DNA of 64,000 bases from Ruegeria sp. SCSIO 43209 (GTDB lineage: Bacteria > Pseudomonadota > Alphaproteobacteria > Rhodobacterales > Rhodobacteraceae), in NCBI RefSeq assembly GCF_019904295.1, contig NZ_CP065360.1:1-64000 (forward strand), written 5' to 3'. Position numbers and translations under genes: made by a program. The notes under the pieces were generated by a model. The model saw only the letters and a list, made by a program, of their open reading frames with translations, was not told where the DNA came from and ran no database searches. Below are positions 1-64,000 of this stretch, piece after piece; position 1 is the stretch's first letter, and each line of letters starts with the position of its first letter.

Positions 1-319
1 CATCGGCAACAGAACCACATCAGTATCTTTTTGGCGCAAAGATCCTGTTACTCGAACCCCACCCGCCCTGCCCTGTTACGTCAAAAGATAATCAACGTTT
101 GTCAGGTAAATCCGCGCATTCAGTATTGGAGCGACGTGAAGCATTGCATTCGATTAGTTACTTTTCTGAAGATTAGATAAGATTGTACGCTTTGCAGGAC
201 TCAAAGAAGCAACAATGCACCTGAGGTCAATCATCCTTAAAAATACTGGCTCGGAATCTGAATTCTTACCGGTACGATGCAACCTCCAAGCGCTTCTCAA
301 GCGCTCAGCAGAGGCGTGA

Positions 320-335
320 GTTAACAGCTGTTAAC
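320..335. promoter_or_regulatory. parS-like palindrome, copy 1
   Basis: GTTAACAGCTGTTAAC is a perfect 16-bp palindrome about 110 bp upstream of repA. The same sequence with one centre base changed occurs inside repB (1860-1875) and just after repB (2630-2645). It fits the published repABC centromere pattern GTT-N4-GC-N4-AAC, so it is the likely RepB binding site. Rest of 1-428: no gene recognised; it is the repABC upstream region. Confidence 0.85.
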
Positions 336-388
336 TTCAGCACGCTTGTGCAGGTCTCGCAGCGACCCACAAGTTATTGATTTTTCTC

Positions 389-420
389 TTGACATGAATC
401 GGAATACGAGTGCCTAAATG
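389..420 (+). promoter_or_regulatory. possible repABC promoter
   Basis: A consensus -35 hexamer TTGACA lies at 389-394. Downstream A/T-rich sequence (CTAAAT, 414-419) could serve as -10, but the spacing of about 19 bp is longer than ideal. It is the best promoter-like sequence between the first parS copy and repA. Confidence 0.35.
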
Positions 421-446
421 TACTCAAGTTGCGCAACCAAACAAAA

Positions 447-1649
447 ATGAGCAGGAAAACTGCAACTATGCTACAGACCACACCCATTGCTGCGACGACG
501 CAGTCTCACGTTACACGTGAAATTTCCGATCGTCTACAAGTTGCACTGACTACCCACTTAACTCAGGCCTATTCTCCAGAGTTGTCAAAGACACTTCGCC
601 TCTTCAGTGCGACAGAGGTGGCTGACCTATTTGGCACGACCGGTCAATACTTGCGAAAGGGCCATGCTGAGGGCTCTCTTCCAGAACCGGAAGTTATCAA
701 AAGTGGCCGGCGCTTCTACTCCGGAGCCGAAATCAAAACGATGCGCCAGATTCTTGAAGGCAGCTCGAGAAAGCCTGGCAAATACCTCCCTGGCCGCCGC
801 GACAACGATCGGCTTCAAGTCATTCAACTCATGAATTTCAAGGGAGGTAGTGCAAAGTCCACCTCAGCTATTCACCTTTGTCACTATCTTGCGCTTCAAG
901 GTTATCGCGTTCTGGCTATCGACCTTGACCCACAAGGCAGCCTGACTGGGTTCTGCGGAATTCAGCCTGAGATCGAGTTTGAGGGAAATTCAATCTACGA
1001 TGCTTTGCGCTACGAGGATCCGGTCCCAATGTCCGAGTGCATTCGGGCCACTTACTTCCCCGGCCTGGATCTTTCCCCCGCTCAGTTGATCCTGTCTGAA
1101 TTTGAAACGGAAACTGCTGTCTACGCCCGAAAAGGTGTCCCTTTCTATAATCGGCTCGCCAATGCAATCGAGACGGTGGAGGAAGACTATGATGTGATCA
1201 TTGTCGATAGCCCGCCTTCTTTGGGCTTCCTGACGCTGGCGGGGTTATTCGCGGCAACGTCTGTCATCGTGCCGCTGACACCGAGCATGTTGGACGTAGC
1301 CTCTACGCAGCAGTTTCTTGAAATGACTTCGGCATATCTAGAAGAGTTTGAAAACTCGGGGATTCCGATTATCCATGACAACTTCCGGTTCCTCATAACA
1401 CGGGACGACCCCTCAGACACACCATCTCAGCAAATTGTTAGCTTAATGCGGGCGTTGTTTCAGGATCGAGTAATCGGTGCAACTGCTCTGCGAAGCACTG
1501 CCATTGCCGATGCCGCGATGCTGAAAATGACAATGTACGAAGTCGTTCGATCGGAAATGACGAGATCGACCTATGACCGCGCCCGATCAAGTATGGATGC
1601 CGTTGGGCACGAAGTATCAAACATGATTCAAACCGCATGGGGCCGTTGA
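447..1649 (+). CDS. repA: RepA, ParA-like plasmid partition ATPase of a repABC replicon
   Basis: RepA drives plasmid segregation and, in repABC systems, represses its own operon together with RepB. An N-terminal MerR-like helix-turn-helix region (FSATEVADLFGTT, about residues 53-65) precedes a deviant Walker A box KGGSAKST (about residue 132) and a Walker B-type strand IIVDSPPS. About 400 aa is normal for repABC RepA. The frame opens at a TTG at 429; ATG at 447 is chosen, but ATG at 468 has a better-placed AGGA and is an alternative. repB starts directly after the stop, so the genes are probably co-transcribed. Confidence 0.95.
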   Translation: MSRKTATMLQTTPIAATTQSHVTREISDRLQVALTTHLTQAYSPELSKTLRLFSATEVADLFGTTGQYLRKGHAEGSLPEPEVIKSGRRFYSGAEIKTMRQILEGSSRKPGKYLPGRRDNDRLQVIQLMNFKGGSAKSTSAIHLCHYLALQGYRVLAIDLDPQGSLTGFCGIQPEIEFEGNSIYDALRYEDPVPMSECIRATYFPGLDLSPAQLILSEFETETAVYARKGVPFYNRLANAIETVEEDYDVIIVDSPPSLGFLTLAGLFAATSVIVPLTPSMLDVASTQQFLEMTSAYLEEFENSGIPIIHDNFRFLITRDDPSDTPSQQIVSLMRALFQDRVIGATALRSTAIADAAMLKMTMYEVVRSEMTRSTYDRARSSMDAVGHEVSNMIQTAWGR

Positions 1650-1650
1650 A

Positions 1651-2625
1651 ATGGCACTTAAACAAAACAAAACCAGCATGGCTGCAGCGATTGCAGCGGC
1701 AGCCGGAAACCCGCCAATTCCACCCACGAAGACGGAACGCGCCAATGCAGCACTTCCACGCGGTACGATTGCATCGGTCCGTGTTGGAGCCGGAGGCATC
1801 CAAGACATAGATACCTCACTCATTTTGCCGTGGGGTCCAAAAGATAGACTTGGGATCGAGTTAACACCTGTTAACTCCGACCTTGAAGCGAACGTCGACT
1901 CAGCTGTTCTGGAACTTGCTGAAAGCATAAAAGACGCAGGAGGCCAACAGGTTCCCGTCCTGTTGCGTCCTTCTGAGGAAGTCGACGGTCACTTCGAGGT
2001 CATCTACGGCCGCCGACGCATCTTAGCTTGTCAGTATCTAAACCAGCCTGTTCGCGCGTTGGTAAGGACGCTTGATGATAAGGAAGCACTTCAGGCAAAG
2101 GGTCTGGAGAACTCTTCCCGAGTTGACCTCAGCTATTACGAGAGAGCCCGGTTCGCACGCGAAATTCTAAACCAGGGATATGACCGCTCGGAAGCGATCA
2201 CAGCCCTAGCGATTTCCAAGAACACGCTGTCACAGTTGGAGCGAGTCACAAATGATATTCCGGACGATCTCGGGGATATGATTGGCCCAGCACCGAAATC
2301 TGGGCGACCCAAATGGACAGCTCTAGCCGATGCGTTGCGGAAAGGAGTGATAACAGCAGACAAGGCTAAGAAGCTCCTAGAGACGCTCAACGTTGCTAAT
2401 TCAGACGATCGGTTAAACGGACTCCTAAGCAGCTTGGCTCCTAAGAAAGCAGCAAAGGAAGTCCGACCGGCGCCCGACGTTGTCATCAAGACCAGCAATT
2501 CTGCGGTGAACATGACCATCAAAAGGGCAGGGGACAATGAAGCCTATACAAGCTGGCTTTCGGACAACCTTGGACAAATCATTCAAGATTCCTACGAGCG
2601 TTTCAAAGAAAGCGCCAAGGATTAA
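1651..2625 (+). CDS. repB: RepB, ParB-like centromere-binding protein
   Basis: RepB binds parS and works with RepA in partition. The ParB N-terminal domain is visible: VLRPSE-type strand, then GRRRILACQYL (the ParB box II region) and LENSSRVDLSYYERARFA, followed by a helix-turn-helix around ALAISKNTLSQLERV. The length of 324 aa is typical. The ATG follows the repA stop by one base. A parS-like palindrome (1860-1875) lies inside the coding sequence near codon 70 and another lies immediately after the stop. Confidence 0.95.
   Translation: MALKQNKTSMAAAIAAAAGNPPIPPTKTERANAALPRGTIASVRVGAGGIQDIDTSLILPWGPKDRLGIELTPVNSDLEANVDSAVLELAESIKDAGGQQVPVLLRPSEEVDGHFEVIYGRRRILACQYLNQPVRALVRTLDDKEALQAKGLENSSRVDLSYYERARFAREILNQGYDRSEAITALAISKNTLSQLERVTNDIPDDLGDMIGPAPKSGRPKWTALADALRKGVITADKAKKLLETLNVANSDDRLNGLLSSLAPKKAAKEVRPAPDVVIKTSNSAVNMTIKRAGDNEAYTSWLSDNLGQIIQDSYERFKESAKD
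1860..1875. promoter_or_regulatory. parS-like palindrome, copy 2 (inside repB)
   Basis: GTTAACACCTGTTAAC differs from the upstream copy only at a central base. It is inside the repB coding sequence, so partition complexes may form within the gene. Confidence 0.75.
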
Positions 2626-2629
2626 GCGA

Positions 2630-2645
2630 GTTAACATCTGTTAAC
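2630..2645. promoter_or_regulatory. parS-like palindrome, copy 3 (after repB)
   Basis: GTTAACATCTGTTAAC lies five bases after the repB stop. Together the three sites give the plasmid consensus GTTAACANCTGTTAAC. Confidence 0.85.
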
Positions 2646-2678
2646 TCTACATGAGGCAACGAGCAAAAAGGAGAAAAG

Positions 2679-2775
2679 CAAAAAGAAACCCCCGAAACCT
2701 GAGGCTCCGAGGGCTGAAAGCCAACTAGTGGTTATAGATTAGACACCTAAACCCTAACAGCCCGCGAATCACGAC
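2679..2775 (-). ncRNA. predicted antisense counter-transcribed RNA (ctRNA) of repC
   Basis: repABC plasmids carry a small antisense RNA between repB and repC that limits RepC synthesis and sets incompatibility. On the minus strand 2713-2689 can fold into an 8-bp stem (CCCTCGGA with its partner ending CGGGGG, two G-U pairs), followed by a T-rich run at 2688-2679. That is an intrinsic terminator at the expected position and direction. The 5' end near 2775 is a guess; the promoter is not certain. Confidence 0.6.
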
Positions 2776-2830
2776 ACAATAAAAAACGCCTCTGGGTGAA
2801 CAGGTTTTCTTTGTCTGCTGACAAAATCTC

Positions 2831-3886
2831 ATGAAAACACTAACAGCATCGGCTCCAAATGGAGCAACCTTGTCGGGAACGGCAGGGCAGGGGAGTTGTA
2901 CGCCCAAAAAATGGAGACTTCTTCGCGCCGTTGAAGAGGCCAGAGAACCTCTTGGGTTAAAATCCACAACTCTCAATGTCCTGAGAGCGATGATCTCCTT
3001 TGTGGGCGGAGATCAGATTGCTGCCGACCAGGATGATCATCACATCTGCTTCGCTTCCAATGCAGCGATCGCCAAACGAACGCATGTCAGCGTGCAGACA
3101 GTTGAGCGTCATATCTCGACGCTGGTTGAGCTTGGACTTGTCCGCCGCGTATTGAGCGCAAACGGCAAGCGATGGGCGCGCCGGGATCGACAGGGCAGGG
3201 TGGTCACAGCAACTGGGCTCTCCTTGATGCCGTTGTCTGAACGGCACGTTGAGTTCATCCAGGAAGCCCAGAGGCATGCTGATCGAGTTCTGGAGCTCAC
3301 TGTACTCCGCGACAAAGTCTCAGCCGCTCTGGCACGCCTAAGGGAGCTCCTAGCAGACGACACCAAAATCTCGGGTTTGATGACCACCGTACGCAATGCT
3401 CTGCGTCGCAAACCAGATGCAAATGTGCTCAGCGAGCTGCTCTCAGAAATCTCTGTGGAAATCTCCGAGATAACACAGACATATACAGAAAATTTGAGGG
3501 GCAGTGACAGTGAAATTGAGGGGCACAAAGAGGACTCTTTGAATCCGGAAGTTAAGAAAGAAAAACTTTCTCAGATTCAGGTTTCTCCAGACCAAATGGA
3601 GCGCAGTTTTCCACGGCTATGCTCAGAACTACGCTTTGCAAAAGATCAGCACCACTGTGATCGGCTTATGGATGAAATCGCGGAGTATCTACGGCTTGAC
3701 CAAACCTGGTATGCAATGAAATCGACGTTTGGCCCAGCTATTCGCTTCATTGTTCTCGGATACATCTTTCAACGTGCTGAGAACATACAGTCTCCAGGGG
3801 CTTACCTGATTTCATTACTGGCTAAGATCGAAAAGGGAGAACTGTCCCCAAAGGCAATGCTATCGCGGACTTCCAATGCTGCTTAA
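2831..3886 (+). CDS. repC: RepC, replication initiator
   Basis: RepC is the initiator of repABC plasmids; the origin normally lies within its own gene. The protein begins with the family's basic segment KKWRLLRAVEEARE, followed by LGLKSTTLNVLRAMISF and a winged-helix region NAAIAKRTHVSVQTVERHIS (about residues 77-96) that fits the RepC DNA-binding domain. At 351 aa it is somewhat shorter than many RepC proteins (about 400 aa), but both ends look intact. An A/T-rich stretch around 3475-3580 is a candidate origin segment. It is separated from repB by the ctRNA region. Confidence 0.93.
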   Translation: MKTLTASAPNGATLSGTAGQGSCTPKKWRLLRAVEEAREPLGLKSTTLNVLRAMISFVGGDQIAADQDDHHICFASNAAIAKRTHVSVQTVERHISTLVELGLVRRVLSANGKRWARRDRQGRVVTATGLSLMPLSERHVEFIQEAQRHADRVLELTVLRDKVSAALARLRELLADDTKISGLMTTVRNALRRKPDANVLSELLSEISVEISEITQTYTENLRGSDSEIEGHKEDSLNPEVKKEKLSQIQVSPDQMERSFPRLCSELRFAKDQHHCDRLMDEIAEYLRLDQTWYAMKSTFGPAIRFIVLGYIFQRAENIQSPGAYLISLLAKIEKGELSPKAMLSRTSNAA

Positions 3887-3963
3887 AATTGAGGAAACAG
3901 GACAAGATTTACGTATTCAGATTATACGCCCAATCGATGATTGGATCGAAAGGGTTGAAAAAG

Positions 3964-4018
3964 GTGAGCTATAGGATTGACCTCTATAAATCACATACCC
4001 ATAAATAGTGAGCTATAG
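3964..4018 (+). promoter_or_regulatory. 11-bp direct repeats before the Fic gene (possible operator)
   Basis: GTGAGCTATAG occurs at 3964-3974 and again at 4008-4018, 44 bp apart (about four helical turns), in the 153-bp gap between repC and the Fic gene. CTCTATAAATCAC between them resembles an inverted half-copy. Such spacing suits a regulator such as the Fic protein's own C-terminal helix-turn-helix; this is inference. Confidence 0.4.
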
Positions 4019-4039
4019 AAAGGAATCTTATACCTCACG

Positions 4040-5149
4040 ATGTGGAACTGGCAGAACCCTGACTGGCCGACCTTTCGTTACGATGTCGCAAGACTCGAAC
4101 CATATGAGCAACAGTTCCTGTTGTCCTCAGGGGAAGTTCTTGGAGCGGTTCATCATGTGAACACATCGGATCGAGATCAATTGCGTATCGACCTGCTAAG
4201 CGAAGAAGCGATGAAGACCAGCGCGATTGAGGGCGAGATGCTGGACCGGCTCAGCGTGCAATCTTCCTTACGTCGGCATCTTGGGCTGGCTCCCGACAGT
4301 TATCCGTCCAAACCGCGCGAGCAGGGGGTTTCTGAAATGATGGTGGATGTTTACTCCACCTACTCGGAGCCGCTATCACATCGCACCCTATTTCGGTGGC
4401 ATGACATGCTCCTGTCCTATGAAAGGCGTCTGGAAACGATTGGAGCATACCGGAGCCATGAGGATGCGATGCAAATCGTCTCGGGCAGGCTCGACCGCCC
4501 AACGGTGCATTTCGAAGCCCCGCCTTCACATCAGGTTCCGGGAGAAATGGACCAGTTCGTAACCTGGTTCAACCGGACCGCACCGGATGGTCCCGAACCG
4601 TTGCGCGCACTGATCCGGGCCGGATTGAGCCATCTGCATTTTGAGAGCATTCACCCCTTTGAAGACGGTAATGGCCGGTTGGGCAGGGCGCTGGCTGAAA
4701 AGTCCCTGGCGCAAAACATTGGTCAGCCAAGCCTGATTGCACTTGCTTTCACGATCGAGCGAGAGCGGAAGGCTTACTACGACCAACTCGAACGCCATCA
4801 AAAAACGCTGGACGTCACGCCATGGCTCGTCTGGTTTGCCGAGACCGTCCTTATAGCCCAGCAGGTGACTCTTGAGCACGTTGGCTTCTTCATATCCAAG
4901 ACGCATTTCTATGACCGGTATCGTAATCAGTTCAACGCCCGGCAAAGCAAAGTAATCTCACGTTTGTTCAAAGCTGGACCAGATGGGTTCAAAGGGGGAT
5001 TGAGTGCGGAAAACTATATTTCGATCACCGGAACATCGCGCGCCACGGCAACGCGGGATCTGCAAGACCTGGTAGAGAAGGGGGCTCTGACCCGAACAGG
5101 TGAACTCCGATACACGCGATATTGGTTAATGCTAGATCGGGACGGGTAG
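4040..5149 (+). CDS. Fic-family protein with N-terminal DUF4172 domain
   Basis: Fic proteins transfer AMP or another nucleotide moiety from a nucleotide to hydroxyl groups of target proteins. The active-site motif HPFEDGNGRLGR is complete, with the catalytic His near residue 205. An inhibitory-helix motif of type (S/T)xxxE(G/N), seen as TSAIEGE near residues 60-66, lies N-terminal to the core, as in class II Fic proteins that hold their own activity in check. The first 100 residues (WNWQNPDWPTF) match the DUF4172 type and the last 80 look like a winged helix. It stands alone between repC and the AbiE pair. Targets are unknown. Confidence 0.9.
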   Translation: MWNWQNPDWPTFRYDVARLEPYEQQFLLSSGEVLGAVHHVNTSDRDQLRIDLLSEEAMKTSAIEGEMLDRLSVQSSLRRHLGLAPDSYPSKPREQGVSEMMVDVYSTYSEPLSHRTLFRWHDMLLSYERRLETIGAYRSHEDAMQIVSGRLDRPTVHFEAPPSHQVPGEMDQFVTWFNRTAPDGPEPLRALIRAGLSHLHFESIHPFEDGNGRLGRALAEKSLAQNIGQPSLIALAFTIERERKAYYDQLERHQKTLDVTPWLVWFAETVLIAQQVTLEHVGFFISKTHFYDRYRNQFNARQSKVISRLFKAGPDGFKGGLSAENYISITGTSRATATRDLQDLVEKGALTRTGELRYTRYWLMLDRDG

Positions 5150-5183
5150 CGAGCTGAAACACGGCACGAAGGGCGGGTAAGCG

Positions 5184-5210
5184 GCGCGGAAATGTCCCCG
5201 CGCTTTCAAT
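5184..5210 (+). terminator. probable terminator after the Fic gene
   Basis: GCGCGG (5184-5189) pairs with CCGCGC (5198-5203), with an 8-nt loop, and is followed by TTTCAATTT. It sits between the convergent Fic and AbiEii genes. Confidence 0.6.
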
Positions 5211-5231
5211 TTGTCGGACTCTGAATTTAAA

Positions 5232-6161
5232 TCAGTCGAAGAGGCGACCTAGGAGTTTCTCGAGTTCTTCCCTTTGCTCGACGTGCTTTTTCGGGTTGTC
5301 CCGGATCAGGCGCTCCAGATTGAGAAGCTTCCAACGCACGGCGGGAAGATTGGCGGCTTGCGGTCGATCTATTTCGGCGAAATCCGGCACGCCATCCTGC
5401 AGACTGAGCAAGAATTGTCTGGTGGGTTTGTCGAAGCGAGATTGGATATCCGCAATCAGTTGGTTGCGCGTAGTCAGTAGGTCATCCAGACCGACGGCTG
5501 ACTTAGTCATGCCCTCGAACTCACGCACATAAGGTTGATCTAGGGCGATCAAGTTGGGATTCAGCAATTCGTGTGCCGGGCGTGCCGAACAGGCGATGTA
5601 GATCAAGAAAGTCCGGAACAGATCATCCGTCAGTCCTTCGTGTTCGTAGAGCAGCTTTACATCATAAAGATCGCGTGGATGCTGGCGATCCACGGCTGCG
5701 TGGAGCTTACCGCCGAACAAATCTTCGAATGAGACGATCTGCATTTCTGCATAGCCAAACGCGTCTGCTACGGCGTCGGAGACCGCCCGGGTTTCGGGGT
5801 CATGAACAACGCCGCGTGTGACAGGCGAGGTCTCGATTTTGACTTCTGCACCTTCCAGACGCGCAAGCACACGGGTGGCGCCGCCCCCACCTCCTTTTAT
5901 TCTTTGAGCCTTCGCCCCGCTGATACCCTTTTCGATCGACTTAGCGATACGATCCATGGCTTCGTTGATCTCGGCGAGGCTCTGTTCACGCTCTTTGATC
6001 GGCAGATATGTCAGGTCGATATCAACCGACAGTCGCGGTAGATCGCGATAGAAGAGGTTGATTGCTGTCCCGCCCTTGAGCGCGAATATCTCTTCCTTCG
6101 CGACGTAAGGCAATACACGCACGAGAAGGGCTACCTGGGATTCATAATTCCTACGCGCCAT
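5232..6161 (-). CDS. abiEii: AbiEii-type nucleotidyltransferase toxin
   Basis: This is the toxin half of an AbiE (type IV toxin-antitoxin / abortive infection) pair. It has the nucleotidyltransferase core expected of AbiEii: ALKGGTAINLFYRDLPRLSVDIDL (GG/S loop and the DxD metal-binding pair, about residues 24-47), then a helical C-terminal region. The open frame runs further upstream, but ATG at 6161 (MARRNYESQ) gives a normal 309-aa protein. That start overlaps the antitoxin stop by 11 bp, as expected for a coupled pair. AbiEii enzymes act with GTP or other NTPs; the substrate here is unknown. Confidence 0.88.
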   Translation of the reverse strand: MARRNYESQVALLVRVLPYVAKEEIFALKGGTAINLFYRDLPRLSVDIDLTYLPIKEREQSLAEINEAMDRIAKSIEKGISGAKAQRIKGGGGGATRVLARLEGAEVKIETSPVTRGVVHDPETRAVSDAVADAFGYAEMQIVSFEDLFGGKLHAAVDRQHPRDLYDVKLLYEHEGLTDDLFRTFLIYIACSARPAHELLNPNLIALDQPYVREFEGMTKSAVGLDDLLTTRNQLIADIQSRFDKPTRQFLLSLQDGVPDFAEIDRPQAANLPAVRWKLLNLERLIRDNPKKHVEQREELEKLLGRLFD

Positions 6162-6972
6162 TTTCTGCCCCTGTCGTGACGAACTCTTCGGGTACCATGA
6201 TGCGATATCGCGGATGTATCCGACCCCCTTCGACCAATGCTCGATCCCCCGTCCCGAGGTTGAAGGCGTCAGCATCAAGTCTTTTGCGCCAGGGGTGATT
6301 GTGGCGATCCGCAAAAACGAAGAAGAGGCGCCTGACCTTTATTTTCTTGCAGCTCAGCAAGAGCGCTGAGAGCAACTTAGGTCGTAGCGTCGTCAAGCCC
6401 TCGAACACCATGTCGAGGTTGTGAAAACTCTCATGGTCCGGCAATTCGTCCATGGCTTCCATGACAGCCCGTTCGGGGGCCGACATGCGCAGTTGCCAGT
6501 CCCACGGGAGGGAGTTTTCAGATTTTATGTCGTCATTTGTAACGCCAAGTTCCTGGTCAGCGAACAGCGACGTATTGCGCGTTTCTATAGGTGCATTGAG
6601 TGACAGCTTCGTGAGCCAGTTGGGTATTTTGTAGCCATAGATCCAGACGGGGGCGTTATTGGCCAAACGCAGGTAGTGGTCGTAGCCCTGTTGTGAGAGA
6701 GCGGTTTTGCCGCCGACATGAATATCATAGCCCATGATATGTTGCATCGAGATCAGGCATGCCTTCCAGTCAACGGTGTTTGATGCTGGCGGATTGGGAA
6801 CAGGTCGGCGGAAAACGCCGCGGTGAACGCGTTCGAGCCAGCCCCGTTTTACATAGTCGCGAAAGGTTTCGTAGGCTATGCCATGGGCTGTGAGCCAGTT
6901 GGCATCGACGAGATATCCCGCGGGCACTGAGTCGAGAACTTTCTTCAAATTTTGCGATCTTCCAGCGTTCAT
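6151..6972 (-). CDS. abiEi: AbiEi-type antitoxin / autorepressor
   Basis: It is the first gene of the AbiE operon. The N-terminal region (VPAGYLVDANWLTAHG...YVKRGWLERVHRGVFRR) matches the winged-helix domain of AbiEi antitoxins, and GGKTALSQQGYDHYL is the conserved segment after it. In the family this protein represses the operon and neutralises AbiEii. At 273 aa it is in the usual range. A perfect 9-bp inverted repeat at 6992-7024 directly upstream is its likely operator. Confidence 0.88.
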   Translation of the reverse strand: MNAGRSQNLKKVLDSVPAGYLVDANWLTAHGIAYETFRDYVKRGWLERVHRGVFRRPVPNPPASNTVDWKACLISMQHIMGYDIHVGGKTALSQQGYDHYLRLANNAPVWIYGYKIPNWLTKLSLNAPIETRNTSLFADQELGVTNDDIKSENSLPWDWQLRMSAPERAVMEAMDELPDHESFHNLDMVFEGLTTLRPKLLSALLLSCKKIKVRRLFFVFADRHNHPWRKRLDADAFNLGTGDRALVEGGRIHPRYRIMVPEEFVTTGAENGA

Positions 6973-6991
6973 GACGCCCTAAATCATATAA

Positions 6992-7024
6992 TTTCAAAGA
7001 AAAGGCAAGAGAATCTCTTTGAAA
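6992..7024. promoter_or_regulatory. inverted-repeat operator upstream of abiEi
   Basis: TTTCAAAGA (6992-7000) and TCTTTGAAA (7016-7024) form a perfect 9-bp inverted repeat with a 15-bp spacer, 20 bp upstream of the abiEi start. AbiEi antitoxins of other species autoregulate by binding inverted repeats at this place. Confidence 0.65.
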
Positions 7025-7228
7025 AGTACATATTTAAAGCGTCTATAGCGCTGAAAATAACACATTATTAAAAACACAGCGCCACGTGGAAACCCATCGG
7101 AATACCCGGGATAAATGGAAGATTCCGGCGCCAAGGGCGGGAAGCGGTCCTTCGCTGCAAGCACAATTTTGGAAAGCTCCGCGTCAAAAGCCGACATTGA
7201 TTTGCTTGCGGCAGCTGTACGCGCCCCC

Positions 7229-8684
7229 GGGGAGTGGAAAGAATGTGGGGATACCAGCCGTTCCTGATCTAAGGTCTCTTTGTTTTAACAGGAGGCATAG
7301 TGATGAAATTCAGGATCAAGTTGGAGACAGAGTTTGGTTGGGGCGAGACGAGATCACACGAGATTTGTGTTTTAGAACGCCGAACGATTGATACATCGGA
7401 GGAAGACTTCGGACTGTGTCTGGCCGAGGCAAAATCGCTGCTGAAAGAAATTCAGCGCGCGTTTCTTCAGGACCAAGTCGAAGAGATCAGCGAAATCGCT
7501 CGCGTGTGTCGCTTCTGTGGAACATATCTACCAGTTCATGATCGCCGCCAGCGCCACATCGCCACGCTCTTCGGTCGGGTGTCCGTCGAGGCACCGCGGG
7601 TTCGGATATGTATGTGCGGACTCCCAGGGTTTCCAACATTGAAAGTCGCGCATTCTCCTCTGACACGGCTTTTGCCGGACCAAGCCACGCCTGAGATTCG
7701 GCGATTGCAGGCGGAATTGGGGGCGCGTCATAGCTTTCGGGACGCTGCGCGGCTTCTGAATGAACTGACTCCATGCTCCAAGCAGAACCATGTGACGATC
7801 CGCAATCGACTTGCAACAGTTGCTAATGACCTTGATAGCGACGATCACTTCAAGGCATCCGAAGCCGACCAGCGCTCAAAATCTTCCGATATTACGGTGT
7901 TTCTGGATAGTGCCTACGTTCGATCAAGACCAGAAGATCAACGCCGGAACTTTGAGATTGTCGTTGGTTCCATCGAGAACAGGGGTCGCGAGAAACGCCG
8001 ATTTGGTCTGAGTGTGATCGGTGCGGACAATCCGCGCGAATATCTGCGAAGAAATTTGGAAGCGGCCGGTTGGCATGAGGGTTCTGTGGTGACAGTGCTG
8101 TCCGATGGCGACCCGGCACTACCAAGATTGGTGCGGGACGCCACAGGTGCGGAGGTCAATCACATCCTGGACTGGTGGCATATTTCAATACGCATCAGAC
8201 ATGTGGAAACGACATTCCAAACCCTGCTTTCTTTGCTTAAAGACCCTGAGGATCTTGCGGTCAAGAAGCTGGTTCAAAGCTTGCGCTGGCGCATATGGCA
8301 TGGCCAAACGCCTCGTGCGCTTGATGCCATTGAAGCACTGTTCAGATTTGGCCTAGACGTGCGAAGCCAAACTTTTGGCAGAACGAACGACGCAGCGTTT
8401 TCGGCAGTTTCGCGAACAATGGAGCTGCAAACCTACCTGCAATACAATCGCGCGGCACTGGTCGACTATGATCATCGGCGGCGCAACGGCAAACCGGTCT
8501 CGACTTCTCGAGCAGAAGGCTTGGTCAATGACGTCGCCAATGCTCGCATGGGCAAGAAACGCCGAATGCGCTGGTCACCGCAAGGTGCACACCGAGTGGC
8601 AACGGTCAGAGCTGCGGTTCTGGACGGAAGGCTTGGCAAAGGGCAGCTTCGCGCGGCTTGATCCCCACATTCTTTCCACTCCCC
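7229..8684 (+). mobile_element. ISKra4-type insertion sequence, apparently complete (1456 bp)
   Basis: The element is bounded by perfect 23-bp inverted repeats: 7229-7251 beginning GGGGAGTGGAAAG and its exact complement at 8662-8684. It holds a single full-length transposase gene whose stop codon abuts the right repeat. No clear target-site duplication is visible. Identical ends and an intact gene suggest recent arrival. Confidence 0.9.
7303..8661 (+). CDS. ISKra4-family transposase
   Basis: This DDE-type transposase moves the insertion sequence around it. The ATG at 7303 follows an ideal AGGAGG (7290-7295); a GTG immediately before it is less likely. The N-terminal half has a zinc-ribbon-like CRFCGTYLP and a C-x-C region (RICMCGLPG). 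The catalytic domain contains VFLDSAYV, VLSDGDPAL and ILDWWHISIRI, and AEGLVNDVANARMGKKRRM near the C-terminus is typical of ISKra4 transposases. The length, 452 aa, is normal. Confidence 0.88.
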   Translation: MKFRIKLETEFGWGETRSHEICVLERRTIDTSEEDFGLCLAEAKSLLKEIQRAFLQDQVEEISEIARVCRFCGTYLPVHDRRQRHIATLFGRVSVEAPRVRICMCGLPGFPTLKVAHSPLTRLLPDQATPEIRRLQAELGARHSFRDAARLLNELTPCSKQNHVTIRNRLATVANDLDSDDHFKASEADQRSKSSDITVFLDSAYVRSRPEDQRRNFEIVVGSIENRGREKRRFGLSVIGADNPREYLRRNLEAAGWHEGSVVTVLSDGDPALPRLVRDATGAEVNHILDWWHISIRIRHVETTFQTLLSLLKDPEDLAVKKLVQSLRWRIWHGQTPRALDAIEALFRFGLDVRSQTFGRTNDAAFSAVSRTMELQTYLQYNRAALVDYDHRRRNGKPVSTSRAEGLVNDVANARMGKKRRMRWSPQGAHRVATVRAAVLDGRLGKGQLRAA

Positions 8685-8726
8685 AGAAACCGTCGAAAGG
8701 GCGTCCAATCCGCAGATTCTGATTAA

Positions 8727-9044
8727 TTAGGGTACAGTGACATCTGTATTGAGCCCGTTCGCCCGGATGCAGGTTATTTGTCGAATGCAGGATACGGGGC
8801 GGGGGAAATCCGATCAGCTTATCGGAGCTACTTCTCGGACGTCGAAGATTACCTGAATTGCCTGAACCACGCCTCGGCGCGGATACGGTGGGAGGCGACC
8901 GCGGCCGCGCAGGACTACAACCGAGTTCTCGACCAGTATCCTGTTGAGCCGGGGCAGGGGAGTGAACCCGAGCAAGTCCCTCGCATCGAGATGACGGACA
9001 GCGGGACATTGTTTCTGGACTATCAGGCTGAGTGGCTGAAATGA
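8727..9044 (+). pseudogene. 5'-truncated small-protein gene next to the insertion sequence
   Basis: The reading frame is open from 8727 but has no good start (a TTG at 8778 without a ribosome-binding site). The encoded tail, with segments such as CIEPVRPDAG and SYFSDVEDYLNCLNHAS, is helical and looks like real protein. I recall similar small Rhodobacterales proteins that have a signal peptide and cysteines, but cannot name a function. The missing N-terminus would lie where the ISKra4 element ends 43 bp upstream. 9045-9327 holds nothing recognisable. Confidence 0.5.
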
Positions 9045-9327
9045 TTGCACTAAATTCGAGCTATTGCCGCCATTCGCGATAGTGCTGACAAATTCACGCA
9101 AGGCGGGACAAACCAGTCATACGCCGAGCCCCGCAGCGGCACCGAATGGCACCAAGCTGCCGTTGAACCATCCTGTCGAATGCTGCGGCCGCGGCCCGTA
9201 CTTCGGACATTCGATGCAGGTGCAAGATTGGTTAGTAGGTGGACTCACAACTTGCGGACAGACCCGCCACTCTTCCCAATCGCTACCAACTCCAGCTTGT
9301 TATTCATAACGTGCAAGGACGCTGGTC

Positions 9328-9795
9328 TTATCGGTCAAGGCCGACCGGTATCATTCCGCTGCGCTTATGTTCGTAGGCAATCGACGTTTCGTAGGTAGTT
9401 ATCTCGATGCGCTCGGTCAGCGCGTGGTAGGCGATGGACTTCAGGTGGTCCATGTCGCGCGCGATCAGCGAAACCACAAGGTCGTACCGGCCAGTGACAA
9501 GATACACATTCTGGATTTCCGGAACCGCCACAAGGTCCTCCATGAGTGTGTTGATGTTGACCTGGCCTTCTTTCGAGATGTTGACGAAGATCACCGCGGC
9601 AAGCCCGAAGCCAAGGCGCTTGGGGTTTACCACGGTCTCGGTTCCCTCGATGGCACCTTCCTGCCAAAGCCTCTTCACCCGCTCATGGACAGATGAGGGC
9701 GCAAGCCCCACTTCGGCCGCGAGCTGTTTGTTCATCAACCGAGCATCCTTCTGCAGAAATTCGAGAATTTGACGGTCTGTTCGGTCAAGCGGCAT
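9328..9795 (-). CDS. Lrp/AsnC-family transcriptional regulator
   Basis: This 155-aa regulator starts LDRTDRQILEFLQKD and has the AsnC-type helix-turn-helix LAAEVGLAPSSVHERVKRL (about residues 26-44). The C-terminal RAM ligand-binding domain contains VPEIQNVYLVTGRYDLVV. The frame extends far upstream through the P450 gene, but ATG at 9795 gives the standard family length. It is transcribed divergently from the P450 operon and is the obvious candidate to control it, probably in response to an amino acid or amine derivative. Confidence 0.92.
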   Translation of the reverse strand: MPLDRTDRQILEFLQKDARLMNKQLAAEVGLAPSSVHERVKRLWQEGAIEGTETVVNPKRLGFGLAAVIFVNISKEGQVNINTLMEDLVAVPEIQNVYLVTGRYDLVVSLIARDMDHLKSIAYHALTERIEITTYETSIAYEHKRSGMIPVGLDR

Positions 9796-9810
9796 TTTCA
9801 CCTCTTCTGG

Positions 9811-9885
9811 TTCGAATTTAATTCGATTGCGACGAAGTGACACACAGATCATTCTGTGTCCAGTGAAAAATCCGGCGAATATTCG
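9811..9885. promoter_or_regulatory. divergent regulatory region with three palindromes
   Basis: Between the Lrp-type gene and the P450 operon are three dyads. TCGAATTTAATTCGA (9812-9826) is nearly palindromic, ACACAGA-TCAT-TCTGTGT (9842-9859) is perfect in its 7-bp arms, and CGAATATTCG (9876-9885) is perfect. They are spaced 32 bp and 30 bp centre to centre (about three helical turns), as expected for cooperative binding by Lrp-type octamers. Confidence 0.55.
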
Positions 9886-9924
9886 GAACTGATCTAAACT
9901 TGCCGAACAAACAGTGGGAATGCT

Positions 9925-11133
9925 ATGGGAGTGCCGAAAATCGACGATGCGCCGTTTCTGGATCCGTCCGATCCGAACTTCTCTACCCGCTCCGACGCTG
10001 TACGCCGCGCCCGCGAGGAAAGTTGGTTTGCCCGAACGCCGTACGGTTTGGCCGTGCTGCGTTACGAAGAGATGAAAGAGATGATCATGCACCCGTCGCT
10101 GCGGCAGGGGTCCTACCGCTGGCCGGAGCACAACGGCACATCCGGTCTTTGGTCGCAATGGTGGAAGCGGATCATGCTCAATGTCGAGGGCGACGATCAT
10201 CGGCGTTTGCGCAAGCTGGGCGCGCCGGCCTTCGCGCCCAAACTGGTCAGTTCTCTGATCCCGGAGTTCCAGGCGTTGTGTGACGAACTGATCTCGAACT
10301 TTGCGTCGGTCGGCAAATGCGAATTCATGGCGGATTTCGCCGAGCCTTACGCCGCGCGGGTGATCTGCTCGCTTGTGGGGGTGTCCGGCGACCAATGGCG
10401 CGAGCTGACCGACCACGCTGTCGAGATGGGCTATGCGCTTGGCGTAAACTATGCTCGGGACGAGCCTCGCGTGGATGCGGCCACAGAGTGGTTCTTCGAC
10501 TTTGCCCGGGAGGTCGTCGCAGATCGCCGCGCCCATCCTCGGGAAGATTTCATCGGTGCGCTGATCTCGGCCAATGCCGACAAGGATTCACTCAGCGATC
10601 AAGAGCTTCTGGACATGATCGTGCTGTCGATCTTTGGCGGAATAGACACCACTCGCAACCAGCTGGGCCTGGCGATGGCGACGTTTGTCGAGCATCCCGA
10701 ACAGTGGAAAGTTCTCGGAAACGATCCTGACCTCGGACGTCAGGCGGTTGAGGAAGTGATGCGCGTTCGGCCGACGGTCACCTGGGTGACACGCGAGGCG
10801 ATGGAAGATTTCGAATACAAGGGCTTGGCGATCCCGCAAGGCACGACAATCCATCTATTTTCTGAATCTGCCGCCACTGACCCCACGCATTTCGAACCCG
10901 GTTTCGATATCACCGTCAAACGCAAGCCGAATTTCGGATTCGGTGGCGGCAAGCATCATTGCATCGGCTCTCCCATCGCGCGTGGCGACATGTCCGAGGC
11001 ACTGAAGATGCTGGCGCAGCGGTTGAGGAACCCGGTGCCGGACGGGCCCGCCGAATGGCTGCCAGACAGTGGTAATACGGGTCCTCTGTCCCTGCCGATC
11101 CGTTTCGACCCCGAGGAGCGTCGAATTGTTTGA
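9925..11133 (+). CDS. cytochrome P450 monooxygenase
   Basis: This 402-aa soluble bacterial P450 is expected to use electrons from a ferredoxin to insert oxygen into its substrate. The heme-binding loop FGFGGGKHHCIG places the ligand Cys at residue 346. The I-helix motif GGIDTTRNQ is near residue 238 and the K-helix EEVMR near 277. It is the first gene of a nine-gene operon with glutamine-synthetase-like ligases and ends with a ferredoxin that is the likely redox partner. P450-ferredoxin modules with a GS-like gene are known from cyclic-amine degradation in mycobacteria, which fits an amine substrate; the actual substrate is unknown. Confidence 0.95.
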   Translation: MGVPKIDDAPFLDPSDPNFSTRSDAVRRAREESWFARTPYGLAVLRYEEMKEMIMHPSLRQGSYRWPEHNGTSGLWSQWWKRIMLNVEGDDHRRLRKLGAPAFAPKLVSSLIPEFQALCDELISNFASVGKCEFMADFAEPYAARVICSLVGVSGDQWRELTDHAVEMGYALGVNYARDEPRVDAATEWFFDFAREVVADRRAHPREDFIGALISANADKDSLSDQELLDMIVLSIFGGIDTTRNQLGLAMATFVEHPEQWKVLGNDPDLGRQAVEEVMRVRPTVTWVTREAMEDFEYKGLAIPQGTTIHLFSESAATDPTHFEPGFDITVKRKPNFGFGGGKHHCIGSPIARGDMSEALKMLAQRLRNPVPDGPAEWLPDSGNTGPLSLPIRFDPEERRIV

Positions 11134-12433
11134 GAAGCTGCTGCAAGAACATGAGGCAGAGGTCGTCCATGTCGGCCAATTTGACTACGCCTCGATCTTC
11201 CGCGAAAGGCGGTTGCGGCGCGACCAGTTTCTGCAATGGACGCAGGACCCGCGGTTCGCCAACGTGGTTGCCTATTGGGACAGCGCCGACAATTTGATCG
11301 GTGGTTCGTCCTATTATACCGAACAGCAGAAGATCGACGCCGACAGCATTCGCCGCTACCCGGCAGAGCCCGGTGCCGTCGCAATCATCGCCGAAATGGC
11401 CGGAGAACCGGAAGAGGTGATGCCTCGCCAGGTCTTGCGCCGTCAGCTTCAGCGAGCCGAGGCAATGGGCTATGTCGTCGATGCCGGGTTCGAGTTCGAA
11501 TTGATCCTGCTCGATGAAACCGACATGTCCGTGCGCGAGCGCGGATTCGAGAACCTCGAAAAATTCGCACCTGACAACAAATGCTGGTCGGGAACAACCG
11601 CAGCCATCCATGCCGAGTTGATCCGCGACCTGGAAGCCGAGATCATGGGATATGATGTCTGCCTCTTCGGTCTTGGGGTTGAGCTTGGCCCCGGTTGCCT
11701 CGAGGCGACGCTTGGAGCCACGCGCGGCTTGCGCGCGGCGGATGACGCGGCCTTCTTCCGGCTCGCAGCCCGCTCATGGGCAAGGCGGAACGACCTGACC
11801 GTCAGTTTCATGCCGTACCTGGGGCCCGATTATCCCGGGATCGGTGGCCATTGCACCCTGTCGTTGCGTGACAAGGCAAGCGGCGCGAACCTGTTCTCGG
11901 ACGCGTCCGGCCGCACGAACGATCTGGCCAAAAGCTTTATCGCGGGGATGATCGACGTTGTGCCCGAGTGCTTCGCGATGTGCACAAGTTCGGTTAACGC
12001 ATATCGTCGCCTCGCGCCGGGATCCTGGGCGCCCAAGGCCGTGACCTGGGCGGAATACACCTTTACCACCGCCGTGCGCTCGGTGCCGTCCGACTCCGAC
12101 ATGGCGCGGCTGGAATTCCGGTCGCCTCCGTCGGACTGCAACCCGTATCTGACCATGGCGCTGATGTTGGGCGCGGGGCTTGACGGGGTTGAGCGGGGGT
12201 TGAGCGCGCCCCCTGCGGCGCAGGCCGCGGGACCTGATGATGTGCCCGAAGGCGCACAGCGGTTCCCGCGCGATCTTTACGAGGCGGCGCACAGAATGGC
12301 GCAAAGCGATGCCGCAGCAAGATTGTTCGGTGATCGGTTCGTGCAGAACTTCACAGCCGCCTGCCTTGCCGAGGATGCAAGCCTGCGCACGGCCGTCAGT
12401 GCCGATGAGCGGCGCCGATACCTGGAAGCATAA
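11126..12433 (+). CDS. glutamine-synthetase-like gamma-glutamyl ligase 1
   Basis: Glutamine-synthetase-fold enzymes outside nitrogen assimilation join glutamate to amines using ATP. The protein keeps the metal ligands: GFEFEL, ELGPGCLEATLG and GIGGHCTLSL. It also keeps the C-terminal MARLEFRSPPSDCNPYL. There is no ATG near the beginning. TTG at 11126 follows GAGGAG (11113-11118) by 7 nt and overlaps the P450 stop, so it is chosen and suggests translational coupling. The result is 435 aa, close to family size. It is more divergent than ligase 2, and the two may differ in substrate or form a mixed complex. Confidence 0.88.
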   Translation: MFEKLLQEHEAEVVHVGQFDYASIFRERRLRRDQFLQWTQDPRFANVVAYWDSADNLIGGSSYYTEQQKIDADSIRRYPAEPGAVAIIAEMAGEPEEVMPRQVLRRQLQRAEAMGYVVDAGFEFELILLDETDMSVRERGFENLEKFAPDNKCWSGTTAAIHAELIRDLEAEIMGYDVCLFGLGVELGPGCLEATLGATRGLRAADDAAFFRLAARSWARRNDLTVSFMPYLGPDYPGIGGHCTLSLRDKASGANLFSDASGRTNDLAKSFIAGMIDVVPECFAMCTSSVNAYRRLAPGSWAPKAVTWAEYTFTTAVRSVPSDSDMARLEFRSPPSDCNPYLTMALMLGAGLDGVERGLSAPPAAQAAGPDDVPEGAQRFPRDLYEAAHRMAQSDAAARLFGDRFVQNFTAACLAEDASLRTAVSADERRRYLEA

Positions 12434-12461
12434 ACAAAAGAACCGACGGGGAACGAACGGA

Positions 12462-13946
12462 ATGATACCAACGGATTCAGACTATCACCGCGAACGTGAC
12501 GCAGAGGGACGAGACGAGCTGGTAAAGCGCGTCCGCCAGAAGATCGATGCGCTCGGGGTGGATTATATCTACTACCAATATATTTCGATCACCGGGCGGG
12601 TGATGGGCAAGGCCGCACCGGCCCGGCACTGGGAAACGCAGGCCCGCAAGGGCGTGCAGACCTGGATGGGTGGTGTGTCAAACGTTACTCCGAACTTTCA
12701 GGGCGAGTTGATCGGGTTTGACGCGAATGCGATGGAATGCATCGCCCTGCCGGATCCTGAGACCTTTGTGCAATTGCCTTGGGACAAGCGGATTGCGCGC
12801 GTCTTTTGCACGCTTTTCTACGGCATCGAAGACCCTGAAAAACCTGGGGAATACTACGAGTACGACACGCGTGGAAACCTCAAGCGGTTCGATCGCGAGT
12901 TCCGTGAAAAGCACAACGGCCTGTACCTGAAAGTCGGACTGGAACCGGAAATGCTGTGGCTCAAGCCGAAGGAGGGCGAAGTGCAGCCTTTCGAGGGCAT
13001 GACACAACCTTTCGCCTATCATATCGGACAGTTCGAGGAGGTTCGCGAGGTCTGGAAACAGGTCTCGGATTACGCGCTCGCCATGGGGCTGGACATGATC
13101 CAGGGCGATTGCGAGGACAGCCCCGGCCAGGTCGAACTGAACTACCAGTTCGACGACGCGCTGCAGACCTGCGATCGGATGACGACCTATCGCCAGATCT
13201 GCGCCGAAGTCGCACGCCAGCGCGGATTGATCGCCTGTTTCATGGCCAAACCCTATATGGGTTACGCTGCCAATGGCTGTCATCACAATTGCTCGCTATG
13301 GACCGGGGGGCAGCGCGAGGTGCAGCAACTGACCAAGGACGACCTACCCGGTATGGAGGAAAACTGGGAATATTCGGTCGGCGGGACCAACGAATTCGAA
13401 AGCACCGAAGGGGATTGGCTACCGTCCGAGTTAGGCCATCATGCGCTCGGCGGTTCCTTGAAACATATCAACGCTTTGACCGCAATTGGTGCATCAACCG
13501 TCAATTCCTATCGTCGGTTCAATGATTTCGGGCTTTGGGCTCCGATCGGGGCGAACTGGGGGCTGCAAAACCGTTCCTGTGCTGTCCGGATTTCATCTCC
13601 CGACCGGTTCGAATTTCGTGCTGTGGATTCCATGGTCAACCCTCACCTCTTCTGCGGCGCACTTATCAAGGCGCTGGATGACGGCATCACCAACAAGATC
13701 GATCCGGGCAAACCAGAGGCTCGCAACGTGACCGAAATATGGATGAGCGGTGAAGAAGAAGTGAACTTGATCCCGCTTAACCTTCGCGACGCGTTGGAGG
13801 CGCTTGAGAAGGACGAGGTCATTCGTTCGGCTATGCCGGGCAAACTTTATGACCTTTACCAAGAGTACAAGCAGGACGAATGGACCCGATTCCTGCGCGA
13901 GGTCACTAACTGGGATGTGGAGCGCTATCTGCACTGCGTCCCCTGA
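12462..13946 (+). CDS. glutamine-synthetase-like gamma-glutamyl ligase 2
   Basis: This second GS-fold ligase is 494 aa from the ATG at 12462; the frame is open further upstream through ligase 1, but that part is shadow. Active-site elements are present: VGLEPEMLWL, EDSPGQVELNYQ, ANGCHHNCSLW, RRFNDFGLWAPIGANWGLQNRS and FEFRAVDSMVNPHL. Relatives include gamma-glutamylmethylamide, gamma-glutamylisopropylamide and gamma-glutamylpolyamine synthetases. With a polyamine-type transporter and a glutaminase-like gene in the same operon, attachment of glutamate to an imported amine is the most likely role. The substrate cannot be read from sequence. Confidence 0.9.
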   Translation: MIPTDSDYHRERDAEGRDELVKRVRQKIDALGVDYIYYQYISITGRVMGKAAPARHWETQARKGVQTWMGGVSNVTPNFQGELIGFDANAMECIALPDPETFVQLPWDKRIARVFCTLFYGIEDPEKPGEYYEYDTRGNLKRFDREFREKHNGLYLKVGLEPEMLWLKPKEGEVQPFEGMTQPFAYHIGQFEEVREVWKQVSDYALAMGLDMIQGDCEDSPGQVELNYQFDDALQTCDRMTTYRQICAEVARQRGLIACFMAKPYMGYAANGCHHNCSLWTGGQREVQQLTKDDLPGMEENWEYSVGGTNEFESTEGDWLPSELGHHALGGSLKHINALTAIGASTVNSYRRFNDFGLWAPIGANWGLQNRSCAVRISSPDRFEFRAVDSMVNPHLFCGALIKALDDGITNKIDPGKPEARNVTEIWMSGEEEVNLIPLNLRDALEALEKDEVIRSAMPGKLYDLYQEYKQDEWTRFLREVTNWDVERYLHCVP

Positions 13947-14047
13947 TCCGCAATGACACGAGGCGCGGAGACCGGTGCCGCGTCGTACAAAACCGGAAAA
14001 CCCGAAGCACCGGCGAAAATCAAAAGAACCAACAGGGAGTTGGAAAC

Positions 14048-15088
14048 ATGAAGAACCTGACACTGACCACCAGCGTTGCCGCGCTGGTTCTGGCTGGCGG
14101 CGCGGCCTCTGCACAAGAGCTCAACGTCCTGACATGGGAAGGCTATGCTGACGACAGTTTCATCAAGCCGTTCGAAGAGGCCTCAGGGTGCAAGGTAAAC
14201 GCGACCTATGTCGGCTCGAACGACGATTTCGCGCCGAAACTGGCGGCGGGCGGCGGGGTCTACGACCTGATCACGCCGTCGATAGACACAACTCAATTGA
14301 TGATCGACGCGGGTTTCGTGGAACCGATTGACACGTCGAAAGTCGACGCCTGGGGCGACATCTACCAGAAATTCCTGGATCAGGACGGCATCCAGGAGGG
14401 CGGCGAATATTACGGCGTGCCCTATACGTGGGGGTCTATCCCGTTCATGTATCGCAACGATGCCTTCGACACGCCGCCCACCTCCCTCAAGGCACTGTGG
14501 AGCGACGACCTGTCAGGCAAGATCTCGCTATGGGATGATAAATCGGCGCTTTATGTCGCCGCGCGACTGAATGGTAACATGAACATCTATGACCTCAGCG
14601 ACGACGAACTGGCCGCCGCGCAGGCCAAGCTTGTCGAACAGAAACCGCTGGTGCGCAAATACTGGGCGACGGCGGGCGAACTGGTCGATCTCTACGCGGG
14701 CGGCGAGGTGGTGATCTCGAATACCTGGGGCGGCTACCAGTCGGCGCTTCTGGCGGAGCAGGGCATCGAGGTGACCGAGTTCATCCCCGAGGAAGGCGCT
14801 GAAGGATGGATGGACAGCTGGATGGTCGTCAAGGGCACACCCAACACCGAATGCGCCTACAAGTTCATCAACATGCAACTGAGCGAGTTGGGCCAGTGCG
14901 GCGTTGCCAATGTGAACGGCTATTCCGTCGCCAACCCGGTCGCGGCCAAGGCCTGCATGCCGCCTGAGCAATTCGAAGCGCTGCACCAAGCCGATCCGGA
15001 CTATCTCGATAGCCTGCTGCTTTGGCAGCCGCTTGGCGAACGCCTCGAGACCTACACCAATACGTGGAACTCGGTAAAAGCCCAGTAA
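14048..15088 (+). CDS. polyamine-type ABC transporter, periplasmic binding protein (PotD/PotF-like)
   Basis: A signal peptide of about 22 residues ends in GGAASAQE. The mature part starts ELNVLTWEGYADDSFIKPFEEASGCKV, typical of spermidine/putrescine-binding proteins. AGGGVYDLITPS and NTWGGYQSALLAEQG are further family features, and the length of 346 aa is normal. It captures the operon's substrate in the periplasm. A GC-rich stem-loop follows the gene (15101-15130). Specificity is inferred only at the level of a cationic amine or amino-acid derivative. Confidence 0.92.
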   Translation: MKNLTLTTSVAALVLAGGAASAQELNVLTWEGYADDSFIKPFEEASGCKVNATYVGSNDDFAPKLAAGGGVYDLITPSIDTTQLMIDAGFVEPIDTSKVDAWGDIYQKFLDQDGIQEGGEYYGVPYTWGSIPFMYRNDAFDTPPTSLKALWSDDLSGKISLWDDKSALYVAARLNGNMNIYDLSDDELAAAQAKLVEQKPLVRKYWATAGELVDLYAGGEVVISNTWGGYQSALLAEQGIEVTEFIPEEGAEGWMDSWMVVKGTPNTECAYKFINMQLSELGQCGVANVNGYSVANPVAAKACMPPEQFEALHQADPDYLDSLLLWQPLGERLETYTNTWNSVKAQ

Positions 15089-15100
15089 CAAGGAAACGTG

Positions 15101-15130
15101 CGGCGGGGCTTGTGTGGACTTGCCCCGCCG
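15101..15130 (+). promoter_or_regulatory. intercistronic stem-loop after the binding-protein gene
   Basis: CGGCGGGGC (15101-15109) pairs perfectly with GCCCCGCCG (15122-15130) over a 12-nt loop, with no U-run. Such hairpins after binding-protein genes usually protect the upstream mRNA or partly attenuate, raising the binding protein above the membrane parts. Confidence 0.6.
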
Positions 15131-15154
15131 TTCAAATCACAGGCTTGAACAACC

Positions 15155-16240
15155 ATGCCCGCAATCATCGAGCTTTCGAAAATCAGCAAACACTATGGCT
15201 CTGTCATCGGGGTCGAGCACGTGGACCTCAACGTGGCGGACGGAGAGTTCCTGACGCTTCTAGGCCCATCGGGCTGCGGCAAGTCCACCTTGTTGCGGAT
15301 GATCGGCGGGTTCGAGATGCCGACCACGGGCACGATCACACTTTCCGGGCAGGACGTGACTCACCTGCCACCGCAAAAGCGCGACGTGAATATGATGTTC
15401 CAGGATTATGCGCTCTTTCCGCATATGACGGTTGGGCAGAACATCGCCTACGGGTTGAAGATGAAGGGCATCGGCAAGAACGAAGCCCGGCGCAAAGCGG
15501 AAGACGCGCTGGAACTTGTCGGTTTGGTCGACAAGATTGACCAGCAGCCGCACCAGATGTCGGGCGGCCAGAAACAGCGCGTAGCGCTGGCCCGCGCCAT
15601 CGTGCGCGAGCCCAAGGTTCTTCTGCTGGACGAACCTCTATCGGCGCTGGACGCCAAGTTGCGTGAGCAAATGCAGGTCGAACTCAAGCACATGCATGAC
15701 AAGCTGGGGATTACCTTCATCATGGTCACTCACGACCAGACCGAGGCGCTGGTCATGTCCGACCGCGTCATCGTGATGGAAAGCGGGCGCATCGCCCAGG
15801 ACGGCACGCCCGAAGAGCTTTATGAGCATCCGTTGACGCCCTATGTGGCGAACTTCATCGGCACAACCAATTTTCTGCCGGCCCGTATAACTCAACGCAG
15901 CGCACATGAAACCCGGTTGGATGTGGCCGGCCAGATTCTGACAACCCAGTTTGACAGGGTGCCACAGGGCGATCGCGTGCGCGTCGGTGTGCGCCCGGAA
16001 AAGGCGCGCTTCCTCAACGGGTCGGCGGCTCCGGGCAATATTTTGGCCGGCACGGTCAGCGAACACATCTACCACGGCACCAGCCTGCGCACTGCCGTTA
16101 TACTGCCCGATGGAACCGAATTTTACGTGGACGCGATGCTGCCGTTTGGAATGGCAAGGGCAGACGCGCCCGCGATTGGCAGCGAGGTCCGGATCGGAGT
16201 CGAGCCCGAAAATGTACTTCTCTTTGACGCCGAGGATTGA
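15155..16240 (+). CDS. polyamine-type ABC transporter ATPase (PotA-like)
   Basis: This 361-aa ATPase has Walker A GPSGCGKST, Q-loop FQDYALFP, signature MSGGQKQRVALARA, Walker B VLLLDEPLSALD and the switch His in MVTHDQTEAL. The C-terminal part (from about residue 245) is the TOBE/OB-type domain of PotA/MalK transporters, with RVGVRPEKARF. It powers import by the two permeases encoded next. The permease ATG follows its stop codon directly. Confidence 0.95.
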   Translation: MPAIIELSKISKHYGSVIGVEHVDLNVADGEFLTLLGPSGCGKSTLLRMIGGFEMPTTGTITLSGQDVTHLPPQKRDVNMMFQDYALFPHMTVGQNIAYGLKMKGIGKNEARRKAEDALELVGLVDKIDQQPHQMSGGQKQRVALARAIVREPKVLLLDEPLSALDAKLREQMQVELKHMHDKLGITFIMVTHDQTEALVMSDRVIVMESGRIAQDGTPEELYEHPLTPYVANFIGTTNFLPARITQRSAHETRLDVAGQILTTQFDRVPQGDRVRVGVRPEKARFLNGSAAPGNILAGTVSEHIYHGTSLRTAVILPDGTEFYVDAMLPFGMARADAPAIGSEVRIGVEPENVLLFDAED

Positions 16241-17110
16241 ATGATGGGGGGCACTTTCCTTTCGCGTCATTCCGCCAAGCTGGTCCTGGGCATCCCGATT
16301 CTATGGATCGTGCTGTTCATGCTGGTGCCCTACGGCGTGCTGCTGACCTACAGCTTCTGGATCAAGAAATACCCGCTGTTCGTTCCTGCCTTCCAGTTCG
16401 GCAATTACTGGACGCTTTTGACCGACCCGCAATACGTGCAGGTGCTCTTGCGTACGCTCAAGATCGCGGCGCTGGTGTCGGTTGCATCGTTGGCTTTGGC
16501 CTATCCCTTCGCCTATTTCCTGGTTTTCCGACTTAAGAACCACACTATCCGCGTGTTCCTGTTTATGGGTGTGATCGCCCCCTTGTGGGTCTCTTACCTG
16601 CTGCGCGCCTATGTTTGGAAAACCATTCTGGGAACCGAGGGTATCCTGAATTCCTTTCTGATGAACATCGGGATCATTGATGAGCCGTCCGGGATCTTCC
16701 TGTACAACCAGTTCGCGATGGTGCTAACGCTGACCTACATCTTCATCCCCTTCATGGTCATGCCCATCTATACCGCGCTTGAGAAGATCCCCGGCAATCT
16801 TGGTGAGGCGTCGGCAGATCTGGGCATGGGCGCCTTCGCGACGTTCTGGAAGATCACACTGCCGCTCTCGATGCCCGGTGTGGTGGCCGGATTTACCATG
16901 ACGTTCTGCCTCAGCTTCGGAGATTTCATCGCGCCGTTTCTGGTGGGCGGCCCGGATGGCCAGATGGTGGCGAACGTGATGGTCTCGCAGTTCGGGGCGG
17001 CGCTGAACTGGCCTCTGGGTTCGGCACTGGCCGTGGTGATGCTGATCATTGTGCTGACAATCATTTCGCTTTCCGACCGGTTTGAACAGTCCGGAAAGGT
17101 CGAACTATGA
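16241..17110 (+). CDS. polyamine-type ABC transporter permease 1 (PotB-like)
   Basis: This inner-membrane permease of 289 aa has about six transmembrane segments and the EAA loop for ATPase contact (LGEASADLGMGAFATFWKI). The translation starts immediately at the PotA-like stop (ATG 16241, with a second ATG at 16244). Its last four bases form ATGA with the next gene, so the two permeases are made together. Confidence 0.93.
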   Translation: MMGGTFLSRHSAKLVLGIPILWIVLFMLVPYGVLLTYSFWIKKYPLFVPAFQFGNYWTLLTDPQYVQVLLRTLKIAALVSVASLALAYPFAYFLVFRLKNHTIRVFLFMGVIAPLWVSYLLRAYVWKTILGTEGILNSFLMNIGIIDEPSGIFLYNQFAMVLTLTYIFIPFMVMPIYTALEKIPGNLGEASADLGMGAFATFWKITLPLSMPGVVAGFTMTFCLSFGDFIAPFLVGGPDGQMVANVMVSQFGAALNWPLGSALAVVMLIIVLTIISLSDRFEQSGKVEL

Positions 17111-17949
17111 GCGCCGCTTCCACCACTCTTGTTGCCACTGCACCCGCCAGGCGTGGCCGACTCGCCGCTGACAGCGGATTTGTCCTGATCGTTTCGCTGG
17201 TCATGGCGTTTCTCTACCTGCCGATCTGGATTCTCATCATCTACAGTTTCAATGACAACCGGACGCTGACCTGGCCGCTGACCGGATTCACCACGCACTG
17301 GTACGAGCAACTGTTCCAGAACGAGCAGCTGCTCACAGCCATCGGCAACAGTTTCTACGTTGCCACCTGTTCAACCTGCTTGACGCTGCTTGTGGGCGTA
17401 CCCGCCGCGCTGGCACTCCACCGGTTCAGCTTCCCCGGCAAGACGATTTTCCGGCGGCTTCTACTGTTACCTATCGCGCTGCCGGGGATCGTGACGGGCA
17501 TCTCAATGCTCAACATGTTCAAGATGTTCGGCTTCAACCTCAGTCTCGAAACCGTCATCCTTGGCCATGCCACCGCGCTTCTCGCGGTCGTGGTGACACA
17601 GGTTTTTGCCCGACTTCAACGGCTGCCCAAATCTCTGTCGGAAGCGTCATCGGATCTGGGTGCAAACCCGCTGCAGACATTCATCCATGTTACACTGCCG
17701 AACATTCGTACCGCGCTCATTGGTGCCGGACTTTTGTCCTTCGTCCTGTCCTTCGACGAGATTCCGGTCACGTTCTTCCTGACTGGCCGAGACAACACGC
17801 TTCCGATGTATATCTATTCGACCATGCGGCGCGGGGTGACGCCGGAAATCAACGCGGTCGGCACGATCATCGTACTCATGTCGCTGATCCTGATCATCAT
17901 CTCGGTTGTCTTCACCGTGCGCGACAACACGAGCAAGGGGATTGCGTAG
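17107..17949 (+). CDS. polyamine-type ABC transporter permease 2 (PotC-like)
   Basis: This second permease is 280 aa, with family segments YLPIWILIIYSFNDN near the N-terminus, the EAA-type loop LSEASSDLGANPLQTFIHV, and DEIPVTFFLTG. It overlaps permease 1 by ATGA and is followed two bases later by the amidotransferase-like gene, which supports one transcript for transport and metabolism. Confidence 0.93.
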   Translation: MSAASTTLVATAPARRGRLAADSGFVLIVSLVMAFLYLPIWILIIYSFNDNRTLTWPLTGFTTHWYEQLFQNEQLLTAIGNSFYVATCSTCLTLLVGVPAALALHRFSFPGKTIFRRLLLLPIALPGIVTGISMLNMFKMFGFNLSLETVILGHATALLAVVVTQVFARLQRLPKSLSEASSDLGANPLQTFIHVTLPNIRTALIGAGLLSFVLSFDEIPVTFFLTGRDNTLPMYIYSTMRRGVTPEINAVGTIIVLMSLILIIISVVFTVRDNTSKGIA

Positions 17950-17951
17950 CG

Positions 17952-18653
17952 ATGCGCATCTGCATTCTCGAAACCGATGTCCCTGCCGACGAGATGAAGA
18001 AGGAACACGGCGATTTTGCCGACATGTTCGAGACGTGGCTATTCCCAGCCCTGCCCGAAGCGACATGGGACAGGTTCGCGGTTCATAGTGGCGACAATCT
18101 GCCAAACGCCGACAGCTTCGATGGTTACATGATTACCGGCTGCCGCCACGGAGTGTATGATGATCTGTCATGGATGACGCCCTTGGCCGGGTTTCTTCGA
18201 CACCTCAGGGACAGGCACATTCCGGTTGGAGGCGTTTGTTTCGGCCATCAGATCATGGCGCACGCCTATGGCGCCCAAGTCGAGAAATCAGGCGACGGAT
18301 GGGTGTTAGGGGCTGACACCTACGACAACCTCGCGGCTTTTGCGATTCATCAGGACCAGGTGCAGTCAATACCCACCGGCGTGCGTCACGTCACTGGAAG
18401 CCCGCGCTGCCGGATTGGTCGCATCGCCTACGCGTTTCCTGCCTTGTCGGTCCAGTATCATCCGGAATTCACAGCAAGTTTCATGAAATCCCTACTTGAC
18501 CACTATGGAGGTACACGGATTGACAAGTCGCTTACTGAAGCGGCGGAACAAACGTTGTCGCACCCCACCCATGTCGGCGATATCGCCCGTGATTTTGCCA
18601 AGATATTTCGATGCGCGCGGCCAAGAGATGCAGAAGCCACCCAGGAGGAGTAA
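17952..18653 (+). CDS. class I glutamine-amidotransferase-like hydrolase
   Basis: This 233-aa stand-alone class I amidotransferase domain has the nucleophile Cys96 in GGVCFGHQ, and His170 and Glu172 in QYHPEF. These enzymes break gamma-glutamyl amide bonds. In aniline-degradation clusters a GS-like ligase gene is accompanied by a similar gene whose product is linked to hydrolysing the gamma-glutamyl intermediate. Here the likely role is removing glutamate from an oxidised (or unproductive) gamma-glutamyl amine; this is inference from context. The stop codon abuts the ferredoxin ATG. Confidence 0.9.
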   Translation: MRICILETDVPADEMKKEHGDFADMFETWLFPALPEATWDRFAVHSGDNLPNADSFDGYMITGCRHGVYDDLSWMTPLAGFLRHLRDRHIPVGGVCFGHQIMAHAYGAQVEKSGDGWVLGADTYDNLAAFAIHQDQVQSIPTGVRHVTGSPRCRIGRIAYAFPALSVQYHPEFTASFMKSLLDHYGGTRIDKSLTEAAEQTLSHPTHVGDIARDFAKIFRCARPRDAEATQEE

Positions 18654-18965
18654 ATGTCCGTGATCCATGTGAAGGATAGAGACGGGTCAGAGCATACGCT
18701 AGAAGCCCGGCCAGGTCTGAAGATCATGGAAATCATCCGTGATGCCGGCCTTCCCATCGAGGCGGCCTGCGGCGGCTCCTGCGCATGCGCGACCTGTCAT
18801 GTCTATGTCGCGCCCGGCTGGATCGCTCGCCTGGACCCACAGGATGATATGGAGGTGGATTTGCTGGATCTCGCGGACGCGGTCACCGAAACCTCGCGCC
18901 TGTCCTGCCAGATCGAATTCGATGAAACTTTGGATGGATTGAAGGTTGAATTGGCGCCGGAATGA
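18654..18965 (+). CDS. 2Fe-2S ferredoxin, adrenodoxin/putidaredoxin type
   Basis: This 103-aa ferredoxin has cluster ligands Cys39, Cys45 and Cys48 in ACGGSCACATC and Cys85 in LSCQI, the spacing of adrenodoxin-type ferredoxins. An extra Cys43 lies in the loop. It starts at the first base after the amidotransferase stop and is the last gene of the operon. It is the natural electron donor for the P450. No ferredoxin reductase gene is present in the operon or elsewhere in the window. Confidence 0.93.
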   Translation: MSVIHVKDRDGSEHTLEARPGLKIMEIIRDAGLPIEAACGGSCACATCHVYVAPGWIARLDPQDDMEVDLLDLADAVTETSRLSCQIEFDETLDGLKVELAPE

Positions 18966-18993
18966 ACTGGCACTACGTCCGTCACCAAACTGT

Positions 18994-19608
18994 CTAGCCC
19001 CCTGTGTCTGGGCCACTGATCTGGGGTTTCTCTAATAGGGTTTCAGGAACGGGTGGGCGCATGTTGAGTGCCTGATGCGGCCTGGTGTGATTGTACTGCT
19101 TGAGCCAGTGATTGATGACGATCTGAGCTTGCTTGGTCGTCATGAACCATTCCGCATTGAGAACCTCTCGCCGCAATGTTCCATTGAACCGCTCGTTGTA
19201 TCCGTTCTCCCAGGGCGATCCCGGGCAAATGCGGATCGGCTTGATGCCAACGCGTCGAAGCCAGCCCTGCATCGCCTTTGCTGCGAACTCGGGGCCATTA
19301 TCGGATCGGATATACTCTGGGGAACCGTGGTGCAGCAGGAGTGGATAGAGTGCTTCGAGAACATCGTCGGCACCCATCTTGGTGCGGACCACGACAGCCA
19401 AGGCCTGCCGCGTGAACTCATCGAGAACCGTCAGCATCTTGTAACTGCGCCCATTGCTGAGCTTGTCGTGGACGAAGTCGATGGCCCAGACGTGGTTCGG
19501 ATGCGTTGACCTCAATCGGATGATCGAGCTGTCCTTGTGGTAGAGCCGCTTGCGCTTCTTGTGGCGCTGCGGAAGCTGTAACCCCTCTTCCCGCCAGGAG
19601 CTGGCGTG
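18994..19608 (-). pseudogene. truncated IS3-family transposase (C-terminal part of OrfB)
   Basis: The minus-strand frame reads from WREEGLQLPQRHKKRKRLYH through HPNHVWAIDFV and SDNGPEFAAKAM to HTRPHQALNMRPP, the integrase-like core and tail of an IS3 OrfB. It is cut abruptly at 19608, where the second IS3 element begins, and the missing N-terminal part is not found on that element's far side. Its outer end starts TAGCCCCCTG (18995-19004). Confidence 0.85.
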
Positions 19609-19635
19609 CCCCGAACAGGTGGTCCGGTTTGATTG

Positions 19636-20451
19636 TTAGTGCATCGTGGGCCTCTGGTCCATCGGGACGACGCTTTCTGGCGCGGGTGGGCGGTATCCCA
19701 GAGCGCTGTGGGGTCTGACGGTGTTGTAGTGAGCGCGCCATTGCTCGATCAGGATTTGCGCTTCCCGTAAGCTGTAGAATAGCTCGCCGTTCAACAGTTC
19801 ATCGCGGAACCTGGCGTTGAAGCTTTCGCAGTATCCGTTCTCCCAGGGCGATCCCGGCTCGATGTAAGCCGTCTTCGCGCCAACAGCGGCAATCCAATCC
19901 CGTACCTTCCGGGCAATGAACTCAGGGCCATTATCGGATCGGATGTATTCCGGCGGGCCGCGCAGGATGAACAGATCGGTCAGCGCATCCACCACATCCG
20001 TTGAGTTGAACTTGCGATCGACGCGGATCATCAGAGCCTCCCTGGTGTATTCGTCGATGATGTTGAGCGTGCGGTAGACCCGACCGTCATGGGTGCGATC
20101 CTGGACGAAGTCATAGGACCAGACATGGTTGGGCCGTTCGGGCCGCAGGCGCACACACGATCCATCGTTCAGCCACAGCCGGCCCTTTTTCTTCTGCTTT
20201 TGCGGAACCTTCAGCCCTTCACGTCGCCAGATGCGCTCGACCCGCTTGTGGTTCACGTGCCAGCCCGCATTGTTCAGCAGTCCCGTCACCATCCGATAGC
20301 CGTAGCGCCCATACTTGTCGGCCAACTCGATGATGTCGTCCGTCAGGCGCTCTTCATCGGCGCGACCTTGTGGAACCTTACGCTGTGTGGAGCGGTGCTG
20401 TCCCAGCGTGCGGCAGGCGCGGCGCTCTGAAACGCCAAGCTCCCGACGCAC
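19636..20451 (-). CDS. IS3-family transposase OrfB (integrase core)
   Basis: This is the DDE catalytic part of the transposase, with NHVWSYDFVQDRTHDG, DEYTREALMI, SDNGPEFIARKV and PWENGYCESFNARFRDELLN carrying the DDE residues. Upstream of the listed start the same frame reads KLLSPSRRRQCIDHV, overlapping the end of orfA. It is therefore probably made as an OrfAB fusion by -1 frameshifting near 20485-20495. The listed start is the first in-frame start codon only. Confidence 0.88.
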   Translation of the reverse strand: MRRELGVSERRACRTLGQHRSTQRKVPQGRADEERLTDDIIELADKYGRYGYRMVTGLLNNAGWHVNHKRVERIWRREGLKVPQKQKKKGRLWLNDGSCVRLRPERPNHVWSYDFVQDRTHDGRVYRTLNIIDEYTREALMIRVDRKFNSTDVVDALTDLFILRGPPEYIRSDNGPEFIARKVRDWIAAVGAKTAYIEPGSPWENGYCESFNARFRDELLNGELFYSLREAQILIEQWRAHYNTVRPHSALGYRPPAPESVVPMDQRPTMH

Positions 20452-20483
20452 ATGATCGATGCATTGCCGGCGACGCGAAGGGC

Positions 20484-20762
20484 TCAGAAGTTTCCCTTCG
20501 CAGCTTCAGCGAGAATGAGCTTGTCCAGCGTCAGATCGGACACCGCTCGACGCAGACGCTGGTTCTCTTTCTCCAGCTCTTTCAGCCGGGCAAGCTGAGA
20601 CCGCCCCATCCCGCCGTAAAGCTTTCGCCATCGATAGAACGTCTGCTGCGTCACACCGATCTGGCGAACCGCCTCGGCGATCGTCGCGCCTTGTCCTTGC
20701 AGAACTTCAACCTGCCGAAGCTTCGAGACAATCTCTTCGGGCTTCTCTCGTTTCCCAGCCAT
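20484..20762 (-). CDS. IS3-family transposase OrfA (DNA-binding)
   Basis: This 92-aa protein has a helix-turn-helix (QGATIAEAVRQIGVTQQTFYRW) and a leucine-rich coiled-coil (LKELEKENQRLRRAVSDLTL) for multimerisation, ending EAAKGNF. A -1 shift just before its stop enters the OrfB frame, as in other IS3 elements. Confidence 0.9.
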   Translation of the reverse strand: MAGKREKPEEIVSKLRQVEVLQGQGATIAEAVRQIGVTQQTFYRWRKLYGGMGRSQLARLKELEKENQRLRRAVSDLTLDKLILAEAAKGNF

Positions 20763-20823
20763 CGCTGATCCTCCAATTTGAGGGATAACCTATCCCAGTT
20801 GGTGGACCACTTTCAGGGGGCTA

Positions 20824-21255
20824 CTCCAAAACCCTGCGGCTTCGAAGCCCCAATCAAGGCCGCCGCATCCGCTGAATAGGCTTACATATCGAAGATTCGC
20901 GTCCAATGCGGGTTCTTTGCCCCTTAGTTCCTATCCGTATCAACACGGTTCTGTTGCTCGCTCAATGTCGCTCGACGATTAGCCAAATCACGATACGGTT
21001 TGTCACATGAGTATACAAGCCGACCTTCTTGTGGTGAGCGCATCCAACGATCCTCAAGGGCATACTTCCAAGGACAGGTTTGCAGTCGCAGCGAATGTCT
21101 GAAAAGTGGGTAGCGACCGCAGCATCCGACCGAGGTGCTGAGAGTCCGCTTCGGGCCGGTTAGTCTTGATAGTTATTTATCCGAGCTGCAGAAGCTGCAG
21201 CCGCCAATGGCCTCAAGTTCCAAATGCTCTCGGGTTTTAGCAATTATAAGATTGG
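20824..21255. other. 432-bp region without a recognised gene
   Basis: I find no convincing coding sequence or structured element between the IS3 element and the aldo/keto reductase. Short open frames here lack ribosome-binding sites and family features. Confidence 0.6.
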
Positions 21256-22323
21256 TCATTCTGTTTCTGACGACCGAGCCCACAAATTGATATCTTCTTC
21301 CGAACTGATTGCATCGATCCTTGCCAACTCTTCATCACTGAAGGCGAGGTTATCGACTACGCCTGCGCAATCTACGATCTGACCCGGCCGGGACGCACCA
21401 ATAAGCGCGGTCGTTACGCGTCCGCCTCTTAACACCCAGGCCAGGGCCATTTGCGCCAGAGTTTGCCCGCGTGCCTCAGCCATGTCGTTCAGAGCACGCA
21501 CACTTGCCAGAGATCGCTCGTTGATCATGCCATCAAGTAGCGACTTCCCTTGTGTAGCACGGCTGCCATCCGGAATATCGCGCAGGTACTTTGACGTTAG
21601 AATGCCTTGTGCCAGCGGCGTGAACGCAATCGATCCTACCCCAAGATCGTTCAGGGTATCGAGCAAACCGTCCCGCTCCACCCAACGGTTGAGCAGATTG
21701 TAAGAAGGCTGGTGAATCAGGCAAGGTGTGCCAAGGTCGTTGAGAATCTTCACCGCCTCGCGTGTGCGTTGGGAGTTGTAGCTCGAGATACCTGCGTAGA
21801 GCGCGCGACCCGACCGTACGATATGATCCAACGCGCCCATCGTCTCTTCGAGCGGCGTGTCGGGGTCAAAGCGGTGGGAATAAAAGATGTCGACGTAATC
21901 AAGCCCCATGCGCGCGAGTGATTGGTCACAGGACGCGATCATGTACTTGCGCGACCCCCATTCTCCGTAGGGTCCCGGCCACATGTCGTAGCCTGCTTTG
22001 GAGGAAATGATCAATTCATCCCTGTAGCCCGCGAAATCAGTTCTTAGGATTTCGCCAAATGCCTCTTCTGCCGATCCGGGTGGTGGACCGTAGTTGTTCG
22101 CCAGATCAAAATGAGTGATCCCATGGTCGAATGCGGTCCGACACATTGCTCGCTTGTTTTCGTGCGTCGAGTCCGCACCGAAATTATGCCACAGGCCCAA
22201 GCTGACAACAGGAAGCTTCACACCCGACCGCCCACATCGCCGATAAACCATTCGCTCATAGCGGTTCGGCTCCGGGGTGTAAGGATTGGGTTTTGGCTTT
22301 GGTGGTCGTTGAGCTTTGGTCAT
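21256..22323 (-). CDS. aldo/keto reductase, L-glyceraldehyde-3-phosphate reductase (YghZ)-like
   Basis: This 355-aa NADPH-dependent reductase has a TIM-barrel fold. The catalytic tetrad is recognisable: Asp and Tyr in FDLANNYG, Lys in IISSKAGYD and His in IFYSHRFD. The loop YDMWPGPYGEWGSRKYM is typical of the YghZ/Gpr group, which reduces glyceraldehyde 3-phosphate and other small aldehydes. The cofactor-binding end ALIGASRPGQI is present. It may be an aldehyde detoxifier alongside the VOC proteins that follow, but no shared operon is seen. Confidence 0.9.
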   Translation of the reverse strand: MTKAQRPPKPKPNPYTPEPNRYERMVYRRCGRSGVKLPVVSLGLWHNFGADSTHENKRAMCRTAFDHGITHFDLANNYGPPPGSAEEAFGEILRTDFAGYRDELIISSKAGYDMWPGPYGEWGSRKYMIASCDQSLARMGLDYVDIFYSHRFDPDTPLEETMGALDHIVRSGRALYAGISSYNSQRTREAVKILNDLGTPCLIHQPSYNLLNRWVERDGLLDTLNDLGVGSIAFTPLAQGILTSKYLRDIPDGSRATQGKSLLDGMINERSLASVRALNDMAEARGQTLAQMALAWVLRGGRVTTALIGASRPGQIVDCAGVVDNLAFSDEELARIDAISSEEDINLWARSSETE

Positions 22324-22607
22324 GCGCTTATAATCAATGGAATGTTGGGCCTGTCAAACGGATCAACTCCGGTAAGATCGACACGAGATTCTGCGCGTCC
22401 TAGATGGGTGTTTATGGTTAGTCTTACTCCAGCACCAATGTCTTACGGTTTAATCGATTGCGTTCGGTACCGCCGCATAGACGCCGCGAAAGTCTGCAAT
22501 GCGGGCTGCAACCGCAGCATCAATATGGCGGGTTGGATGTCGGCTCTGGGCCGAGTAACTCACGGAAGAAAGGGTAGGGACCCATACTGCGGGGCTTCCG
22601 AGGTCTG

Positions 22608-23201
22608 CTAGTTGCCCTTGAGTACTTCACCAATCAAATGGTTCATAACCTCCTTGTAGACCTCCGGATCGCCCCCATAGGCGATCTCAAGAGCGGCGCG
22701 ATCAAACGCGGCCGACAACAAATTAGTCAAAGCATCGATCTGTTTTGGTGAATGCTTAGGAAGAGCCCGCGAAAGCCCTTCACGAAGTTCCTCTGTTCCA
22801 TTGGCCCGGGTCAACGCGACAGCGGTGCTGTGCCCTAATACCGCTGGGGCCTCTTCCATCAGGAGGCGCACCCGACCTGGAACCAACATCGCATCAAAAA
22901 AGGCATTCGATCCTGTCACCATGGCCCGTTCGGGATCGGCCACATTGCGCGTTTCCTGGTCAATATGGTGTGAGATTGCTTTGGCCTCCTCTTCTGCGAC
23001 GGCGCGGAAAAGGTCAGCCTTGTCCTTGAAATGATGATACAGCGCGCCGCGGGTTACGCTGGCCCTACGCACGATGTCTGGGGTTGCAGTATCGGCAAAT
23101 CCCGAATTCACAAACAGTTCTCGGGCAGCTTCTACGAGTTTGGCACGCGTTTCGGCGCGTCGGTCTGCCTGGCTGCGTCGGGCGGGTTTTTCTGTGGGCA
23201 A
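22608..23201 (-). CDS. TetR-family transcriptional repressor
   Basis: This 197-aa protein has the TetR N-terminal domain AARELFVNSGFADTATPDIV followed by RASVTRGALYHHFKDKADLF (about residues 25-65), and a ligand-binding C-terminal half containing FFDAMLVPGRVRLLMEEAPAV. It is divergent from a VOC protein, with two 22-bp near-identical inverted operator-like sites between them, so it probably represses both genes. The inducer is unknown. Confidence 0.92.
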   Translation of the reverse strand: MPTEKPARRSQADRRAETRAKLVEAARELFVNSGFADTATPDIVRRASVTRGALYHHFKDKADLFRAVAEEEAKAISHHIDQETRNVADPERAMVTGSNAFFDAMLVPGRVRLLMEEAPAVLGHSTAVALTRANGTEELREGLSRALPKHSPKQIDALTNLLSAAFDRAALEIAYGGDPEVYKEVMNHLIGEVLKGN

Positions 23202-23232
23202 ATCTAGCGGCTCCGAATATCACTACAAGCAC

Positions 23233-23289
23233 CTTACATACATCTTGCATGTATTTGCAAATCTATGATACATACAAAATGCATGTAAG
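23233..23289. promoter_or_regulatory. paired operator sites between TetR and VOC genes
   Basis: The 22-bp site at 23233-23254 (starting CTTACATACATC) and the inverted site at 23268-23289 (ending ATGCATGTAAG) match at 19 of 22 positions as inverted copies. A possible VOC-gene promoter (TTGCAT at 23245-23250, TACATA at 23269-23274, 18-bp spacer) has its -35 in one site and -10 in the other. This is a good layout for repression by the adjacent TetR protein. Confidence 0.75.
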
Positions 23290-23304
23290 TTAGGGAGATC
23301 GAAA

Positions 23305-23730
23305 ATGCGTGTCACTCAATATTATCCGGTCATTCAGTCTGAAACGGTTTCTGAGACGGCAGAGTTCTACAAACGTCACTTTGGCTTCCGCTCGGCATTC
23401 GAGGCGGATTGGTATGTGCATCTACAAAGTGAAGTGGATTCGTCGGTCAACCTCGCGATCGTCCAGTCGGACCACGAGACGATCCCGGAGATTTCCCGCG
23501 GTGCGTCTACGGGCATGATCCTTAATTTTGAAGTCGAGGATGTCGACAAAGTGGATGAACGACTTCGGTCGGAAGGAGTTCCGGTGGCAAAGTCACTTGT
23601 GAGCGAGCCGTTTGGCCAACGCCATGCGATATATCGCGATCCAAACGGGGTACTGATTGATGTTATCACTCAGATCCCACCCTCAGAGGAATTCCTGTCT
23701 CAATATGCAGCCGACGCGGTACCGTCGTAA
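23305..23730 (+). CDS. VOC-family (glyoxalase/bleomycin-resistance-like) protein
   Basis: This 141-aa single-domain VOC protein has the beta-alpha-beta-beta-beta repeat pattern, with YYPVIQSETVSETAEFYKRHFGF in the first half and ILNFEVEDVDKVDERL...YRDPNGVLIDVI in the second. Related proteins bind or detoxify small electrophiles or antibiotics, often as dimers with a metal. ATG at 23305 has GGGAG upstream. The gene sits under the TetR operator pair and is probably the repressor's main target. Confidence 0.88.
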   Translation: MRVTQYYPVIQSETVSETAEFYKRHFGFRSAFEADWYVHLQSEVDSSVNLAIVQSDHETIPEISRGASTGMILNFEVEDVDKVDERLRSEGVPVAKSLVSEPFGQRHAIYRDPNGVLIDVITQIPPSEEFLSQYAADAVPS

Positions 23731-23732
23731 TT

Positions 23733-23945
23733 CGTGGTGCCGGATGGCCAGGTTGGTTCGAAGCAGTTGGAACGATTTGCCCGCGTGTAAAGCGACCAAT
23801 TCTGGACAGATCAGTGACCCTTGCCGAGTTGGCCACCTTTGATACTGGGGCGGCCTTGTTATCTGTGCCCTTGTTCGAACGCTACACCGAACACGGTCGC
23901 CTGATACAACCCTTCAGTGAAGCCGTTAACGCTGGTAAATACTGA
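23733..23945 (+). pseudogene. 3' remnant of a LysR-family regulator gene
   Basis: The frame right after the VOC gene reads GWPGWFEAVGTICPRVKRPI, then LAELATFDTGAALLSVPLFE and HGRLIQPFSEAVNAGKY before a stop. This matches the last 70 residues of the GcvA-type LysR effector domain. No start and no N-terminal part exist. 23946-24095 holds nothing else recognisable. Confidence 0.75.
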
Positions 23946-24095
23946 TTCGCCTAGCCTTCGGATCGCCCCGCAACGGATGCTATGGGTAAATTTGCAGAAT
24001 GGCTGACCGCCAACGGAGCCACTGAATTGAGTGACTTCACGGACCAGAACCGCGCAAATTGATCTGCATCAATATTTGGACCGCAAACGAGAGTT

Positions 24096-24884
24096 ATGGC
24101 GAACGGAAACAGTTTGGATGAAGTCGCGGTGACAAAAGAAAAAGTTGGCCGAGTTGTCTGGCACGATCTTTTCACGCCTGATGTGGAAGCTTCCAGGTCA
24201 TTTTACGAAAGCGTGGCAGGTTGGAGCTATATTGTCGAACACGCCACAGATTTCGCATGGGGCGGCGGCCATCGAGATTTTGTCCTCGCAACTCTCGATG
24301 GAGAGGCAGGGGCCGGGGTCGTTTCTCAAAATCAGGTGCTCTTTGAAGGGTGGATTCCTTATGTTGAAGTCGAAGATGTAGATCAGGCCGCCAAACTCGC
24401 CGTCAAGCTTGAAGGATCAGTAGTGAAACCTCCCTTTGAAGTTCCGGGGGTTGGCCGGAACTGCCTCTTACGTGATCCGCTTGGCGCATTCTTCGGTATA
24501 TCAGTTTTGCGTCACGACTATCCTGTCCCCGCTCGCCAGTTTACGCACGAACACTACCTATCTCGCGGCGGCGCATTCCCGGACAACTTCTACCACCAAA
24601 TGTTCGGATGGAATCTCTCACCTGCTAGAAACGTACCTTCGTCACAGAGACCAATTAGTCTAAAAGACGAAGTGTTGGCGATATGTGCAGCGGAACCTGC
24701 AGTTCCCAACAACAACGTGGCGTGGGCGCCGGGTGTTCGCGTCGACTTTCTCGAAAACGCGCTCAGCAAGATCAACTCAGGCTCAGGTTCCGTGCTTGCT
24801 CGTCATCAGAAAAATAAAAATACTTTTGAGAAGGGTCTGGTATGCGATGCAACTGGGGCATTGTGCTGTGTCGTCCAGAATTGA
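24096..24884 (+). CDS. two-domain VOC-family protein
   Basis: This 262-aa protein has two VOC modules. The first is well conserved (VGRVVWHDLFTPDVEASRSFY, WIPYVEVEDVDQAAKLAV, LLRDPLGAFFGI) and the second is weaker (FYHQMFGWNLSPA, VDFLENALSKI, DATGALCCVVQ). Proteins of this shape are annotated as glyoxalase-like or hydroxylase-like without firm function. It lies 366 bp after the first VOC gene. 24885-25183 downstream contains no recognised feature. Confidence 0.8.
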   Translation: MANGNSLDEVAVTKEKVGRVVWHDLFTPDVEASRSFYESVAGWSYIVEHATDFAWGGGHRDFVLATLDGEAGAGVVSQNQVLFEGWIPYVEVEDVDQAAKLAVKLEGSVVKPPFEVPGVGRNCLLRDPLGAFFGISVLRHDYPVPARQFTHEHYLSRGGAFPDNFYHQMFGWNLSPARNVPSSQRPISLKDEVLAICAAEPAVPNNNVAWAPGVRVDFLENALSKINSGSGSVLARHQKNKNTFEKGLVCDATGALCCVVQN

Positions 24885-25183
24885 TGCTCGGTCGCAAGGT
24901 TCGCAGTCTATTGTCTATAACGGCATCCTCAAGTGGGTCAAAAATCTCAAATCTGACTTTAGTACAAGTGTAACCCAATTCCACTTTGCCCCGTTAGAGA
25001 TAATACATTTAGCGCCAGTTTTCACAATCGCAGCGAAGGCAGGAAAGCGCGCTGCTAGCGAAGTGTGCGAGAACCATACTTGAGGTTCGGGTCGGGGCGA
25101 TTGCACTTGATAGTTGTTAGAATTGTGAGCACGCAACATCCTGATGCGAAACGGCATTGTTTGGCCTTGAAAACAAGGACCGG

Positions 25184-25414
25184 CTATTCCAGAAATCCGT
25201 CGATGGTCGAGGCGACGTCAACGGCGGTTTTCACATCAGACATGCTGGTGTTCTCAAAGGCGCTGCCGCTTTCGACACTTGGCCTGAGCCTCTCATAAAT
25301 GGATAGGATTTCCTCTTCCAGTTTGGTCGGCTTTTCTTCGGACCAGCTGGCCTTGGTTTTTGCGATATCCGTCGCAAGTTTCATCAGATCAAGGCGCTGA
25401 GGCAGAGTTAGCAT
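25184..25414 (-). CDS. small conserved hypothetical protein
   Basis: A 76-aa acidic, mostly helical protein (MLTLPQRLDLMKLATDIA...LEEEILSIYERLRPSVE). Composition and codon use look like a real gene and it begins with ATG. No motif is recognised. It lies between the TolB-TPR regulator and a gene-poor stretch. Confidence 0.6.
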   Translation of the reverse strand: MLTLPQRLDLMKLATDIAKTKASWSEEKPTKLEEEILSIYERLRPSVESGSAFENTSMSDVKTAVDVASTIDGFLE

Positions 25415-25511
25415 TGGTTGGTTCCGGGTCTGTTTGCGATGTCAGGACCAGCCTACGCACAGTGGTCGAACGGGCAGAGTGAGTCACCGTTAAATTCCTG
25501 ACGGCCGGACC

Positions 25512-27104
25512 TCAGTCCAGCGCCCCGGTTGCGCGCAGCGCCTCAGTCATTTTCTGTGAGATGTCAGATGGCACATGCCAGATCGCGTAGAGCGTCTGGA
25601 TAAAACGGTCAACATCGGGAATGTTGGTCTTCAGGGCCAACAGGGTTGAATCCAGGTCGGCGTCCGGTTCCGTGTAAGGGATGCACATAAGCTCAAGCAC
25701 TTCAGAACCATTCCACATGCCACCACCGACTTTGCGCGCCGCTGAACGCGCGCCGCTGTAGTCATCTTTCATGAAACAGATCAGGAACGTGCTTGCGTGG
25801 TACCAGCCGGGCGGGTTGGGGCTCAGCTCGATCGCGCGGGCGCTCAGTCTCGCGGCCTGTTCAAGATCGCCGCGCAACGCAAAGCAGGCCGCCAGATCGG
25901 CCAACATGTCTGGATAATTCGGATTGGCCCGCAATGCTTTAGCGGCCGCTTCTTCAAAGCTTTCGAACTCTCCACGATGAAAATGGGTCAAAAACAACGC
26001 GTGCTGGCCGGTTGCGTTCAGCGGATCCAGAGCGACCGACCGCTGTGCGGCCTCCAGCGCGCGATCAAAGGGCGGGGGGGACTTGCGAAAATTGAACCCG
26101 CCGCGCAGTTCGTCGCCGTAGACAATCGCGAGCATCCCCCAGGCGCCGGCATATTCGGGATCAATCTCAACGGCGCGCTCCAGCAGGTCGCGGACCTTCT
26201 TGTGTTTTTTAACCGTGGGTTCACGCCAGTATTCGGTGGCCAGCAACCTGCACTGATAGGCATCCAGCGTGTGCGTCTGTGCCCTGCGCTGCACTGCACC
26301 TGTTCGATGGATCACTCCGTGGGGTTCCGCGATTTCCGTGGCGATCCGGGCGGCGATATCGTCCTGAATTTCAAATAGGCTGTCCGCGCTCAGGTCGCGG
26401 TCATAAGTGTCCGCAGAAACCTGTTGGCCGGTTTCCGCGTCAATAAGCTGGGCGGTGACGCGCAGCTTGTTGTCCCAATGTCGCACGCTGCCTTCGACCA
26501 GATATTGGACGTCGAGTTCGCTTCCGACCGCGCGCGGATCGCGGCCGCGGCCGCGAAAGCGAAAGGTGACGTGCCGGGACAGCACGCTCACCTCGCGAAA
26601 CCGGGCGATGGCCGAGATGATTTCCTCGGTAAACCCATCGGCCAGATATTCCTGCGACGGGTCTCCGCTCAAGTTGTCAAAGGGCATCACGGCCACCGCG
26701 ACCCGTCCGGTTGCCGCCGGGGGCGTTTCGGCATCGGTCCGGCGTTCGGGGTCAAACGCGATCTCAAAAACCGGGGCGTAGGACCCCTTGGGAATATGTA
26801 TTCGAACCGGGTCCTCGCGCCCTTCCTGAGCGTAATAGAGATCCAGCCGGCTGCGCATTTTATTGGCCTGAACCCGAACGATCGTGTCGATGGTGGGGTC
26901 GAAATCCTCGGGCTTGTCGAAAACGTCAATGCCGATTGCATAGCCTTTCAGCGTCTCGGACCGACCCGCTAGCGCTTCGCCGACAATATGCGACAGAAAG
27001 CGGTTCAGGCGCGTGGTATCCGCGAAATGCGGACTGACGAGGACGCGCTTCAACTGTTCCTGAATAGCGCTTGGATCGATGGCAGAGCTTACTTCGGCAA
27101 GCAT
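25512..27104 (-). CDS. TolB-like/TPR signalling protein with N-terminal winged-helix-like domain
   Basis: This 530-aa protein is often annotated adenylate-cyclase-like, but no cyclase domain is present. Residues about 10-120 form a module containing LNRFLSHIVGEALAGRS, DPTIDTIVRVQANKMRSRL and PKGSYAPVFE, which resembles a winged helix. Next comes a TolB/FlgO-like region (AVMPFDNLSGDPSQEYLADG, EYLVEGSVR). The C-terminal half consists of TPR-like helices (ALEAAQRSVALDPLNATGQH). GGAGGG precedes the ATG. It is the first of four relatives in the window; the others have different N-terminal modules. Confidence 0.85.
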   Translation of the reverse strand: MLAEVSSAIDPSAIQEQLKRVLVSPHFADTTRLNRFLSHIVGEALAGRSETLKGYAIGIDVFDKPEDFDPTIDTIVRVQANKMRSRLDLYYAQEGREDPVRIHIPKGSYAPVFEIAFDPERRTDAETPPAATGRVAVAVMPFDNLSGDPSQEYLADGFTEEIISAIARFREVSVLSRHVTFRFRGRGRDPRAVGSELDVQYLVEGSVRHWDNKLRVTAQLIDAETGQQVSADTYDRDLSADSLFEIQDDIAARIATEIAEPHGVIHRTGAVQRRAQTHTLDAYQCRLLATEYWREPTVKKHKKVRDLLERAVEIDPEYAGAWGMLAIVYGDELRGGFNFRKSPPPFDRALEAAQRSVALDPLNATGQHALFLTHFHRGEFESFEEAAAKALRANPNYPDMLADLAACFALRGDLEQAARLSARAIELSPNPPGWYHASTFLICFMKDDYSGARSAARKVGGGMWNGSEVLELMCIPYTEPDADLDSTLLALKTNIPDVDRFIQTLYAIWHVPSDISQKMTEALRATGALD

Positions 27105-27267
27105 GTTTCCCTCCGTCGCTCAACTTTGTCCGATGACGAGCAGCGCCACAAGACAGCGCGACGGTTTAACCGTGACTCACTCGGATGCGGGCCGTGGATC
27201 TGCGAGGGTCTGGGCCATGGCGCTCAAAAGAGCCCAGCAAACATATGACCCATGAAAGGACTGAACC

Positions 27268-27579
27268 ATGACAACATTTTCCGAATTCGTACAGAAAGCC
27301 AAAGACGACTATACCCGTGTCGAGGACGAGCTGAAATCGTTCGAACAGAAGGTCAAGGACGCGGGCGACGCGACCGACAAGTGGACCCAGGAGCAGGTGA
27401 CAAAGCTGCAATCCGATCTGCAGGAAGCAAAAGACAAGGTCACTGACCTTGCCGATCGCATCCAGAAAGAAGGCGAAGACGCTGTGACGGACGCGCATGA
27501 TCAGGCGAAGAACCATTGGGAAGCCTTGCACGCCGCCGTTGCCGCCTATCGCGATCATCTCGACAAGTCGGTCGCCTGA
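27268..27579 (+). CDS. coiled-coil stress-type protein
   Basis: This 103-aa, highly charged protein is predicted to be one long coiled coil (VEDELKSFEQKVKDAGDATD, LQSDLQEAKDKVTDLADRIQ). AAAGGA precedes the ATG. It is followed 21 bp later by an HdeD-like gene and probably shares its transcript. A protein of similar build is encoded at 44576-44860 near Dps. A role in envelope or acid/osmotic stress is suggested by neighbours only. Confidence 0.75.
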   Translation: MTTFSEFVQKAKDDYTRVEDELKSFEQKVKDAGDATDKWTQEQVTKLQSDLQEAKDKVTDLADRIQKEGEDAVTDAHDQAKNHWEALHAAVAAYRDHLDKSVA

Positions 27580-27600
27580 CCCTGATCCTGGAGGTCGACA

Positions 27601-28199
27601 TGACTGATTCAGTTAATGAAACCGTGCCGAAACCCGCGCTCATGGAAGAGGTCGCCGGTTGGCAGCCTCGACCGGTCTGGCTGATTGTGCTCGGCGTCGC
27701 CATGCTCTGTGTAGGGCTGTGCGCCGTAGCCTTCCCGCTGATGTCCACGCTCGCTGTCGAAGCCTTTGTCGGCGTGGCCCTGCTGGGCGGAGGCATCGTC
27801 ACAGCGATTCAGGCATTTGCGGAAAAGGCGTGGAAAGGGTTCTTCTGGCTGTTGGCCATCGGTGTTCTGAACGCGCTTGCGGGGCTTGTTCTGTTGCTTG
27901 ATCCGTTCGGCGGCGTTCTGGCACTGACCCTTGCGCTTGGCGCGGTTTTTCTGGCCGAAGGTGTGTTGCGGATCGTAATTGCCATTCGGTCGCGTCAGGA
28001 GCGGCCCATGGCGCTGATGATTGCGTCCGGCGCGATGGCCATCCTGCTTGGCGGCCTGATCCTGACCAGTATCGTCAATGGCTCGTCCCTTGTTCTGCTG
28101 GGGGTTCTTGCCGGCCTGAACCTGATTTTCGCCGGTGTGTCCCTGATGTCTTTGGGGCTGTCGCAGCGGCCCTCGGCGCATGGGGGTCCACAAGCTTAA
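27601..28199 (+). CDS. HdeD-family membrane protein (DUF308)
   Basis: This 199-aa protein has about six hydrophobic segments in three repeated pairs (LIVLGVAMLCVGLCAVAFP, FFWLLAIGVLNALAGLVLL and ILLGGLILTSI), the build of HdeD/DUF308 acid-resistance-associated membrane proteins. GGAGG lies 6 nt before the ATG. The coiled-coil gene just upstream and DUF6653 and SnoaL-like genes downstream (opposite strand) form a small stress-like group. Confidence 0.88.
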
Positions 28200-28266
28200 G
28201 CGTGTCCTGGCAGACCCGGAATGGCAGGGGCATCTGATGCTCCTGCTTTCCGTTTTCACAGCGCCG

Positions 28267-28764
28267 CTATTTTCCTTGCCAGGTGCTTGCTGCCCGAGTG
28301 TCTTCAAACAGCCAGACCATGCGGTCCAGAAACCACAGCTTCCCACCCATAACCAGCAGCAACCCCAGAAGCGTCGGCCAGAATTGAAGCTGCCAAAGCC
28401 CCCAGACCAAGGGGCCGATTCCGACCGCGCTGACTGCGGCCAGAATAAGAGGCATCCGGCGGTGCCTTGCAGGGATCGGCGATTTCGCGCGCGCAAGCCA
28501 GATCCGTTCCCCAAGTACACCTTTGGACATCCAGTTTTCCGGATTGCCCGTTTTGCGGAAGGCGCGGGGGTTCCACCATGTCCAGAATACAACAACAACG
28601 ACCGGAACAAGGCACCACCAGCCCAGCCAAACCCGGCTCCAGACGGCCAGAACGAACAGGGGCGGGATGCTCAGGCGGCTCCAGCCGCTCCACGGGTTGG
28701 TGTGCCGGTCCCAGACGTCGTCGGACATCGTCATGAGCTGTTCCAGAATGCTGCGATCGGTCAT
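28267..28764 (-). CDS. DUF6653-type membrane protein
   Basis: This 165-aa protein starts MTDRSILEQLMTMSDDVWDRHTNPWSGWSR, the signature beginning of this uncharacterised family. Two N-terminal and two C-terminal membrane segments flank NPRAFRKTGNPENWMSKGVLGERIWL. ATG at 28764 is chosen because the longer frame upstream is not conserved-looking. Function unknown. It converges with the HdeD-like gene. Confidence 0.8.
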   Translation of the reverse strand: MTDRSILEQLMTMSDDVWDRHTNPWSGWSRLSIPPLFVLAVWSRVWLGWWCLVPVVVVVFWTWWNPRAFRKTGNPENWMSKGVLGERIWLARAKSPIPARHRRMPLILAAVSAVGIGPLVWGLWQLQFWPTLLGLLLVMGGKLWFLDRMVWLFEDTRAASTWQGK

Positions 28765-28857
28765 CGAACCCTCTTCCGAAGCTGGATCGCAATTATGGCC
28801 GTTTCTGCCCGTGTCGGCCAGAGCGGCAGGCAACGCGCGCAGCCCTGGCCAAAGGCA

Positions 28858-29235
28858 TCAAAGACCGGAGATATCCACATACACCCGGTAATCCGCGATC
28901 CTGTCCTCGCGAAAGTTGAACCGTGCAGCAAAGCGCACGTCGTGCGTGCTTTGGTCCTTGCGCGTATAGTGAACGGTGCCGTCGCAGAACGCAGTATCGC
29001 CGCTGGACCAGATGCCGGTGATGGTATGTTGCATACCCTGGATCGTGGCAAAGAACCCTGCGTTCGCGGCTTGCACGGCTGTGCGCCCGTCAATCTGTTC
29101 GAAATTGCCAAGCTGGAACTGCACGTCTTCGGTGACATGCTCGACAACGCCGGCTTCGTCCAGCGCGTCAACAGCGGTGTAAAGGGATGCGATCCGGGGC
29201 GCGTGGGCCGCTGTGGTGGGGGCAGTGATTTGCAT
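28858..29235 (-). CDS. SnoaL-like / NTF2-fold protein
   Basis: This 125-aa cone-shaped NTF2-like domain reads RIASLYTAVDALDEAGVVEHV, DVQFQLGNFEQIDGRTAV and VHYTRKDQSTHDVRFAARFNF. Such proteins are ketosteroid-isomerase-like enzymes or small-molecule binders. Nothing in the sequence fixes the substrate. It lies 39 bp from a DMT transporter gene in the same direction. Confidence 0.82.
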   Translation of the reverse strand: MQITAPTTAAHAPRIASLYTAVDALDEAGVVEHVTEDVQFQLGNFEQIDGRTAVQAANAGFFATIQGMQHTITGIWSSGDTAFCDGTVHYTRKDQSTHDVRFAARFNFREDRIADYRVYVDISGL

Positions 29236-29274
29236 GTTTTGGTTTCCTTTTCTGTTTGAAAGTTATCGGTGGGT

Positions 29275-30204
29275 CTAAGTCTGGTTGGCCTGTGACCGTC
29301 GGTGCAGGACCGGCGGGAGTTTCAGGTGACCGTTGGTGACGGCTAGCCCAAGGAACAGGATTGCGAGGGACCCCAGCAGCCCAAGGCCAAGAGGTTCCCG
29401 AAAGACAATTGCCCCGATTGCGATGCCGGAAAGCGTGGCAAAATAGCCGACCTGGGCGAACCCAACGCCATCCGTGCGCCGCTGTACTTCGAAGGTCAGC
29501 GCATAGCTGAGCGCAGTGATGGATCCGATGCCGAAGATTGCGCCAAGCAGGGCAGGGGGCACCGAGACGTCGCTGATTGTGGTGCCGCGTCCCAGTATCA
29601 GGGCGGAAATCAGCAACAGCTGTGACAGAAGCGTTCCGGTCGCCAGCCCCAACGGATCGCCGCCGGGCGGGTAGGCATAGCTGCGAAAGACATTGCCGTA
29701 GGCCAGAAACAAGGGCCCCAAAAGCGACAGGGCAATCCACGCCGGCTCGACTCCCGACAGGTCAAACCCACCCATGGTGGCAAGGCTGACCCCGGCAAGG
29801 CCGATCAGAATACCAACCAAGCGGTGCAACGGCAGCATCCTGCGCGCGATCAGTGCCGTTATCGCAAAGGTAAACAGCGGTGACAGCGTGACGAGGGCGG
29901 AATAGAACCCAAGGCTCACATGCTCCAGCACCAGAAACCCGATCACAGCGGGGCCGCTGACACCGAAAACTCCGGCGCCGACATAATAGGGAATGTGCCA
30001 CGCGTTGAGCGCCACGCGCTTCTGCGACAGCAAACACAACGCCAACAGCGCGATGCTGGCCAGCAAAACCTGCCAGAACAAAGCGGTCAGAGCTGATATT
30101 CCTGCCATCGAGACGAATTTGGACAAAGTGAAACTGACCCCCACCAGGACACCGATGGCCATGATCAGCGCGGATACAGGGGATCTTCTGACAATATCAG
30201 GCAT
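29275..30204 (-). CDS. DMT-superfamily (EamA) transporter
   Basis: This inner-membrane exporter-type protein of about 309 aa has ten transmembrane segments in two EamA repeats, for example GFYSALVTLSPLFTFAITAL and GFAQVGYFATLSGIAIGAIV. The start ATG at 30204 overlaps the last base of the upstream glutathionyl-hydroquinone reductase stop codon (TGATG), so the two are translationally coupled. The exported compound is unknown; coupling hints at quinone or glutathione-conjugate handling. Confidence 0.88.
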   Translation of the reverse strand: MPDIVRRSPVSALIMAIGVLVGVSFTLSKFVSMAGISALTALFWQVLLASIALLALCLLSQKRVALNAWHIPYYVGAGVFGVSGPAVIGFLVLEHVSLGFYSALVTLSPLFTFAITALIARRMLPLHRLVGILIGLAGVSLATMGGFDLSGVEPAWIALSLLGPLFLAYGNVFRSYAYPPGGDPLGLATGTLLSQLLLISALILGRGTTISDVSVPPALLGAIFGIGSITALSYALTFEVQRRTDGVGFAQVGYFATLSGIAIGAIVFREPLGLGLLGSLAILFLGLAVTNGHLKLPPVLHRRSQANQT

Positions 30205-31154
30205 CACGCGGCCCCCATTTCCGGCACATCGGTTAAGCGCAGAGAAGCCGGGCCGATCGGGATAATTCCGCTGGGGTTGATGTGCCGATGGCTGAGGAAG
30301 TAGTGCTGACGGATATGGGCCATGTCCACAGTGTCAGCCACGCCCGGCAACCGCATGATGTCGGCCAGATAGCGGGACAGGGCAACATAGTCGCTGATGC
30401 GTTTGTAGTCGGTCTTGAAGTGGGTCACATAGACCGGGTCAAACCGCAGAAGTGTCGGAAACAGCTTCAGGTCAACCTCTGTCAGCACGTCTCCGGCTAG
30501 GAACCGGCGTTGGCCAAGCGTTTCTTCAATCGCGTCGAGGCAGGCAAAGAGCGCCGTTACGGCCTCGCCATACGCGATCTGGCTGGTTGCAAACCCGGCG
30601 CGATAGACGCCTTCGCGGATCGGTGACTGAATTTGTTCGGCGATCCGGTCGATTTCGTCGCAAAGATGGGACGGGCGAAGATCGGGTCCCGCGGTATCGG
30701 GAAACGCCGTCTGAAGCATGCGCATGATCTCGGCCGATTCGGTGCTGACGATCCGGCCTGTATCCGTGTCCAGTAGCACAGGCACGCTGATCGGACCCGT
30801 GTAATCCGGCTTGGCGTGCTGATAGACTTCGTAAAGGAAGCGGGTGCGTTCTACACCGCTTTGATCGTTGAACAGCGTCTGGTCGATGACCCAGCCGTTT
30901 TCCGACATGACCGGGTCCATCCATGTGATGCTGAACGCATTGCGTAAGCCTTTCAAAGTTAGAATCAGATCGACGCCATGACACCAGGGGCAGGCTTTGG
31001 ACAGGTAAAGGTGGTATCGGCCGGGCGTGTTCGGAAACGGGGCGCCTGGTTGCACGCTGATGTGGCTCGTGAATGGGCTTTGCAGGCGGTGAAAACGACC
31101 GTCCGAGGCGAGCGGTCTGTCACGCAGAACTCCGTTGATAAGCATCTTGGGCAT
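30204..31154 (-). CDS. glutathionyl-hydroquinone reductase (YqjG/GSTO-like)
   Basis: These enzymes reduce glutathionyl-hydroquinones using a cysteine and glutathione. The active-site motif KACPWCHG is present in the thioredoxin-like domain, followed by ITWMDPVMSENGW and the GST C-terminal helical domain (FLAGDVLTEVDLKLFPTLLRFDPVYV). The frame runs further upstream, but ATG at 31154 (MPKMLINGV) gives a normal 316 aa. It is coupled to the EamA transporter and divergent from a LysR regulator that probably controls both. Confidence 0.9.
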   Translation of the reverse strand: MPKMLINGVLRDRPLASDGRFHRLQSPFTSHISVQPGAPFPNTPGRYHLYLSKACPWCHGVDLILTLKGLRNAFSITWMDPVMSENGWVIDQTLFNDQSGVERTRFLYEVYQHAKPDYTGPISVPVLLDTDTGRIVSTESAEIMRMLQTAFPDTAGPDLRPSHLCDEIDRIAEQIQSPIREGVYRAGFATSQIAYGEAVTALFACLDAIEETLGQRRFLAGDVLTEVDLKLFPTLLRFDPVYVTHFKTDYKRISDYVALSRYLADIMRLPGVADTVDMAHIRQHYFLSHRHINPSGIIPIGPASLRLTDVPEMGAA

Positions 31155-31269
31155 GGCAGCCTCCGGCGTTAACAGGACATGCAGATACCTATTAGGCTTT
31201 CTATTTGATGATAATCGTGTGAATTTGAAACTTATAGGTGAGAATAATTCGCCCAAAGGATCGCAAAAC

Positions 31270-32190
31270 ATGACTGAAATTGGCGCTATCCCTGTGTTTG
31301 TGGCCGTGGCGGACCATGGCGGTTTCGCAGCCGCCGCCCGGCATCTGGGTCTTACAAAATCAGCGGTCAGCAAGCGGATCGGCGTGCTGGAGGCCCATCT
31401 GGGAACGCAGCTCTTTCATCGGTCGACACGGTCCATTTCCCTTACCGAGGCGGGCGAAATCTATCTGGCCCACGCGGCGCAGGCGCTTGACGCAGCGCAG
31501 GACGCCGAAGACGCAGTTGCGGCGTTGCAGGGGCAACCGGTTGGATTACTAAGGCTCAGTACACCCATGTCCTTTGGACAACTGCATGTTGCGCCTATGA
31601 TTGCTGCATTCCTCAGGCAATATCCGGGGATCAGAATTGACCTGACGATGGATGACAAATTTGTCGATCTCGTCGAAGGGGGCATCGACGTGGCCTTACG
31701 CGCCGGAACGTTGCCGAACTCGGCCCTGATCGCACGCAAACTCGCCCCGATCCACAGCGTGATTGTCGCTGCGCCGGACTATCTTGCGCAGTCCGGAACG
31801 CCAGAAACACCTGAGGATCTTCTGGCGCATTCCTGCCTTCACTACGCCTATTCGCGCGACCCTTCGGAATGGCGCTTAGCCGGGCCCGCGGGTGACATGC
31901 GCGTTCAGACATCTGGTGTTCTGCGCGTGAACAACAGTGAAGCCCTGTGCACCGTGCTGCTTGACGGTCTTGGTATCGGCCGCCTGCCGACCTTTATTGC
32001 CGGAGCCCACTTGACCAGTGGCCGTCTGGTCAGGGTGCTGCCCGAGTATCGCCTGCCTGAACAGGCGCTGTACGCAGTCTTCCCTGAACGAAAGCACATG
32101 CCAGCGAAAGTTCGCGCGTTTTTGGATTTCGTCGTGGAACGCATCGGGCACGACGCACCCTATTGGGATTTGGATGCAGGTCCGCTTTAG
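31270..32190 (+). CDS. LysR-family transcriptional regulator
   Basis: This 306-aa regulator has the N-terminal winged helix FVAVADHGGFAAAARHLGLTKSAVSKRI and an effector-binding domain resembling the quinone/aldehyde-responsive group (LRLSTPMSFGQLHVAPMIAA, VDLVEGGIDVALRAG). ATG at 31270 is chosen; the upstream open frame is shadow. Its 115-bp intergenic region is shared with the divergent reductase-transporter pair, which is the likely target. Confidence 0.9.
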   Translation: MTEIGAIPVFVAVADHGGFAAAARHLGLTKSAVSKRIGVLEAHLGTQLFHRSTRSISLTEAGEIYLAHAAQALDAAQDAEDAVAALQGQPVGLLRLSTPMSFGQLHVAPMIAAFLRQYPGIRIDLTMDDKFVDLVEGGIDVALRAGTLPNSALIARKLAPIHSVIVAAPDYLAQSGTPETPEDLLAHSCLHYAYSRDPSEWRLAGPAGDMRVQTSGVLRVNNSEALCTVLLDGLGIGRLPTFIAGAHLTSGRLVRVLPEYRLPEQALYAVFPERKHMPAKVRAFLDFVVERIGHDAPYWDLDAGPL

Positions 32191-32566
32191 GGACAAGGGC
32201 CGATGATACTCTAACATTAAACCTGGACCGACCAAGAACACCCAAAGTGCGGGGCAGTCCGGCAATGTCTTCTTCGGGGAATGCTGTAGTGCAGAGTCGG
32301 ATATTCTTGAACGGCTGGATTGGGCCGAACCTGTCACAGATCGCGTACCCATCCTTCTCATAAAGTCGCACTTTGTGGCTGATGCTCTTAGATTTGGAGT
32401 CAGGAAACTGGGGCGATTGTCCGGGATGTTGATAGCAGTGACGGTTTTTTGAGTGAGCAAGCCTTTGATAGGAGTAGACCATCGACAAAACAGAACCCGA
32501 CTGGTGCACATGAGACAACACCGTTGTTTCCGCGACTCCTTTCCAATGGATGATCTTTCAAGACAA
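32191..32566. other. 376-bp region without a recognised gene
   Basis: This lies between the LysR gene and the antiporter gene, which converge. A minus-strand open frame at 32030-32521 has a protein-like stretch (DGYAICDRFGPIQPFKNI) but overlaps the LysR gene and matches no family I know. It could be decayed coding sequence. Confidence 0.5.
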
Positions 32567-35092
32567 TTAACTTTGTTCAGAAGGCCCTGCACGCTGATCC
32601 AGGTCCAACACCGCAGGGTCAATCATGCGGTTTGTTGCGCTCATCTTGACAGAATTCCGCATGGCTTCGCTTCGCCGGAGTAGCCGCCGGAATCGCGCTT
32701 CGTCGAGCTCAAGCAATGTCGAAGGTGCCAACGCCCGAACATTTACGCGACGGGGCCGTTTTAAGAGCATGGCCAATTGCCCAAACATTTCGCCACGACC
32801 CAACCGCGAAGTATGTCTGCCGAGCTCCACCTCGACTGCCCCGGAAGCAATGAAGAATACGCTCCGGGCGAATTCATCTTGGGCAATGATGGTGTCACCC
32901 GCGTTGGCATAACGGGTACGCAGCGCTCTGCTGAGTTTCCTCAATGAAGCTTTGTCGAGATCAGAGAACAGCGGGAACTGCCGGACCAGATCGCGTCCTT
33001 TGAGGGCTATGTCCAGAACCGGACGCCCTTCAGACAAAGCGCGTCGGGTCGCAACTTCCTGCATCAATACCGAATAGAGCTCTTCGCCCACCAGGCCGTC
33101 CTCGCGCATGACCGCGTATTCACGCTCTTCCAGTCGCAGTGCCGTTCGCCGGATGAACCGCCGCTCAAGCTTTTCGGCGTAGCCGGGGTACTGTAGCCGC
33201 AAGCCGTCAAGCGCTGTCTCAACCGCCTCGGATCGACGCGCCAACAGATCATCAAGCAATTCCGCAACCCGGCGGCCGTGGATTCGGCGTATGCGGCCAC
33301 GGACGAACCCATCGAGATCCCGCAGGATCAGGCGTTGCATGAGCAATCTTTCAAACCGATCCGTTGTAATGCGAGTGAGTGGGAACGAGATTTGAAGCCG
33401 GTTGTGCAGAAACACGGCGATCCGAAAAGATCTGCCGTAAACGACGGATCGATTTGCCGCGCGCTGATAGCCGATCCGACCTCCGGTTCGTGCGCCTTCA
33501 ATCAACCGATCAGCGTCGGACAGGATCTTCTCACTCAGAACCGATGACATGGTGCGCTCTCGCAGTCGGGCCAACACGGAATCCCGCTCTGCACCGGCCA
33601 GCGCAATAAGGCCCAGCGTGATCCGGTCACGATCAAGGATCTGCGCGTTGTCTTCGGCGGCCTTCACAGCCTCGTCGAGGCGTTCGCTAAATTGTTTGGC
33701 TTCGTTTCTGACGATATCGTGGGTCAAATCGTAGTTTTCTGCGGTACGGGACATGTCCTCGCGAACCGATTGCAAGGCAACCGCGATCACTTGGCGTGAC
33801 AGTGCCGTATCAAGCGGAGAGAGCTTGTCGAGCCCCAGTTTTGTGATCACCGAGCGCAAGGTTGTTCCCTGAACAATCAGTGTAAACAGCGTAAAGCCTG
33901 TGGCCAGTATGCCGACCAGTCGCTTGGTCTCGAGCGGGATATGCGTGCTTTCTGTGACGGCCAGCGCCAGCGCAAGAGTTACAGCACCCCGCAGCCCACC
34001 CCACAGCATCGCGGTGCGATAGGGGCGTTCCACAGCTGGCGACAGACCGATTGTCGTGAGCAAGGGCAACAAACCGTACAAAACCGCGGCTCGCGCGAGT
34101 GTTGCGGCAAGAACCACGACGACCAGCAAGACGAAATCAGAAGGCCGAACCCCTTCCAGCAACCGTGGTATCAGCAACGCGGCAAGAATGAAGATCAGCG
34201 CTCCTGCCCAATGGGCTAGAAGATCCCATACTTCTTGCAGGTTGGTCCAAGCGAACGGGGACAATCGACCGGGGCCTGTCAGATTGAGAGTAAGGCCTGC
34301 CGCCACAACAGCGATGACGCCCGAAGCACCGATACTTTGTTCAGCAACGATATAGGAGAGATACGGTAGCGCAACGGAAACTGAAATCTGCGCCATTACC
34401 CAAAGGTCTACGAAAGCCATCAGCCAAACCGCCATGCGCGCCATGAGCCAACCGGTGAGTACTCCGCCCAAGATCAACAGCGGAAATTGCCCCATGGCCT
34501 CACTGAGTAAGGGATCGGGTCTTCCGAGCATGACAAAGCTCATGAATAGCCCGAAAAGAGCAATCGCTGCAGCATCGTTAAGAAGGCTTTCGCCCTCGAT
34601 TATTCGCGAAAGCCTGCGTGGTGCGGAGATGGATCGAAAAATGTTGACAACCGCCGACGGATCAGTCGTCGACACAATAGCACCAATCAACAAGCAAGCG
34701 GCCAGTGGCAACGTACTTACCCAACTGAGCGCGTAGCCAATAGAAAGTGTAGCCACAATCACTGCCACAACGGCCATCATCATGATGGGCATCCAGTCAT
34801 CCAGCATCCTGCGAAGGTTCATTCCGAGTGTGGCCTGAAAGAGCAACGTTGGTAGAAAAACATAAAGGAATACGTTGGATCGGATCGGCAGATCAATGAT
34901 CGCTTGCGCCCCAGGGTTAAGCGCATCCGTCAGGTCAGTGTTGAGAAAAAAGGTCGCGCCAAGTCCGATCACCACCCCCAGGACAGCGAGAATAACGCTG
35001 AAAGGCAAGCGCAACCGAGCAGCCAGTGGCTCCGCCACGCCGATTACAACAAAAAGCGAAGTGATGATGGTCGTAATGACGACTATATCCAT
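32567..35092 (-). CDS. Na+/H+ antiporter (NhaP type) with C-terminal cyclic-nucleotide-binding domain
   Basis: This large CPA1 antiporter has 841 aa from ATG 35092. The membrane half (residues about 1-410) has about 12 segments and the ion-site motifs STTDPSAVV, EGESLLNDAAAIALF and WGGLRGAVTLALAL. A long soluble helical region follows. The last 130 residues form a cNMP-binding fold (PLFSDLDKASLRKLSRALRT, FIASGAVEVELG, GEMFGQLAMLLKRPRRVNVRA). Family members exchange Na+ (or K+) for protons. Class III cyclases encoded at 41176 and 62613 could supply the ligand. Confidence 0.92.
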   Translation of the reverse strand: MDIVVITTIITSLFVVIGVAEPLAARLRLPFSVILAVLGVVIGLGATFFLNTDLTDALNPGAQAIIDLPIRSNVFLYVFLPTLLFQATLGMNLRRMLDDWMPIMMMAVVAVIVATLSIGYALSWVSTLPLAACLLIGAIVSTTDPSAVVNIFRSISAPRRLSRIIEGESLLNDAAAIALFGLFMSFVMLGRPDPLLSEAMGQFPLLILGGVLTGWLMARMAVWLMAFVDLWVMAQISVSVALPYLSYIVAEQSIGASGVIAVVAAGLTLNLTGPGRLSPFAWTNLQEVWDLLAHWAGALIFILAALLIPRLLEGVRPSDFVLLVVVVLAATLARAAVLYGLLPLLTTIGLSPAVERPYRTAMLWGGLRGAVTLALALAVTESTHIPLETKRLVGILATGFTLFTLIVQGTTLRSVITKLGLDKLSPLDTALSRQVIAVALQSVREDMSRTAENYDLTHDIVRNEAKQFSERLDEAVKAAEDNAQILDRDRITLGLIALAGAERDSVLARLRERTMSSVLSEKILSDADRLIEGARTGGRIGYQRAANRSVVYGRSFRIAVFLHNRLQISFPLTRITTDRFERLLMQRLILRDLDGFVRGRIRRIHGRRVAELLDDLLARRSEAVETALDGLRLQYPGYAEKLERRFIRRTALRLEEREYAVMREDGLVGEELYSVLMQEVATRRALSEGRPVLDIALKGRDLVRQFPLFSDLDKASLRKLSRALRTRYANAGDTIIAQDEFARSVFFIASGAVEVELGRHTSRLGRGEMFGQLAMLLKRPRRVNVRALAPSTLLELDEARFRRLLRRSEAMRNSVKMSATNRMIDPAVLDLDQRAGPSEQS

Positions 35093-35361
35093 CAATACCT
35101 ATTACCTGAGAACTCGAACTAAGGGAATCCAACCTTCAAACCGGATCGACCCTTTGGGATCAAAGTGTGACCTTATACTCGTCCAGAATGTGTGGTTGCA
35201 GCGAATGTTAGGAATGACGGGTGCAGTACGACACCTGCAAGGTAAGTGAACGGCAGGTTTGGGCCGTCCGCATCTGTGTGCGATTCACAGGCTCAAAACG
35301 CTGCGTTCGCTCCTACGACGGCTCCGAGCCCTTCAGTCCACACTTTGGGAAAGGGATAGAC

Positions 35362-35700
35362 TCATTCAAGGATATCCATCGTAAACTTGGCAGACACATG
35401 GACGCTAATGATCTCAAAGGGCCCTGTTCCTGAAGTCAAAACCTTATGCGGGGTATTAGCTGGAATTACCAAAATATCGCCTTCGTTTACAATTGCCTCT
35501 TCGTCTCCAACAACAACTCGGGCTTGCCCCTGACGCACCAGATAAACTTCATCATATGGGTGCTTGTGCAATGGCGGTCCTTTGCCGGATTCTTTCACTT
35601 CATTAAAAAGAAACGAAATGCCTGTAGCAGCGTTTTGCCCTTCGAGTTTTCCGTTCCAGCCTTCGTCTGAGGCCCAATCCGTTCGCTGAAAAATGTTCAT
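35362..35700 (-). CDS. cupin-domain protein
   Basis: This 112-aa single cupin has GPPLHKHPYDEVYLVRQGQA (cupin motif 1 with His-x-His and Glu) and GDILVIPANTPHKV (motif 2). It is probably a metal-binding small enzyme or sensor. A purine-rich GGAGAG lies upstream of the ATG. It is divergent from an EamA transporter 126 bp away. 35093-35361 contains no gene. Confidence 0.88.
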   Translation of the reverse strand: MNIFQRTDWASDEGWNGKLEGQNAATGISFLFNEVKESGKGPPLHKHPYDEVYLVRQGQARVVVGDEEAIVNEGDILVIPANTPHKVLTSGTGPFEIISVHVSAKFTMDILE

Positions 35701-35826
35701 CGTAAATAACTACTCTCCTAAGAGATGTCCCTTACTCACAAATACAGCGTTACGTCCGATTTGTCTGCATAAGCGCCACATCAATTGACGCTTTGTTTGA
35801 AATGCCAGCCATGCTCTGATGCAATC

Positions 35827-36753
35827 ATGAAGGTGAATCGACCTGCGCTGGCCTACGGGGCTTTGTTGCTTGCAATGCTGATCAGTGCCGGGAACTTTTT
35901 GTTCGGAAATTTGGCGGTCAATGAGGTTCATCCGGTTGTACTGACTTTTTGGCGTTGCTTGATTGCAGCAGTATTTGTATTGCCACTTGTTTTGAGGGGA
36001 CGGACCAATCCGTTCCAGCATTTCCAGGGCAGTTGGCTCCGTATCACAGTCCTTTCCTGCATAGGCGTGGTGGCAACGCCCTGGTTTGTCTATGCAGCAC
36101 TCCGATCAAATGACCTGATAGATCTTGGCGCCGGATATACCAGTGTACCTTTGCTGACGATTCTGTTTTCTACACTGCTGCTTAACGAACGGTTGCGACC
36201 TGTCCAATATCTGGGTGTCGCAATTGCACTGATAGGAGCGCTGATTTTTGCATTTCGCGGTGATTTGGAAAATCTAGTCAATTTCGACCCGCATCTCGCC
36301 TTCCTGCTGATGATTGCCTCAAACGCCTGCCGTGGGCTCTACTTAGTGCTTCTTAAGAGATGGAATATGAAACCTAAGCCCGATGAGGGCTTGTTCGTGA
36401 TTTTCGTCATTGGCATCGCGGTTTTGCTGCCGTTTGCTTTGTTCGTTGAAGCAGGTACTTCTCGCCCATTCGCCTATTCTTGGAAGGTCTGGGGCTCAAT
36501 CCTGTTCATTGGAGTTGGAATGGGTGCCATTTACCTCCACTTGCTAAATTTTGGCACAAGTGAAGTTGGTGCGTCGACGGCTTCCTTGTTTGCATATCTT
36601 GTGCCGATATTCGTTGCGATCGAAGCCGTGACTCTAAGGGGCATGCACCTTCAACTCTATCAAGGCGTTGGTGGTGTGCTGATTATCGGTGGAGTGCTGA
36701 TTGCAACGCGGCTGCACCTTCGACCAAGCCATGCGGACCATCCGCCCCATTGA
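35827..36753 (+). CDS. DMT-superfamily (EamA) transporter
   Basis: This 308-aa protein has ten predicted membrane segments and two EamA domains (AYGALLLAMLISAGNFLFG, LGAGYTSVPLLTILFSTLLL, VGASTASLFAYLVPIFVAIE). ATG at 35827 (MKVNRP) is preferred to the frame's first start codon at 35785. It is not closely similar to the DMT protein at 29275. The divergent cupin may share its regulation. Substrate unknown. Confidence 0.88.
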   Translation: MKVNRPALAYGALLLAMLISAGNFLFGNLAVNEVHPVVLTFWRCLIAAVFVLPLVLRGRTNPFQHFQGSWLRITVLSCIGVVATPWFVYAALRSNDLIDLGAGYTSVPLLTILFSTLLLNERLRPVQYLGVAIALIGALIFAFRGDLENLVNFDPHLAFLLMIASNACRGLYLVLLKRWNMKPKPDEGLFVIFVIGIAVLLPFALFVEAGTSRPFAYSWKVWGSILFIGVGMGAIYLHLLNFGTSEVGASTASLFAYLVPIFVAIEAVTLRGMHLQLYQGVGGVLIIGGVLIATRLHLRPSHADHPPH

Positions 36754-37095
36754 TGCAGGTGTTGCCGAAGGCCATGGGTTCAGCATCGATTTAGTTAGCG
36801 CATTTGGAATTGAAGTATCTTGCTCTACTGCGCAATCCGCCACAGACGACAATCAGTCTGACAAGACAGTTTTCCATTTCTAATACCTTTGCTTCACACG
36901 TCTACCCCTCGTCGACGACGCTCACGAAGCCGTCGACCGGTGTAAAGGAAGTACTGCACGAATTGGCAGGTGTTGGGGCTGACTACCCGGCATCACTGCG
37001 GCTTGGCGCAATTTTTGGATGGTGTATTATTGCAGCCACTGCGGTCTGCATTCGGAACTGGACCGGGTGGGACGCTATTTTGCAAAGTGTGATTG
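36754..37095. other. 342-bp region without a recognised gene
   Basis: No coding sequence or clear regulatory dyad is recognised. It must contain the promoter of the kinase-TolB-TPR gene. Confidence 0.5.
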
Positions 37096-39597
37096 ATGAC
37101 TGTTACCAATGACCTCAAATGGCCAGAAGAGTACAGCGAATTTTTGCCTCTGGTAACTTCTCGTTGGAAAATTTCGGGTGAGATTTATTTTCACCGACAG
37201 TTAAGCGCGGGCAAGTCAGGTGCTCTTGTATATATTGTTGATATTTCGAGTGATGTCCTCAACGGGCAGGCTATTCTCAAGCTGGACAAATGCCCGGATC
37301 CACAGTGGAACGAAAAAACCGAGGTCCAACTGCATCGTGAAGCATTCGAAGCGGCCCCGGAGTTCGCGTCGAAGCATCTTGCCCGCATTGTTGGATCGGT
37401 GGAGCACGAAGGCAAAATTGCTATTCTCTCGACTGTGGTTGCCAGAGGATTGGAGTATTCTGTTCCTTGGAACGCTTGCGGGTACGAACTGGCACTGGAT
37501 GTGCTTCAAAGGCTTGCAAGAAGCCTGTTTGAAGACTGGAATGCGGATTACCAGATCGCGCAGGGAATGCATGCGCCGCAGGATTTGCTTTCTAGTTGGC
37601 TCGGATACCGATTGGATCCCAAAGAGGGGCGTCTACACCATTTTTTGTCCGAGTCATGCAATCACGATCCCCTGGAACCGTGCTTTTCTTATGAGGGTCA
37701 TTGGTACCCGAACCCGCTGGCATTCGCGCGTAACCGTGATCTCCCAAGTCGATTGAACATTCGTGCTGCGGAAGGTCGCCTGCATGGCGACCTTCACGGC
37801 CAAAACGTTTTGGTTCGTTCGCACCAGCAGAGCGAACCGGATTATTATCTGATTGACCTCGCCATGTATCAGGCCAAGCAGTTCCTGTTTTATGATCACG
37901 CATATTTCGAGCTGGCGTACCTTTTGGCACGGCGCGGAAATTGCCCACCGGCACAATGGGATGCCATTCTTGACGATCTGGGGCTGTTTCATCCAAAACA
38001 CCACACGTTGGGGCTTTGGCAAGATGACGTTGGAATTGCCGAATTTGTCAGAACCCTGAGAACCGAGGCCATGAATTGGGTCGAACGGCACGAGAGCCAT
38101 CGCCTAAGCTTTATGGAGAGCCAATACCTATTGGCACGAGTGGCCGCAGGTCTGAACTTCGCACAAAAGAGTATTGACCTAAGTTTGCGAAGCCACGCTT
38201 TTCTGTACGCAGCCCACAATCTCAAGGATTATTTCACGCTCAACAATGTCGACTGGCCCAAAAACGGACCAGTTTTTGGGTTTGACGCCTCCGCGCACCC
38301 CAAGTCGGATCCTCCTGTCGATCCCGATGCCACTTCACCCAAGACTGAACCGCCACTGGAGAAAGATCGGCTGCGCCGCCGTATGATGACCCAACTTCCG
38401 GCTCCGCAGAAACCGGTGATCGCGGTGTTGCCTCTCGAAAATCTGAATTCGCAAAGTGGCGTTGACGCTTTCGTATCGGGTATCAACCAGGAACTCATTA
38501 CCGAGCTAGCCAAAGTGGACTGGCTGGCGGTGGTCTCCCCGACTTCCACGAAGTTCCTCACACAATCAGCCCTGACAGGAGAGGAGGTCGCGCAGCGCGC
38601 CGGAGCTGACTACTTGGTTGAAGGCAGCGTACTTTATGACGACGAACGTGTTCGCATCAACGCGCATTTGGTGGACACATCCACCGGGCATGATCTTTGG
38701 GCTGACCGGCTGGTCCGGAATATCGAGGATGTGTTTTCGTTACAGCAGGAAATCGCTTCGGCGGTCGTCGGACATATTGATTGGGAACTGAGATTTGACA
38801 TGCGCGAACAAGCGCGGCTGAAACGAGGTGAGGTGAGTGTATGGGATCGGGTGCAGAAAGCGCTTTGGCATCTTTACAAGTTCACGAGCGAAGATACCGA
38901 GACAGCAGGCAACATACTGTCCCGAACAATAGATTTAACTCCAGACTACTCACTAGCGCATGCGGTTATGGTGAACACGCTTTTGCGGAAACTTCTCTTT
39001 CTTCAGGTGGAGGACCGGAAAGCAACCAAGGAGCGCGCCTTGCGTCATGCTGAACGCGCAGTGGCCCTGGATGATCAAGGCAGTTTTGCACATGCCAGCC
39101 TTGCGAGGATTTACTCGGTACTGAAGAAGCACGATGCCGCGAATGCCGAGGCCGAACTTGCGGTCAAACTCAACCCAAGCTCGGCCAACGCGCAATTGGT
39201 AGTGGGGATCGTGCGGCTCGCGAACGGTCAGCCCAAACTTGCTCTTCAGAGCATCGAGACAGCGATGCGATTTGGTACAGCCGGGCCGTATTACAAGGTT
39301 AAGTTGCTCGCCAAAGCTTTTTGTCTCTACCTTCTGGAAGATGAGTTGGACCAGGCTGAAGCATGTGCAAGGGCTGCTATGGAAGGCAGGTCGGTTGAAC
39401 CGTTCGGCCACTATATTTTGGCGGCAATTCTGGCACGAAAATCGCGTGAAGATGAAGCCCGGCGGATTATAGAGTTAGGCAGTTCGATCCGCCCCCGGAT
39501 GACAAAGGCCCGAATGAGATTGGCATTCGAAAACGTCGAGACCTCTGATCTCGACAAGTTCGTCGGAGATCTCGAAAGGGTTGGCCTACCTGATTGA
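37096..39597 (+). CDS. kinase-like/TolB-like/TPR fusion protein
   Basis: This 833-aa protein has three parts. Residues about 15-390 look like a protein-kinase/aminoglycoside-phosphotransferase fold: a nucleotide-loop-like LSAGKSGALVYIVD, a candidate lysine in GQAILKLDKC, catalytic loop HGDLHGQNVLV (His230-Asp232-Asn237) and metal Asp254 in LIDLA. Residues about 440-560 form a TolB/FlgO-like domain (IAVLPLENLNSQSGVDAF, DYLVEGSVLYDDE). The rest is TPR-like. The linker is proline- and acid-rich. The catalytic residues are present, so activity is plausible; substrate and partners are unknown. It has no signal peptide. Confidence 0.85.
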   Translation: MTVTNDLKWPEEYSEFLPLVTSRWKISGEIYFHRQLSAGKSGALVYIVDISSDVLNGQAILKLDKCPDPQWNEKTEVQLHREAFEAAPEFASKHLARIVGSVEHEGKIAILSTVVARGLEYSVPWNACGYELALDVLQRLARSLFEDWNADYQIAQGMHAPQDLLSSWLGYRLDPKEGRLHHFLSESCNHDPLEPCFSYEGHWYPNPLAFARNRDLPSRLNIRAAEGRLHGDLHGQNVLVRSHQQSEPDYYLIDLAMYQAKQFLFYDHAYFELAYLLARRGNCPPAQWDAILDDLGLFHPKHHTLGLWQDDVGIAEFVRTLRTEAMNWVERHESHRLSFMESQYLLARVAAGLNFAQKSIDLSLRSHAFLYAAHNLKDYFTLNNVDWPKNGPVFGFDASAHPKSDPPVDPDATSPKTEPPLEKDRLRRRMMTQLPAPQKPVIAVLPLENLNSQSGVDAFVSGINQELITELAKVDWLAVVSPTSTKFLTQSALTGEEVAQRAGADYLVEGSVLYDDERVRINAHLVDTSTGHDLWADRLVRNIEDVFSLQQEIASAVVGHIDWELRFDMREQARLKRGEVSVWDRVQKALWHLYKFTSEDTETAGNILSRTIDLTPDYSLAHAVMVNTLLRKLLFLQVEDRKATKERALRHAERAVALDDQGSFAHASLARIYSVLKKHDAANAEAELAVKLNPSSANAQLVVGIVRLANGQPKLALQSIETAMRFGTAGPYYKVKLLAKAFCLYLLEDELDQAEACARAAMEGRSVEPFGHYILAAILARKSREDEARRIIELGSSIRPRMTKARMRLAFENVETSDLDKFVGDLERVGLPD

Positions 39598-39950
39598 TGC
39601 GTAGCGAGAATCTGAGTTCGATGTAGTTGGCGACATCCATCGCGATCTACCGGTCAGACTCTCTGATCCGAATGGAAAAAAGGGGGCAAACTATTGTAAA
39701 ACATTGAACAGGGATCAAAGGAAGTTGTCGAAACACAGCACTTGCTTCGCCAAAGATCTATCGTGCGGTCTGACCAAGAAGATGGTCCGGATGTTGACTC
39801 AGTTCAGGTTACCAACTGTCCAGATAATCCCGTCAATGTACACTTGCCGCCCATTCTTCTGTAGAATCATGTCGATCACACACATTATGAAGTGCGGATA
39901 GGGGCCAGAGTTCGTGATATCAGGGTATATTGTTCATTTGGGAGCACCAC
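39598..39950. other. 353-bp region without a recognised gene
   Basis: The region holds short open frames only, with no family features. It presumably carries the terminator of the fusion gene and the promoter of the ArsR-type gene. Confidence 0.5.
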
Positions 39951-40256
39951 TTGAAACCCGATCTCAGCAAAAACGCGCTTGAAGCGACCGACTTCTTAAA
40001 GGCCATGGCGCATGACGGCCGGTTGCAGATCTTGTGCCTGCTTCTTGGCGGTGAGAAATCCGTCAGCGAAATCGAAACCACCTTCTCCATGCGGCAGGCA
40101 GCAGCGTCCCAACAATTGTCGCGTTTGCGCCTCGCTGGTCTGGTTGAGTCAAGGCGCGACGGGAAAAGCATCTATTACAGGATTGCGGATGAACGAGTGT
40201 TGGCGATTGTTGAGGTCCTGCACGATCTCTTTTGCAGCGAAGATGCGAAAAAGTGA
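39951..40256 (+). CDS. ArsR-family transcriptional regulator
   Basis: This small winged-helix regulator reads ATDFLKAMAHDGRLQILCLL, VSEIETTFSMRQAAASQQLS and AGLVESRRDGKSIYYRIAD. It lacks the usual CVC metal motif in helix alpha3, so it is more like the redox- or sulfur-responsive members (BigR/SqrR-type group) than a metal sensor; a cysteine occurs in ILCLLL and another in DLFCSE. No ATG exists at the start; TTG at 39951 with GGGAG 7 nt upstream gives 101 aa. A TTG at 39930 is the alternative. Confidence 0.85.
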   Translation: MKPDLSKNALEATDFLKAMAHDGRLQILCLLLGGEKSVSEIETTFSMRQAAASQQLSRLRLAGLVESRRDGKSIYYRIADERVLAIVEVLHDLFCSEDAKK

Positions 40257-40476
40257 TCTGCAATTGATGAGGACATAAAGGGGCTGGATCAAATCGGATT
40301 GACGAAAACGAGCGCTCTTTGCTTGTCTTTTCTAAGCAACTAGTTTGAGACGATGGACTCAGTACGCCAACTCATCAGCTGGATGATTTAGTTTTTTATA
40401 TTTTTGCCTTGTGACCAATCGGTGAACATAGCAACGTCGTGTCGAATTTTGGTTCAACCATAAAGAGGTAAGTCAC

Positions 40477-40809
40477 ATGGCTGGAAAATTTGAAATCTTT
40501 GAAGACAAGGCAGGAGAGTTCCGGTTTCGGCTCAAAGCCGGAAATGGCGAGATTATTTTGGCCAGCGAAGGTTATGTACAGAAAGCAAGTGCCGAGAAAG
40601 GTATCGAGTCAGTGAAGACAAATGCGCCAAATGACGACCGGTACGAGCGTAAGGAGACGAAGTCAGGCGGGTACATGTATAACCTCAAAGCCAGCAACGG
40701 GCAGGTGATCGGCACCAGCGAGAGCTACACCAGTGCAACCGCTCGGGATAATGGAATTGAGTCCGTAAAACGAAATGCGCCAGACGCGCGTGTCGAAGAC
40801 CTGACCTGA
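40477..40809 (+). CDS. YegP-family protein (two DUF1508 repeats)
   Basis: This 110-aa protein consists of two tandem copies of the YegP module: KFEIFEDKAGEFRFRLKAGN...ASEGY and YERKETKSGGYMYNLKASNG...GTSESY, each followed by GIESVK. Function is unknown in all family members. AGAGGT precedes the ATG. The last 19 codons and 79 bp downstream, including a hairpin, recur in decayed form at 61690-61825. Confidence 0.9.
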   Translation: MAGKFEIFEDKAGEFRFRLKAGNGEIILASEGYVQKASAEKGIESVKTNAPNDDRYERKETKSGGYMYNLKASNGQVIGTSESYTSATARDNGIESVKRNAPDARVEDLT

Positions 40810-40888
40810 TTTGATAAAGACTAAGCTTCGGCTGAGAGACATGCTCACCGAAGCACTGCACTGGTGGCGAAGAATCGCACTATCATAT
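40753..40888 (+). repeat. duplicated segment, copy 1 (yegP tail plus downstream hairpin)
   Basis: The 136-bp segment aligns without gaps with 61690-61825. After the stop codon it contains an imperfect hairpin, GCTTCGG...TGAG pairing with CTCA...CCGAAGC. In the second copy base changes on both sides keep the stem (GCTTCGGC with GCCGAAGC). The hairpin may end or protect the transcript. 40889-41175 holds nothing else recognisable. Confidence 0.75.
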
Positions 40889-41175
40889 GCACCGCGCTAG
40901 CATAAAAAAGTAGAAACAAAAGCCAAAGCTCCAGAGAGTGGTTTGGAGTACCATCCCGGATCTTTCATCCAACAGGTCGAGAACTGCTGTCGACCCACTG
41001 CGGGCATTCAGATCCAAGTTCTGCAATGTTCGAGGTGCGCAACAAACGCACCGTTCATTTTCGGGCAGCAACGGCCGCGAGCAGCCCATAGCGGCCCTTC
41101 AAATCGGAGCTTTGCAGTTTCTTAGATGCGAGATCAAGCTGCCGGTTTTGCTAGCGCAACTTGGTTCCGGCACCG

Positions 41176-42873
41176 CTAATCTGGCAACCCTGCCCGGCGA
41201 AGCGCCTCAAAGTAACGTTCAGCGCCTTCAGAGCCTCCGTAGTCCACGTTGCTACGCCACTTTGAGATCGTTTCACCAGGTTCCATTTGCAGCATTTGCG
41301 TCAAAGCAGCAGACGCTTCTTCAGGTTCCCCAAGCATTGCGTGAGCAGCAGCCCTCGTGCTGTGAAGTGCGGCATAGTTTTTTGAGAAGCGCAAACCTGC
41401 CTCTGCGTAGGCGATAGCATCACGGTCTCGCCCAAGCATTACGCAAGAGGTGGCGGCACCTCCGGAAGCACCAACGAATACAGCCCCATATCGGCCCAAC
41501 CGAAGCGCTGTCTGAAAACAGCCCAATGCCGTTTCAGGAAACCCGGCCCAGTTGTATCCCCAACCCATAAACAAATGCAGGCGGGCATCTAATGGCGCTC
41601 TTTGCCGGATTTGCTCAAGCGCCACGGAAAGTCGATCCGCATCCCTGTCTACGTTGTAGTCAGCCACGGCGACACTCAGATCAAGCGTTGGGCTTTGACC
41701 CGCCATCTGTCGCCCGGCCTCGATCCAGTTTGGCAGCTTCTCGTAGTAGGATGACAGTTCGCATCGAAGATCATAGGTTCTCGCACCATTCATTGTCCAA
41801 ATAGCTTCGGCATAGGCGGCAGCGAGGGTTGGTTTGGCTTCGATGGCCCTAGCGTGGTAAGACAACGTCTCTTTATAGCTGTCAATGCTGGCCTCCGACC
41901 ATGTGATCATGCCCATCAAGACGCACTGTTCGGCAGTCAGCTCGTCTTCAGGTAAAGCAGAGAGCTTTGCGGTCAGCGACTGGATCAAAATCCCGCTAAC
42001 GGCATCCAACAGCTTTTCTACAACCTCGTCTTGCCAATCAAAGATAGCATCGACCAAACCGTCGAATTTTTGAGTCCAGATTTCGGAACCAGAAGAGTCA
42101 TTTAAGCGGGCTTCCAGGCGCAATCGGTCGCCGCGTCCACGCAGCACGCCACGAAGTGCATATCCCTCTGAAGGCTCCGCGGAGGATATCGCTGCGTTTA
42201 ACCAGTTGATCGTTTGAAAATAAGAACCGAAATCTGAAGTGAGAGCAGCGGCCATTTCCTTTAGCTCAGTGCGTTCGTCGCTGCACGTGACAGGATGGAT
42301 GGATAGCTTTGGCAAGCTCGTCTCTGTGAAAGAAGGTGAGCTATGCGATGCGCCAAGTTGCGGTCCATCATGAATCCACACATCCAGGCTGCGTTGGATG
42401 TTCTTGAGCTTCTTTTTCCCAACTGCTTTGAAAGCATCTGCCAGAGCGTGTTCAAGGTTCAAGTGTACGGGTTCAGAGATAGCGATGCCACCCGACGGCG
42501 CAATGCTCTCAAGTCGGGCGGCGATGTTTACGCCGTCACCCAGTATGTCGTCACCTTTTTCTGTGATGTCACCCACATGTACACCGATGCGCATGCTGAT
42601 TAACGAGTGTTCAGTCAACTGCTCTTGTAGCTGCATTGCTGCGGTTACAGCTTGCGCCGCGCTGTCAAATTGCACCAACCAACCGTCGCCCATGCTCTTC
42701 ACGACACGACCTGACTGGCCTGCAATCGTTGGGGTGACGATGTCGCTTTCCAGGTGATCAAGCATGAGAATTGTGGCTTGCTCATCTTTATGCATAAGCG
42801 CCGAATACCCAACGACATCCGCGGCTAGTATCGCCGCCAACCTTCGTTGCAAATGTTGTCCCTTGTCCGACAT
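41176..42873 (-). CDS. class III adenylate/guanylate cyclase with TPR region
   Basis: This 565-aa protein has an N-terminal cyclase homology domain (residues about 8-170) with LAADVVGYSALM (metal Asp), KSMGDGWLVQF (second metal Asp) and LGDGVNIAARLESIA (transition-state region), so it is probably catalytic. A middle part (about 200-320) resembles a degenerate TolB-like domain (GSEIWTQKFDGLVDAIFDWQ), and the C-terminal half is TPR-like. It is soluble, with no membrane segments. cAMP made here could act on the cNMP domain of the antiporter at 32567; that link is speculative. Confidence 0.88.
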   Translation of the reverse strand: MSDKGQHLQRRLAAILAADVVGYSALMHKDEQATILMLDHLESDIVTPTIAGQSGRVVKSMGDGWLVQFDSAAQAVTAAMQLQEQLTEHSLISMRIGVHVGDITEKGDDILGDGVNIAARLESIAPSGGIAISEPVHLNLEHALADAFKAVGKKKLKNIQRSLDVWIHDGPQLGASHSSPSFTETSLPKLSIHPVTCSDERTELKEMAAALTSDFGSYFQTINWLNAAISSAEPSEGYALRGVLRGRGDRLRLEARLNDSSGSEIWTQKFDGLVDAIFDWQDEVVEKLLDAVSGILIQSLTAKLSALPEDELTAEQCVLMGMITWSEASIDSYKETLSYHARAIEAKPTLAAAYAEAIWTMNGARTYDLRCELSSYYEKLPNWIEAGRQMAGQSPTLDLSVAVADYNVDRDADRLSVALEQIRQRAPLDARLHLFMGWGYNWAGFPETALGCFQTALRLGRYGAVFVGASGGAATSCVMLGRDRDAIAYAEAGLRFSKNYAALHSTRAAAHAMLGEPEEASAALTQMLQMEPGETISKWRSNVDYGGSEGAERYFEALRRAGLPD

Positions 42874-43261
42874 GCGTTCGACGATAGATGATGCGGCCTT
42901 TTACTCCAACTGCCTGAATACAAAGTTCGCTCAGGGCTCTTTACTGACGCTCTACGCCCTTGGCTTCAGCGTCAGTTGGCAGCCCGAAGCAGGCATTCAC
43001 AATCACGCTCTTCAGTTTTGCACCAAGCCATTCACTAGGACATGCGCGACGTTCAGGAAATCATGTTGTCTGCTGTAGCTGAAGCACTCTCGAATGACGT
43101 TAACGCGGACAAAGTAGCCGTTTGGTTTCACCTCCCAGTGACTACCTTTCGATGAAATGAAACTAAGACCAATAGAAAAGCACTTTCCCATTAGTTGGGG
43201 GATGGCCCACTCACAAACCACCCCCCAGCCGCACTGGACTGCAATTGTCCAGGACGGTTGA
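42874..43261. other. 388-bp region without a recognised gene
   Basis: A minus-strand open frame (43012-43308) has a protein-like tail (HWEVKPNGYFVRVNVIRECF), but it overlaps the DUF2254 gene and no family is recognised. It should contain the cyclase promoter. Confidence 0.5.
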
Positions 43262-44536
43262 CTAAAATCGTTCAATTGCGGTTTCCACTTGGCCGCAAAA
43301 CTTATCAATATCGCGCTTTAGCATATCGCTTTCTCGGGTCTCATCTCTGACCGCAGATAGTTCATCTACAACAGTCCGCAAATCTTCTTCTGGAGCTGAC
43401 TCCGCGATGCGCACCAAAGCTCGAATAAGGGCGGACGTTACGAGGCCATTACCCCGGGCAGCGCGTCGCAGAGCTGGCATCGAGTCGTGAAACAATGACT
43501 CAGCCGTGATGGACGGGTAAATCACCCGCACGTTTCCGCCATCATCCCGATACACACCCGTGCAGAGCTTTGACGACCACGCTCGAGCCAGAGATGCCGA
43601 TAGACGGTCGATGCAGACTATTGCGGTAAATGTGTCGTTGACACCCGGCGACAACGCCCGAAGTGCAATTTCAACGAGAAGATGGACAGAAAAGCGGATA
43701 TCTCCACTAGGATCTCGTGCAGGGATCAACGGAGCTGCCGCTTGCACCAGATCATTGAGGCTCTCTTCACTATCACCATAAACATTGGCCAAAGTGTCCG
43801 TTGGAACCATGAAGTCACCTGGCTGCACATCAAAAACGATGACTGCTCCTGCCTCCTTGGCCGCACTCACCAGACCTTCGGTATTGATCGAGTTCACATA
43901 TCCGGTGCCCGAAGCCAAGACTTGCCTCTTGTCTCCCTCCTCAGGGACTGCCTCTGAAGATGGAATATCTGCACTGTTTTCGATTGCGGTGCTCACTTGG
44001 CGATCCAAGGCTGCAGAAATCCGCGCCGCCTCCTGATCAATAGTTACGCGCGTCGATACTGTATGAACGAAGAGCAGCAGCAAAAGAACTGAGATGATCG
44101 AATAGACTATTCCAATCGCAACGGCCAAATTGACCGATGTGTCATCGCGTATCAGCCACAAGATCATCAAGCTGTATAAAAACGTCGCTCCAAGTGAGCC
44201 AACTGCAATCTGATTCACCCTGTCTTCACCAAAGCGCTGCAAGAGCCTGGGTCCAATAGATCCCGCTGCCAAGGTGTAGACCAGCAAAACAATGGAATAG
44301 ACCATGACCAACGCGGACATGGATGCTGCCGAGATTGCGCTTAGTACATCGCTCGCAGTACGATTAGAAACGCTTAGCCAATCGGAAGCGGACCAACTCC
44401 AACCCACGAGCGCCTGCTCCGTCTTGAAGACAATCCCAGCCACCAAAAGCCCTGAAAGACTTATGGTGGCAGGGATGGTTAGGAACCCGCGAAAGTACCT
44501 CAATAATTCTCTAGGTGTTTGCATTCCGGTCCCCAT
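43262..44536 (-). CDS. DUF2254 membrane protein
   Basis: This 424-aa protein has four N-terminal membrane segments, with SALVMVYSIVLLVYTLAAGSIGPRLLQRF typical of DUF2254, followed by a soluble domain (LVSAAKEAGAVIVFDVQPGDFMVP, ALRALSPGVNDTFTAIVCIDRL). Function is unknown; the family is often next to stress genes. Here a coiled-coil protein and Dps follow upstream in the same direction, which suggests a shared general-stress operon. The second start MQTPREL (44524) is possible. Confidence 0.88.
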   Translation of the reverse strand: MGTGMQTPRELLRYFRGFLTIPATISLSGLLVAGIVFKTEQALVGWSWSASDWLSVSNRTASDVLSAISAASMSALVMVYSIVLLVYTLAAGSIGPRLLQRFGEDRVNQIAVGSLGATFLYSLMILWLIRDDTSVNLAVAIGIVYSIISVLLLLLFVHTVSTRVTIDQEAARISAALDRQVSTAIENSADIPSSEAVPEEGDKRQVLASGTGYVNSINTEGLVSAAKEAGAVIVFDVQPGDFMVPTDTLANVYGDSEESLNDLVQAAAPLIPARDPSGDIRFSVHLLVEIALRALSPGVNDTFTAIVCIDRLSASLARAWSSKLCTGVYRDDGGNVRVIYPSITAESLFHDSMPALRRAARGNGLVTSALIRALVRIAESAPEEDLRTVVDELSAVRDETRESDMLKRDIDKFCGQVETAIERF

Positions 44537-44575
44537 TCACGACACAAGCTTTTTTGACGAACCCAGCATGAAGCT

Positions 44576-44860
44576 TTACGCGAACCGGTCGGCCGCTTCT
44601 TTCAAAGCACTCTGCATATCGCCCCAAGCTGCCTCGTAGCTCTCTTTGACATCTTCCCAGGCCTCGTCGCTGGTCGACTTCAACTCTTCGAGCTGCGTTT
44701 TTGCATCGGACCTTACCTTGTAGAGCTTACTAAGCTGCTCCTCGAGCTCGAGCTTGGCGTCCGCTTCAGCCACCTTCAGCTTGGCTTCGAGAACATCAAT
44801 TTGAGCATTCCAGCTATCCAGTTGCAGCTGTGCTTTTTTCTCATACCCAACACGTGTCAT
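44576..44860 (-). CDS. coiled-coil stress-type protein (sll1863-like)
   Basis: This 94-aa protein is almost wholly coiled coil (QLQLDSWNAQIDVLEAKLKV, LELEEQLSKLYKVRSDAKTQ). The build matches proteins annotated as sll1863-family stress response. It lies between the Dps and DUF2254 genes on the same strand. The ATG at 44860 follows an AGGAAA; the longer frame to 44911 would run into the dps stop region. Confidence 0.78.
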   Translation of the reverse strand: MTRVGYEKKAQLQLDSWNAQIDVLEAKLKVAEADAKLELEEQLSKLYKVRSDAKTQLEELKSTSDEAWEDVKESYEAAWGDMQSALKEAADRFA

Positions 44861-44910
44861 CGTTTTTCCTTTCTTCTCAAACGGTGGTTCAGATCGAAGG
44901 GAGCCATCCA

Positions 44911-45411
44911 TTAGGCCGCAACAATTGCCTTGAGCATCCAGACCGCTTCCTCATGCTTCGCCATCCTGGCGTTCATCAGATCCTCTGTAGCTCCATCGCC
45001 ATAACGGGCAGCGGTCGCGGCAGTCTCACGCAGGTTCCGAGCAATCGCTTCGTTGTCTGCGACCAATTGTTTGATCATGCCCTCTGCATCTTTAACAGTC
45101 TCTTCTTCGGTCAGCTTGGCTTGGCTAACCATGTCCGTGAACGAGATCGGTGCCACCTGACCCAACGCACGCACACGCTCGGCCAATTCATCCGCAGCTT
45201 CGAACAGGTCGCGATACTGACGCTCTGTCAGTTCATGGATCGGCAGGAATAGCGGGCCCACGACGTTCCAATGTGTGCCTTGTGTTTTCACCATCAGGAC
45301 CATGGTATCGGCCAGTACTTCCGTCACCGCGTTGGCGATCCAAGCGTTCTTGTCGATGCCTGTGTCGTTGGTTTCTTCCTGAACTTCAGACTTTAAGACT
45401 TGCTGTATCAT
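44911..45411 (-). CDS. dps: Dps-family ferritin (DNA protection during starvation)
   Basis: This 166-aa protein is a Dps-type 12-mer ferritin that oxidises and stores iron and shields DNA from peroxide. The ferroxidase ligands are visible in KTQGTHWNVVGPLFLPIHELTERQYRDLFEAADELAER (His, then Asp and Glu). ATG at 45411 (MIQQVLKSEV) with GGAGTG-like sequence upstream is preferred to the longer frame. It is the first gene of a three-gene stress group with the coiled-coil and DUF2254 genes. Confidence 0.93.
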   Translation of the reverse strand: MIQQVLKSEVQEETNDTGIDKNAWIANAVTEVLADTMVLMVKTQGTHWNVVGPLFLPIHELTERQYRDLFEAADELAERVRALGQVAPISFTDMVSQAKLTEEETVKDAEGMIKQLVADNEAIARNLRETAATAARYGDGATEDLMNARMAKHEEAVWMLKAIVAA

Positions 45412-45491
45412 TTTCACTCCGTTTCGTTGCTTGCGGAGTAAAACGTAAGAGAGGTTCATAAATTGTCAAATAAAATCATATACTTAATATA

Positions 45492-45545
45492 GGTATCCGA
45501 CACATTATGGGGCGCTTCATGATCCTGGGTATCCGGCACAACATG
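45492..45545. repeat. 18-bp imperfect direct repeats upstream of dps and the RHH gene
   Basis: GGTATCCGACACATTATG (45492-45509) and GGTATCCGGCACAACATG (45528-45545) match at 15 of 18 positions, 36 bp apart. They lie in the divergent space between dps and a ribbon-helix-helix gene and may be regulator sites or a small repeat remnant. Confidence 0.45.
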
Positions 45546-45616
45546 CCAAGATTGATGTAGACACACAGGCCCATTGCCATACATGCTTGGAGTAACTGAC
45601 GTAAGCTACTGAGGTC

Positions 45617-45841
45617 ATGCCAGTGTCTGATCAAAATCGACCACCAAAGCGCACGGAAAAACTACAGCTGATGCTCGACCTCGAAGAGCTTAAAGCCATC
45701 GATGATTGGCGGTTCGAGAACAGACTGCCATCCAGAGCGGCCGCCATTCGTGAACTCATCCGTCGTGGTCTGATTTCCAATGAGTTTGAAGAACCACCTA
45801 CTGACGCGCCTTCCGGTGAGTTTCGTGTTGTGGATGAGTGA
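45617..45841 (+). CDS. ribbon-helix-helix DNA-binding protein
   Basis: This 74-aa protein has an RHH domain: LQLMLDLEELKAIDDWRFEN followed by LPSRAAAIRELIRRGL. The ATG at 45617 has only a weak upstream GAGG. It may be a stand-alone regulator, as no partner toxin is adjacent. The direct repeats upstream (45492-45545) are candidate binding sites. Confidence 0.82.
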   Translation: MPVSDQNRPPKRTEKLQLMLDLEELKAIDDWRFENRLPSRAAAIRELIRRGLISNEFEEPPTDAPSGEFRVVDE

Positions 45842-45956
45842 CAGGAACATTCGCAGAGCCATGTGCGAAAACCATGTTTGATTTAGGTGATGTTCAATTC
45901 TCACTCTCGCGCCGGTAGTTGACCAGCCTAGCGCGCCGCGAACACATTGGAGAAGA

Positions 45957-47288
45957 TTAGGAAGGGCTGTCTTCAGAATTAGTTCTTGGCGCCACACTAT
46001 CTTTCACATCGGGATGGGTGCCCAGCTCGCTCTCAGCTTCAGAAAGCGAAATTGCTTCATCTTCACCGACAGCAAGGACGGCAGTTTCAGGCGTAACCAC
46101 CCTTGCAGGAGCGCTGACGCGAAATGCGGTCTTCTCACTTTCAGGTACGGCTGACTTGGCCATAATCCGCCAGACCGTAAACACGATCATCAGGCAATGC
46201 GCTGCCACAGTTGTCATGAATAGGCCCTGTGGCCCTAATCCAGTCATTGCTACACCTGCTATCAGCGGCCCGGCAATCGATCCCAGCCCGTAGACCATCA
46301 GCAACCCGCCTGAAACCTGAATCGAGGTGCCCGGCGGTGCATGGTCGTTCGCATGCGCAACGATGATTGGATACATCGCAAAAATTGCAGCGCCAAACAT
46401 CCCAACCAAAGCAAGGTTCATGACGCGAGACTCCGGCGCAAGAAGGACGAAAGCCAGATCCGAAGCGAGAGCCACAACCGCTGTAAACAGCAAGACTTTA
46501 CGCCGGTCCATTCGATCACTTGCAAATCCAATTGGGACTTGTGCAAAAGCTCCGGCCAAAACCGGAATACTCGCGAACAAAGCTATTGCAGTAAGTGATA
46601 GCCCAACGCGATCCGCGTACACCGCAGCTAGGGTCCCAAATGCTGCATTTGAAATGCCAACAAGAAAGACCGCGGCGACCGCAACTGGTGAGTTTCGCCA
46701 CAACGCCGGTAGATCGAGACGCACAGATGTCAGGGGTGCTGGCGATGCCGAGGTTGACAGGGCAGTTGGTATAAGCGCCAAACAATACACCATCGCGCCT
46801 ACGGCAAAGAAGATGAAACCCGTTGCATCTCCCAGTGAGATAGCCATCTGACCGGCTGTCACCGCACCCAGGTTAACCATCGTGTAGACGCCAAAGACTG
46901 TACCACGCGTATTGGGTTCAACCTTATCGTTGAGCCATGACTCGACGATCATTGCCGCGCCTGCAAAACAAAATCCTGAAACTGCGCGCGACGGTATCCA
47001 CGCCCACGTTTCTACTACCACAGCCTGGAAAAGGATCGTTACGGCGGCGAGGGCACACATTACGCCGAAGGTTCGAATATGTCCTACTGCCCCAACAAGC
47101 CTTGGTGCAACAAGGCATCCTGCTACATAGCCAACTGCCCACCCCGTTCCTAAAAGGCCCAGAGAGCTGGCGGAAAAACCTTCGAAAGAGCCACGAACGG
47201 GAAGTATCAGACCGTGGACACCACCTGCGAACAGAAGAAGCCCTGATCCAAGAAGCAGCGCTGATATCGGTAAGAGCTGTCGGAACAT
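45957..47288 (-). CDS. MFS transporter (YcaD-like)
   Basis: This 443-aa protein has twelve membrane segments and the MFS loop IGFASDRMDRRKVLLF. SRAVSGFCFAGAAMIVESWLND and GTVFGVYTMVNLGAVTAGQM are characteristic of the YcaD group of uncharacterised carriers. A 60-residue acidic, low-complexity cytoplasmic tail follows the last helix. Substrate unknown. A 5'-truncated ZntB-like gene lies just upstream in the same direction. Confidence 0.88.
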   Translation of the reverse strand: MFRQLLPISALLLGSGLLLFAGGVHGLILPVRGSFEGFSASSLGLLGTGWAVGYVAGCLVAPRLVGAVGHIRTFGVMCALAAVTILFQAVVVETWAWIPSRAVSGFCFAGAAMIVESWLNDKVEPNTRGTVFGVYTMVNLGAVTAGQMAISLGDATGFIFFAVGAMVYCLALIPTALSTSASPAPLTSVRLDLPALWRNSPVAVAAVFLVGISNAAFGTLAAVYADRVGLSLTAIALFASIPVLAGAFAQVPIGFASDRMDRRKVLLFTAVVALASDLAFVLLAPESRVMNLALVGMFGAAIFAMYPIIVAHANDHAPPGTSIQVSGGLLMVYGLGSIAGPLIAGVAMTGLGPQGLFMTTVAAHCLMIVFTVWRIMAKSAVPESEKTAFRVSAPARVVTPETAVLAVGEDEAISLSEAESELGTHPDVKDSVAPRTNSEDSPS

Positions 47289-47409
47289 CGGTTCCAGCCT
47301 AATGTCAAACTGGGAAATGAGAAGCTATTTTGCTTGCAAACGCGTTTTGGCGAAGGTGATCAAGGCTTTCTGTGCAGCAGCTTGATCAATCATTGGCAAC
47401 CTACTTTTG

Positions 47410-48084
47410 CTACAACCACTTTGAGAGTTTGAACACGACGTAAAGTGTAATTCCGATGGCAGCCGAAGCCAGTGTCAGCGCCCAAAACGCAAAGGGAGCA
47501 CTCAAGCCGGGCATGCCAGCAATATTCACGCCAAATAGACCAGTCAGAAATCCAAGTGGCAGAAAGATTGCTGCCACGACAGACAATAGATAGCCGTTTC
47601 GAGCAAGCGCATTCGCGTGTTCGGCGTCCATCTGCTCCTGAAGGGCTGTCAAGCGATCACGGCTTGCATCCAGTTCCTCAAGTGTACGGCGAGTGCGGTT
47701 CGCGGTTTCATTGACCAATACAGATGCGTCGCTGTGAACTACGCCACTTCTCAATGAGGATAGAGCATCGAGTGCATCGCGTTGCGGACTGATATAGCGC
47801 CGAAGTTTGATCACCGTTTGCCGCAATCGCGCGATGCGCTCTGGTTTGATTTCATTTCCTGTAAGCCCGATCTCTTCGAGAGAGTCTGTCTCGTCTTCAA
47901 GTTCAAGCGAGACAGCCTCAATCCGCTTTGTTAGCCCGGCAGCAAGTTCTGCCAAAAATGCACCGACACTTTCCGGCCCCGTACCGCTTTCGGCTTTTAG
48001 GCGAAGACTGTCTGCTACCCAGACTTTGCGCACACGGGCAGATACGATAGTTCTTTCTGTGGCCCAGAGCCTTAGAGAATCCAT
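47410..48084 (-). pseudogene. ZntB/CorA-like transporter gene lacking its 5' part
   Basis: The protein begins at MDSLRLWATERTIVSARVRK and ends with the two CorA-type membrane helices and the pore signature (FLTGLFGVNIAGMPG). ZntB proteins are about 320 aa; this one has 224 and lacks about 100 residues of the N-terminal cytoplasmic domain. The frame stays open for about 40 codons upstream, but the sequence there does not resemble ZntB. It may be a decayed gene, or a shortened protein may still be made. Confidence 0.7.
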
Positions 48085-48301
48085 ATACCGCAGCCTACCA
48101 TCCCCATAATCTGACCGCCAAACTCCTGTGGCCAGGCCGGAGGTGGCAAAAAAGCTTCGATCAGTTTGACGCTGACAGTGTGCAGGTTATCTACCCGCGA
48201 CAACTGGCTTGAAGCCTGATGCCAGCCGCAACACACGATGCCTATTCTGAGTGGGCGACTTTCCTTTAGAGTAAAACTTTTCCGCGCTTGGGCCTGGGTT
48301 A

Positions 48302-48595
48302 TTAGTCCCGATGATCCCGGCTTCGCCGTGCGGAAACGTGGCAAGGGTTATGCTGTCGCTGCGCATCTAAATGATTAGCTTGGTGGCAAGAAGGGCAAAG
48401 CGCAACGGCGATTTCAATACTCTCGCCGGTCTCATAGTCAAAACAATGTTCCTGTCCACAGAGTTCGAGAATCTCTCCGCGTTGGATCAGTTCCGATACC
48501 GTGGCGCCGCAGTGATCGCAGAACCCGCTTGCAAGAGCAGCCTTGAGTTCCGGCAATTCCACAGTTTTCTGAAAGTTGCAATTATGCTTACTCAT
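48302..48595 (-). CDS. small zinc-finger-like protein
   Basis: This 97-aa protein has paired cysteine motifs FCDHCGATV and ALCPSCHQANHLDAQ around a central CGQEHCFDYETGE, suggesting one or two bound zinc ions. The CxxC...CxxCH pattern is reminiscent of HNH-like zinc folds, but no catalytic His-Asn-His is clear. Function unknown. It lies between the truncated ZntB-like gene and a LysR gene on the same strand. Confidence 0.65.
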   Translation of the reverse strand: MSKHNCNFQKTVELPELKAALASGFCDHCGATVSELIQRGEILELCGQEHCFDYETGESIEIAVALCPSCHQANHLDAQRQHNPCHVSARRSRDHRD

Positions 48596-48744
48596 ATCCT
48601 TCTAAACCCCCACCCAACGTATGCAATCATATCCCGTTGAAGTCAGACTTCAAGCTTCGGCGATGAGATTAAGGGGGCTTGTGGTCTGGGTTCTGCCCTT
48701 CCTATGAGGCTGCGTTTTGCTTTCGGAAATAATCCAACTGGCAT

Positions 48745-49596
48745 TCAACCAACGGAGTCTGCGAGACTACGTAGCTGTTGTGCGGCTTGGCCTGGCAAAC
48801 CGCCTGTTTCGCTTTCATCGAATACTGCATAGGCCGCATATGCGAAGCGCGGCGCAGCCTCAATCAATGTAAGCCAGCCTTCCTCAAGCTCTGGCTTAAT
48901 CACGCGCTTGGGAAAGTACCCGGCTGCAGGAACTGACTTTAGATATTGTAGACCCAAAGTTCCGATACCAAGCTGTAAACGCGGCGTGTCAAGCTCAGGA
49001 AAGTTCAACAAATGGTCTGCCCGGAATTCAGGGCCCCAATCTATCAGGACATAGTTTTCGCTATGAACAGTTGGAAGGGCCTGCGGGCCACTGGTGACAA
49101 GAACAAACTCATCTTCAAAGAGTTGTAACGCGGATAAGCTCGACACGCTTCGCGGCCGATACATGATTGCAAGGTCAAGTTTTCCTTCTTCAATCTCGTG
49201 CGTCAGTGTTTCGGAAGAAGCGGCTGATGCTCTGATCGCAACATCGGGCAGCGACGTCATTAGATCTGGCAATGCGTTTGTGAGATACCCGTCCCAAAGG
49301 CTTGGAGCCGCGCCTATTTCCAACGCTGCGGCCATGGAGGCGGGGAGACCAGCGTCCAGCTTGGCCTGTGTCCAGGTGCGAACCAATACCTGGGCGTGTT
49401 TCAGGAAATGCCGCCCTGCAGGTGTCAGGGTCGCTCCGGATTTTCCGCGTTCGAACACAGCTTGTCCAAGTTGATGTTCAAGCGTTCGGATGCGCATGCT
49501 CACTGTCGATTGAGTGACGTGAACTTTGTTCGCAGCATCGAAGAAGGTACCCGTTTCAACCACCGCGAGGAAAGTTCGAGCAAGTTCAATGTCCAT
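48745..49596 (-). CDS. LysR-family transcriptional regulator
   Basis: This 283-aa regulator has the N-terminal helix-turn-helix LAVVETGTFFDAANKVHVTQSTVSMRI and LGQAVFERGKSGATLTPAGR, then an effector domain (LEIGAAPSLWDGYLTNALP, KLDLAIMYRP, FEDEFVLVTSGP). Its target is not evident; it is divergent from a small EF-hand protein gene 257 bp away. Confidence 0.9.
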   Translation of the reverse strand: MDIELARTFLAVVETGTFFDAANKVHVTQSTVSMRIRTLEHQLGQAVFERGKSGATLTPAGRHFLKHAQVLVRTWTQAKLDAGLPASMAAALEIGAAPSLWDGYLTNALPDLMTSLPDVAIRASAASSETLTHEIEEGKLDLAIMYRPRSVSSLSALQLFEDEFVLVTSGPQALPTVHSENYVLIDWGPEFRADHLLNFPELDTPRLQLGIGTLGLQYLKSVPAAGYFPKRVIKPELEEGWLTLIEAAPRFAYAAYAVFDESETGGLPGQAAQQLRSLADSVG

Positions 49597-49815
49597 GGGT
49601 CACCTATTCGAATTTCCGATACTATCGGCGAGAAAAATTCGTTATTCAACACGATACCTTTGTGCCATATTCTCCGAGTAGCGCGAAAGTGCCCCCACCA
49701 GATCGGAACGCCAATCAACAATTTTCGTTTGTAGTGGAGATCTCGATCTGAGGAACCGTTGCAATCTGACCCCTGTGGATTTGCCACCAACACCGGAGCG
49801 CTGCACCAACCCCAC

Positions 49816-49834
49816 AATGGGCAAGAAGCCCATT
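49816..49834 (+). terminator. hairpin in the leader of the EF-hand gene
   Basis: AATGGGC (49816-49822) pairs with GCCCATT (49828-49834) and is followed by TTCTC, only 20 bp before the EF-hand ATG. It looks like a weak terminator or attenuator in that gene's leader. Confidence 0.5.
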
Positions 49835-49853
49835 TTCTCATGGAGAAAACAAA

Positions 49854-50102
49854 ATGAGTCGAGTTTCTATTGTTGCTCTTCTCTCTTCGCTGTTTGCTGT
49901 TCCGGCATTCGCCATGCCCACTGATCTTGACATGGACGGTGATGGCCTGGCGTCGCTGGCAGAGCTTCAGACCAAGTATCCTGAAGTCTCGGATGATCTC
50001 TTCCTGGAGATCGACGCAAATTCCGATGGTTTCATCAATGAAGCCGAATTACTGGCTGCCGTTGATGCAGAGCTTCTCCCTAGTCCTGCAGGGGATCAGT
50101 AA
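49854..50102 (+). CDS. secreted EF-hand calcium-binding protein
   Basis: This 82-aa protein has a signal peptide ending VPAFAMP and two EF-hand loops: DMDGDGLASLAEL and DANSDGFINEAEL, both with the acidic residues for Ca2+ at positions 1, 3, 5 and 12. It is probably periplasmic. GGAG lies upstream of the ATG. It is followed 18 bp later by a membrane protein gene, possibly in one transcript. Confidence 0.88.
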   Translation: MSRVSIVALLSSLFAVPAFAMPTDLDMDGDGLASLAELQTKYPEVSDDLFLEIDANSDGFINEAELLAAVDAELLPSPAGDQ

Positions 50103-50120
50103 GCAAAGGTCGTCACGGTT

Positions 50121-50486
50121 ATGAGGAAGCCCATCCCACCCCATAGATGGCTGCTTGCCGCGATGGGTATCTGGTTGGCTCTGTCCCCATTTGTTTTGTT
50201 CCGTGAAGAAATTCTGTTGCAGGGCATGGCTGAACTCGAATCTCTCGCCTTCATGGCCGTTGGCATTGGTGTTCTAGTCATGTCCGGCGCTGACGGCCGG
50301 AGTCACCTTCTCGCACGGGTGGCTCCGGTATCGGCACTGGGGATTGCGCTAATCGCCGCTCCTACGGCGCTGAACTTCACGGGCCACATTGTGGCAATGG
50401 CCAACGCATGGCTAACGGGATCAGCGCTTATCGCGCTCGCCGTATGGGAGGTAATGGCGAGCCGCGGATTGCGTGCAATCTCGTAA
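50121..50486 (+). CDS. SPW-repeat-like membrane protein
   Basis: This 121-aa protein has four hydrophobic segments in two repeats. The first contains the motif WLALSPFVLF and a later loop contains NAWLTGSALIALAVWEV, like the SP(W) and N-x4-G repeat features of the SPW family. Function is unknown. It is downstream of the EF-hand gene. Confidence 0.7.
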   Translation: MRKPIPPHRWLLAAMGIWLALSPFVLFREEILLQGMAELESLAFMAVGIGVLVMSGADGRSHLLARVAPVSALGIALIAAPTALNFTGHIVAMANAWLTGSALIALAVWEVMASRGLRAIS

Positions 50487-50728
50487 ACTGGCGCGGGGCA
50501 GGCAACTGCCCCGCGACTTCGGCCTGTGGATCGGTTGGTTGAAATTCTCTTCCTATGTCAAACATTGGCACAGCACTATGTTGGCAGGCGTCCACGTTAA
50601 ACTGCACTATCTCACTACTATGGCGTCGCTTTTGTTTTCATCCGACTGATTGATGTAACACGAAGTTTTACCTTTTCACTAGCTCGGGCACTTCGGTTGG
50701 CCGAGCGCGCGTTAATGAGGAACAACGA

Positions 50729-51178
50729 ATGACGATCTCAAGCATTGTCGAAGCACAGGATCTGAAAAGACGCCCGTTCTGCGACGCTGACACAACCGTA
50801 TTCGATGCAGCGGTCGCGATTGCACTTTTGGAAGTGAATGCCCTCGCCGTACTTAAAGATGAGAAGTTGGTCGGGATTATCACGGACCACGACGTGCTGC
50901 TATGCCTCGCAGATTCAGGGTCCTCCTTTTACGAGCAAACCGTGGATGACTGGATGACAGAGAAACCAATCACATGTGCAACTGGCTCGAAGCTTTCAAC
51001 TGCTCTCAATCTGATGGCCAAGCACGACATCCGGAACTTGGTCGTCACCCAACGCGGCGAGCCGTATTCCGTCGTGAGCAGCAAAGAGATACTGGCACGG
51101 ATTCATGAGGAAGATGAATTGGAACTGAAAGTGTTGCGCGACAAAGCGCGCAGTACACAAGATCGATCTGTCGTTTGA
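50729..51178 (+). CDS. CBS-domain protein
   Basis: This 149-aa protein is made of one CBS pair (Bateman module): VFDAAVAIALLEVNALAVLK...GIITDHDVLLCL and LSTALNLMAKHDIRNLVVTQ...YSVVSSKEILARI. Such stand-alone pairs bind adenine nucleotides. Its partner is unknown. GAGGAACAACG lies upstream of the ATG and the Nudix gene follows 21 bp later, probably in the same transcript. Confidence 0.9.
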   Translation: MTISSIVEAQDLKRRPFCDADTTVFDAAVAIALLEVNALAVLKDEKLVGIITDHDVLLCLADSGSSFYEQTVDDWMTEKPITCATGSKLSTALNLMAKHDIRNLVVTQRGEPYSVVSSKEILARIHEEDELELKVLRDKARSTQDRSVV

Positions 51179-51199
51179 GGCGTAAAGGCAATTGCGAAA

Positions 51200-51688
51200 A
51201 TGAGCAAAGCCAGAACGGCCGCCCAAACGAAAGGTAAGCAATTTGCGCAGGCTGCGGCGCTTCCCTTTCGGCTGCCCAAGAATTCAAAGCCCAAAGTTCT
51301 TTTGGTGACATCCAGAGACACTGGACGCTGGGTTCCACCTAAGGGCTGGTTGATCAAGGGAAAGAAGCCCTGGTCAACGGCCAAAATAGAGGCGCGGGAA
51401 GAAGCTGGTGCCATCGGTGCCATCTCCAAGACGCCGCTTGGAACCTATGATTATCAGAAGCTTCTGGAGGACGGCACGACCGTTGATTGTCGCGTCACGC
51501 TCTACCCTATGTTTGTTCGAAAACTCCACAAACAATGGGACGAGAAACACGAACGCAAACGACGCTGGTTTTCCCCAAAACGTGCCGCCCGGCGAGTTGA
51601 TGAACCTGAGCTCAGTCAAATGATCCTGATGCTCTACAAGCCAGACGATTGGATTTGCGAAATGGTGCAGAAACAAGGGCGTAGTTAG
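51200..51688 (+). CDS. Nudix hydrolase (DIPP-like)
   Basis: This 162-aa protein has the Nudix fold, with LLVTSRDTGRWVPPKGWLIK and the box residues WSTAKIEAREEAGAIG. The REUxEExGU motif deviates at its first position (I in place of R), while the metal-binding EExG is intact. The surrounding sequence resembles diphosphoinositol-polyphosphate-like Nudix proteins. It follows the CBS gene closely. Substrate unknown. Confidence 0.87.
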   Translation: MSKARTAAQTKGKQFAQAAALPFRLPKNSKPKVLLVTSRDTGRWVPPKGWLIKGKKPWSTAKIEAREEAGAIGAISKTPLGTYDYQKLLEDGTTVDCRVTLYPMFVRKLHKQWDEKHERKRRWFSPKRAARRVDEPELSQMILMLYKPDDWICEMVQKQGRS

Positions 51689-51746
51689 AAGTTTTCCGTC
51701 CCGTAAGGCTGTGCGGTTCCGGCAATTTGTCGTTTTTCGATCCGTT

Positions 51747-51941
51747 TCAATCAGCAACCTTGTTAATGTTCTGAGTGTTATCCGTTGCGGTCGGATTTGT
51801 ATCAACTGAAGACGTGCCGATAGCCACATCTGTGCGCATACGAAGATTGCGTCGGGGGTAGGGAACTTCAATACCGCTGGATTTGAAATTGTTTCACACC
51901 CGCAGCATGACCTCGCTTTCCACATTTCTGATCTTGTCCAT
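51747..51941 (-). pseudogene. 3' remnant of an MscS-type mechanosensitive channel gene
   Basis: The minus strand encodes KIRNVESEVMLRV, then an in-frame TGA where the family usually has Trp, then NNFKSSGIEVPYPRRNLRM and a short tail. SGIEVPYPRR is the C-terminal beta-domain signature of MscS proteins. The membrane part is missing. The rest of the 390-bp gap 51689-52078 shows nothing else. Confidence 0.75.
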
Positions 51942-52078
51942 TGTGCCGTTACCCGTGAGATGTGTTCAACTCTGTCACCGCTCCACTAAGAGAAGAACTT
52001 GATTTGAGGTTGGTCTCATCCAAGCTGCCATCGGCACCTGTGAGGTGGAACGCTCCGCTTCAGCCTGCTGGACTGGTC

Positions 52079-52756
52079 TCAGTCATCTTTTCTTAGCCGT
52101 TCTGCCATCTCAGAAAATCCTCGTAATTCGGCGTGTTCGAGTGGTGTAGTTCCGTTTCGATCGGCAAGCGATCGGTCAGCACCCGCTGCCAACAGTGCAT
52201 CCAGAACTGCAAGATGATCCGGGCCGCCGTCGCCAAGCACAACGGCTTCGATAACTGCTGTCCAGTGCAGGTTGTTCACATGGTCCAGAGGCGCGCCAGC
52301 AGCGATTAGCCGCCTGACAATCTCAACATGACCGAGATGCGCGGCCGCAATCAGAGCCGTTCCTTCATAAGGGCTGGTCGTTAGGCCTGGATCGTTGCCC
52401 AATTCGATTGCGAGTGTCATCAATTCTGGATCATTTGCAACGGCCGCTATCGTGACCACGTCGTAGGCCTGACCCTCAAGTGCGTTCATGTCGGCGCCAG
52501 CCTCAGCCAGTATACTCAATGCCTCGTCCTCTGAAGCAAACGCGGCCACATGGGCTGGTGTGCGGTCCCGCGAGTCCCGCGCGTTGACGTTTGCCCCTGC
52601 CGCAACGAGTTGCCGGATCATTTCTTCGTTGCCGGTGTGAGCGGCTGCGAAGAAACCGTCGTATTGCGCGACCTCATCAACCGAAGGCGGTGTCTGCGCC
52701 GTGCCTGCGCTGGCGACGGGACCCATCACGAAGGCAAATAGCAGAAAACGAAACAT
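52079..52756 (-). CDS. exported ankyrin-repeat protein
   Basis: This 225-aa protein has a signal peptide ending ASAGTAQ, followed by about five ankyrin repeats, for example NEEMIRQLVAAGANVNARDS, DRTPAHVAAFASEDEAL, GTALIAAAHLGHVEIVRRLI and GTTPLEHAELRGFSEM. It is probably a periplasmic protein-interaction module. The partner is unknown. It is divergent from the WGR protein gene. Confidence 0.9.
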   Translation of the reverse strand: MFRFLLFAFVMGPVASAGTAQTPPSVDEVAQYDGFFAAAHTGNEEMIRQLVAAGANVNARDSRDRTPAHVAAFASEDEALSILAEAGADMNALEGQAYDVVTIAAVANDPELMTLAIELGNDPGLTTSPYEGTALIAAAHLGHVEIVRRLIAAGAPLDHVNNLHWTAVIEAVVLGDGGPDHLAVLDALLAAGADRSLADRNGTTPLEHAELRGFSEMAERLRKDD

Positions 52757-52903
52757 GGCCGATCCTATTACTTACATATTGGTCAGCTATTGTAGTAGCG
52801 GATGCATTCGATGTCATTTTCCATTCAGGATCAGAATCCTTTCCCGGGAATTGATTTCGCAATGTCATTGGACAGACGGGCTGAGTTTGCCGACAATCGC
52901 GTC

Positions 52904-53155
52904 ATGGAACTGACGGCAACCACACCTGTCCATCTGATCCATGTGGACCCGGACGTCAACATGGCACGGTTCTATGGGATTGAACTGCAGCCGACGCTGT
53001 TCGGGGAAGTGTGCGTTCTTCGGACCTGGGGACGCATTGGCACGAACGGACAATCCATGATGGTGACGTTTGATAACGAAGCCCAGGCTAGTGAAGCGCT
53101 CCAAAAACTCGAAAACCAAAAGCGCCGTCGAGGGTATGTCCCGGTCGGTGAGTGA
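52904..53155 (+). CDS. WGR-domain protein
   Basis: This 83-aa stand-alone WGR domain contains VHLIHVDPDVNMARFYGIEL, LFGEVCVLRTWGRIGTNGQ and QKRRRGY. WGR domains bind nucleic acid in PARPs and occur alone in many alphaproteobacterial plasmids. The frame is open from 52802; ATG 52904 gives family length but has a weak ribosome-binding site, and ATG 52862 is also possible. Confidence 0.82.
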   Translation: MELTATTPVHLIHVDPDVNMARFYGIELQPTLFGEVCVLRTWGRIGTNGQSMMVTFDNEAQASEALQKLENQKRRRGYVPVGE

Positions 53156-53278
53156 CTTCGGGTTGCAATTTGTTTCCGTAGCAAATCCCGAGCCTGTCGT
53201 CTCGTGACCGGGCTCTAGGTTTCAGCCGACATATCGGCTTCCACCCAGAACACCCCAGCATGATCTCCCTGAGCCAAT

Positions 53279-53316
53279 AGCCCCTGACCCGTCTCATGCG
53301 AGCCGGGGTAGGGGCT
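53279..53316. other. hairpin at the far end of the leading region
   Basis: AGCCCCTGACCC (53279-53290) pairs with GGGTAGGGGCT (53306-53316) with one bulged base and a 15-nt loop. It lies in the 525-bp stretch 53156-53680, which has no recognised gene and also holds the long inverted repeat at 53483-53558. Confidence 0.55.
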
Positions 53317-53482
53317 GTGGGTCATGGTCGGTTCATGCCGTGGTGATCTGCCCGTCCGGGTGTCGATCCCTTTTGCGCTCTCGCAGGATCGAATATCCTT
53401 TGGCTTTTTTTGTTGGTCAGGCGGGATTTGGACAAGCCAAACGCCGCCCGACGTCAGGGGGAAGGCGCGGCCTCCCCCCTCG

Positions 53483-53558
53483 GACAAGACAAATAGACAA
53501 GACCGTGTCCTCGCGCGCGGCGCTGCGGGCCGCACCACTCTTGTCGATTTGTCCTGTC
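53483..53558. promoter_or_regulatory. 20-bp inverted repeat upstream of DUF3768 (candidate single-strand promoter)
   Basis: The arms 53483-53502 (GACAAGACAAATAGACAAGA) and 53539-53558 pair at 18 of 20 positions, with a 36-nt spacer that itself contains GCGGC...GCCGC. It is about 120 bp upstream of the first gene of the predicted leading region. On a single strand it would fold into a long imperfect stem, like the Frpo-type promoters of conjugative plasmids. Promoter function is inference. Confidence 0.5.
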
Positions 53559-53680
53559 TCGCCCCTCTCCGCGTTCGCCACGGGGCAGGTTTTAGAGACG
53601 ACGCCCTTTCAGGGCTCGGCTCAAAACCAGCACCAAAGGGGATCAGCCCCGGAGGTCGCACCACAAAAGGAGAGACGGTT

Positions 53681-54085
53681 TTGGACAGTGAAGCAACAAA
53701 TGACATCGAAAATGACACCAGCCTTCAGGCGGTCGAGATCGCGACTCAGAATGACCTGTTTCGGAAAGCCCTGATCGACCCAAATGCAGCGAATGAATTG
53801 CACTCGAAGGACATTCAGGGGCAGGTGTTTGTCACACCCGGTGTGTCCGGCGAAGGGATGGAGTTTCAGACTGCGGCTTTGGTTGCAGTGGCGTCGGATG
53901 ATCAGTTTGACGAAGGCAATGACCCTTATGGCGATCACACTTTCGGAACAGTGACGGTCAGCGGCCAGAAGCTGTTCTGGAAGATCGATCTTTACGACAC
54001 GGATTACAGATACGGGTCCGACCGCCCGTTTGATCCCGCAGTGACGCGCCGTGTCCTGACCATCATGTGCCCCAGCGAATACTGA
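53681..54085 (+). CDS. DUF3768 protein
   Basis: This 134-aa protein is of an uncharacterised family common on alphaproteobacterial plasmids. Typical segments are NDLFRKALIDPNAANELHSK (replacing the usual start of the domain), YGDHTFGTVTVSGQKLFWKI and DYRYGSDRPFDPAVTRRVLT. No ATG exists in a suitable place. TTG at 53681 with AAAGGAGAG about 7 nt upstream is a good start; the frame open to 53324 is GC-rich non-coding. It is the first gene of the predicted leading region, so anti-defence or establishment roles are possible. Confidence 0.85.
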   Translation: MDSEATNDIENDTSLQAVEIATQNDLFRKALIDPNAANELHSKDIQGQVFVTPGVSGEGMEFQTAALVAVASDDQFDEGNDPYGDHTFGTVTVSGQKLFWKIDLYDTDYRYGSDRPFDPAVTRRVLTIMCPSEY

Positions 54086-54109
54086 TTTCCACCGCAGCTC
54101 GGAAAGGGG

Positions 54110-54232
54110 GTGATCACAATAAGTCAGGAAACCTTGCAGCAACGACGGCGCGAAGCCGTTGAGCTGGTCAAGAAGGGAGGTCTCTCCGCCAAGATCGGCC
54201 TCGCCTTCTTGAAACAACACGCAGCCGCTTAA
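54110..54232 (+). CDS. 40-aa small protein
   Basis: GTG at 54110 lies close behind GGAAAGGGG. The product reads SQETLQQRRREAVELVKKG then LSAKIGLAFLKQHAAA: basic and helical, with no known domain. It is between DUF3768 and the ParB-like gene on the same strand and is too well equipped with a ribosome-binding site to ignore, though unproven. Confidence 0.55.
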   Translation: MITISQETLQQRRREAVELVKKGGLSAKIGLAFLKQHAAA

Positions 54233-54243
54233 GCGGCCCCGCT

Positions 54244-54261
54244 CTACCCCGGAAGGGGTAG
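54244..54261 (+). other. GNRA-type hairpin before the ParB-like gene
   Basis: CTACCCC (54244-54250) pairs with GGGGTAG (54255-54261) around the loop GGAA. No U-run follows, so termination would be weak. It may act in RNA processing. Confidence 0.5.
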
Positions 54262-54306
54262 GGCACCCTTAACACAAAGCGAAACACTCAAACAAGGATT
54301 TGCCCC

Positions 54307-56172
54307 ATGAGCAAAGTTGAAACCTTCACCGCACCGGAAGTCATCGAAACCATTGCCCTGTCCGATCTCTACCTGTCGGATCTGAACCCACGTCAGGACG
54401 TTACCGAGGCGGGCATCGCACTGCTGGCCGATAGTCTGGTCATGTGCGGCCTGATCCAGAACCTCAGCGGCCTGCGCGATGCGGATGGCAAAGTCGCCAT
54501 TGTTGCCGGTGGTCGCCGCTTGCGGGCATTGAACATCGCCGTGACCGAGCGCGCCGATCTGGCACAGGTTCCGGTTAAGGTCACCGACAACCCGTTTGTA
54601 GCCGAGCAATGGGCCAATGCGGAAAACACCGCCCGCGAAGAACTGGACCCGGTGGACGAGGTCCGTGCCTATGGCAAGTTGGCGGAGAAATCCCTGTCTG
54701 TTGCAAAGATCAGCAACGCCTTTGGCGTCACCGAGGCGCATGTGCGCCGCCGCCTCGCACTGGCCGGTCTGCCCACCGCCGTACTGGATGCGCTCAAAGC
54801 CGGTGAGATCAGCATGGGTCTGGCCAAGGCCATGACCGTCAGCACCGAGGAAGAGAAAATTCTGGAGGTGCTGGAACAGGCCAAGGAGTGCCGGTGGTTC
54901 AGTGAGCATGATGTCAAACAGGCCCTGACGTCGGAGGCTGTCAGCAGCACCAACCGCAAGGCCGTGTTTGTCGGGCAGGGTGCTTATGTTGAGGCGGGTG
55001 GCACCGTCACCGCTGATCTCTTTGCCGATGAGACCCTGTTCAATCAAGGCGCGTTACTGGATCACCTGTTTGCCGAGAAGCTGGCAGCAGAAGCAGAGAA
55101 GCTGCGTGAAGTGGAAGGCTGGGACTGGGTGGACACCCATGATGAAAGCTACACCCCCTATGGGTTTTCGGGAAGCGAAGGCATGCACCGTCTGGAGATG
55201 GTGAGCCGGGAGTTCACCGAAGAACAGGCCGAGCGGTATGACGAGCTTGCTGAACTCTATGAGGCTGAGGCTCTGGACGCCGATGGCGAAAAGGAACTAG
55301 CCGCGCTCGAAGACTATGCCGCGCCGTCTTATTCCGACACGCAGCGCAAACTGTCCGGCGTGTTTGTCTATGTCGGCAACAGTGGCGAGATCAAAACATC
55401 ATCGGCCTATGTCGCGGCAGAACATGTGCAGGCCGCCATTGAGGCTGGTGTTCTGGCAACGATCAAGGAGCCCGAAATTAAGGAGACACCAAAACCGGCC
55501 TATTCACAGAAGTTCATCGACGACATGGTAGCGATCCGGTTGGCGGCGGTTCAAACAGCCCTGCTGGACAAGCCTGATTATGTGCTGAGCCTGTTTGCCT
55601 TCTCCAGCACCCCGGCCTCGGGTCTGACCAGCACCCTGTTTGGGTTTGGCTATGGTGGCGCTGAGCGGAACACGCCTCAGAGCGACGACCAGTTCATCCT
55701 CGACCTACGTCTTGGCGGAGAACGGGATGAGGCGGCGGAGGCAGCTTATGACCGGTTACAGGAGATGGCCGCACAAGGCAGCGTCGAGGCGTTCACAGCG
55801 TTTCGCGATCTGGGCAAGAAGACCCGCAACGGTGAGATCACAGCCTTTCTGGCGCGGCGGTTTCTGACTCAACGCCCGGAGTTCATGGCGGAGATCGAGG
55901 CTGAGATTGGTGCTGACATGCGTACGATCTGGACCCCGTCGGCAGAGAACTGCTTCAAGCGCCTGAAAGGCTGGCAACTGGATGATCTCTACAAGAACTT
56001 GCTGGACCTGCATGTTGACACTGACATGTTCAGAGCCTTCGCGAAATCCAAGAAAGGCGCAAAGAACGAGGCGCTGCACAAGCTGTTCAACGACAACGCG
56101 CATCAGGCGGCATTGGGCGTGACCGAGGCGCAGAAAGCCCGGATCGATGCGTGGGTGCCGGATTGCTTCTGA
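54307..56172 (+). CDS. large ParB/Spo0J-like protein of the leading region
   Basis: This 621-aa protein has an N-terminal ParB domain (IALSDLYLSDLNPRQDVTEA, GGRRLRALNIAV, ENTAREELDPVDEVRAYGKL) and a ParB helix-turn-helix (SVAKISNAFGVTEAHVRRRLAL, about residues 136-157). A long C-terminal part of unknown fold follows, with FKRLKGWQLDDLYKNLLDLH near the end. It is far longer than partition ParB proteins, and the plasmid already has RepB. Similar large ParB-like proteins (YubM type) sit in leading regions of F- and I-type plasmids. A role just after DNA entry is therefore more likely than partition. Confidence 0.88.
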   Translation: MSKVETFTAPEVIETIALSDLYLSDLNPRQDVTEAGIALLADSLVMCGLIQNLSGLRDADGKVAIVAGGRRLRALNIAVTERADLAQVPVKVTDNPFVAEQWANAENTAREELDPVDEVRAYGKLAEKSLSVAKISNAFGVTEAHVRRRLALAGLPTAVLDALKAGEISMGLAKAMTVSTEEEKILEVLEQAKECRWFSEHDVKQALTSEAVSSTNRKAVFVGQGAYVEAGGTVTADLFADETLFNQGALLDHLFAEKLAAEAEKLREVEGWDWVDTHDESYTPYGFSGSEGMHRLEMVSREFTEEQAERYDELAELYEAEALDADGEKELAALEDYAAPSYSDTQRKLSGVFVYVGNSGEIKTSSAYVAAEHVQAAIEAGVLATIKEPEIKETPKPAYSQKFIDDMVAIRLAAVQTALLDKPDYVLSLFAFSSTPASGLTSTLFGFGYGGAERNTPQSDDQFILDLRLGGERDEAAEAAYDRLQEMAAQGSVEAFTAFRDLGKKTRNGEITAFLARRFLTQRPEFMAEIEAEIGADMRTIWTPSAENCFKRLKGWQLDDLYKNLLDLHVDTDMFRAFAKSKKGAKNEALHKLFNDNAHQAALGVTEAQKARIDAWVPDCF

Positions 56173-56349
56173 ACCTAAAAGGGCAGGGCGCTTTGCGCCC
56201 TGCCTATCAATCTCTGGCTGTGTCAGCCTCAATGGCAAAAACTCAAAGTGGCATTGCGTAATTACCCCGTCGCGCATAGCTATCAGGGGCCAGTCACCCG
56301 GCTCATTCTCAAAAGCGATCACTTGACCCAAACGGATTTGGAAAGACCC

Positions 56350-56886
56350 ATGGACACCTCATCGAACAAGCTCGAGAAAGCCGCCCGCCGCGTTTGGAAA
56401 TCCGCGCAGATGTTTGTCGGGTTTCATACGGATCAGAAAGGCAAGCCGCGCGAACAGCCAAAGCTCTGGCCGCCAAAAAACGGGAGCGCATCGATCCACA
56501 ATGATCCCAACGCGCAAGAAGCGATTGTTGTGGTGAAAGCCGCTGATCCTGAGGCCGCGCAAGACGTGCAGATCAAGCTGCATCCAAACCGTATCGTTGT
56601 GCGCCGAGACGCGGATATGTGGTGGCAGGGTGTGGCCGCGGATGAGAATTCCGTGACGGTCCGCATGGCTGACAACACGATCATCGAAATCCGCCATGAC
56701 GGGTCGGTGAAACGGCGCTCGACGGAAGATGAAACCCATGTTGAAGCCGATGGCAGCATCTTCAAGTTCACGGAATTTGCCGAGGCACATATGACGGGCG
56801 ACGGTGTGGAAATGACACGGCGCACCGAGGATCGCATTGCCACGATCACAGCCGACGGTGTTGTCGATCGCGCGCGCAAGCGTTAG
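56350..56886 (+). CDS. conserved hypothetical plasmid protein
   Basis: This 178-aa protein starts MDTSSNKLEKAARRVWKSAQ. The middle and C-terminal parts have repeated beta-strand segments with polar alternation (VTVRMADNTIIEIRHDGSV, IFKFTEFAEAHMTGDGVEMT, IATITADGVVDR), like a beta-solenoid-type tail domain. No family is recognised. ATG at 56350 is used; the frame's upstream extension has no conserved look. It lies in the predicted leading region and is followed by an intrinsic terminator. Confidence 0.75.
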   Translation: MDTSSNKLEKAARRVWKSAQMFVGFHTDQKGKPREQPKLWPPKNGSASIHNDPNAQEAIVVVKAADPEAAQDVQIKLHPNRIVVRRDADMWWQGVAADENSVTVRMADNTIIEIRHDGSVKRRSTEDETHVEADGSIFKFTEFAEAHMTGDGVEMTRRTEDRIATITADGVVDRARKR

Positions 56887-56928
56887 CCTGCACTCAATAC
56901 CTCGAGACTTTCCTTCGGTTAAACTTGT

Positions 56929-56955
56929 GGCCCGCTTCGGTGGGCCTCTTTCTTG
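56929..56955 (+). terminator. intrinsic terminator after the 178-aa gene
   Basis: GGCCCGC (56929-56935) pairs with GTGGGCC (56940-56946) around a TTCG loop (one G-U pair), followed by TCTTTCTT. A second hairpin, CGCATGG/CCATGCG, lies at 56965-56985. Confidence 0.8.
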
Positions 56956-56985
56956 GAGCGGCATCGCATGGCCTTTTTCCATGCG

Positions 56986-57404
56986 CGGGTCCTGCCGTCA
57001 GGGGCGCGGGTCGTGGTTATGTCACCGCGATAGCCACCCCGCCAAATTGAGCCCGGCTGATCACCTGCTCCGCACATGCGCGGACCAGGGCCGGACCGTC
57101 CAGTCTTTGGCCTCCGCCAATTGGAAAGCGCGACTTGCACCGCCAGCGATCCTTCATTCTTTGCCACGAAGGTCATTCCGCTTCTGAAAGGCCACAACTA
57201 CTCGGTAGTAGGCATGCGCCTTTGATGGATCGGGGTGATGTTGCCGCCACATAGAGTATCGCTTTGTTCAGATGACCCGTGCGCAGCGATCCCAGAAAGT
57301 CTTGCCTGTTCACTTGGCCTGACAGTTTCAAACCCATTGCCGGAGATGATCCTCGGCTGCGGTGTTTCTGAAGGGATGAACATAAGCGGGCAGTCGGGGA
57401 AGGC
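56986..57404. other. gene-free part of the leading region
   Basis: No coding sequence is recognised between the terminator and the palindrome cluster at 57405. Together with flanking parts, 56887-57553 is a 667-bp stretch that contains hairpins but no genes. Confidence 0.5.
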
Positions 57405-57485
57405 GCGCGGTGCCCGGTCCGGGCACCGCGCTTCAACAAGGAATTTCCCCTGCGCCTGCGGCGCATTCCGCGCGGATCAAATTCC
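57405..57485. promoter_or_regulatory. palindrome cluster before the 66-aa gene (candidate single-strand promoter)
   Basis: 57405-57431 is a near-perfect palindrome with 13-bp arms (GCGCGGTGCCCGG, one central base, then its complement). Next, GGAATTT (57440-57446) and AAATTCC (57479-57485) enclose TGCGCC-TGC-GGCGCA (57451-57465). The cluster lies 70-150 bp upstream of the 66-aa gene. On single-stranded DNA it would fold strongly. Confidence 0.6.
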
Positions 57486-57553
57486 CTGCTGACGTCCCCT
57501 TGTTGCCCGCTTTTCTCATGTTCATCGAAACACGCCAAAGCGAGGATCAAACA

Positions 57554-57754
57554 ATGGCAACTCAAACTTTGAAACTGAACGTCAAGACCGGTGAAAAAGA
57601 AGGCAAGAATTTCTGGGATCGCTGCGGGGTTCTCTTCGTAAGCACCGATGAGGCTGGCAACATCACCTCGATCCAGGTCAAGCACAACATGTTCCCCGGC
57701 GTCGAGATGGTGGCCTTCCCAAAGCGGAACGATGACGAGCCCGTCACCGAATGA
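57554..57754 (+). CDS. 66-aa conserved plasmid protein
   Basis: This small protein of beta-rich look reads TLKLNVKTGEKEGKNFWDRC, LFVSTDEAGNITSIQVKH and FPGVEMVAFPKR. ATG at 57554 follows GAGGATC. No domain is recognised. It is the leading-region gene closest to oriT, so it would be the first to enter a recipient, and it has a strong palindrome cluster upstream. Proteins in this position are often anti-restriction or establishment factors; nothing here proves that. Confidence 0.75.
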   Translation: MATQTLKLNVKTGEKEGKNFWDRCGVLFVSTDEAGNITSIQVKHNMFPGVEMVAFPKRNDDEPVTE

Positions 57755-57792
57755 CGAAAGGGCAGGGCGGCGTAAGCCGCCCTTTCCCGTGC

Positions 57793-57941
57793 TCCGGCCG
57801 AAGAGCCGGACGACATACGCGCCACCCGTGGCGCGCGGCCCAACGGCCGGGCAGGCGCACCGTCCGGCCGCAACGCGGCAGTTCGCACCCCTGCCACACC
57901 CGCCGCGCAAGCGGCGGGAAACAGAGCGCGCTGAGGCGCGC
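57793..57941. other. array of five GC-rich hairpins between the 66-aa gene and oriT
   Basis: The hairpins are TCCGGC/GCCGGA (57793-57810), GCGCCA/TGGCGC (57819-57834), CGGCC/GGCCG (57836-57849), CCCGCCGC-GCAA-GCGGCGGG (57899-57918) and GCGCG/CGCGC (57926-57941). They are packed into 149 bp of non-coding DNA. They may serve strand processing, termination toward oriT or second-strand initiation. Confidence 0.6.
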
Positions 57942-58086
57942 GAAAAATGCCATACTGAACTTGAACGTGCCGGTATGTGACGGGCGCTGTTCAGGCAGCC
58001 CACGCTTTGCGTGATTGCCCTGCGCCAGTCCACCGGCACCCACGCCTGCTGGCTGGAAAAGGGGCGGGACCCTTTTCCCGGCGCGG

Positions 58087-58183
58087 AAATTGCCTCCAAG
58101 AGCAAAACTGTTCCGAGGGCAATTTGAGAAAATACAAATTTCTAAAATCACCCCGGTTTCCTCTTGGAGAGTATGACAGGATA
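58087..58183 (-). other. oriT: predicted origin of transfer (oriT) with IncP-like nic site
   Basis: An inverted repeat AAATTGCC (58087-58094) and GGCAATTT (58118-58125) is followed by TATCCTG on the minus strand at 58177-58183. This matches the nic core YATCCTG cleaved by IncP/Ti-type (MOBP) relaxases. It lies directly upstream of the mobC-like and relaxase genes, the usual position. If cleavage follows the IncP pattern, the minus strand is transferred and DNA at lower coordinates (57.7 down to 53 kb) enters first. Confidence 0.65.
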
Positions 58184-58189
58184 AGGTAG

Positions 58190-58657
58190 TTGTGTTACAA
58201 ATCGAAAATACAACTAAAGATTGATTGCGATTTGGCCGAGAGCAAAACTTCTGACACCACCGTCTTTTCCGTACGTTTGCCAGTGGATGCGCTGGAGCGT
58301 CTTGAGGCGGCTGTGACCGTGCTGGGAGCCAAAAGCCGCAACCAGATCATCCAACGACTGATCTATCGCCTGATCGGTTATCTCGATCCTGACCCAGTTG
58401 TTGTGGATCTCTGGCAGAAGCACTTGCGGCAGGTTCAGGGTGGATACACCAACCTCAACCAGCTCGCGAAATCGGCCAAGCGCGGCACTGTGATCTGGAC
58501 GGACGACGACCGCCGCGACGTCGAACATCTCCATCGCGCGATCATCCAGCACCGGCAAGACTTGAAAGCGATGATAACAGCGGCCCGCCGAAACCGAGAA
58601 CCAGAATCCGCCATTCGCCGGATCTTGCGCGACGACAATTGGAGGCCTGAAGAGTGA
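58190..58657 (+). CDS. MobC-like relaxosome accessory protein
   Basis: This 155-aa protein has a ribbon-helix-helix domain (TVFSVRLPVDALERLEAAVT, KSRNQIIQRLIYRLI) and a basic C-terminal part (RRDVEHLHRAIIQHRQDLKA). Such proteins bind oriT and help the relaxase melt and nick it. No ATG is present; TTG at 58190 is 8 nt after AGGA in AGGATAAGG, so that ribosome-binding site overlaps the predicted nic sequence. The stop overlaps the relaxase GTG (GTGA). Confidence 0.8.
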   Translation: MCYKSKIQLKIDCDLAESKTSDTTVFSVRLPVDALERLEAAVTVLGAKSRNQIIQRLIYRLIGYLDPDPVVVDLWQKHLRQVQGGYTNLNQLAKSAKRGTVIWTDDDRRDVEHLHRAIIQHRQDLKAMITAARRNREPESAIRRILRDDNWRPEE

Positions 58658-60489
58658 CCGCTGCGGCTCACGATATGACAGCAGGCGACTTCCTGGAGCT
58701 TGCCTTCCGCGAGGCTCAGAAAGGTGTCGATCGTTCTAAGCAGATCACTCAGCAGCTGCAGACCGCCAAGCGCATGAAGTTCATGATCTCGCGGGCCTCA
58801 TCCATCAAGGCTCGGCTAGGTGCTGTGGTTGGAAAGCCTGAGGCGGTTGTGAAACACGTCCGCAAAGGTGGGGTGAAAAACGCGCATGAGTTGCGCCGCC
58901 AGATCAATTATCTGACCGTCAGGGCAGAGGGTGTGTTGGACATTCGAGACAATGGCGTGACACCGCTCGATGCGGATCAGGTCAGTGATTTGATCGAGAC
59001 TTGGGCCGAGGATTTCAACGGGAAAACCAACTACGGTTACACCCGTCACATGATCGTTTCTTTTCCCGAAGGCACCTATCCGGACGCCGCTCATGAGGCC
59101 GGTTTAGAGTTCGCAGATCGCCTGTTTGGCAGCGGTGAATTTGGCGATACCTGGGACTACCTGACAGTGTTCCATAACGACACTGAAAACCCCCACGTCC
59201 ACATCGTTGTGAACAACCGAGGCGTCGAACATGGGCAGTGGTTGGCTATGGGTATGAGCAGCGAAATGAACATCGACGTCCAGCGCTCTATCCAGGTCGA
59301 GGTTGCTGAGGAATACGGAATTGAGCTGACCGCAACGACCCGCCTTGAGCGCGGATTGCGGCAGGAAGTTGAGACGGACACGTGGAAAGTTCAGGCCGGA
59401 ATGTCGGTTGTTGAAAGCACTCCGGAAGTCGAAGTTTCGGCCCGCGACATGGCCGCCGATGTGATGACTCTCTCCATCGCAAGAATGTCGGATCTGTTTG
59501 ATGAGCGCGCCAACGCCGTCAAAGACCGGATCGAAGAGTTTGCCATCAAGCTCGTTGAAGGAGAGGAACCTATGGTATCGAGAATGGAACATCTACTGGA
59601 TCAGGCCCATCATTTTGATGACTATGGCGAGCCGGGAGACCCGTCTTATGTGTCGCCCGAAGTCATGAGCAACTTGCGGCGACACATCGAATTAGGCGGT
59701 TCTGAGGAAACAATCGCGCCCGAGCTGAAGGCTCAGGTTGTTGCCCATATCAGCAACGTTCGGGACAACGAACTGAGCCATCCGTATCTGTCTGCCCTTG
59801 CTGATATTATCGATAACAAGGAGTTCCAGGCGTCCGCAGATTATGCCCCGGCAGCACGCCGCTACGAGGTCTATATGCAGGACACCTTGGGCGAGGGGGC
59901 CTATGAGGACTTCCAGACTCAGACGAAAGAACTGCTGCAATCCATCGACAAGATGGAAGGGCTGGCCCGTGAGGTCGACGACCCAAATCTGCGTGTCGCT
60001 ATGGACATTCAGATTGGCGAGCTGAAGGGCTACGTTGCGGATCTGCGCACCAACGATCCGGACCGTCAAGCCTTCATCATCGAGGACCGCCGCTATTCAA
60101 CGATGATGGGAATGGGCACCGCCGAAATGGATGTCTTGGACTATCCAGAGGCTGACAAGTGGGCGGCGATCCGCAAGGAAGTCACCGACAGGGCCAGCAG
60201 CTACGGCCTTGATGGCGAGGCGTTCGTTGCCCGCTTTGGCGATCATCAGAACGTCACTTTGGGCACAACAATGGGATGGCGCATCGACGACATTTCGACC
60301 GCCGCAGCCCACTTCCAGGCTCAAGGATTGTCGGACGGCCACGACCGAGCAGAAGCCGTTGTTGACGAGCTGCACCAGCTTGCGTCTTCCAAGATCATCG
60401 CAATCTCAGAAGAACTTTCAGACGTTCACGCCCGCGCAATGCACCCGCTCTTGCAGGGGCGGGGCGACGATGACGGACACAGCCTATAA
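58654..60489 (+). CDS. MOBP-type relaxase (VirD2/TraI-like)
   Basis: The relaxase nicks oriT and carries the strand to the recipient. Starting at GTG 58654 (GGAGG 8 nt upstream) it has 611 aa. The relaxase core covers about residues 60-250: the catalytic Tyr is probably Tyr86 in QINYLTV, and the metal-binding triad is in FHNDTENPHVHIVVNN (His174, His181, His183). The C-terminal half (from about residue 307) is an unnamed helical domain that is duplicated as the next gene. An ATG at 59572 with GGAGAGG 5 nt upstream could start this half as a separate 305-aa protein. Confidence 0.9.
   Translation: MTAAAHDMTAGDFLELAFREAQKGVDRSKQITQQLQTAKRMKFMISRASSIKARLGAVVGKPEAVVKHVRKGGVKNAHELRRQINYLTVRAEGVLDIRDNGVTPLDADQVSDLIETWAEDFNGKTNYGYTRHMIVSFPEGTYPDAAHEAGLEFADRLFGSGEFGDTWDYLTVFHNDTENPHVHIVVNNRGVEHGQWLAMGMSSEMNIDVQRSIQVEVAEEYGIELTATTRLERGLRQEVETDTWKVQAGMSVVESTPEVEVSARDMAADVMTLSIARMSDLFDERANAVKDRIEEFAIKLVEGEEPMVSRMEHLLDQAHHFDDYGEPGDPSYVSPEVMSNLRRHIELGGSEETIAPELKAQVVAHISNVRDNELSHPYLSALADIIDNKEFQASADYAPAARRYEVYMQDTLGEGAYEDFQTQTKELLQSIDKMEGLAREVDDPNLRVAMDIQIGELKGYVADLRTNDPDRQAFIIEDRRYSTMMGMGTAEMDVLDYPEADKWAAIRKEVTDRASSYGLDGEAFVARFGDHQNVTLGTTMGWRIDDISTAAAHFQAQGLSDGHDRAEAVVDELHQLASSKIIAISEELSDVHARAMHPLLQGRGDDDGHSL
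59560..59574 (+). promoter_or_regulatory. internal ribosome-binding site and start within the relaxase gene
   Basis: GGAGAGG (59560-59566) lies 5 nt before an in-frame ATG (59572) that begins MVSRMEHLLDQAHHFDDYGE. The paralogue downstream begins MVSRTDYLLNEVEHFAPYSK at its own ATG, so the two starts are homologous. This supports real use of the internal start. Confidence 0.6.
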
Positions 60490-60576
60490 GGAGTTCACCC
60501 GGTCTGCCTGATGAGCGCGCCAACGCCGTAGGTAGATCCATCACAGAGTTTTCCATCAACTCGCAAAGGAAAAACT

Positions 60577-61614
60577 ATGGTTTCGCGTACAGACTATCTT
60601 TTGAACGAAGTCGAACACTTCGCACCCTATTCCAAATTTGATCAATCCGCCCCGCGTGAAGATCGCGTTTCAGAGCAGATCGACATCATCAAGAAAGAGC
60701 AGCAAGCGATGGGCTATGATCGTGCCGCCATCGCTTCAAACAGCTTCGACATCGAGGACCAGGCCAACCGCCGTGTTGACGAACATACGGCGCAACAAGA
60801 TCTGGTCGGAGAACTGAAAATCGAATTGGAGGCTGGGGAGCGGTCAGGGGAGCCGGTTGATCTGAACGATATGCAGGCTTTGGTTTCTCAGCACATGAAC
60901 GATGCTCAGGAATACGATCTCTATCACCCCTACTATTCGTCTCTTGCGGATCTGTCCGGCGACAAAGGTTTTCAGGATTCCGACGACTACCAGTCGCCCG
61001 GTGATCGCTATGTTCAGTATATGCAATCTGCTCTGGGGCAGGCCGGTTTCGAGAACTACGAACAGCAGACCAAGGACATTGTGAACTCCATCGAGAACAT
61101 GGAGGCTCTTGCACGAGAGGTCGAAGATCCGCATCTGCGTGCTGCAATGGACGTGCAGATCGGAGAGCTGAAGGGCGATGTTGCCGAGCTACGCCCATAC
61201 GACACCGACCTGCAGGCGTACACTGTTGCTGACGACAGTTACACCACATCCATGAATGCGGCCGAGATGGACAACCTGGACCCGTCCGAGGCCGAAAAAT
61301 GGCTGGCAGTGCGTGACGACATAGTTGCAACCGCCAACAGCTTCGGACTCGATGGAAACATGTTCCTGGCCCGCTACAACGATCATGACAGCGTTTCAGT
61401 CGGCACCACGGCGACTTGGAAAGGCGCGGACATTTCCAACGCCGTCGCCCACTTTAACAGCCAAGGTGTTCCGGACAGCTACGAGCGCGCCGAGGCCGTT
61501 GTCGGTGAGCTGCACCAAGTTTCATCCAGCAAGATTGCTGCCGTGGTGCAAGAGATTGCCCATACCCGCGAACAGGCCACCCACGTCCATGACGATGATG
61601 GGCACAGTCTTTAA
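60577..61614 (+). CDS. free-standing paralogue of the relaxase C-terminal domain
   Basis: This 345-aa protein is homologous over its length to relaxase residues about 307-611. Examples are HPYYSSLADLSGDKGFQDSD against HPYLSALADIIDNKEFQASA, MDVQIGELKGDVAELR against MDIQIGELKGYVADLR, and identical DDDGHSL ends. The N-terminal part has about 40 extra residues. The intergenic 60500-60576 is decayed relaxase sequence, including a 20-nt identity (60510-60529 with 59500-59519). It arose by tandem duplication. No known domain; a role with the relaxase is likely. Confidence 0.85.
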   Translation: MVSRTDYLLNEVEHFAPYSKFDQSAPREDRVSEQIDIIKKEQQAMGYDRAAIASNSFDIEDQANRRVDEHTAQQDLVGELKIELEAGERSGEPVDLNDMQALVSQHMNDAQEYDLYHPYYSSLADLSGDKGFQDSDDYQSPGDRYVQYMQSALGQAGFENYEQQTKDIVNSIENMEALAREVEDPHLRAAMDVQIGELKGDVAELRPYDTDLQAYTVADDSYTTSMNAAEMDNLDPSEAEKWLAVRDDIVATANSFGLDGNMFLARYNDHDSVSVGTTATWKGADISNAVAHFNSQGVPDSYERAEAVVGELHQVSSSKIAAVVQEIAHTREQATHVHDDDGHSL

Positions 61615-61638
61615 CCACGTGAGCAGCCCTTTATGACG

Positions 61639-61689
61639 GGTCCAACGTGATTGTTAGTGCATGATCGGCCTGTGTTCCATCGGGATGAT
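61639..61689 (-). pseudogene. 3' end remnant of an IS3-family transposase
   Basis: The minus strand encodes SIIPMEHRPIMH and a stop, matching the end of the IS3 OrfB at 19636 (SVVPMDQRPTMH). The adjoining GATTGTTAGTGCAT is identical to that element's end region. Only about 50 bp remain. Confidence 0.75.
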
Positions 61690-61825
61690 GGAATTGAATC
61701 AATAAAGCGAATTGCGCCATGCGCGGTTGTCGAAGACCTAACTTGATCGGACAAAGACTAAGCTTCGGCTGAGCAACATGCTCGCCGAAGCACTGTACTG
61801 GTGGTGAAGAATTGCATTATCATAT
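61690..61825 (+). pseudogene. yegP 3' remnant with downstream hairpin, copy 2
   Basis: The frame reads GIESIKRIAPCAVVEDLT and a stop (61744-61746), against GIESVKRNAPDARVEDLT in the intact yegP-type gene at 40477. The next 79 bp, including the hairpin, also align without gaps to the sequence after that gene. The 5' part is missing exactly where the IS3 remnant begins, so insertion and deletion removed it. Confidence 0.8.
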
Positions 61826-61922
61826 AAACAGTCGGAGATTCTGATACTGGTGTCATTCAGATGGCTTTCTAATCACCCGGTCATAACAAAGGCGTTCGGA
61901 CCTCTGATATCTTCGAGTGTCA

Positions 61923-62216
61923 TTATTCTACCAGATCATAGTGTTTTATCGTCCTGGATTGGACCAATTCAGCCTCTGCCGGATCGATGTGTGGGTTGTT
62001 GTAGTCCTCGCCTACAAACGCCTTAAGCGCATCTAAGCTTTCCCAAACCATTACGAAACTGAACTCTCTGGGTGAGTCGGCTCTTGCGGCACCAGGGAGC
62101 ACCTGCACGATACCTTTTGTACCTTTCATCAATGGGATCGCCGTTTTATAAAAAAATCGTCCAAACTCTTCCTCTTTACCTGGTTGGGTCACTACTTGAA
62201 AAATTCGCATGATCAT
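61923..62216 (-). CDS. ABM-domain (antibiotic biosynthesis monooxygenase-like) protein
   Basis: This 97-aa ferredoxin-like alpha/beta barrel protein has RIFQVVTQPGKEEEFGRFF, LPGAARADSPREFSFVMVWE and LDALKAFVGEDYNNPHIDP. Such small dimeric proteins act as cofactor-free monooxygenases, heme-degrading enzymes or binders. An ideal AAGGAGG lies 8 nt before ATG 62216. No partner gene is adjacent. Confidence 0.85.
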   Translation of the reverse strand: MIMRIFQVVTQPGKEEEFGRFFYKTAIPLMKGTKGIVQVLPGAARADSPREFSFVMVWESLDALKAFVGEDYNNPHIDPAEAELVQSRTIKHYDLVE

Positions 62217-62612
62217 TCATCCATCCTCCTTAATAAACGGCTCTTGGATGTATGACTGCCTCTTTTCCCAAGATTATTACACGTTTTGGCACATACTCAG
62301 TTTCAGCTCAGAGACCGTGCAGAGTTATATTACCAAGCTCGTCTAAGTTCTGACGTGCCTTGGTCGTCCAAAAAGTCGTTTTAGGCGCATTAGTAAACCT
62401 GACATGTGTAAGACATGCAGCGTAGGTCTGTTTGCGCCATTTTTGACCTTCACTGCGGTCTGGATGCTTGGCTGGTCTAACCCTGAAACACTGCTCCAAA
62501 ATCAGGTTTCGTAGTTTTCAGATGCTGAGACAACCATGGACTGAAAGATGAGCGAATTACCCAAAAAGCATGCTGCCTTTTCCACGCAAGGAATTTTGCG
62601 TTACCAATAGAC
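62217..62612. other. 396-bp region without a recognised gene
   Basis: The space between the ABM gene and the divergent cyclase gene holds only short frames without features. It must contain both promoters. Confidence 0.5.
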
Positions 62613-64000
62613 ATGAACGGAGATCGCAGACTTTCCGCAGTGCTCTCGGCCGATGTAGTCAACTACTCAGGCCAGATGAAGGCCGACGAAAATAGGACTC
62701 TCAGCGAACTTCGAGTTCTACGCCGAGAGTTATTTGATCCCTTGGTTAGTGATCATCGCGGAAATATCGTGAAGAGGATGGGTGATGGATGGATAGTCGA
62801 GTTTAACTCGGTGTCTGACGCGGTGAGATGTGCCCTTGATCTTCAAAGCCAGGTGTCAACTCAGTCCTCACTGAAACTGCGAGTAGGCGTTCATCTTGGA
62901 GATGTCGTATTCGACGAAGATGACATTTTCGGCGATGGCATCAATCTATCCGCACGGTTACAAGAGGCTTCCAGCGAAGGGGCTGTGCTAATTTCAGATG
63001 TCGTCCATCGCAGCCTTGACGAGCGCCTCGCCGAGCAATTTCAGCGCGCTGGGGAGCGGCAGTTCAAGAATGCGCCATCACCAATAGAAGTTTTCCAATG
63101 GTCGCCACCAGGTTCTGCCCCACCAAGAGTGACACCAGCCAGCCATGCGACGTCTCGGCTCATCGGCGTCCTGCCCTTTGACAATCTCTCTTCTGATGCC
63201 GATCAGGAGTTTTTTGCCGATGGGATTACCGAAGAGATCATTACCACTCTGTCAAAACTCCCAAACTTACTGGTCGTCGCGCGGAACTCTACATTCGTCT
63301 ACAAGGGTCGCTCCGTTGACGTGAAACAGGTCGGTCTGGAACAGGGTGTCGATCTTGTTCTTGAGGGAAGTGTCCGTCAAAGCGGGAACCGGGTGAGGAT
63401 CACAGCACAGCTGATAGACGCAAAATCCGGAATGCACATTTGGGCAGACCGCTATGATCGCCTAATTGAAGATGTCTTCGAGGTTCAGGATGAAATCGCT
63501 CTTAGAATAGCAACCGAGCTACAAGTCGAACTACTGGCGGGTGAAATGGCCCGTTTCAGAGGCTCTGGGACTACAAACCTGAGTGCTTGGACTGCTCAGT
63601 TACAAGCCGTAGAGGCATCGCGCAAAATAACAAAGGAAGCACAGGCCGACGCTCGTCGATTTGCACAACAGGCTATTGCGCTCGATCCGGGTTACTCGGC
63701 TCCTCATTGTACTTTGGGGTTCATTTGCACTGTCGAAGCAAGACATGGTTTTGTTGCTGACCGGCGTGCCGCGCTAGCAGAGGCTCGTGACTGCGCACAG
63801 CGGGCTCTGGAAATAGACATCTACAACCCGGAGGCTCACGCTATTGCCGGTTTTGCTGATGCAATCGATGGCAAGCTGGTTTCGGCTATCGAGAAGTTCA
63901 ACGAGGCACTAGCGCTAAATCCAAACCACGCTGATGTGGCAGCCAGATTGTCACTCACATTGGGGTTCAATGGGCAGGCAAAGGAAGCCATCCGCGTCGC
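62613..64000 (+). CDS. class III cyclase / TolB-like / TPR protein (runs off the window end)
   Basis: The reading frame is open from ATG 62613 to the window end (462 codons so far). Residues 1-165 are a cyclase domain: LSAVLSADVVNYSGQM (metal Asp), KRMGDGWIVEF and FGDGINLSARLQEAS. Residues about 184-310 are TolB/FlgO-like: IGVLPFDNLSSDADQEFFAD, LVLEGSVRQSGNRVRI and GMHIWADRYDR. TPR-like helices follow (RRFAQQAIALDPGYSAPHCT, VSAIEKFNEALALNPNHADV). It is the most complete member of the four-protein TolB-TPR family here. The start is supported by the family's usual N-terminus, although the upstream ribosome-binding site is weak. Confidence 0.9.
   Translation, partial: MNGDRRLSAVLSADVVNYSGQMKADENRTLSELRVLRRELFDPLVSDHRGNIVKRMGDGWIVEFNSVSDAVRCALDLQSQVSTQSSLKLRVGVHLGDVVFDEDDIFGDGINLSARLQEASSEGAVLISDVVHRSLDERLAEQFQRAGERQFKNAPSPIEVFQWSPPGSAPPRVTPASHATSRLIGVLPFDNLSSDADQEFFADGITEEIITTLSKLPNLLVVARNSTFVYKGRSVDVKQVGLEQGVDLVLEGSVRQSGNRVRITAQLIDAKSGMHIWADRYDRLIEDVFEVQDEIALRIATELQVELLAGEMARFRGSGTTNLSAWTAQLQAVEASRKITKEAQADARRFAQQAIALDPGYSAPHCTLGFICTVEARHGFVADRRAALAEARDCAQRALEIDIYNPEAHAIAGFADAIDGKLVSAIEKFNEALALNPNHADVAARLSLTLGFNGQAKEAIRV

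Follow-up and report, generated by a model that had tools for sequence, protein, structure and literature searches.

The gene set nearest to the one described here is the isopropylamine (ipu) cluster of Paenarthrobacter aurescens TC1, in which a GATase, a cytochrome P450, a ferredoxin, a glutamine synthetase (GS)-like ligase and an AsnC regulator are found together on plasmid pTC1 (CP000475). In the part of the published account available to us, glutamylation precedes oxidation by the P450, and an amidotransferase acts last (PMC6776027). The accessible sections on the 1-naphthylamine pathway likewise describe a dioxygenase acting on the gamma-glutamylated amine (PMC11335346), and those on the mycobacterial pip/mor systems a P450 that oxidizes the free cyclic amine (PMC9477822).

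The window analyzed here, a stretch of 64,000 nucleotides from Ruegeria sp. SCSIO 43209 (NZ_CP065360.1), contains nine genes on the forward strand and one divergent regulator gene, and all ten products exceed the curated Pfam cut-offs. The series opens with a P450 (9925..11133; Pfam p450, 74.5 bits) and two predicted gamma-glutamyl-amine ligases, the IpuC-like GS1 (11126..12433; Gln-synt_C, 228 bits) and the GmaS-type GS2 (12459..13946; Gln-synt_C, 251 bits). These are followed by a Pot-type importer comprising a PotD/PotF-type periplasmic binding protein (14048..15088; SBP_bac_8), an ATPase (15155..16240; ABC_tran, also exceeding the cut-off of NCBIfam potA TIGR01187) and two BPD_transp_1 permeases, one PotB/PotH-like (16241..17110) and one PotC/PotI-like (17107..17949). 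A class I GATase-fold protein (17952..18653) and an adrenodoxin/putidaredoxin-type 2Fe-2S ferredoxin (18654..18965; Fer2) complete the set. On the reverse strand lies an Lrp/AsnC-family regulator (9328..9795; HTH_24 and AsnC_trans_reg), which starts with ATG at 9795-9793 and was scanned against Pfam without its first codon. The start of GS1 is uncertain, since the TTG at 11126 is in register with homologues and the GTG at 11069 gives the longest reading frame. The original prediction of nine co-oriented genes and a divergent Lrp is thus borne out, with reading frames at or very near the predicted positions and families assigned by Pfam. Because the successive distances are -8, 25, 101, 66, 0, -4, 2 and 0 bp, its description of the genes as mostly overlapping or abutting is fair, and the reading of the nine as one operon is supported.

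That prediction had also held that known parallels contain only parts of the set, which needs revision: the TC1 cluster unites the GATase, P450, ferredoxin, reductase, GS-like ligase and AsnC regulator, and is without the GmaS-type ligase and, in the stretch covered, the Pot importer. It has one ligase, whereas the window has two co-conserved ligases. Its P450 is not orthologous to that of the window (29% identity over 281 residues), its GATase belongs to another subfamily and its host is an Actinomycete. The Ipu pathway is characterized by isopropylamine as substrate and gamma-glutamyl-alaninol as product. An Ipu-type pathway is already known, while the two ligases, the Pot importer and an exchange of P450 for a PhyH-type oxygenase are the differences. 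The Puu pathway of E. coli shares a GS-like ligase, an aldehyde dehydrogenase corresponding to the PuuC-like enzyme of window relatives (50% identity) and a hydrolase corresponding to the PuuD-like enzyme of some variants (40%), but it uses the flavin oxidase PuuB instead of an oxygenase, the symporter PuuP instead of Pot proteins and a single ligase. GmaS of the N-methylglutamate pathway is of the GS2 type (51-54% identity), but the window operon is devoid of N-methylglutamate synthase genes and has an oxygenase and a hydrolase instead. The aniline and 1-naphthylamine systems (AtdA1, NpaA1) also join a GS-like ligase to an oxygenase acting on the gamma-glutamylated amine; as far as the available text goes, they differ in their Rieske-type dioxygenase, aromatic substrates and single ligase, with a further gene npaA2 and no importer named (PMC11335346). 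The pip/mor systems, in the portion of the source at hand, resemble our cluster type in having a P450 with ferredoxin and reductase that acts on amines (PMC9477822). In the openly licensed PMC literature we found no report of a P450 cluster that combines a Pot importer with two GS-like ligases; this scope makes the result weak evidence of novelty.

The grouping of P450 and ligases is widely conserved. Among 32 loci fetched with GS1 as query, the P450 is present in 30 and GS2 in 31; two of the missing cases coincide with contig ends, and at the remaining locus a PhyH-type Fe/2-oxoglutarate dioxygenase takes the place of the P450. The order P450-GS1-GS2 recurs in 30 of the 32 and is therefore not due to chance; a substrate-binding protein gene occurs in 25. 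Pairwise distances of the three proteins are correlated over 30 loci (r = 0.85, 0.73 and 0.90, highest for GS1-GS2; Mantel test, 0 of 999 permutations reaching the observed r for each pair), as expected from vertical descent en bloc. Separation of the P450 from the ligases, which had been named beforehand as a possible refutation, is seen in part: the linkage holds in those 30 loci, but ligase-free orthologues occur in two genomes (G090, 74% identity; G057, 61%), in the former beside an Lrp gene of the same kind as in the window. Three remoter P450 relatives (40-48% identity) are likewise unlinked to ligases.

The P450 itself retains the I-helix motif GGIDTT and the heme ligand Cys346 in 36/36 rows, and its best PDB chain is 3p3l (238 bits), which we take to be the biosynthetic AurH. 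In six loci a PhyH-family Fe/2OG dioxygenase follows GS2 and no P450 was found in the stretch; all six proteins keep the HxD motif, the distal His and the Arg, so two unrelated oxygenase types occupy one place in the cluster. A ferredoxin reductase is inserted between P450 and GS1 in 24 of the 32 loci, and in 12/12 reductase-bearing loci examined (L048 included) the gene for a small single-cluster ferredoxin lies between those of the P450 and the reductase. Such loci encode a full class I P450 system; the TC1 cluster, too, has a small ferredoxin and a reductase. In Paracoccus sp. TOH, P450 and flavin reductase are fused in one 970-aa reading frame. The window operon contains none of the conserved small ferredoxin, reductase and aldehyde dehydrogenase; the 2Fe-2S ferredoxin is its only local P450 redox protein, and the nearest chromosomal ferredoxin reductase is 31% identical. 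This ferredoxin had been counted as part of the set, and its gene does abut the GATase gene here. However, it was found beside the cluster in 1/32 loci only (tblastn E <= 1e-5, >45 bits), namely the near-identical copy of the block in L021, which rules it out as a core member and leaves it as a candidate redox partner of the P450 in the window lineage only.

The two ligases seem to be of different types. GS2 forms a single clade with GmaS-type proteins (51-54% identity, support 100/100) and is a GmaS paralogue; in L099 the GmaS-type gene adjoins three genes with glutamate-synthase domains. GS1 is 31% identical to TC1 IpuC over 448 columns and joins it in trees with weak support (89/46 in one, 86/91 in another). 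In the ammonia-using glutamine synthetase, Glu327 is a catalytic residue, and Arg339 of this fold binds the ATP phosphates. With the numbering checked on E. coli GlnA, the Glu327 position is occupied by Trp in 34/34 GS1 and 33/33 GS2 rows, as it is in GmaS and IpuC, and a glutamine synthetase role is therefore unlikely for either ligase; that they might merely make glutamine had been named beforehand as a possible refutation. Arg339 is kept in GS2 but is Phe in the window GS1, and this loss puts the ligase activity of GS1 in doubt. Wherever GS1 is accompanied by GS2, the position is Phe or Tyr (18/18 proteins); of nine relatives that lack GS2, seven have Arg. A tentative explanation, which we think somewhat doubtful, is a class of glutamylation-oxygenation-deglutamylation pathways built on a two-gene ligase, in which GS1 lacking Arg339 works only in a mixed complex with the GmaS-type GS2 and the product of the pair is accepted interchangeably by unrelated oxygenases (P450 or PhyH-type). 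The Arg339 pattern and the GS1-GS2 distance correlation, the highest of the three, support it, but the two exceptions without GS2 (L124, His; L164, Tyr) speak against it. Asp50 (Gly in both window ligases) and Tyr179 were left out as evidence, because the N-terminal alignment is unsure at the former and two alignments disagree on the column of the latter.

For the importer, positions equal to Glu36, Tyr85 and Glu171 of PotD are altered in the binding protein, and these substitutions are fixed or almost fixed; judged from this protein, the earlier suggestion of a polyamine-like substrate is plausible. Four loci (L047-L050) carry the ligases but lack Pot genes in the stretch, an amino-acid permease taking their place in two, which rules out an importer essential to all operons. 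The GATase-fold protein keeps its triad Cys96, His170 and Glu172 in 18/18 rows and has gamma-glutamyl peptidase 1 as best PDB match; hence it is probably a gamma-glutamyl hydrolase. At E 1e-3 the TC1 GATase is matched by PuuD-like hydrolases of other cluster variants but not by the window protein, and in L052 no GATase match was found in the stretches read. A PuuC-like aldehyde dehydrogenase is present in 13 of the 22 loci with the stretch visible.

Regulation differs among the relatives. The divergent Lrp shares 34% identity with the AsnC regulator of the ipu cluster and is also found at L021-L024. The window promoter region (9796..9924) has no convincing sigma-54 (-24/-12) site, the best having four mismatches, like shuffled sequences. 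Sigma-54-type sites occur in 21/24 reductase-bearing loci and a cluster-encoded RpoN in 12/14 loci read that far, which together suggest nitrogen control in these relatives; sigma-54 control in most of them sets them apart from Ipu.

We consider it likely that the locus is a plasmid-borne, horizontally mobile Ipu-type catabolic operon, and infer each chemical step and the substrate as follows. The PotD-like protein and PotABC would import a cationic amine, probably a small aliphatic one with a primary amino group. Judged from family and residues, GS2, together with GS1 or complexed to it, would use ATP to couple the amine to the glutamate gamma-carboxyl group. The P450, receiving electrons through ferredoxin and reductase, would then hydroxylate a carbon of the gamma-glutamyl amide, as suggested by the Ipu precedent and the PhyH exchange. 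Oxidation of the alcohol or aldehyde would come next, by the cluster-encoded PuuC-like enzyme in many relatives and by an enzyme encoded elsewhere in the window strain, and the GATase-fold hydrolase would release glutamate, leaving an amino acid or an amino alcohol. The divergent Lrp would govern expression in the window strain, whereas most relatives would rely on a sigma-54 activator encoded in the cluster, often along with an RpoN of its own. This order, originally proposed, in which uptake and gamma-glutamylation precede oxygenation of the masked amine and glutamate is removed last, agrees with the available description of Ipu (PMC6776027), so that in working order the pathway resembles one known for pesticide amines. 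Against such a reading stand the ligase-free P450 orthologues, the small ferredoxin, reductase and aldehyde dehydrogenase missing from the window operon, the distant TC1 P450, the unmatched TC1 GATase, L052 and the loss of Arg339 in GS1. Should the proposal be true, gamma-glutamylation would be a general handle for oxidizing awkward amines in bacteria, the oxygenase an interchangeable part, and the two-ligase design a new way to build a gamma-glutamyl-amine ligase. As for the substrate, tert-butylamine and 2-aminoisobutyrate were considered because the TOH cluster has a serine hydroxymethyltransferase gene nearby, and rejected, the enzyme matching ordinary SHMTs (best 3ecd) and literature searches yielding no useful lead.

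Gene order does not fix reaction order, and the P450 (or PhyH) could instead hydroxylate the unmodified amine, or a diamine at one end, with the ligases glutamylating the product afterwards. The P450 orthologues without ligases make a free substrate possible, and in the sister GS-like operons that lack GS2, iron alcohol dehydrogenases accompany a ligase and Pot importer, so that the ligases there may take amino alcohols. We nevertheless regard this as unlikely, because the oxygenase follows glutamylation in both Ipu and the 1-naphthylamine pathway, so far as their accounts were available (PMC6776027; PMC11335346). The oxygenase might also attack the carbon adjoining the nitrogen, splitting the gamma-glutamyl amide into glutamine and an aldehyde and serving mainly nitrogen scavenging. 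The nitrogen control suggested by the sigma-54 sites and RpoN genes would fit, as would the frequent PuuC-like aldehyde dehydrogenase, but the conserved gamma-glutamyl hydrolase would then be less needed. We know of no example of such a cleavage and hold it to be improbable.

Ordinary polyamine catabolism of the Puu kind, with the P450 as a passenger, would account for the Pot-type importer and the PuuA-, PuuC- and PuuD-like parts, and the GS1 relative in L124 adjoins a PuuB-like oxidase (38% identical to E. coli PuuB). However, no PuuB-like oxidase is found among the nine window genes, oxygenase and ligases are inherited together, the former being replaced by another oxygenase rather than lost, and the PotD-equivalent residues are changed; we therefore give this reading little credence. 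That the operon produces a hydroxylated gamma-glutamyl compound, as the nearest solved P450 might hint, seems very improbable in view of the conserved importer and hydrolase, the PuuC-like enzyme and the sigma-54/Lrp control, with no exporter seen in the cluster.

The setting of the Ipu-type operon points to mobility. Its contig of 205 kb carries repABC genes (marker RepC, PF03428) and is probably a plasmid. The block 8744-18990 (10,247 bp), enclosing the whole operon, shares 99.4% identity with Roseovarius sp. MMSF_3359, and its alignment with L021 has 57 mismatches and zero gaps, whereas the rpoB region is 83.5% identical to that of MMSF_3359; hence the block has recently been transferred. 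As a compact unit that can be transferred among marine and waste-water Rhodobacterales, the operon bears on organic nitrogen turnover and industrial amine breakdown. The block is flanked on the left by an ISKra4-family transposase gene (7300..8661, forward strand) and on the right by IS3-family transposase genes (18994..20762, reverse strand), one a C-terminal fragment and one a near-complete pair.

The originally predicted content of the window operon agrees with both gene calls and profile matches: nine plus-strand genes at 9925-18965 (P450, the glutamine-synthetase-fold ligases GS1 and GS2, the binding protein SBP, a PotA-type ATPase, two permeases, GATase and a 2Fe-2S ferredoxin) and a divergent Lrp gene at 9328-9795 on the minus strand. 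A pattern-based scan with one genome per species, which gives a lower bound, yielded 32 loci that encode GS1. Thirty of these have a P450 gene upstream of GS1 and in the same orientation; the exceptions are L047, whose contig begins 269 bp ahead of the GS1 match, and L051. GS2 is located downstream of GS1 in 31/32 loci, the contig of the remaining one (L024) ending inside GS1. GS1 itself is rare, with matches in 8 of 390 genomes at the order level (E <= 1e-80; among them G272 with merely a 39% relative) and in 6 of 385 at the class level (E <= 1e-100).

The usual gene order in Rhodobacterales is P450 - ferredoxin - reductase - GS1 - GS2 - PAS protein - sigma-54 activator - SBP - PotA - PotB - PotC - (ALDH) - GATase - RpoN. 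A ferredoxin reductase is placed between P450 and GS1 in 24/32 loci, and a small ferredoxin (~62 residues) between P450 and reductase in all 12 reductase-bearing loci examined (L048 by Pfam Fer4_15). SBP is present in 25/32 loci; the seven without it are three short contigs (L024, L036, L046) and four loci (L047-L050) with ligases and no Pot genes in the stretch, two of which carry an amino-acid permease. ALDH was observed in 13 of the 22 loci where the stretch past PotC is visible, and RpoN in 12 of the 14 covered beyond the hydrolase or ALDH, being absent from L035 and L045. A dedicated RpoN (sigma-54) paralogue, encoded within the catabolic cluster and adjoining its own activator, is seen in L028, L031, L084-L087 and L090-L093. 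A smaller form, shared by the window and L021-L024, has the divergent Lrp and is devoid of reductase, small ferredoxin, PAS protein, sigma-54 activator and ALDH.

Sites resembling the -24/-12 promoter were sought in ~420 bp upstream of the P450 and compared with single-locus shuffles. Such a site with at most two mismatches occurs in 21 of the 24 reductase-bearing loci, with at most one in 16, and with zero mismatches in L049 and L050; the shuffle frequencies per locus are 0-0.015 for one-mismatch and 0.03-0.105 for two-mismatch sites. The best sites of L028, L039 and L052 have three mismatches and are no better than shuffles. Upstream of the P450, the window and L022 have four-mismatch sites at best and L023 has none, and from this distribution the lineage of the window apparently exchanged sigma-54 control for Lrp.

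The P450 retains the heme ligand Cys346 and the Asp241-Thr242 pair in 36/36 rows. In L051, which possesses GS1, GS2, PAS protein, sigma-54 activator, SBP and PotABC, a PhyH-family protein substitutes for the P450. We then searched 397 genomes of the order of L051 and 385 of the window's class, and fetched 12 of the neighbourhoods that turned up. GS2 stands beside a GS1 relative in six of them, five with PhyH (L161, L162, L163, L168, L171) and one with P450-ferredoxin-reductase (L167); the other six gave neither GS2 nor an oxygenase with the queries used. All six PhyH proteins keep the HxD motif, the distal His and the following Arg, and their best PDB match is phytanoyl-CoA dioxygenase. Pot genes occur in four of the six PhyH loci (L051, L161, L163, L168); the L171 stretch has none, and L162 is a short contig. 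A single change (100/100) parts the P450 set from the PhyH set in the GS1 tree. Moreover, plasmid p2 of Paracoccus sp. TOH has a single 970-aa ORF (L053, 16313-19225) that combines the P450 with flavodoxin/FAD/NAD reductase domains. Because P450, PhyH and P450-reductase forms occur in the same cluster type, the oxygenation step looks constant and the type of oxygenase variable. The gene table of plasmid p2 includes only the reductase part of this ORF, and nearby genes for SHMT, an EutQ-like cupin and a DAO-like oxidase may hint at the substrate.

GS2 and the GmaS-type proteins form a single clade (100/100; identity 51-54%). We use the label GmaS because the gene in L099, the one GmaS row whose neighbourhood domains were scanned, precedes GATase_6, GXGXG and Glu_synthase genes, a set which we take to be the composition of N-methylglutamate synthase. 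GS1 shares 31% identity with IpuC of Paenarthrobacter aurescens TC1, and their join in the tree is weakly supported. At the compared positions of E. coli GlnA, whose functional roles are assumed by us, both ligases retain the metal-binding Glu and His residues, Arg344, Glu357 and Arg359, and Trp occupies the Glu327 position in 34/34 GS1 and 33/33 GS2 rows, likewise in GmaS and IpuC. Arg339 is lost in GS1 alone (Phe in 33/34 rows, Tyr in 1/34). In a wider set, Phe or Tyr takes this place in 18/18 GS1 proteins that are partnered by GS2, while 7/9 relatives without GS2 keep Arg339, the other two having His (L124) and Tyr (L164). Since the loss of Arg339 tracks the presence of GS2, this pattern suggests that GS1 may act together with GS2. 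In L124 (7623-10234), genome G316 has a second GS1 relative (59%), which does without GS2 and adjoins a PuuB-like flavin oxidase (38% to PuuB). Sister operons with a GS-like ligase, SBP and PotABC and without GS2 are found in L122, L165, L166, L169, L170 and L172, and an iron alcohol dehydrogenase lies close by in all five of those searched for it (L122, L165, L166, L170, L172); sister operons of this kind may handle amino alcohols.

The window SBP matches PotD/PotF-type chains. Compared with E. coli PotD at positions presumed to be ligand contacts, it retains Trp34, Tyr37, Ser83, Asp168, Trp229, Trp255, Asp257 and Tyr293, and shows replacements at Thr35 (Glu), Glu36 (Gly), Tyr85 (Asp) and Glu171 (Ala/Ser/Thr); with the exception of a single row with a gap and of the Ala/Ser/Thr position, these positions are invariant over 26 SBP rows. 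The ligand is likely an amine cation and probably not spermidine. The GATase keeps Cys96, His170 and Glu172 in 18/18 rows, and its closest solved relative is gamma-glutamyl peptidase 1 (59 bits). The window 2Fe-2S ferredoxin resembles proteins of the adrenodoxin/putidaredoxin type (best match 3lxf; 51% to a chromosomal copy) and, L021 excepted, was not found in L022 or any other of the 32 GS1 loci. The closest reductase encoded in the window genome shares 31% identity with the cluster reductase; this protein and the ferredoxin are candidate partners of the P450.

Plasmid pTC1 of TC1 has the order SDR, GATase, P450, ferredoxin, ferredoxin reductase, ipuC, GAF protein, AsnC regulator and alanine dehydrogenase. 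As set out in the published account, the Ipu steps are permease import, glutamylation by IpuC, a P450 step that yields gamma-glutamyl-L-alaninol, and the action of an amidotransferase (PMC6776027), and the originally proposed order of import, gamma-glutamylation, oxygenation and de-glutamylation is the one stated there. By analogy, the window operon would operate like the Ipu pathway, but it is not classed as a member of it, because its P450 is not an orthologue of the TC1 P450, its GATase belongs to a different subfamily and a second ligase is added.

Linkage of the P450 to the ligases is not universal. Among 196 relatives, P450 matches of at least 60% besides the window were found in G090 (74%), G098 (62%) and G057 (61%). 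G098 has the cluster, on the contig of L029, while no cluster surrounds the P450 of G090 or G057, whose best GS2 matches are GmaS-type (52-54%). The G090 P450 nests with that of the window (89/81) and retains the divergent Lrp, forming a stand-alone pair (L098, 9053-10844) that adjoins phosphomannomutase and ManC genes; the pair could be a remnant or an independent use. More distant P450s in G106, G054 and G033 (40-48%) are likewise unlinked to ligases. Distances for SBP gave correlations of 0.84-0.88 over 24 loci (raw, unpermuted), and correlated gene distances are given equally by shared descent of linked genes.

The window stands at the start of contig C2 (205,204 bp; genome of 4.6 Mb in 6 contigs), whose first genes encode RepA, RepB and RepC (429-3886; by NCBIfam, RepA and RepC over the cut-off and RepB 0.3 bits under). 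With these genes at its start, C2 is very probably a repABC plasmid. A Fic-domain protein and an AbiEi/AbiEii-type toxin-antitoxin pair adjoin the replication genes (4040-6972), and a relaxase gene lies at 58654-60489. The block at 8744-18990 is 99.44% identical, gap-free over 10,247 bp, to L021 of Roseovarius sp. MMSF_3359; in the rpoB region, the identity between the two genomes, which are assigned to separate genera (g1 and g163), is 83.5% (7,063 aligned positions). These comparisons indicate a recent transfer of the operon block. Its left flank is an ISKra4 transposase gene, which ends at 8661, and its right flank consists of IS3 transposase genes starting at 18994. Apart from this block, a second L021-like stretch (53584-56609; 69-75% identity) carries ParB-like genes.
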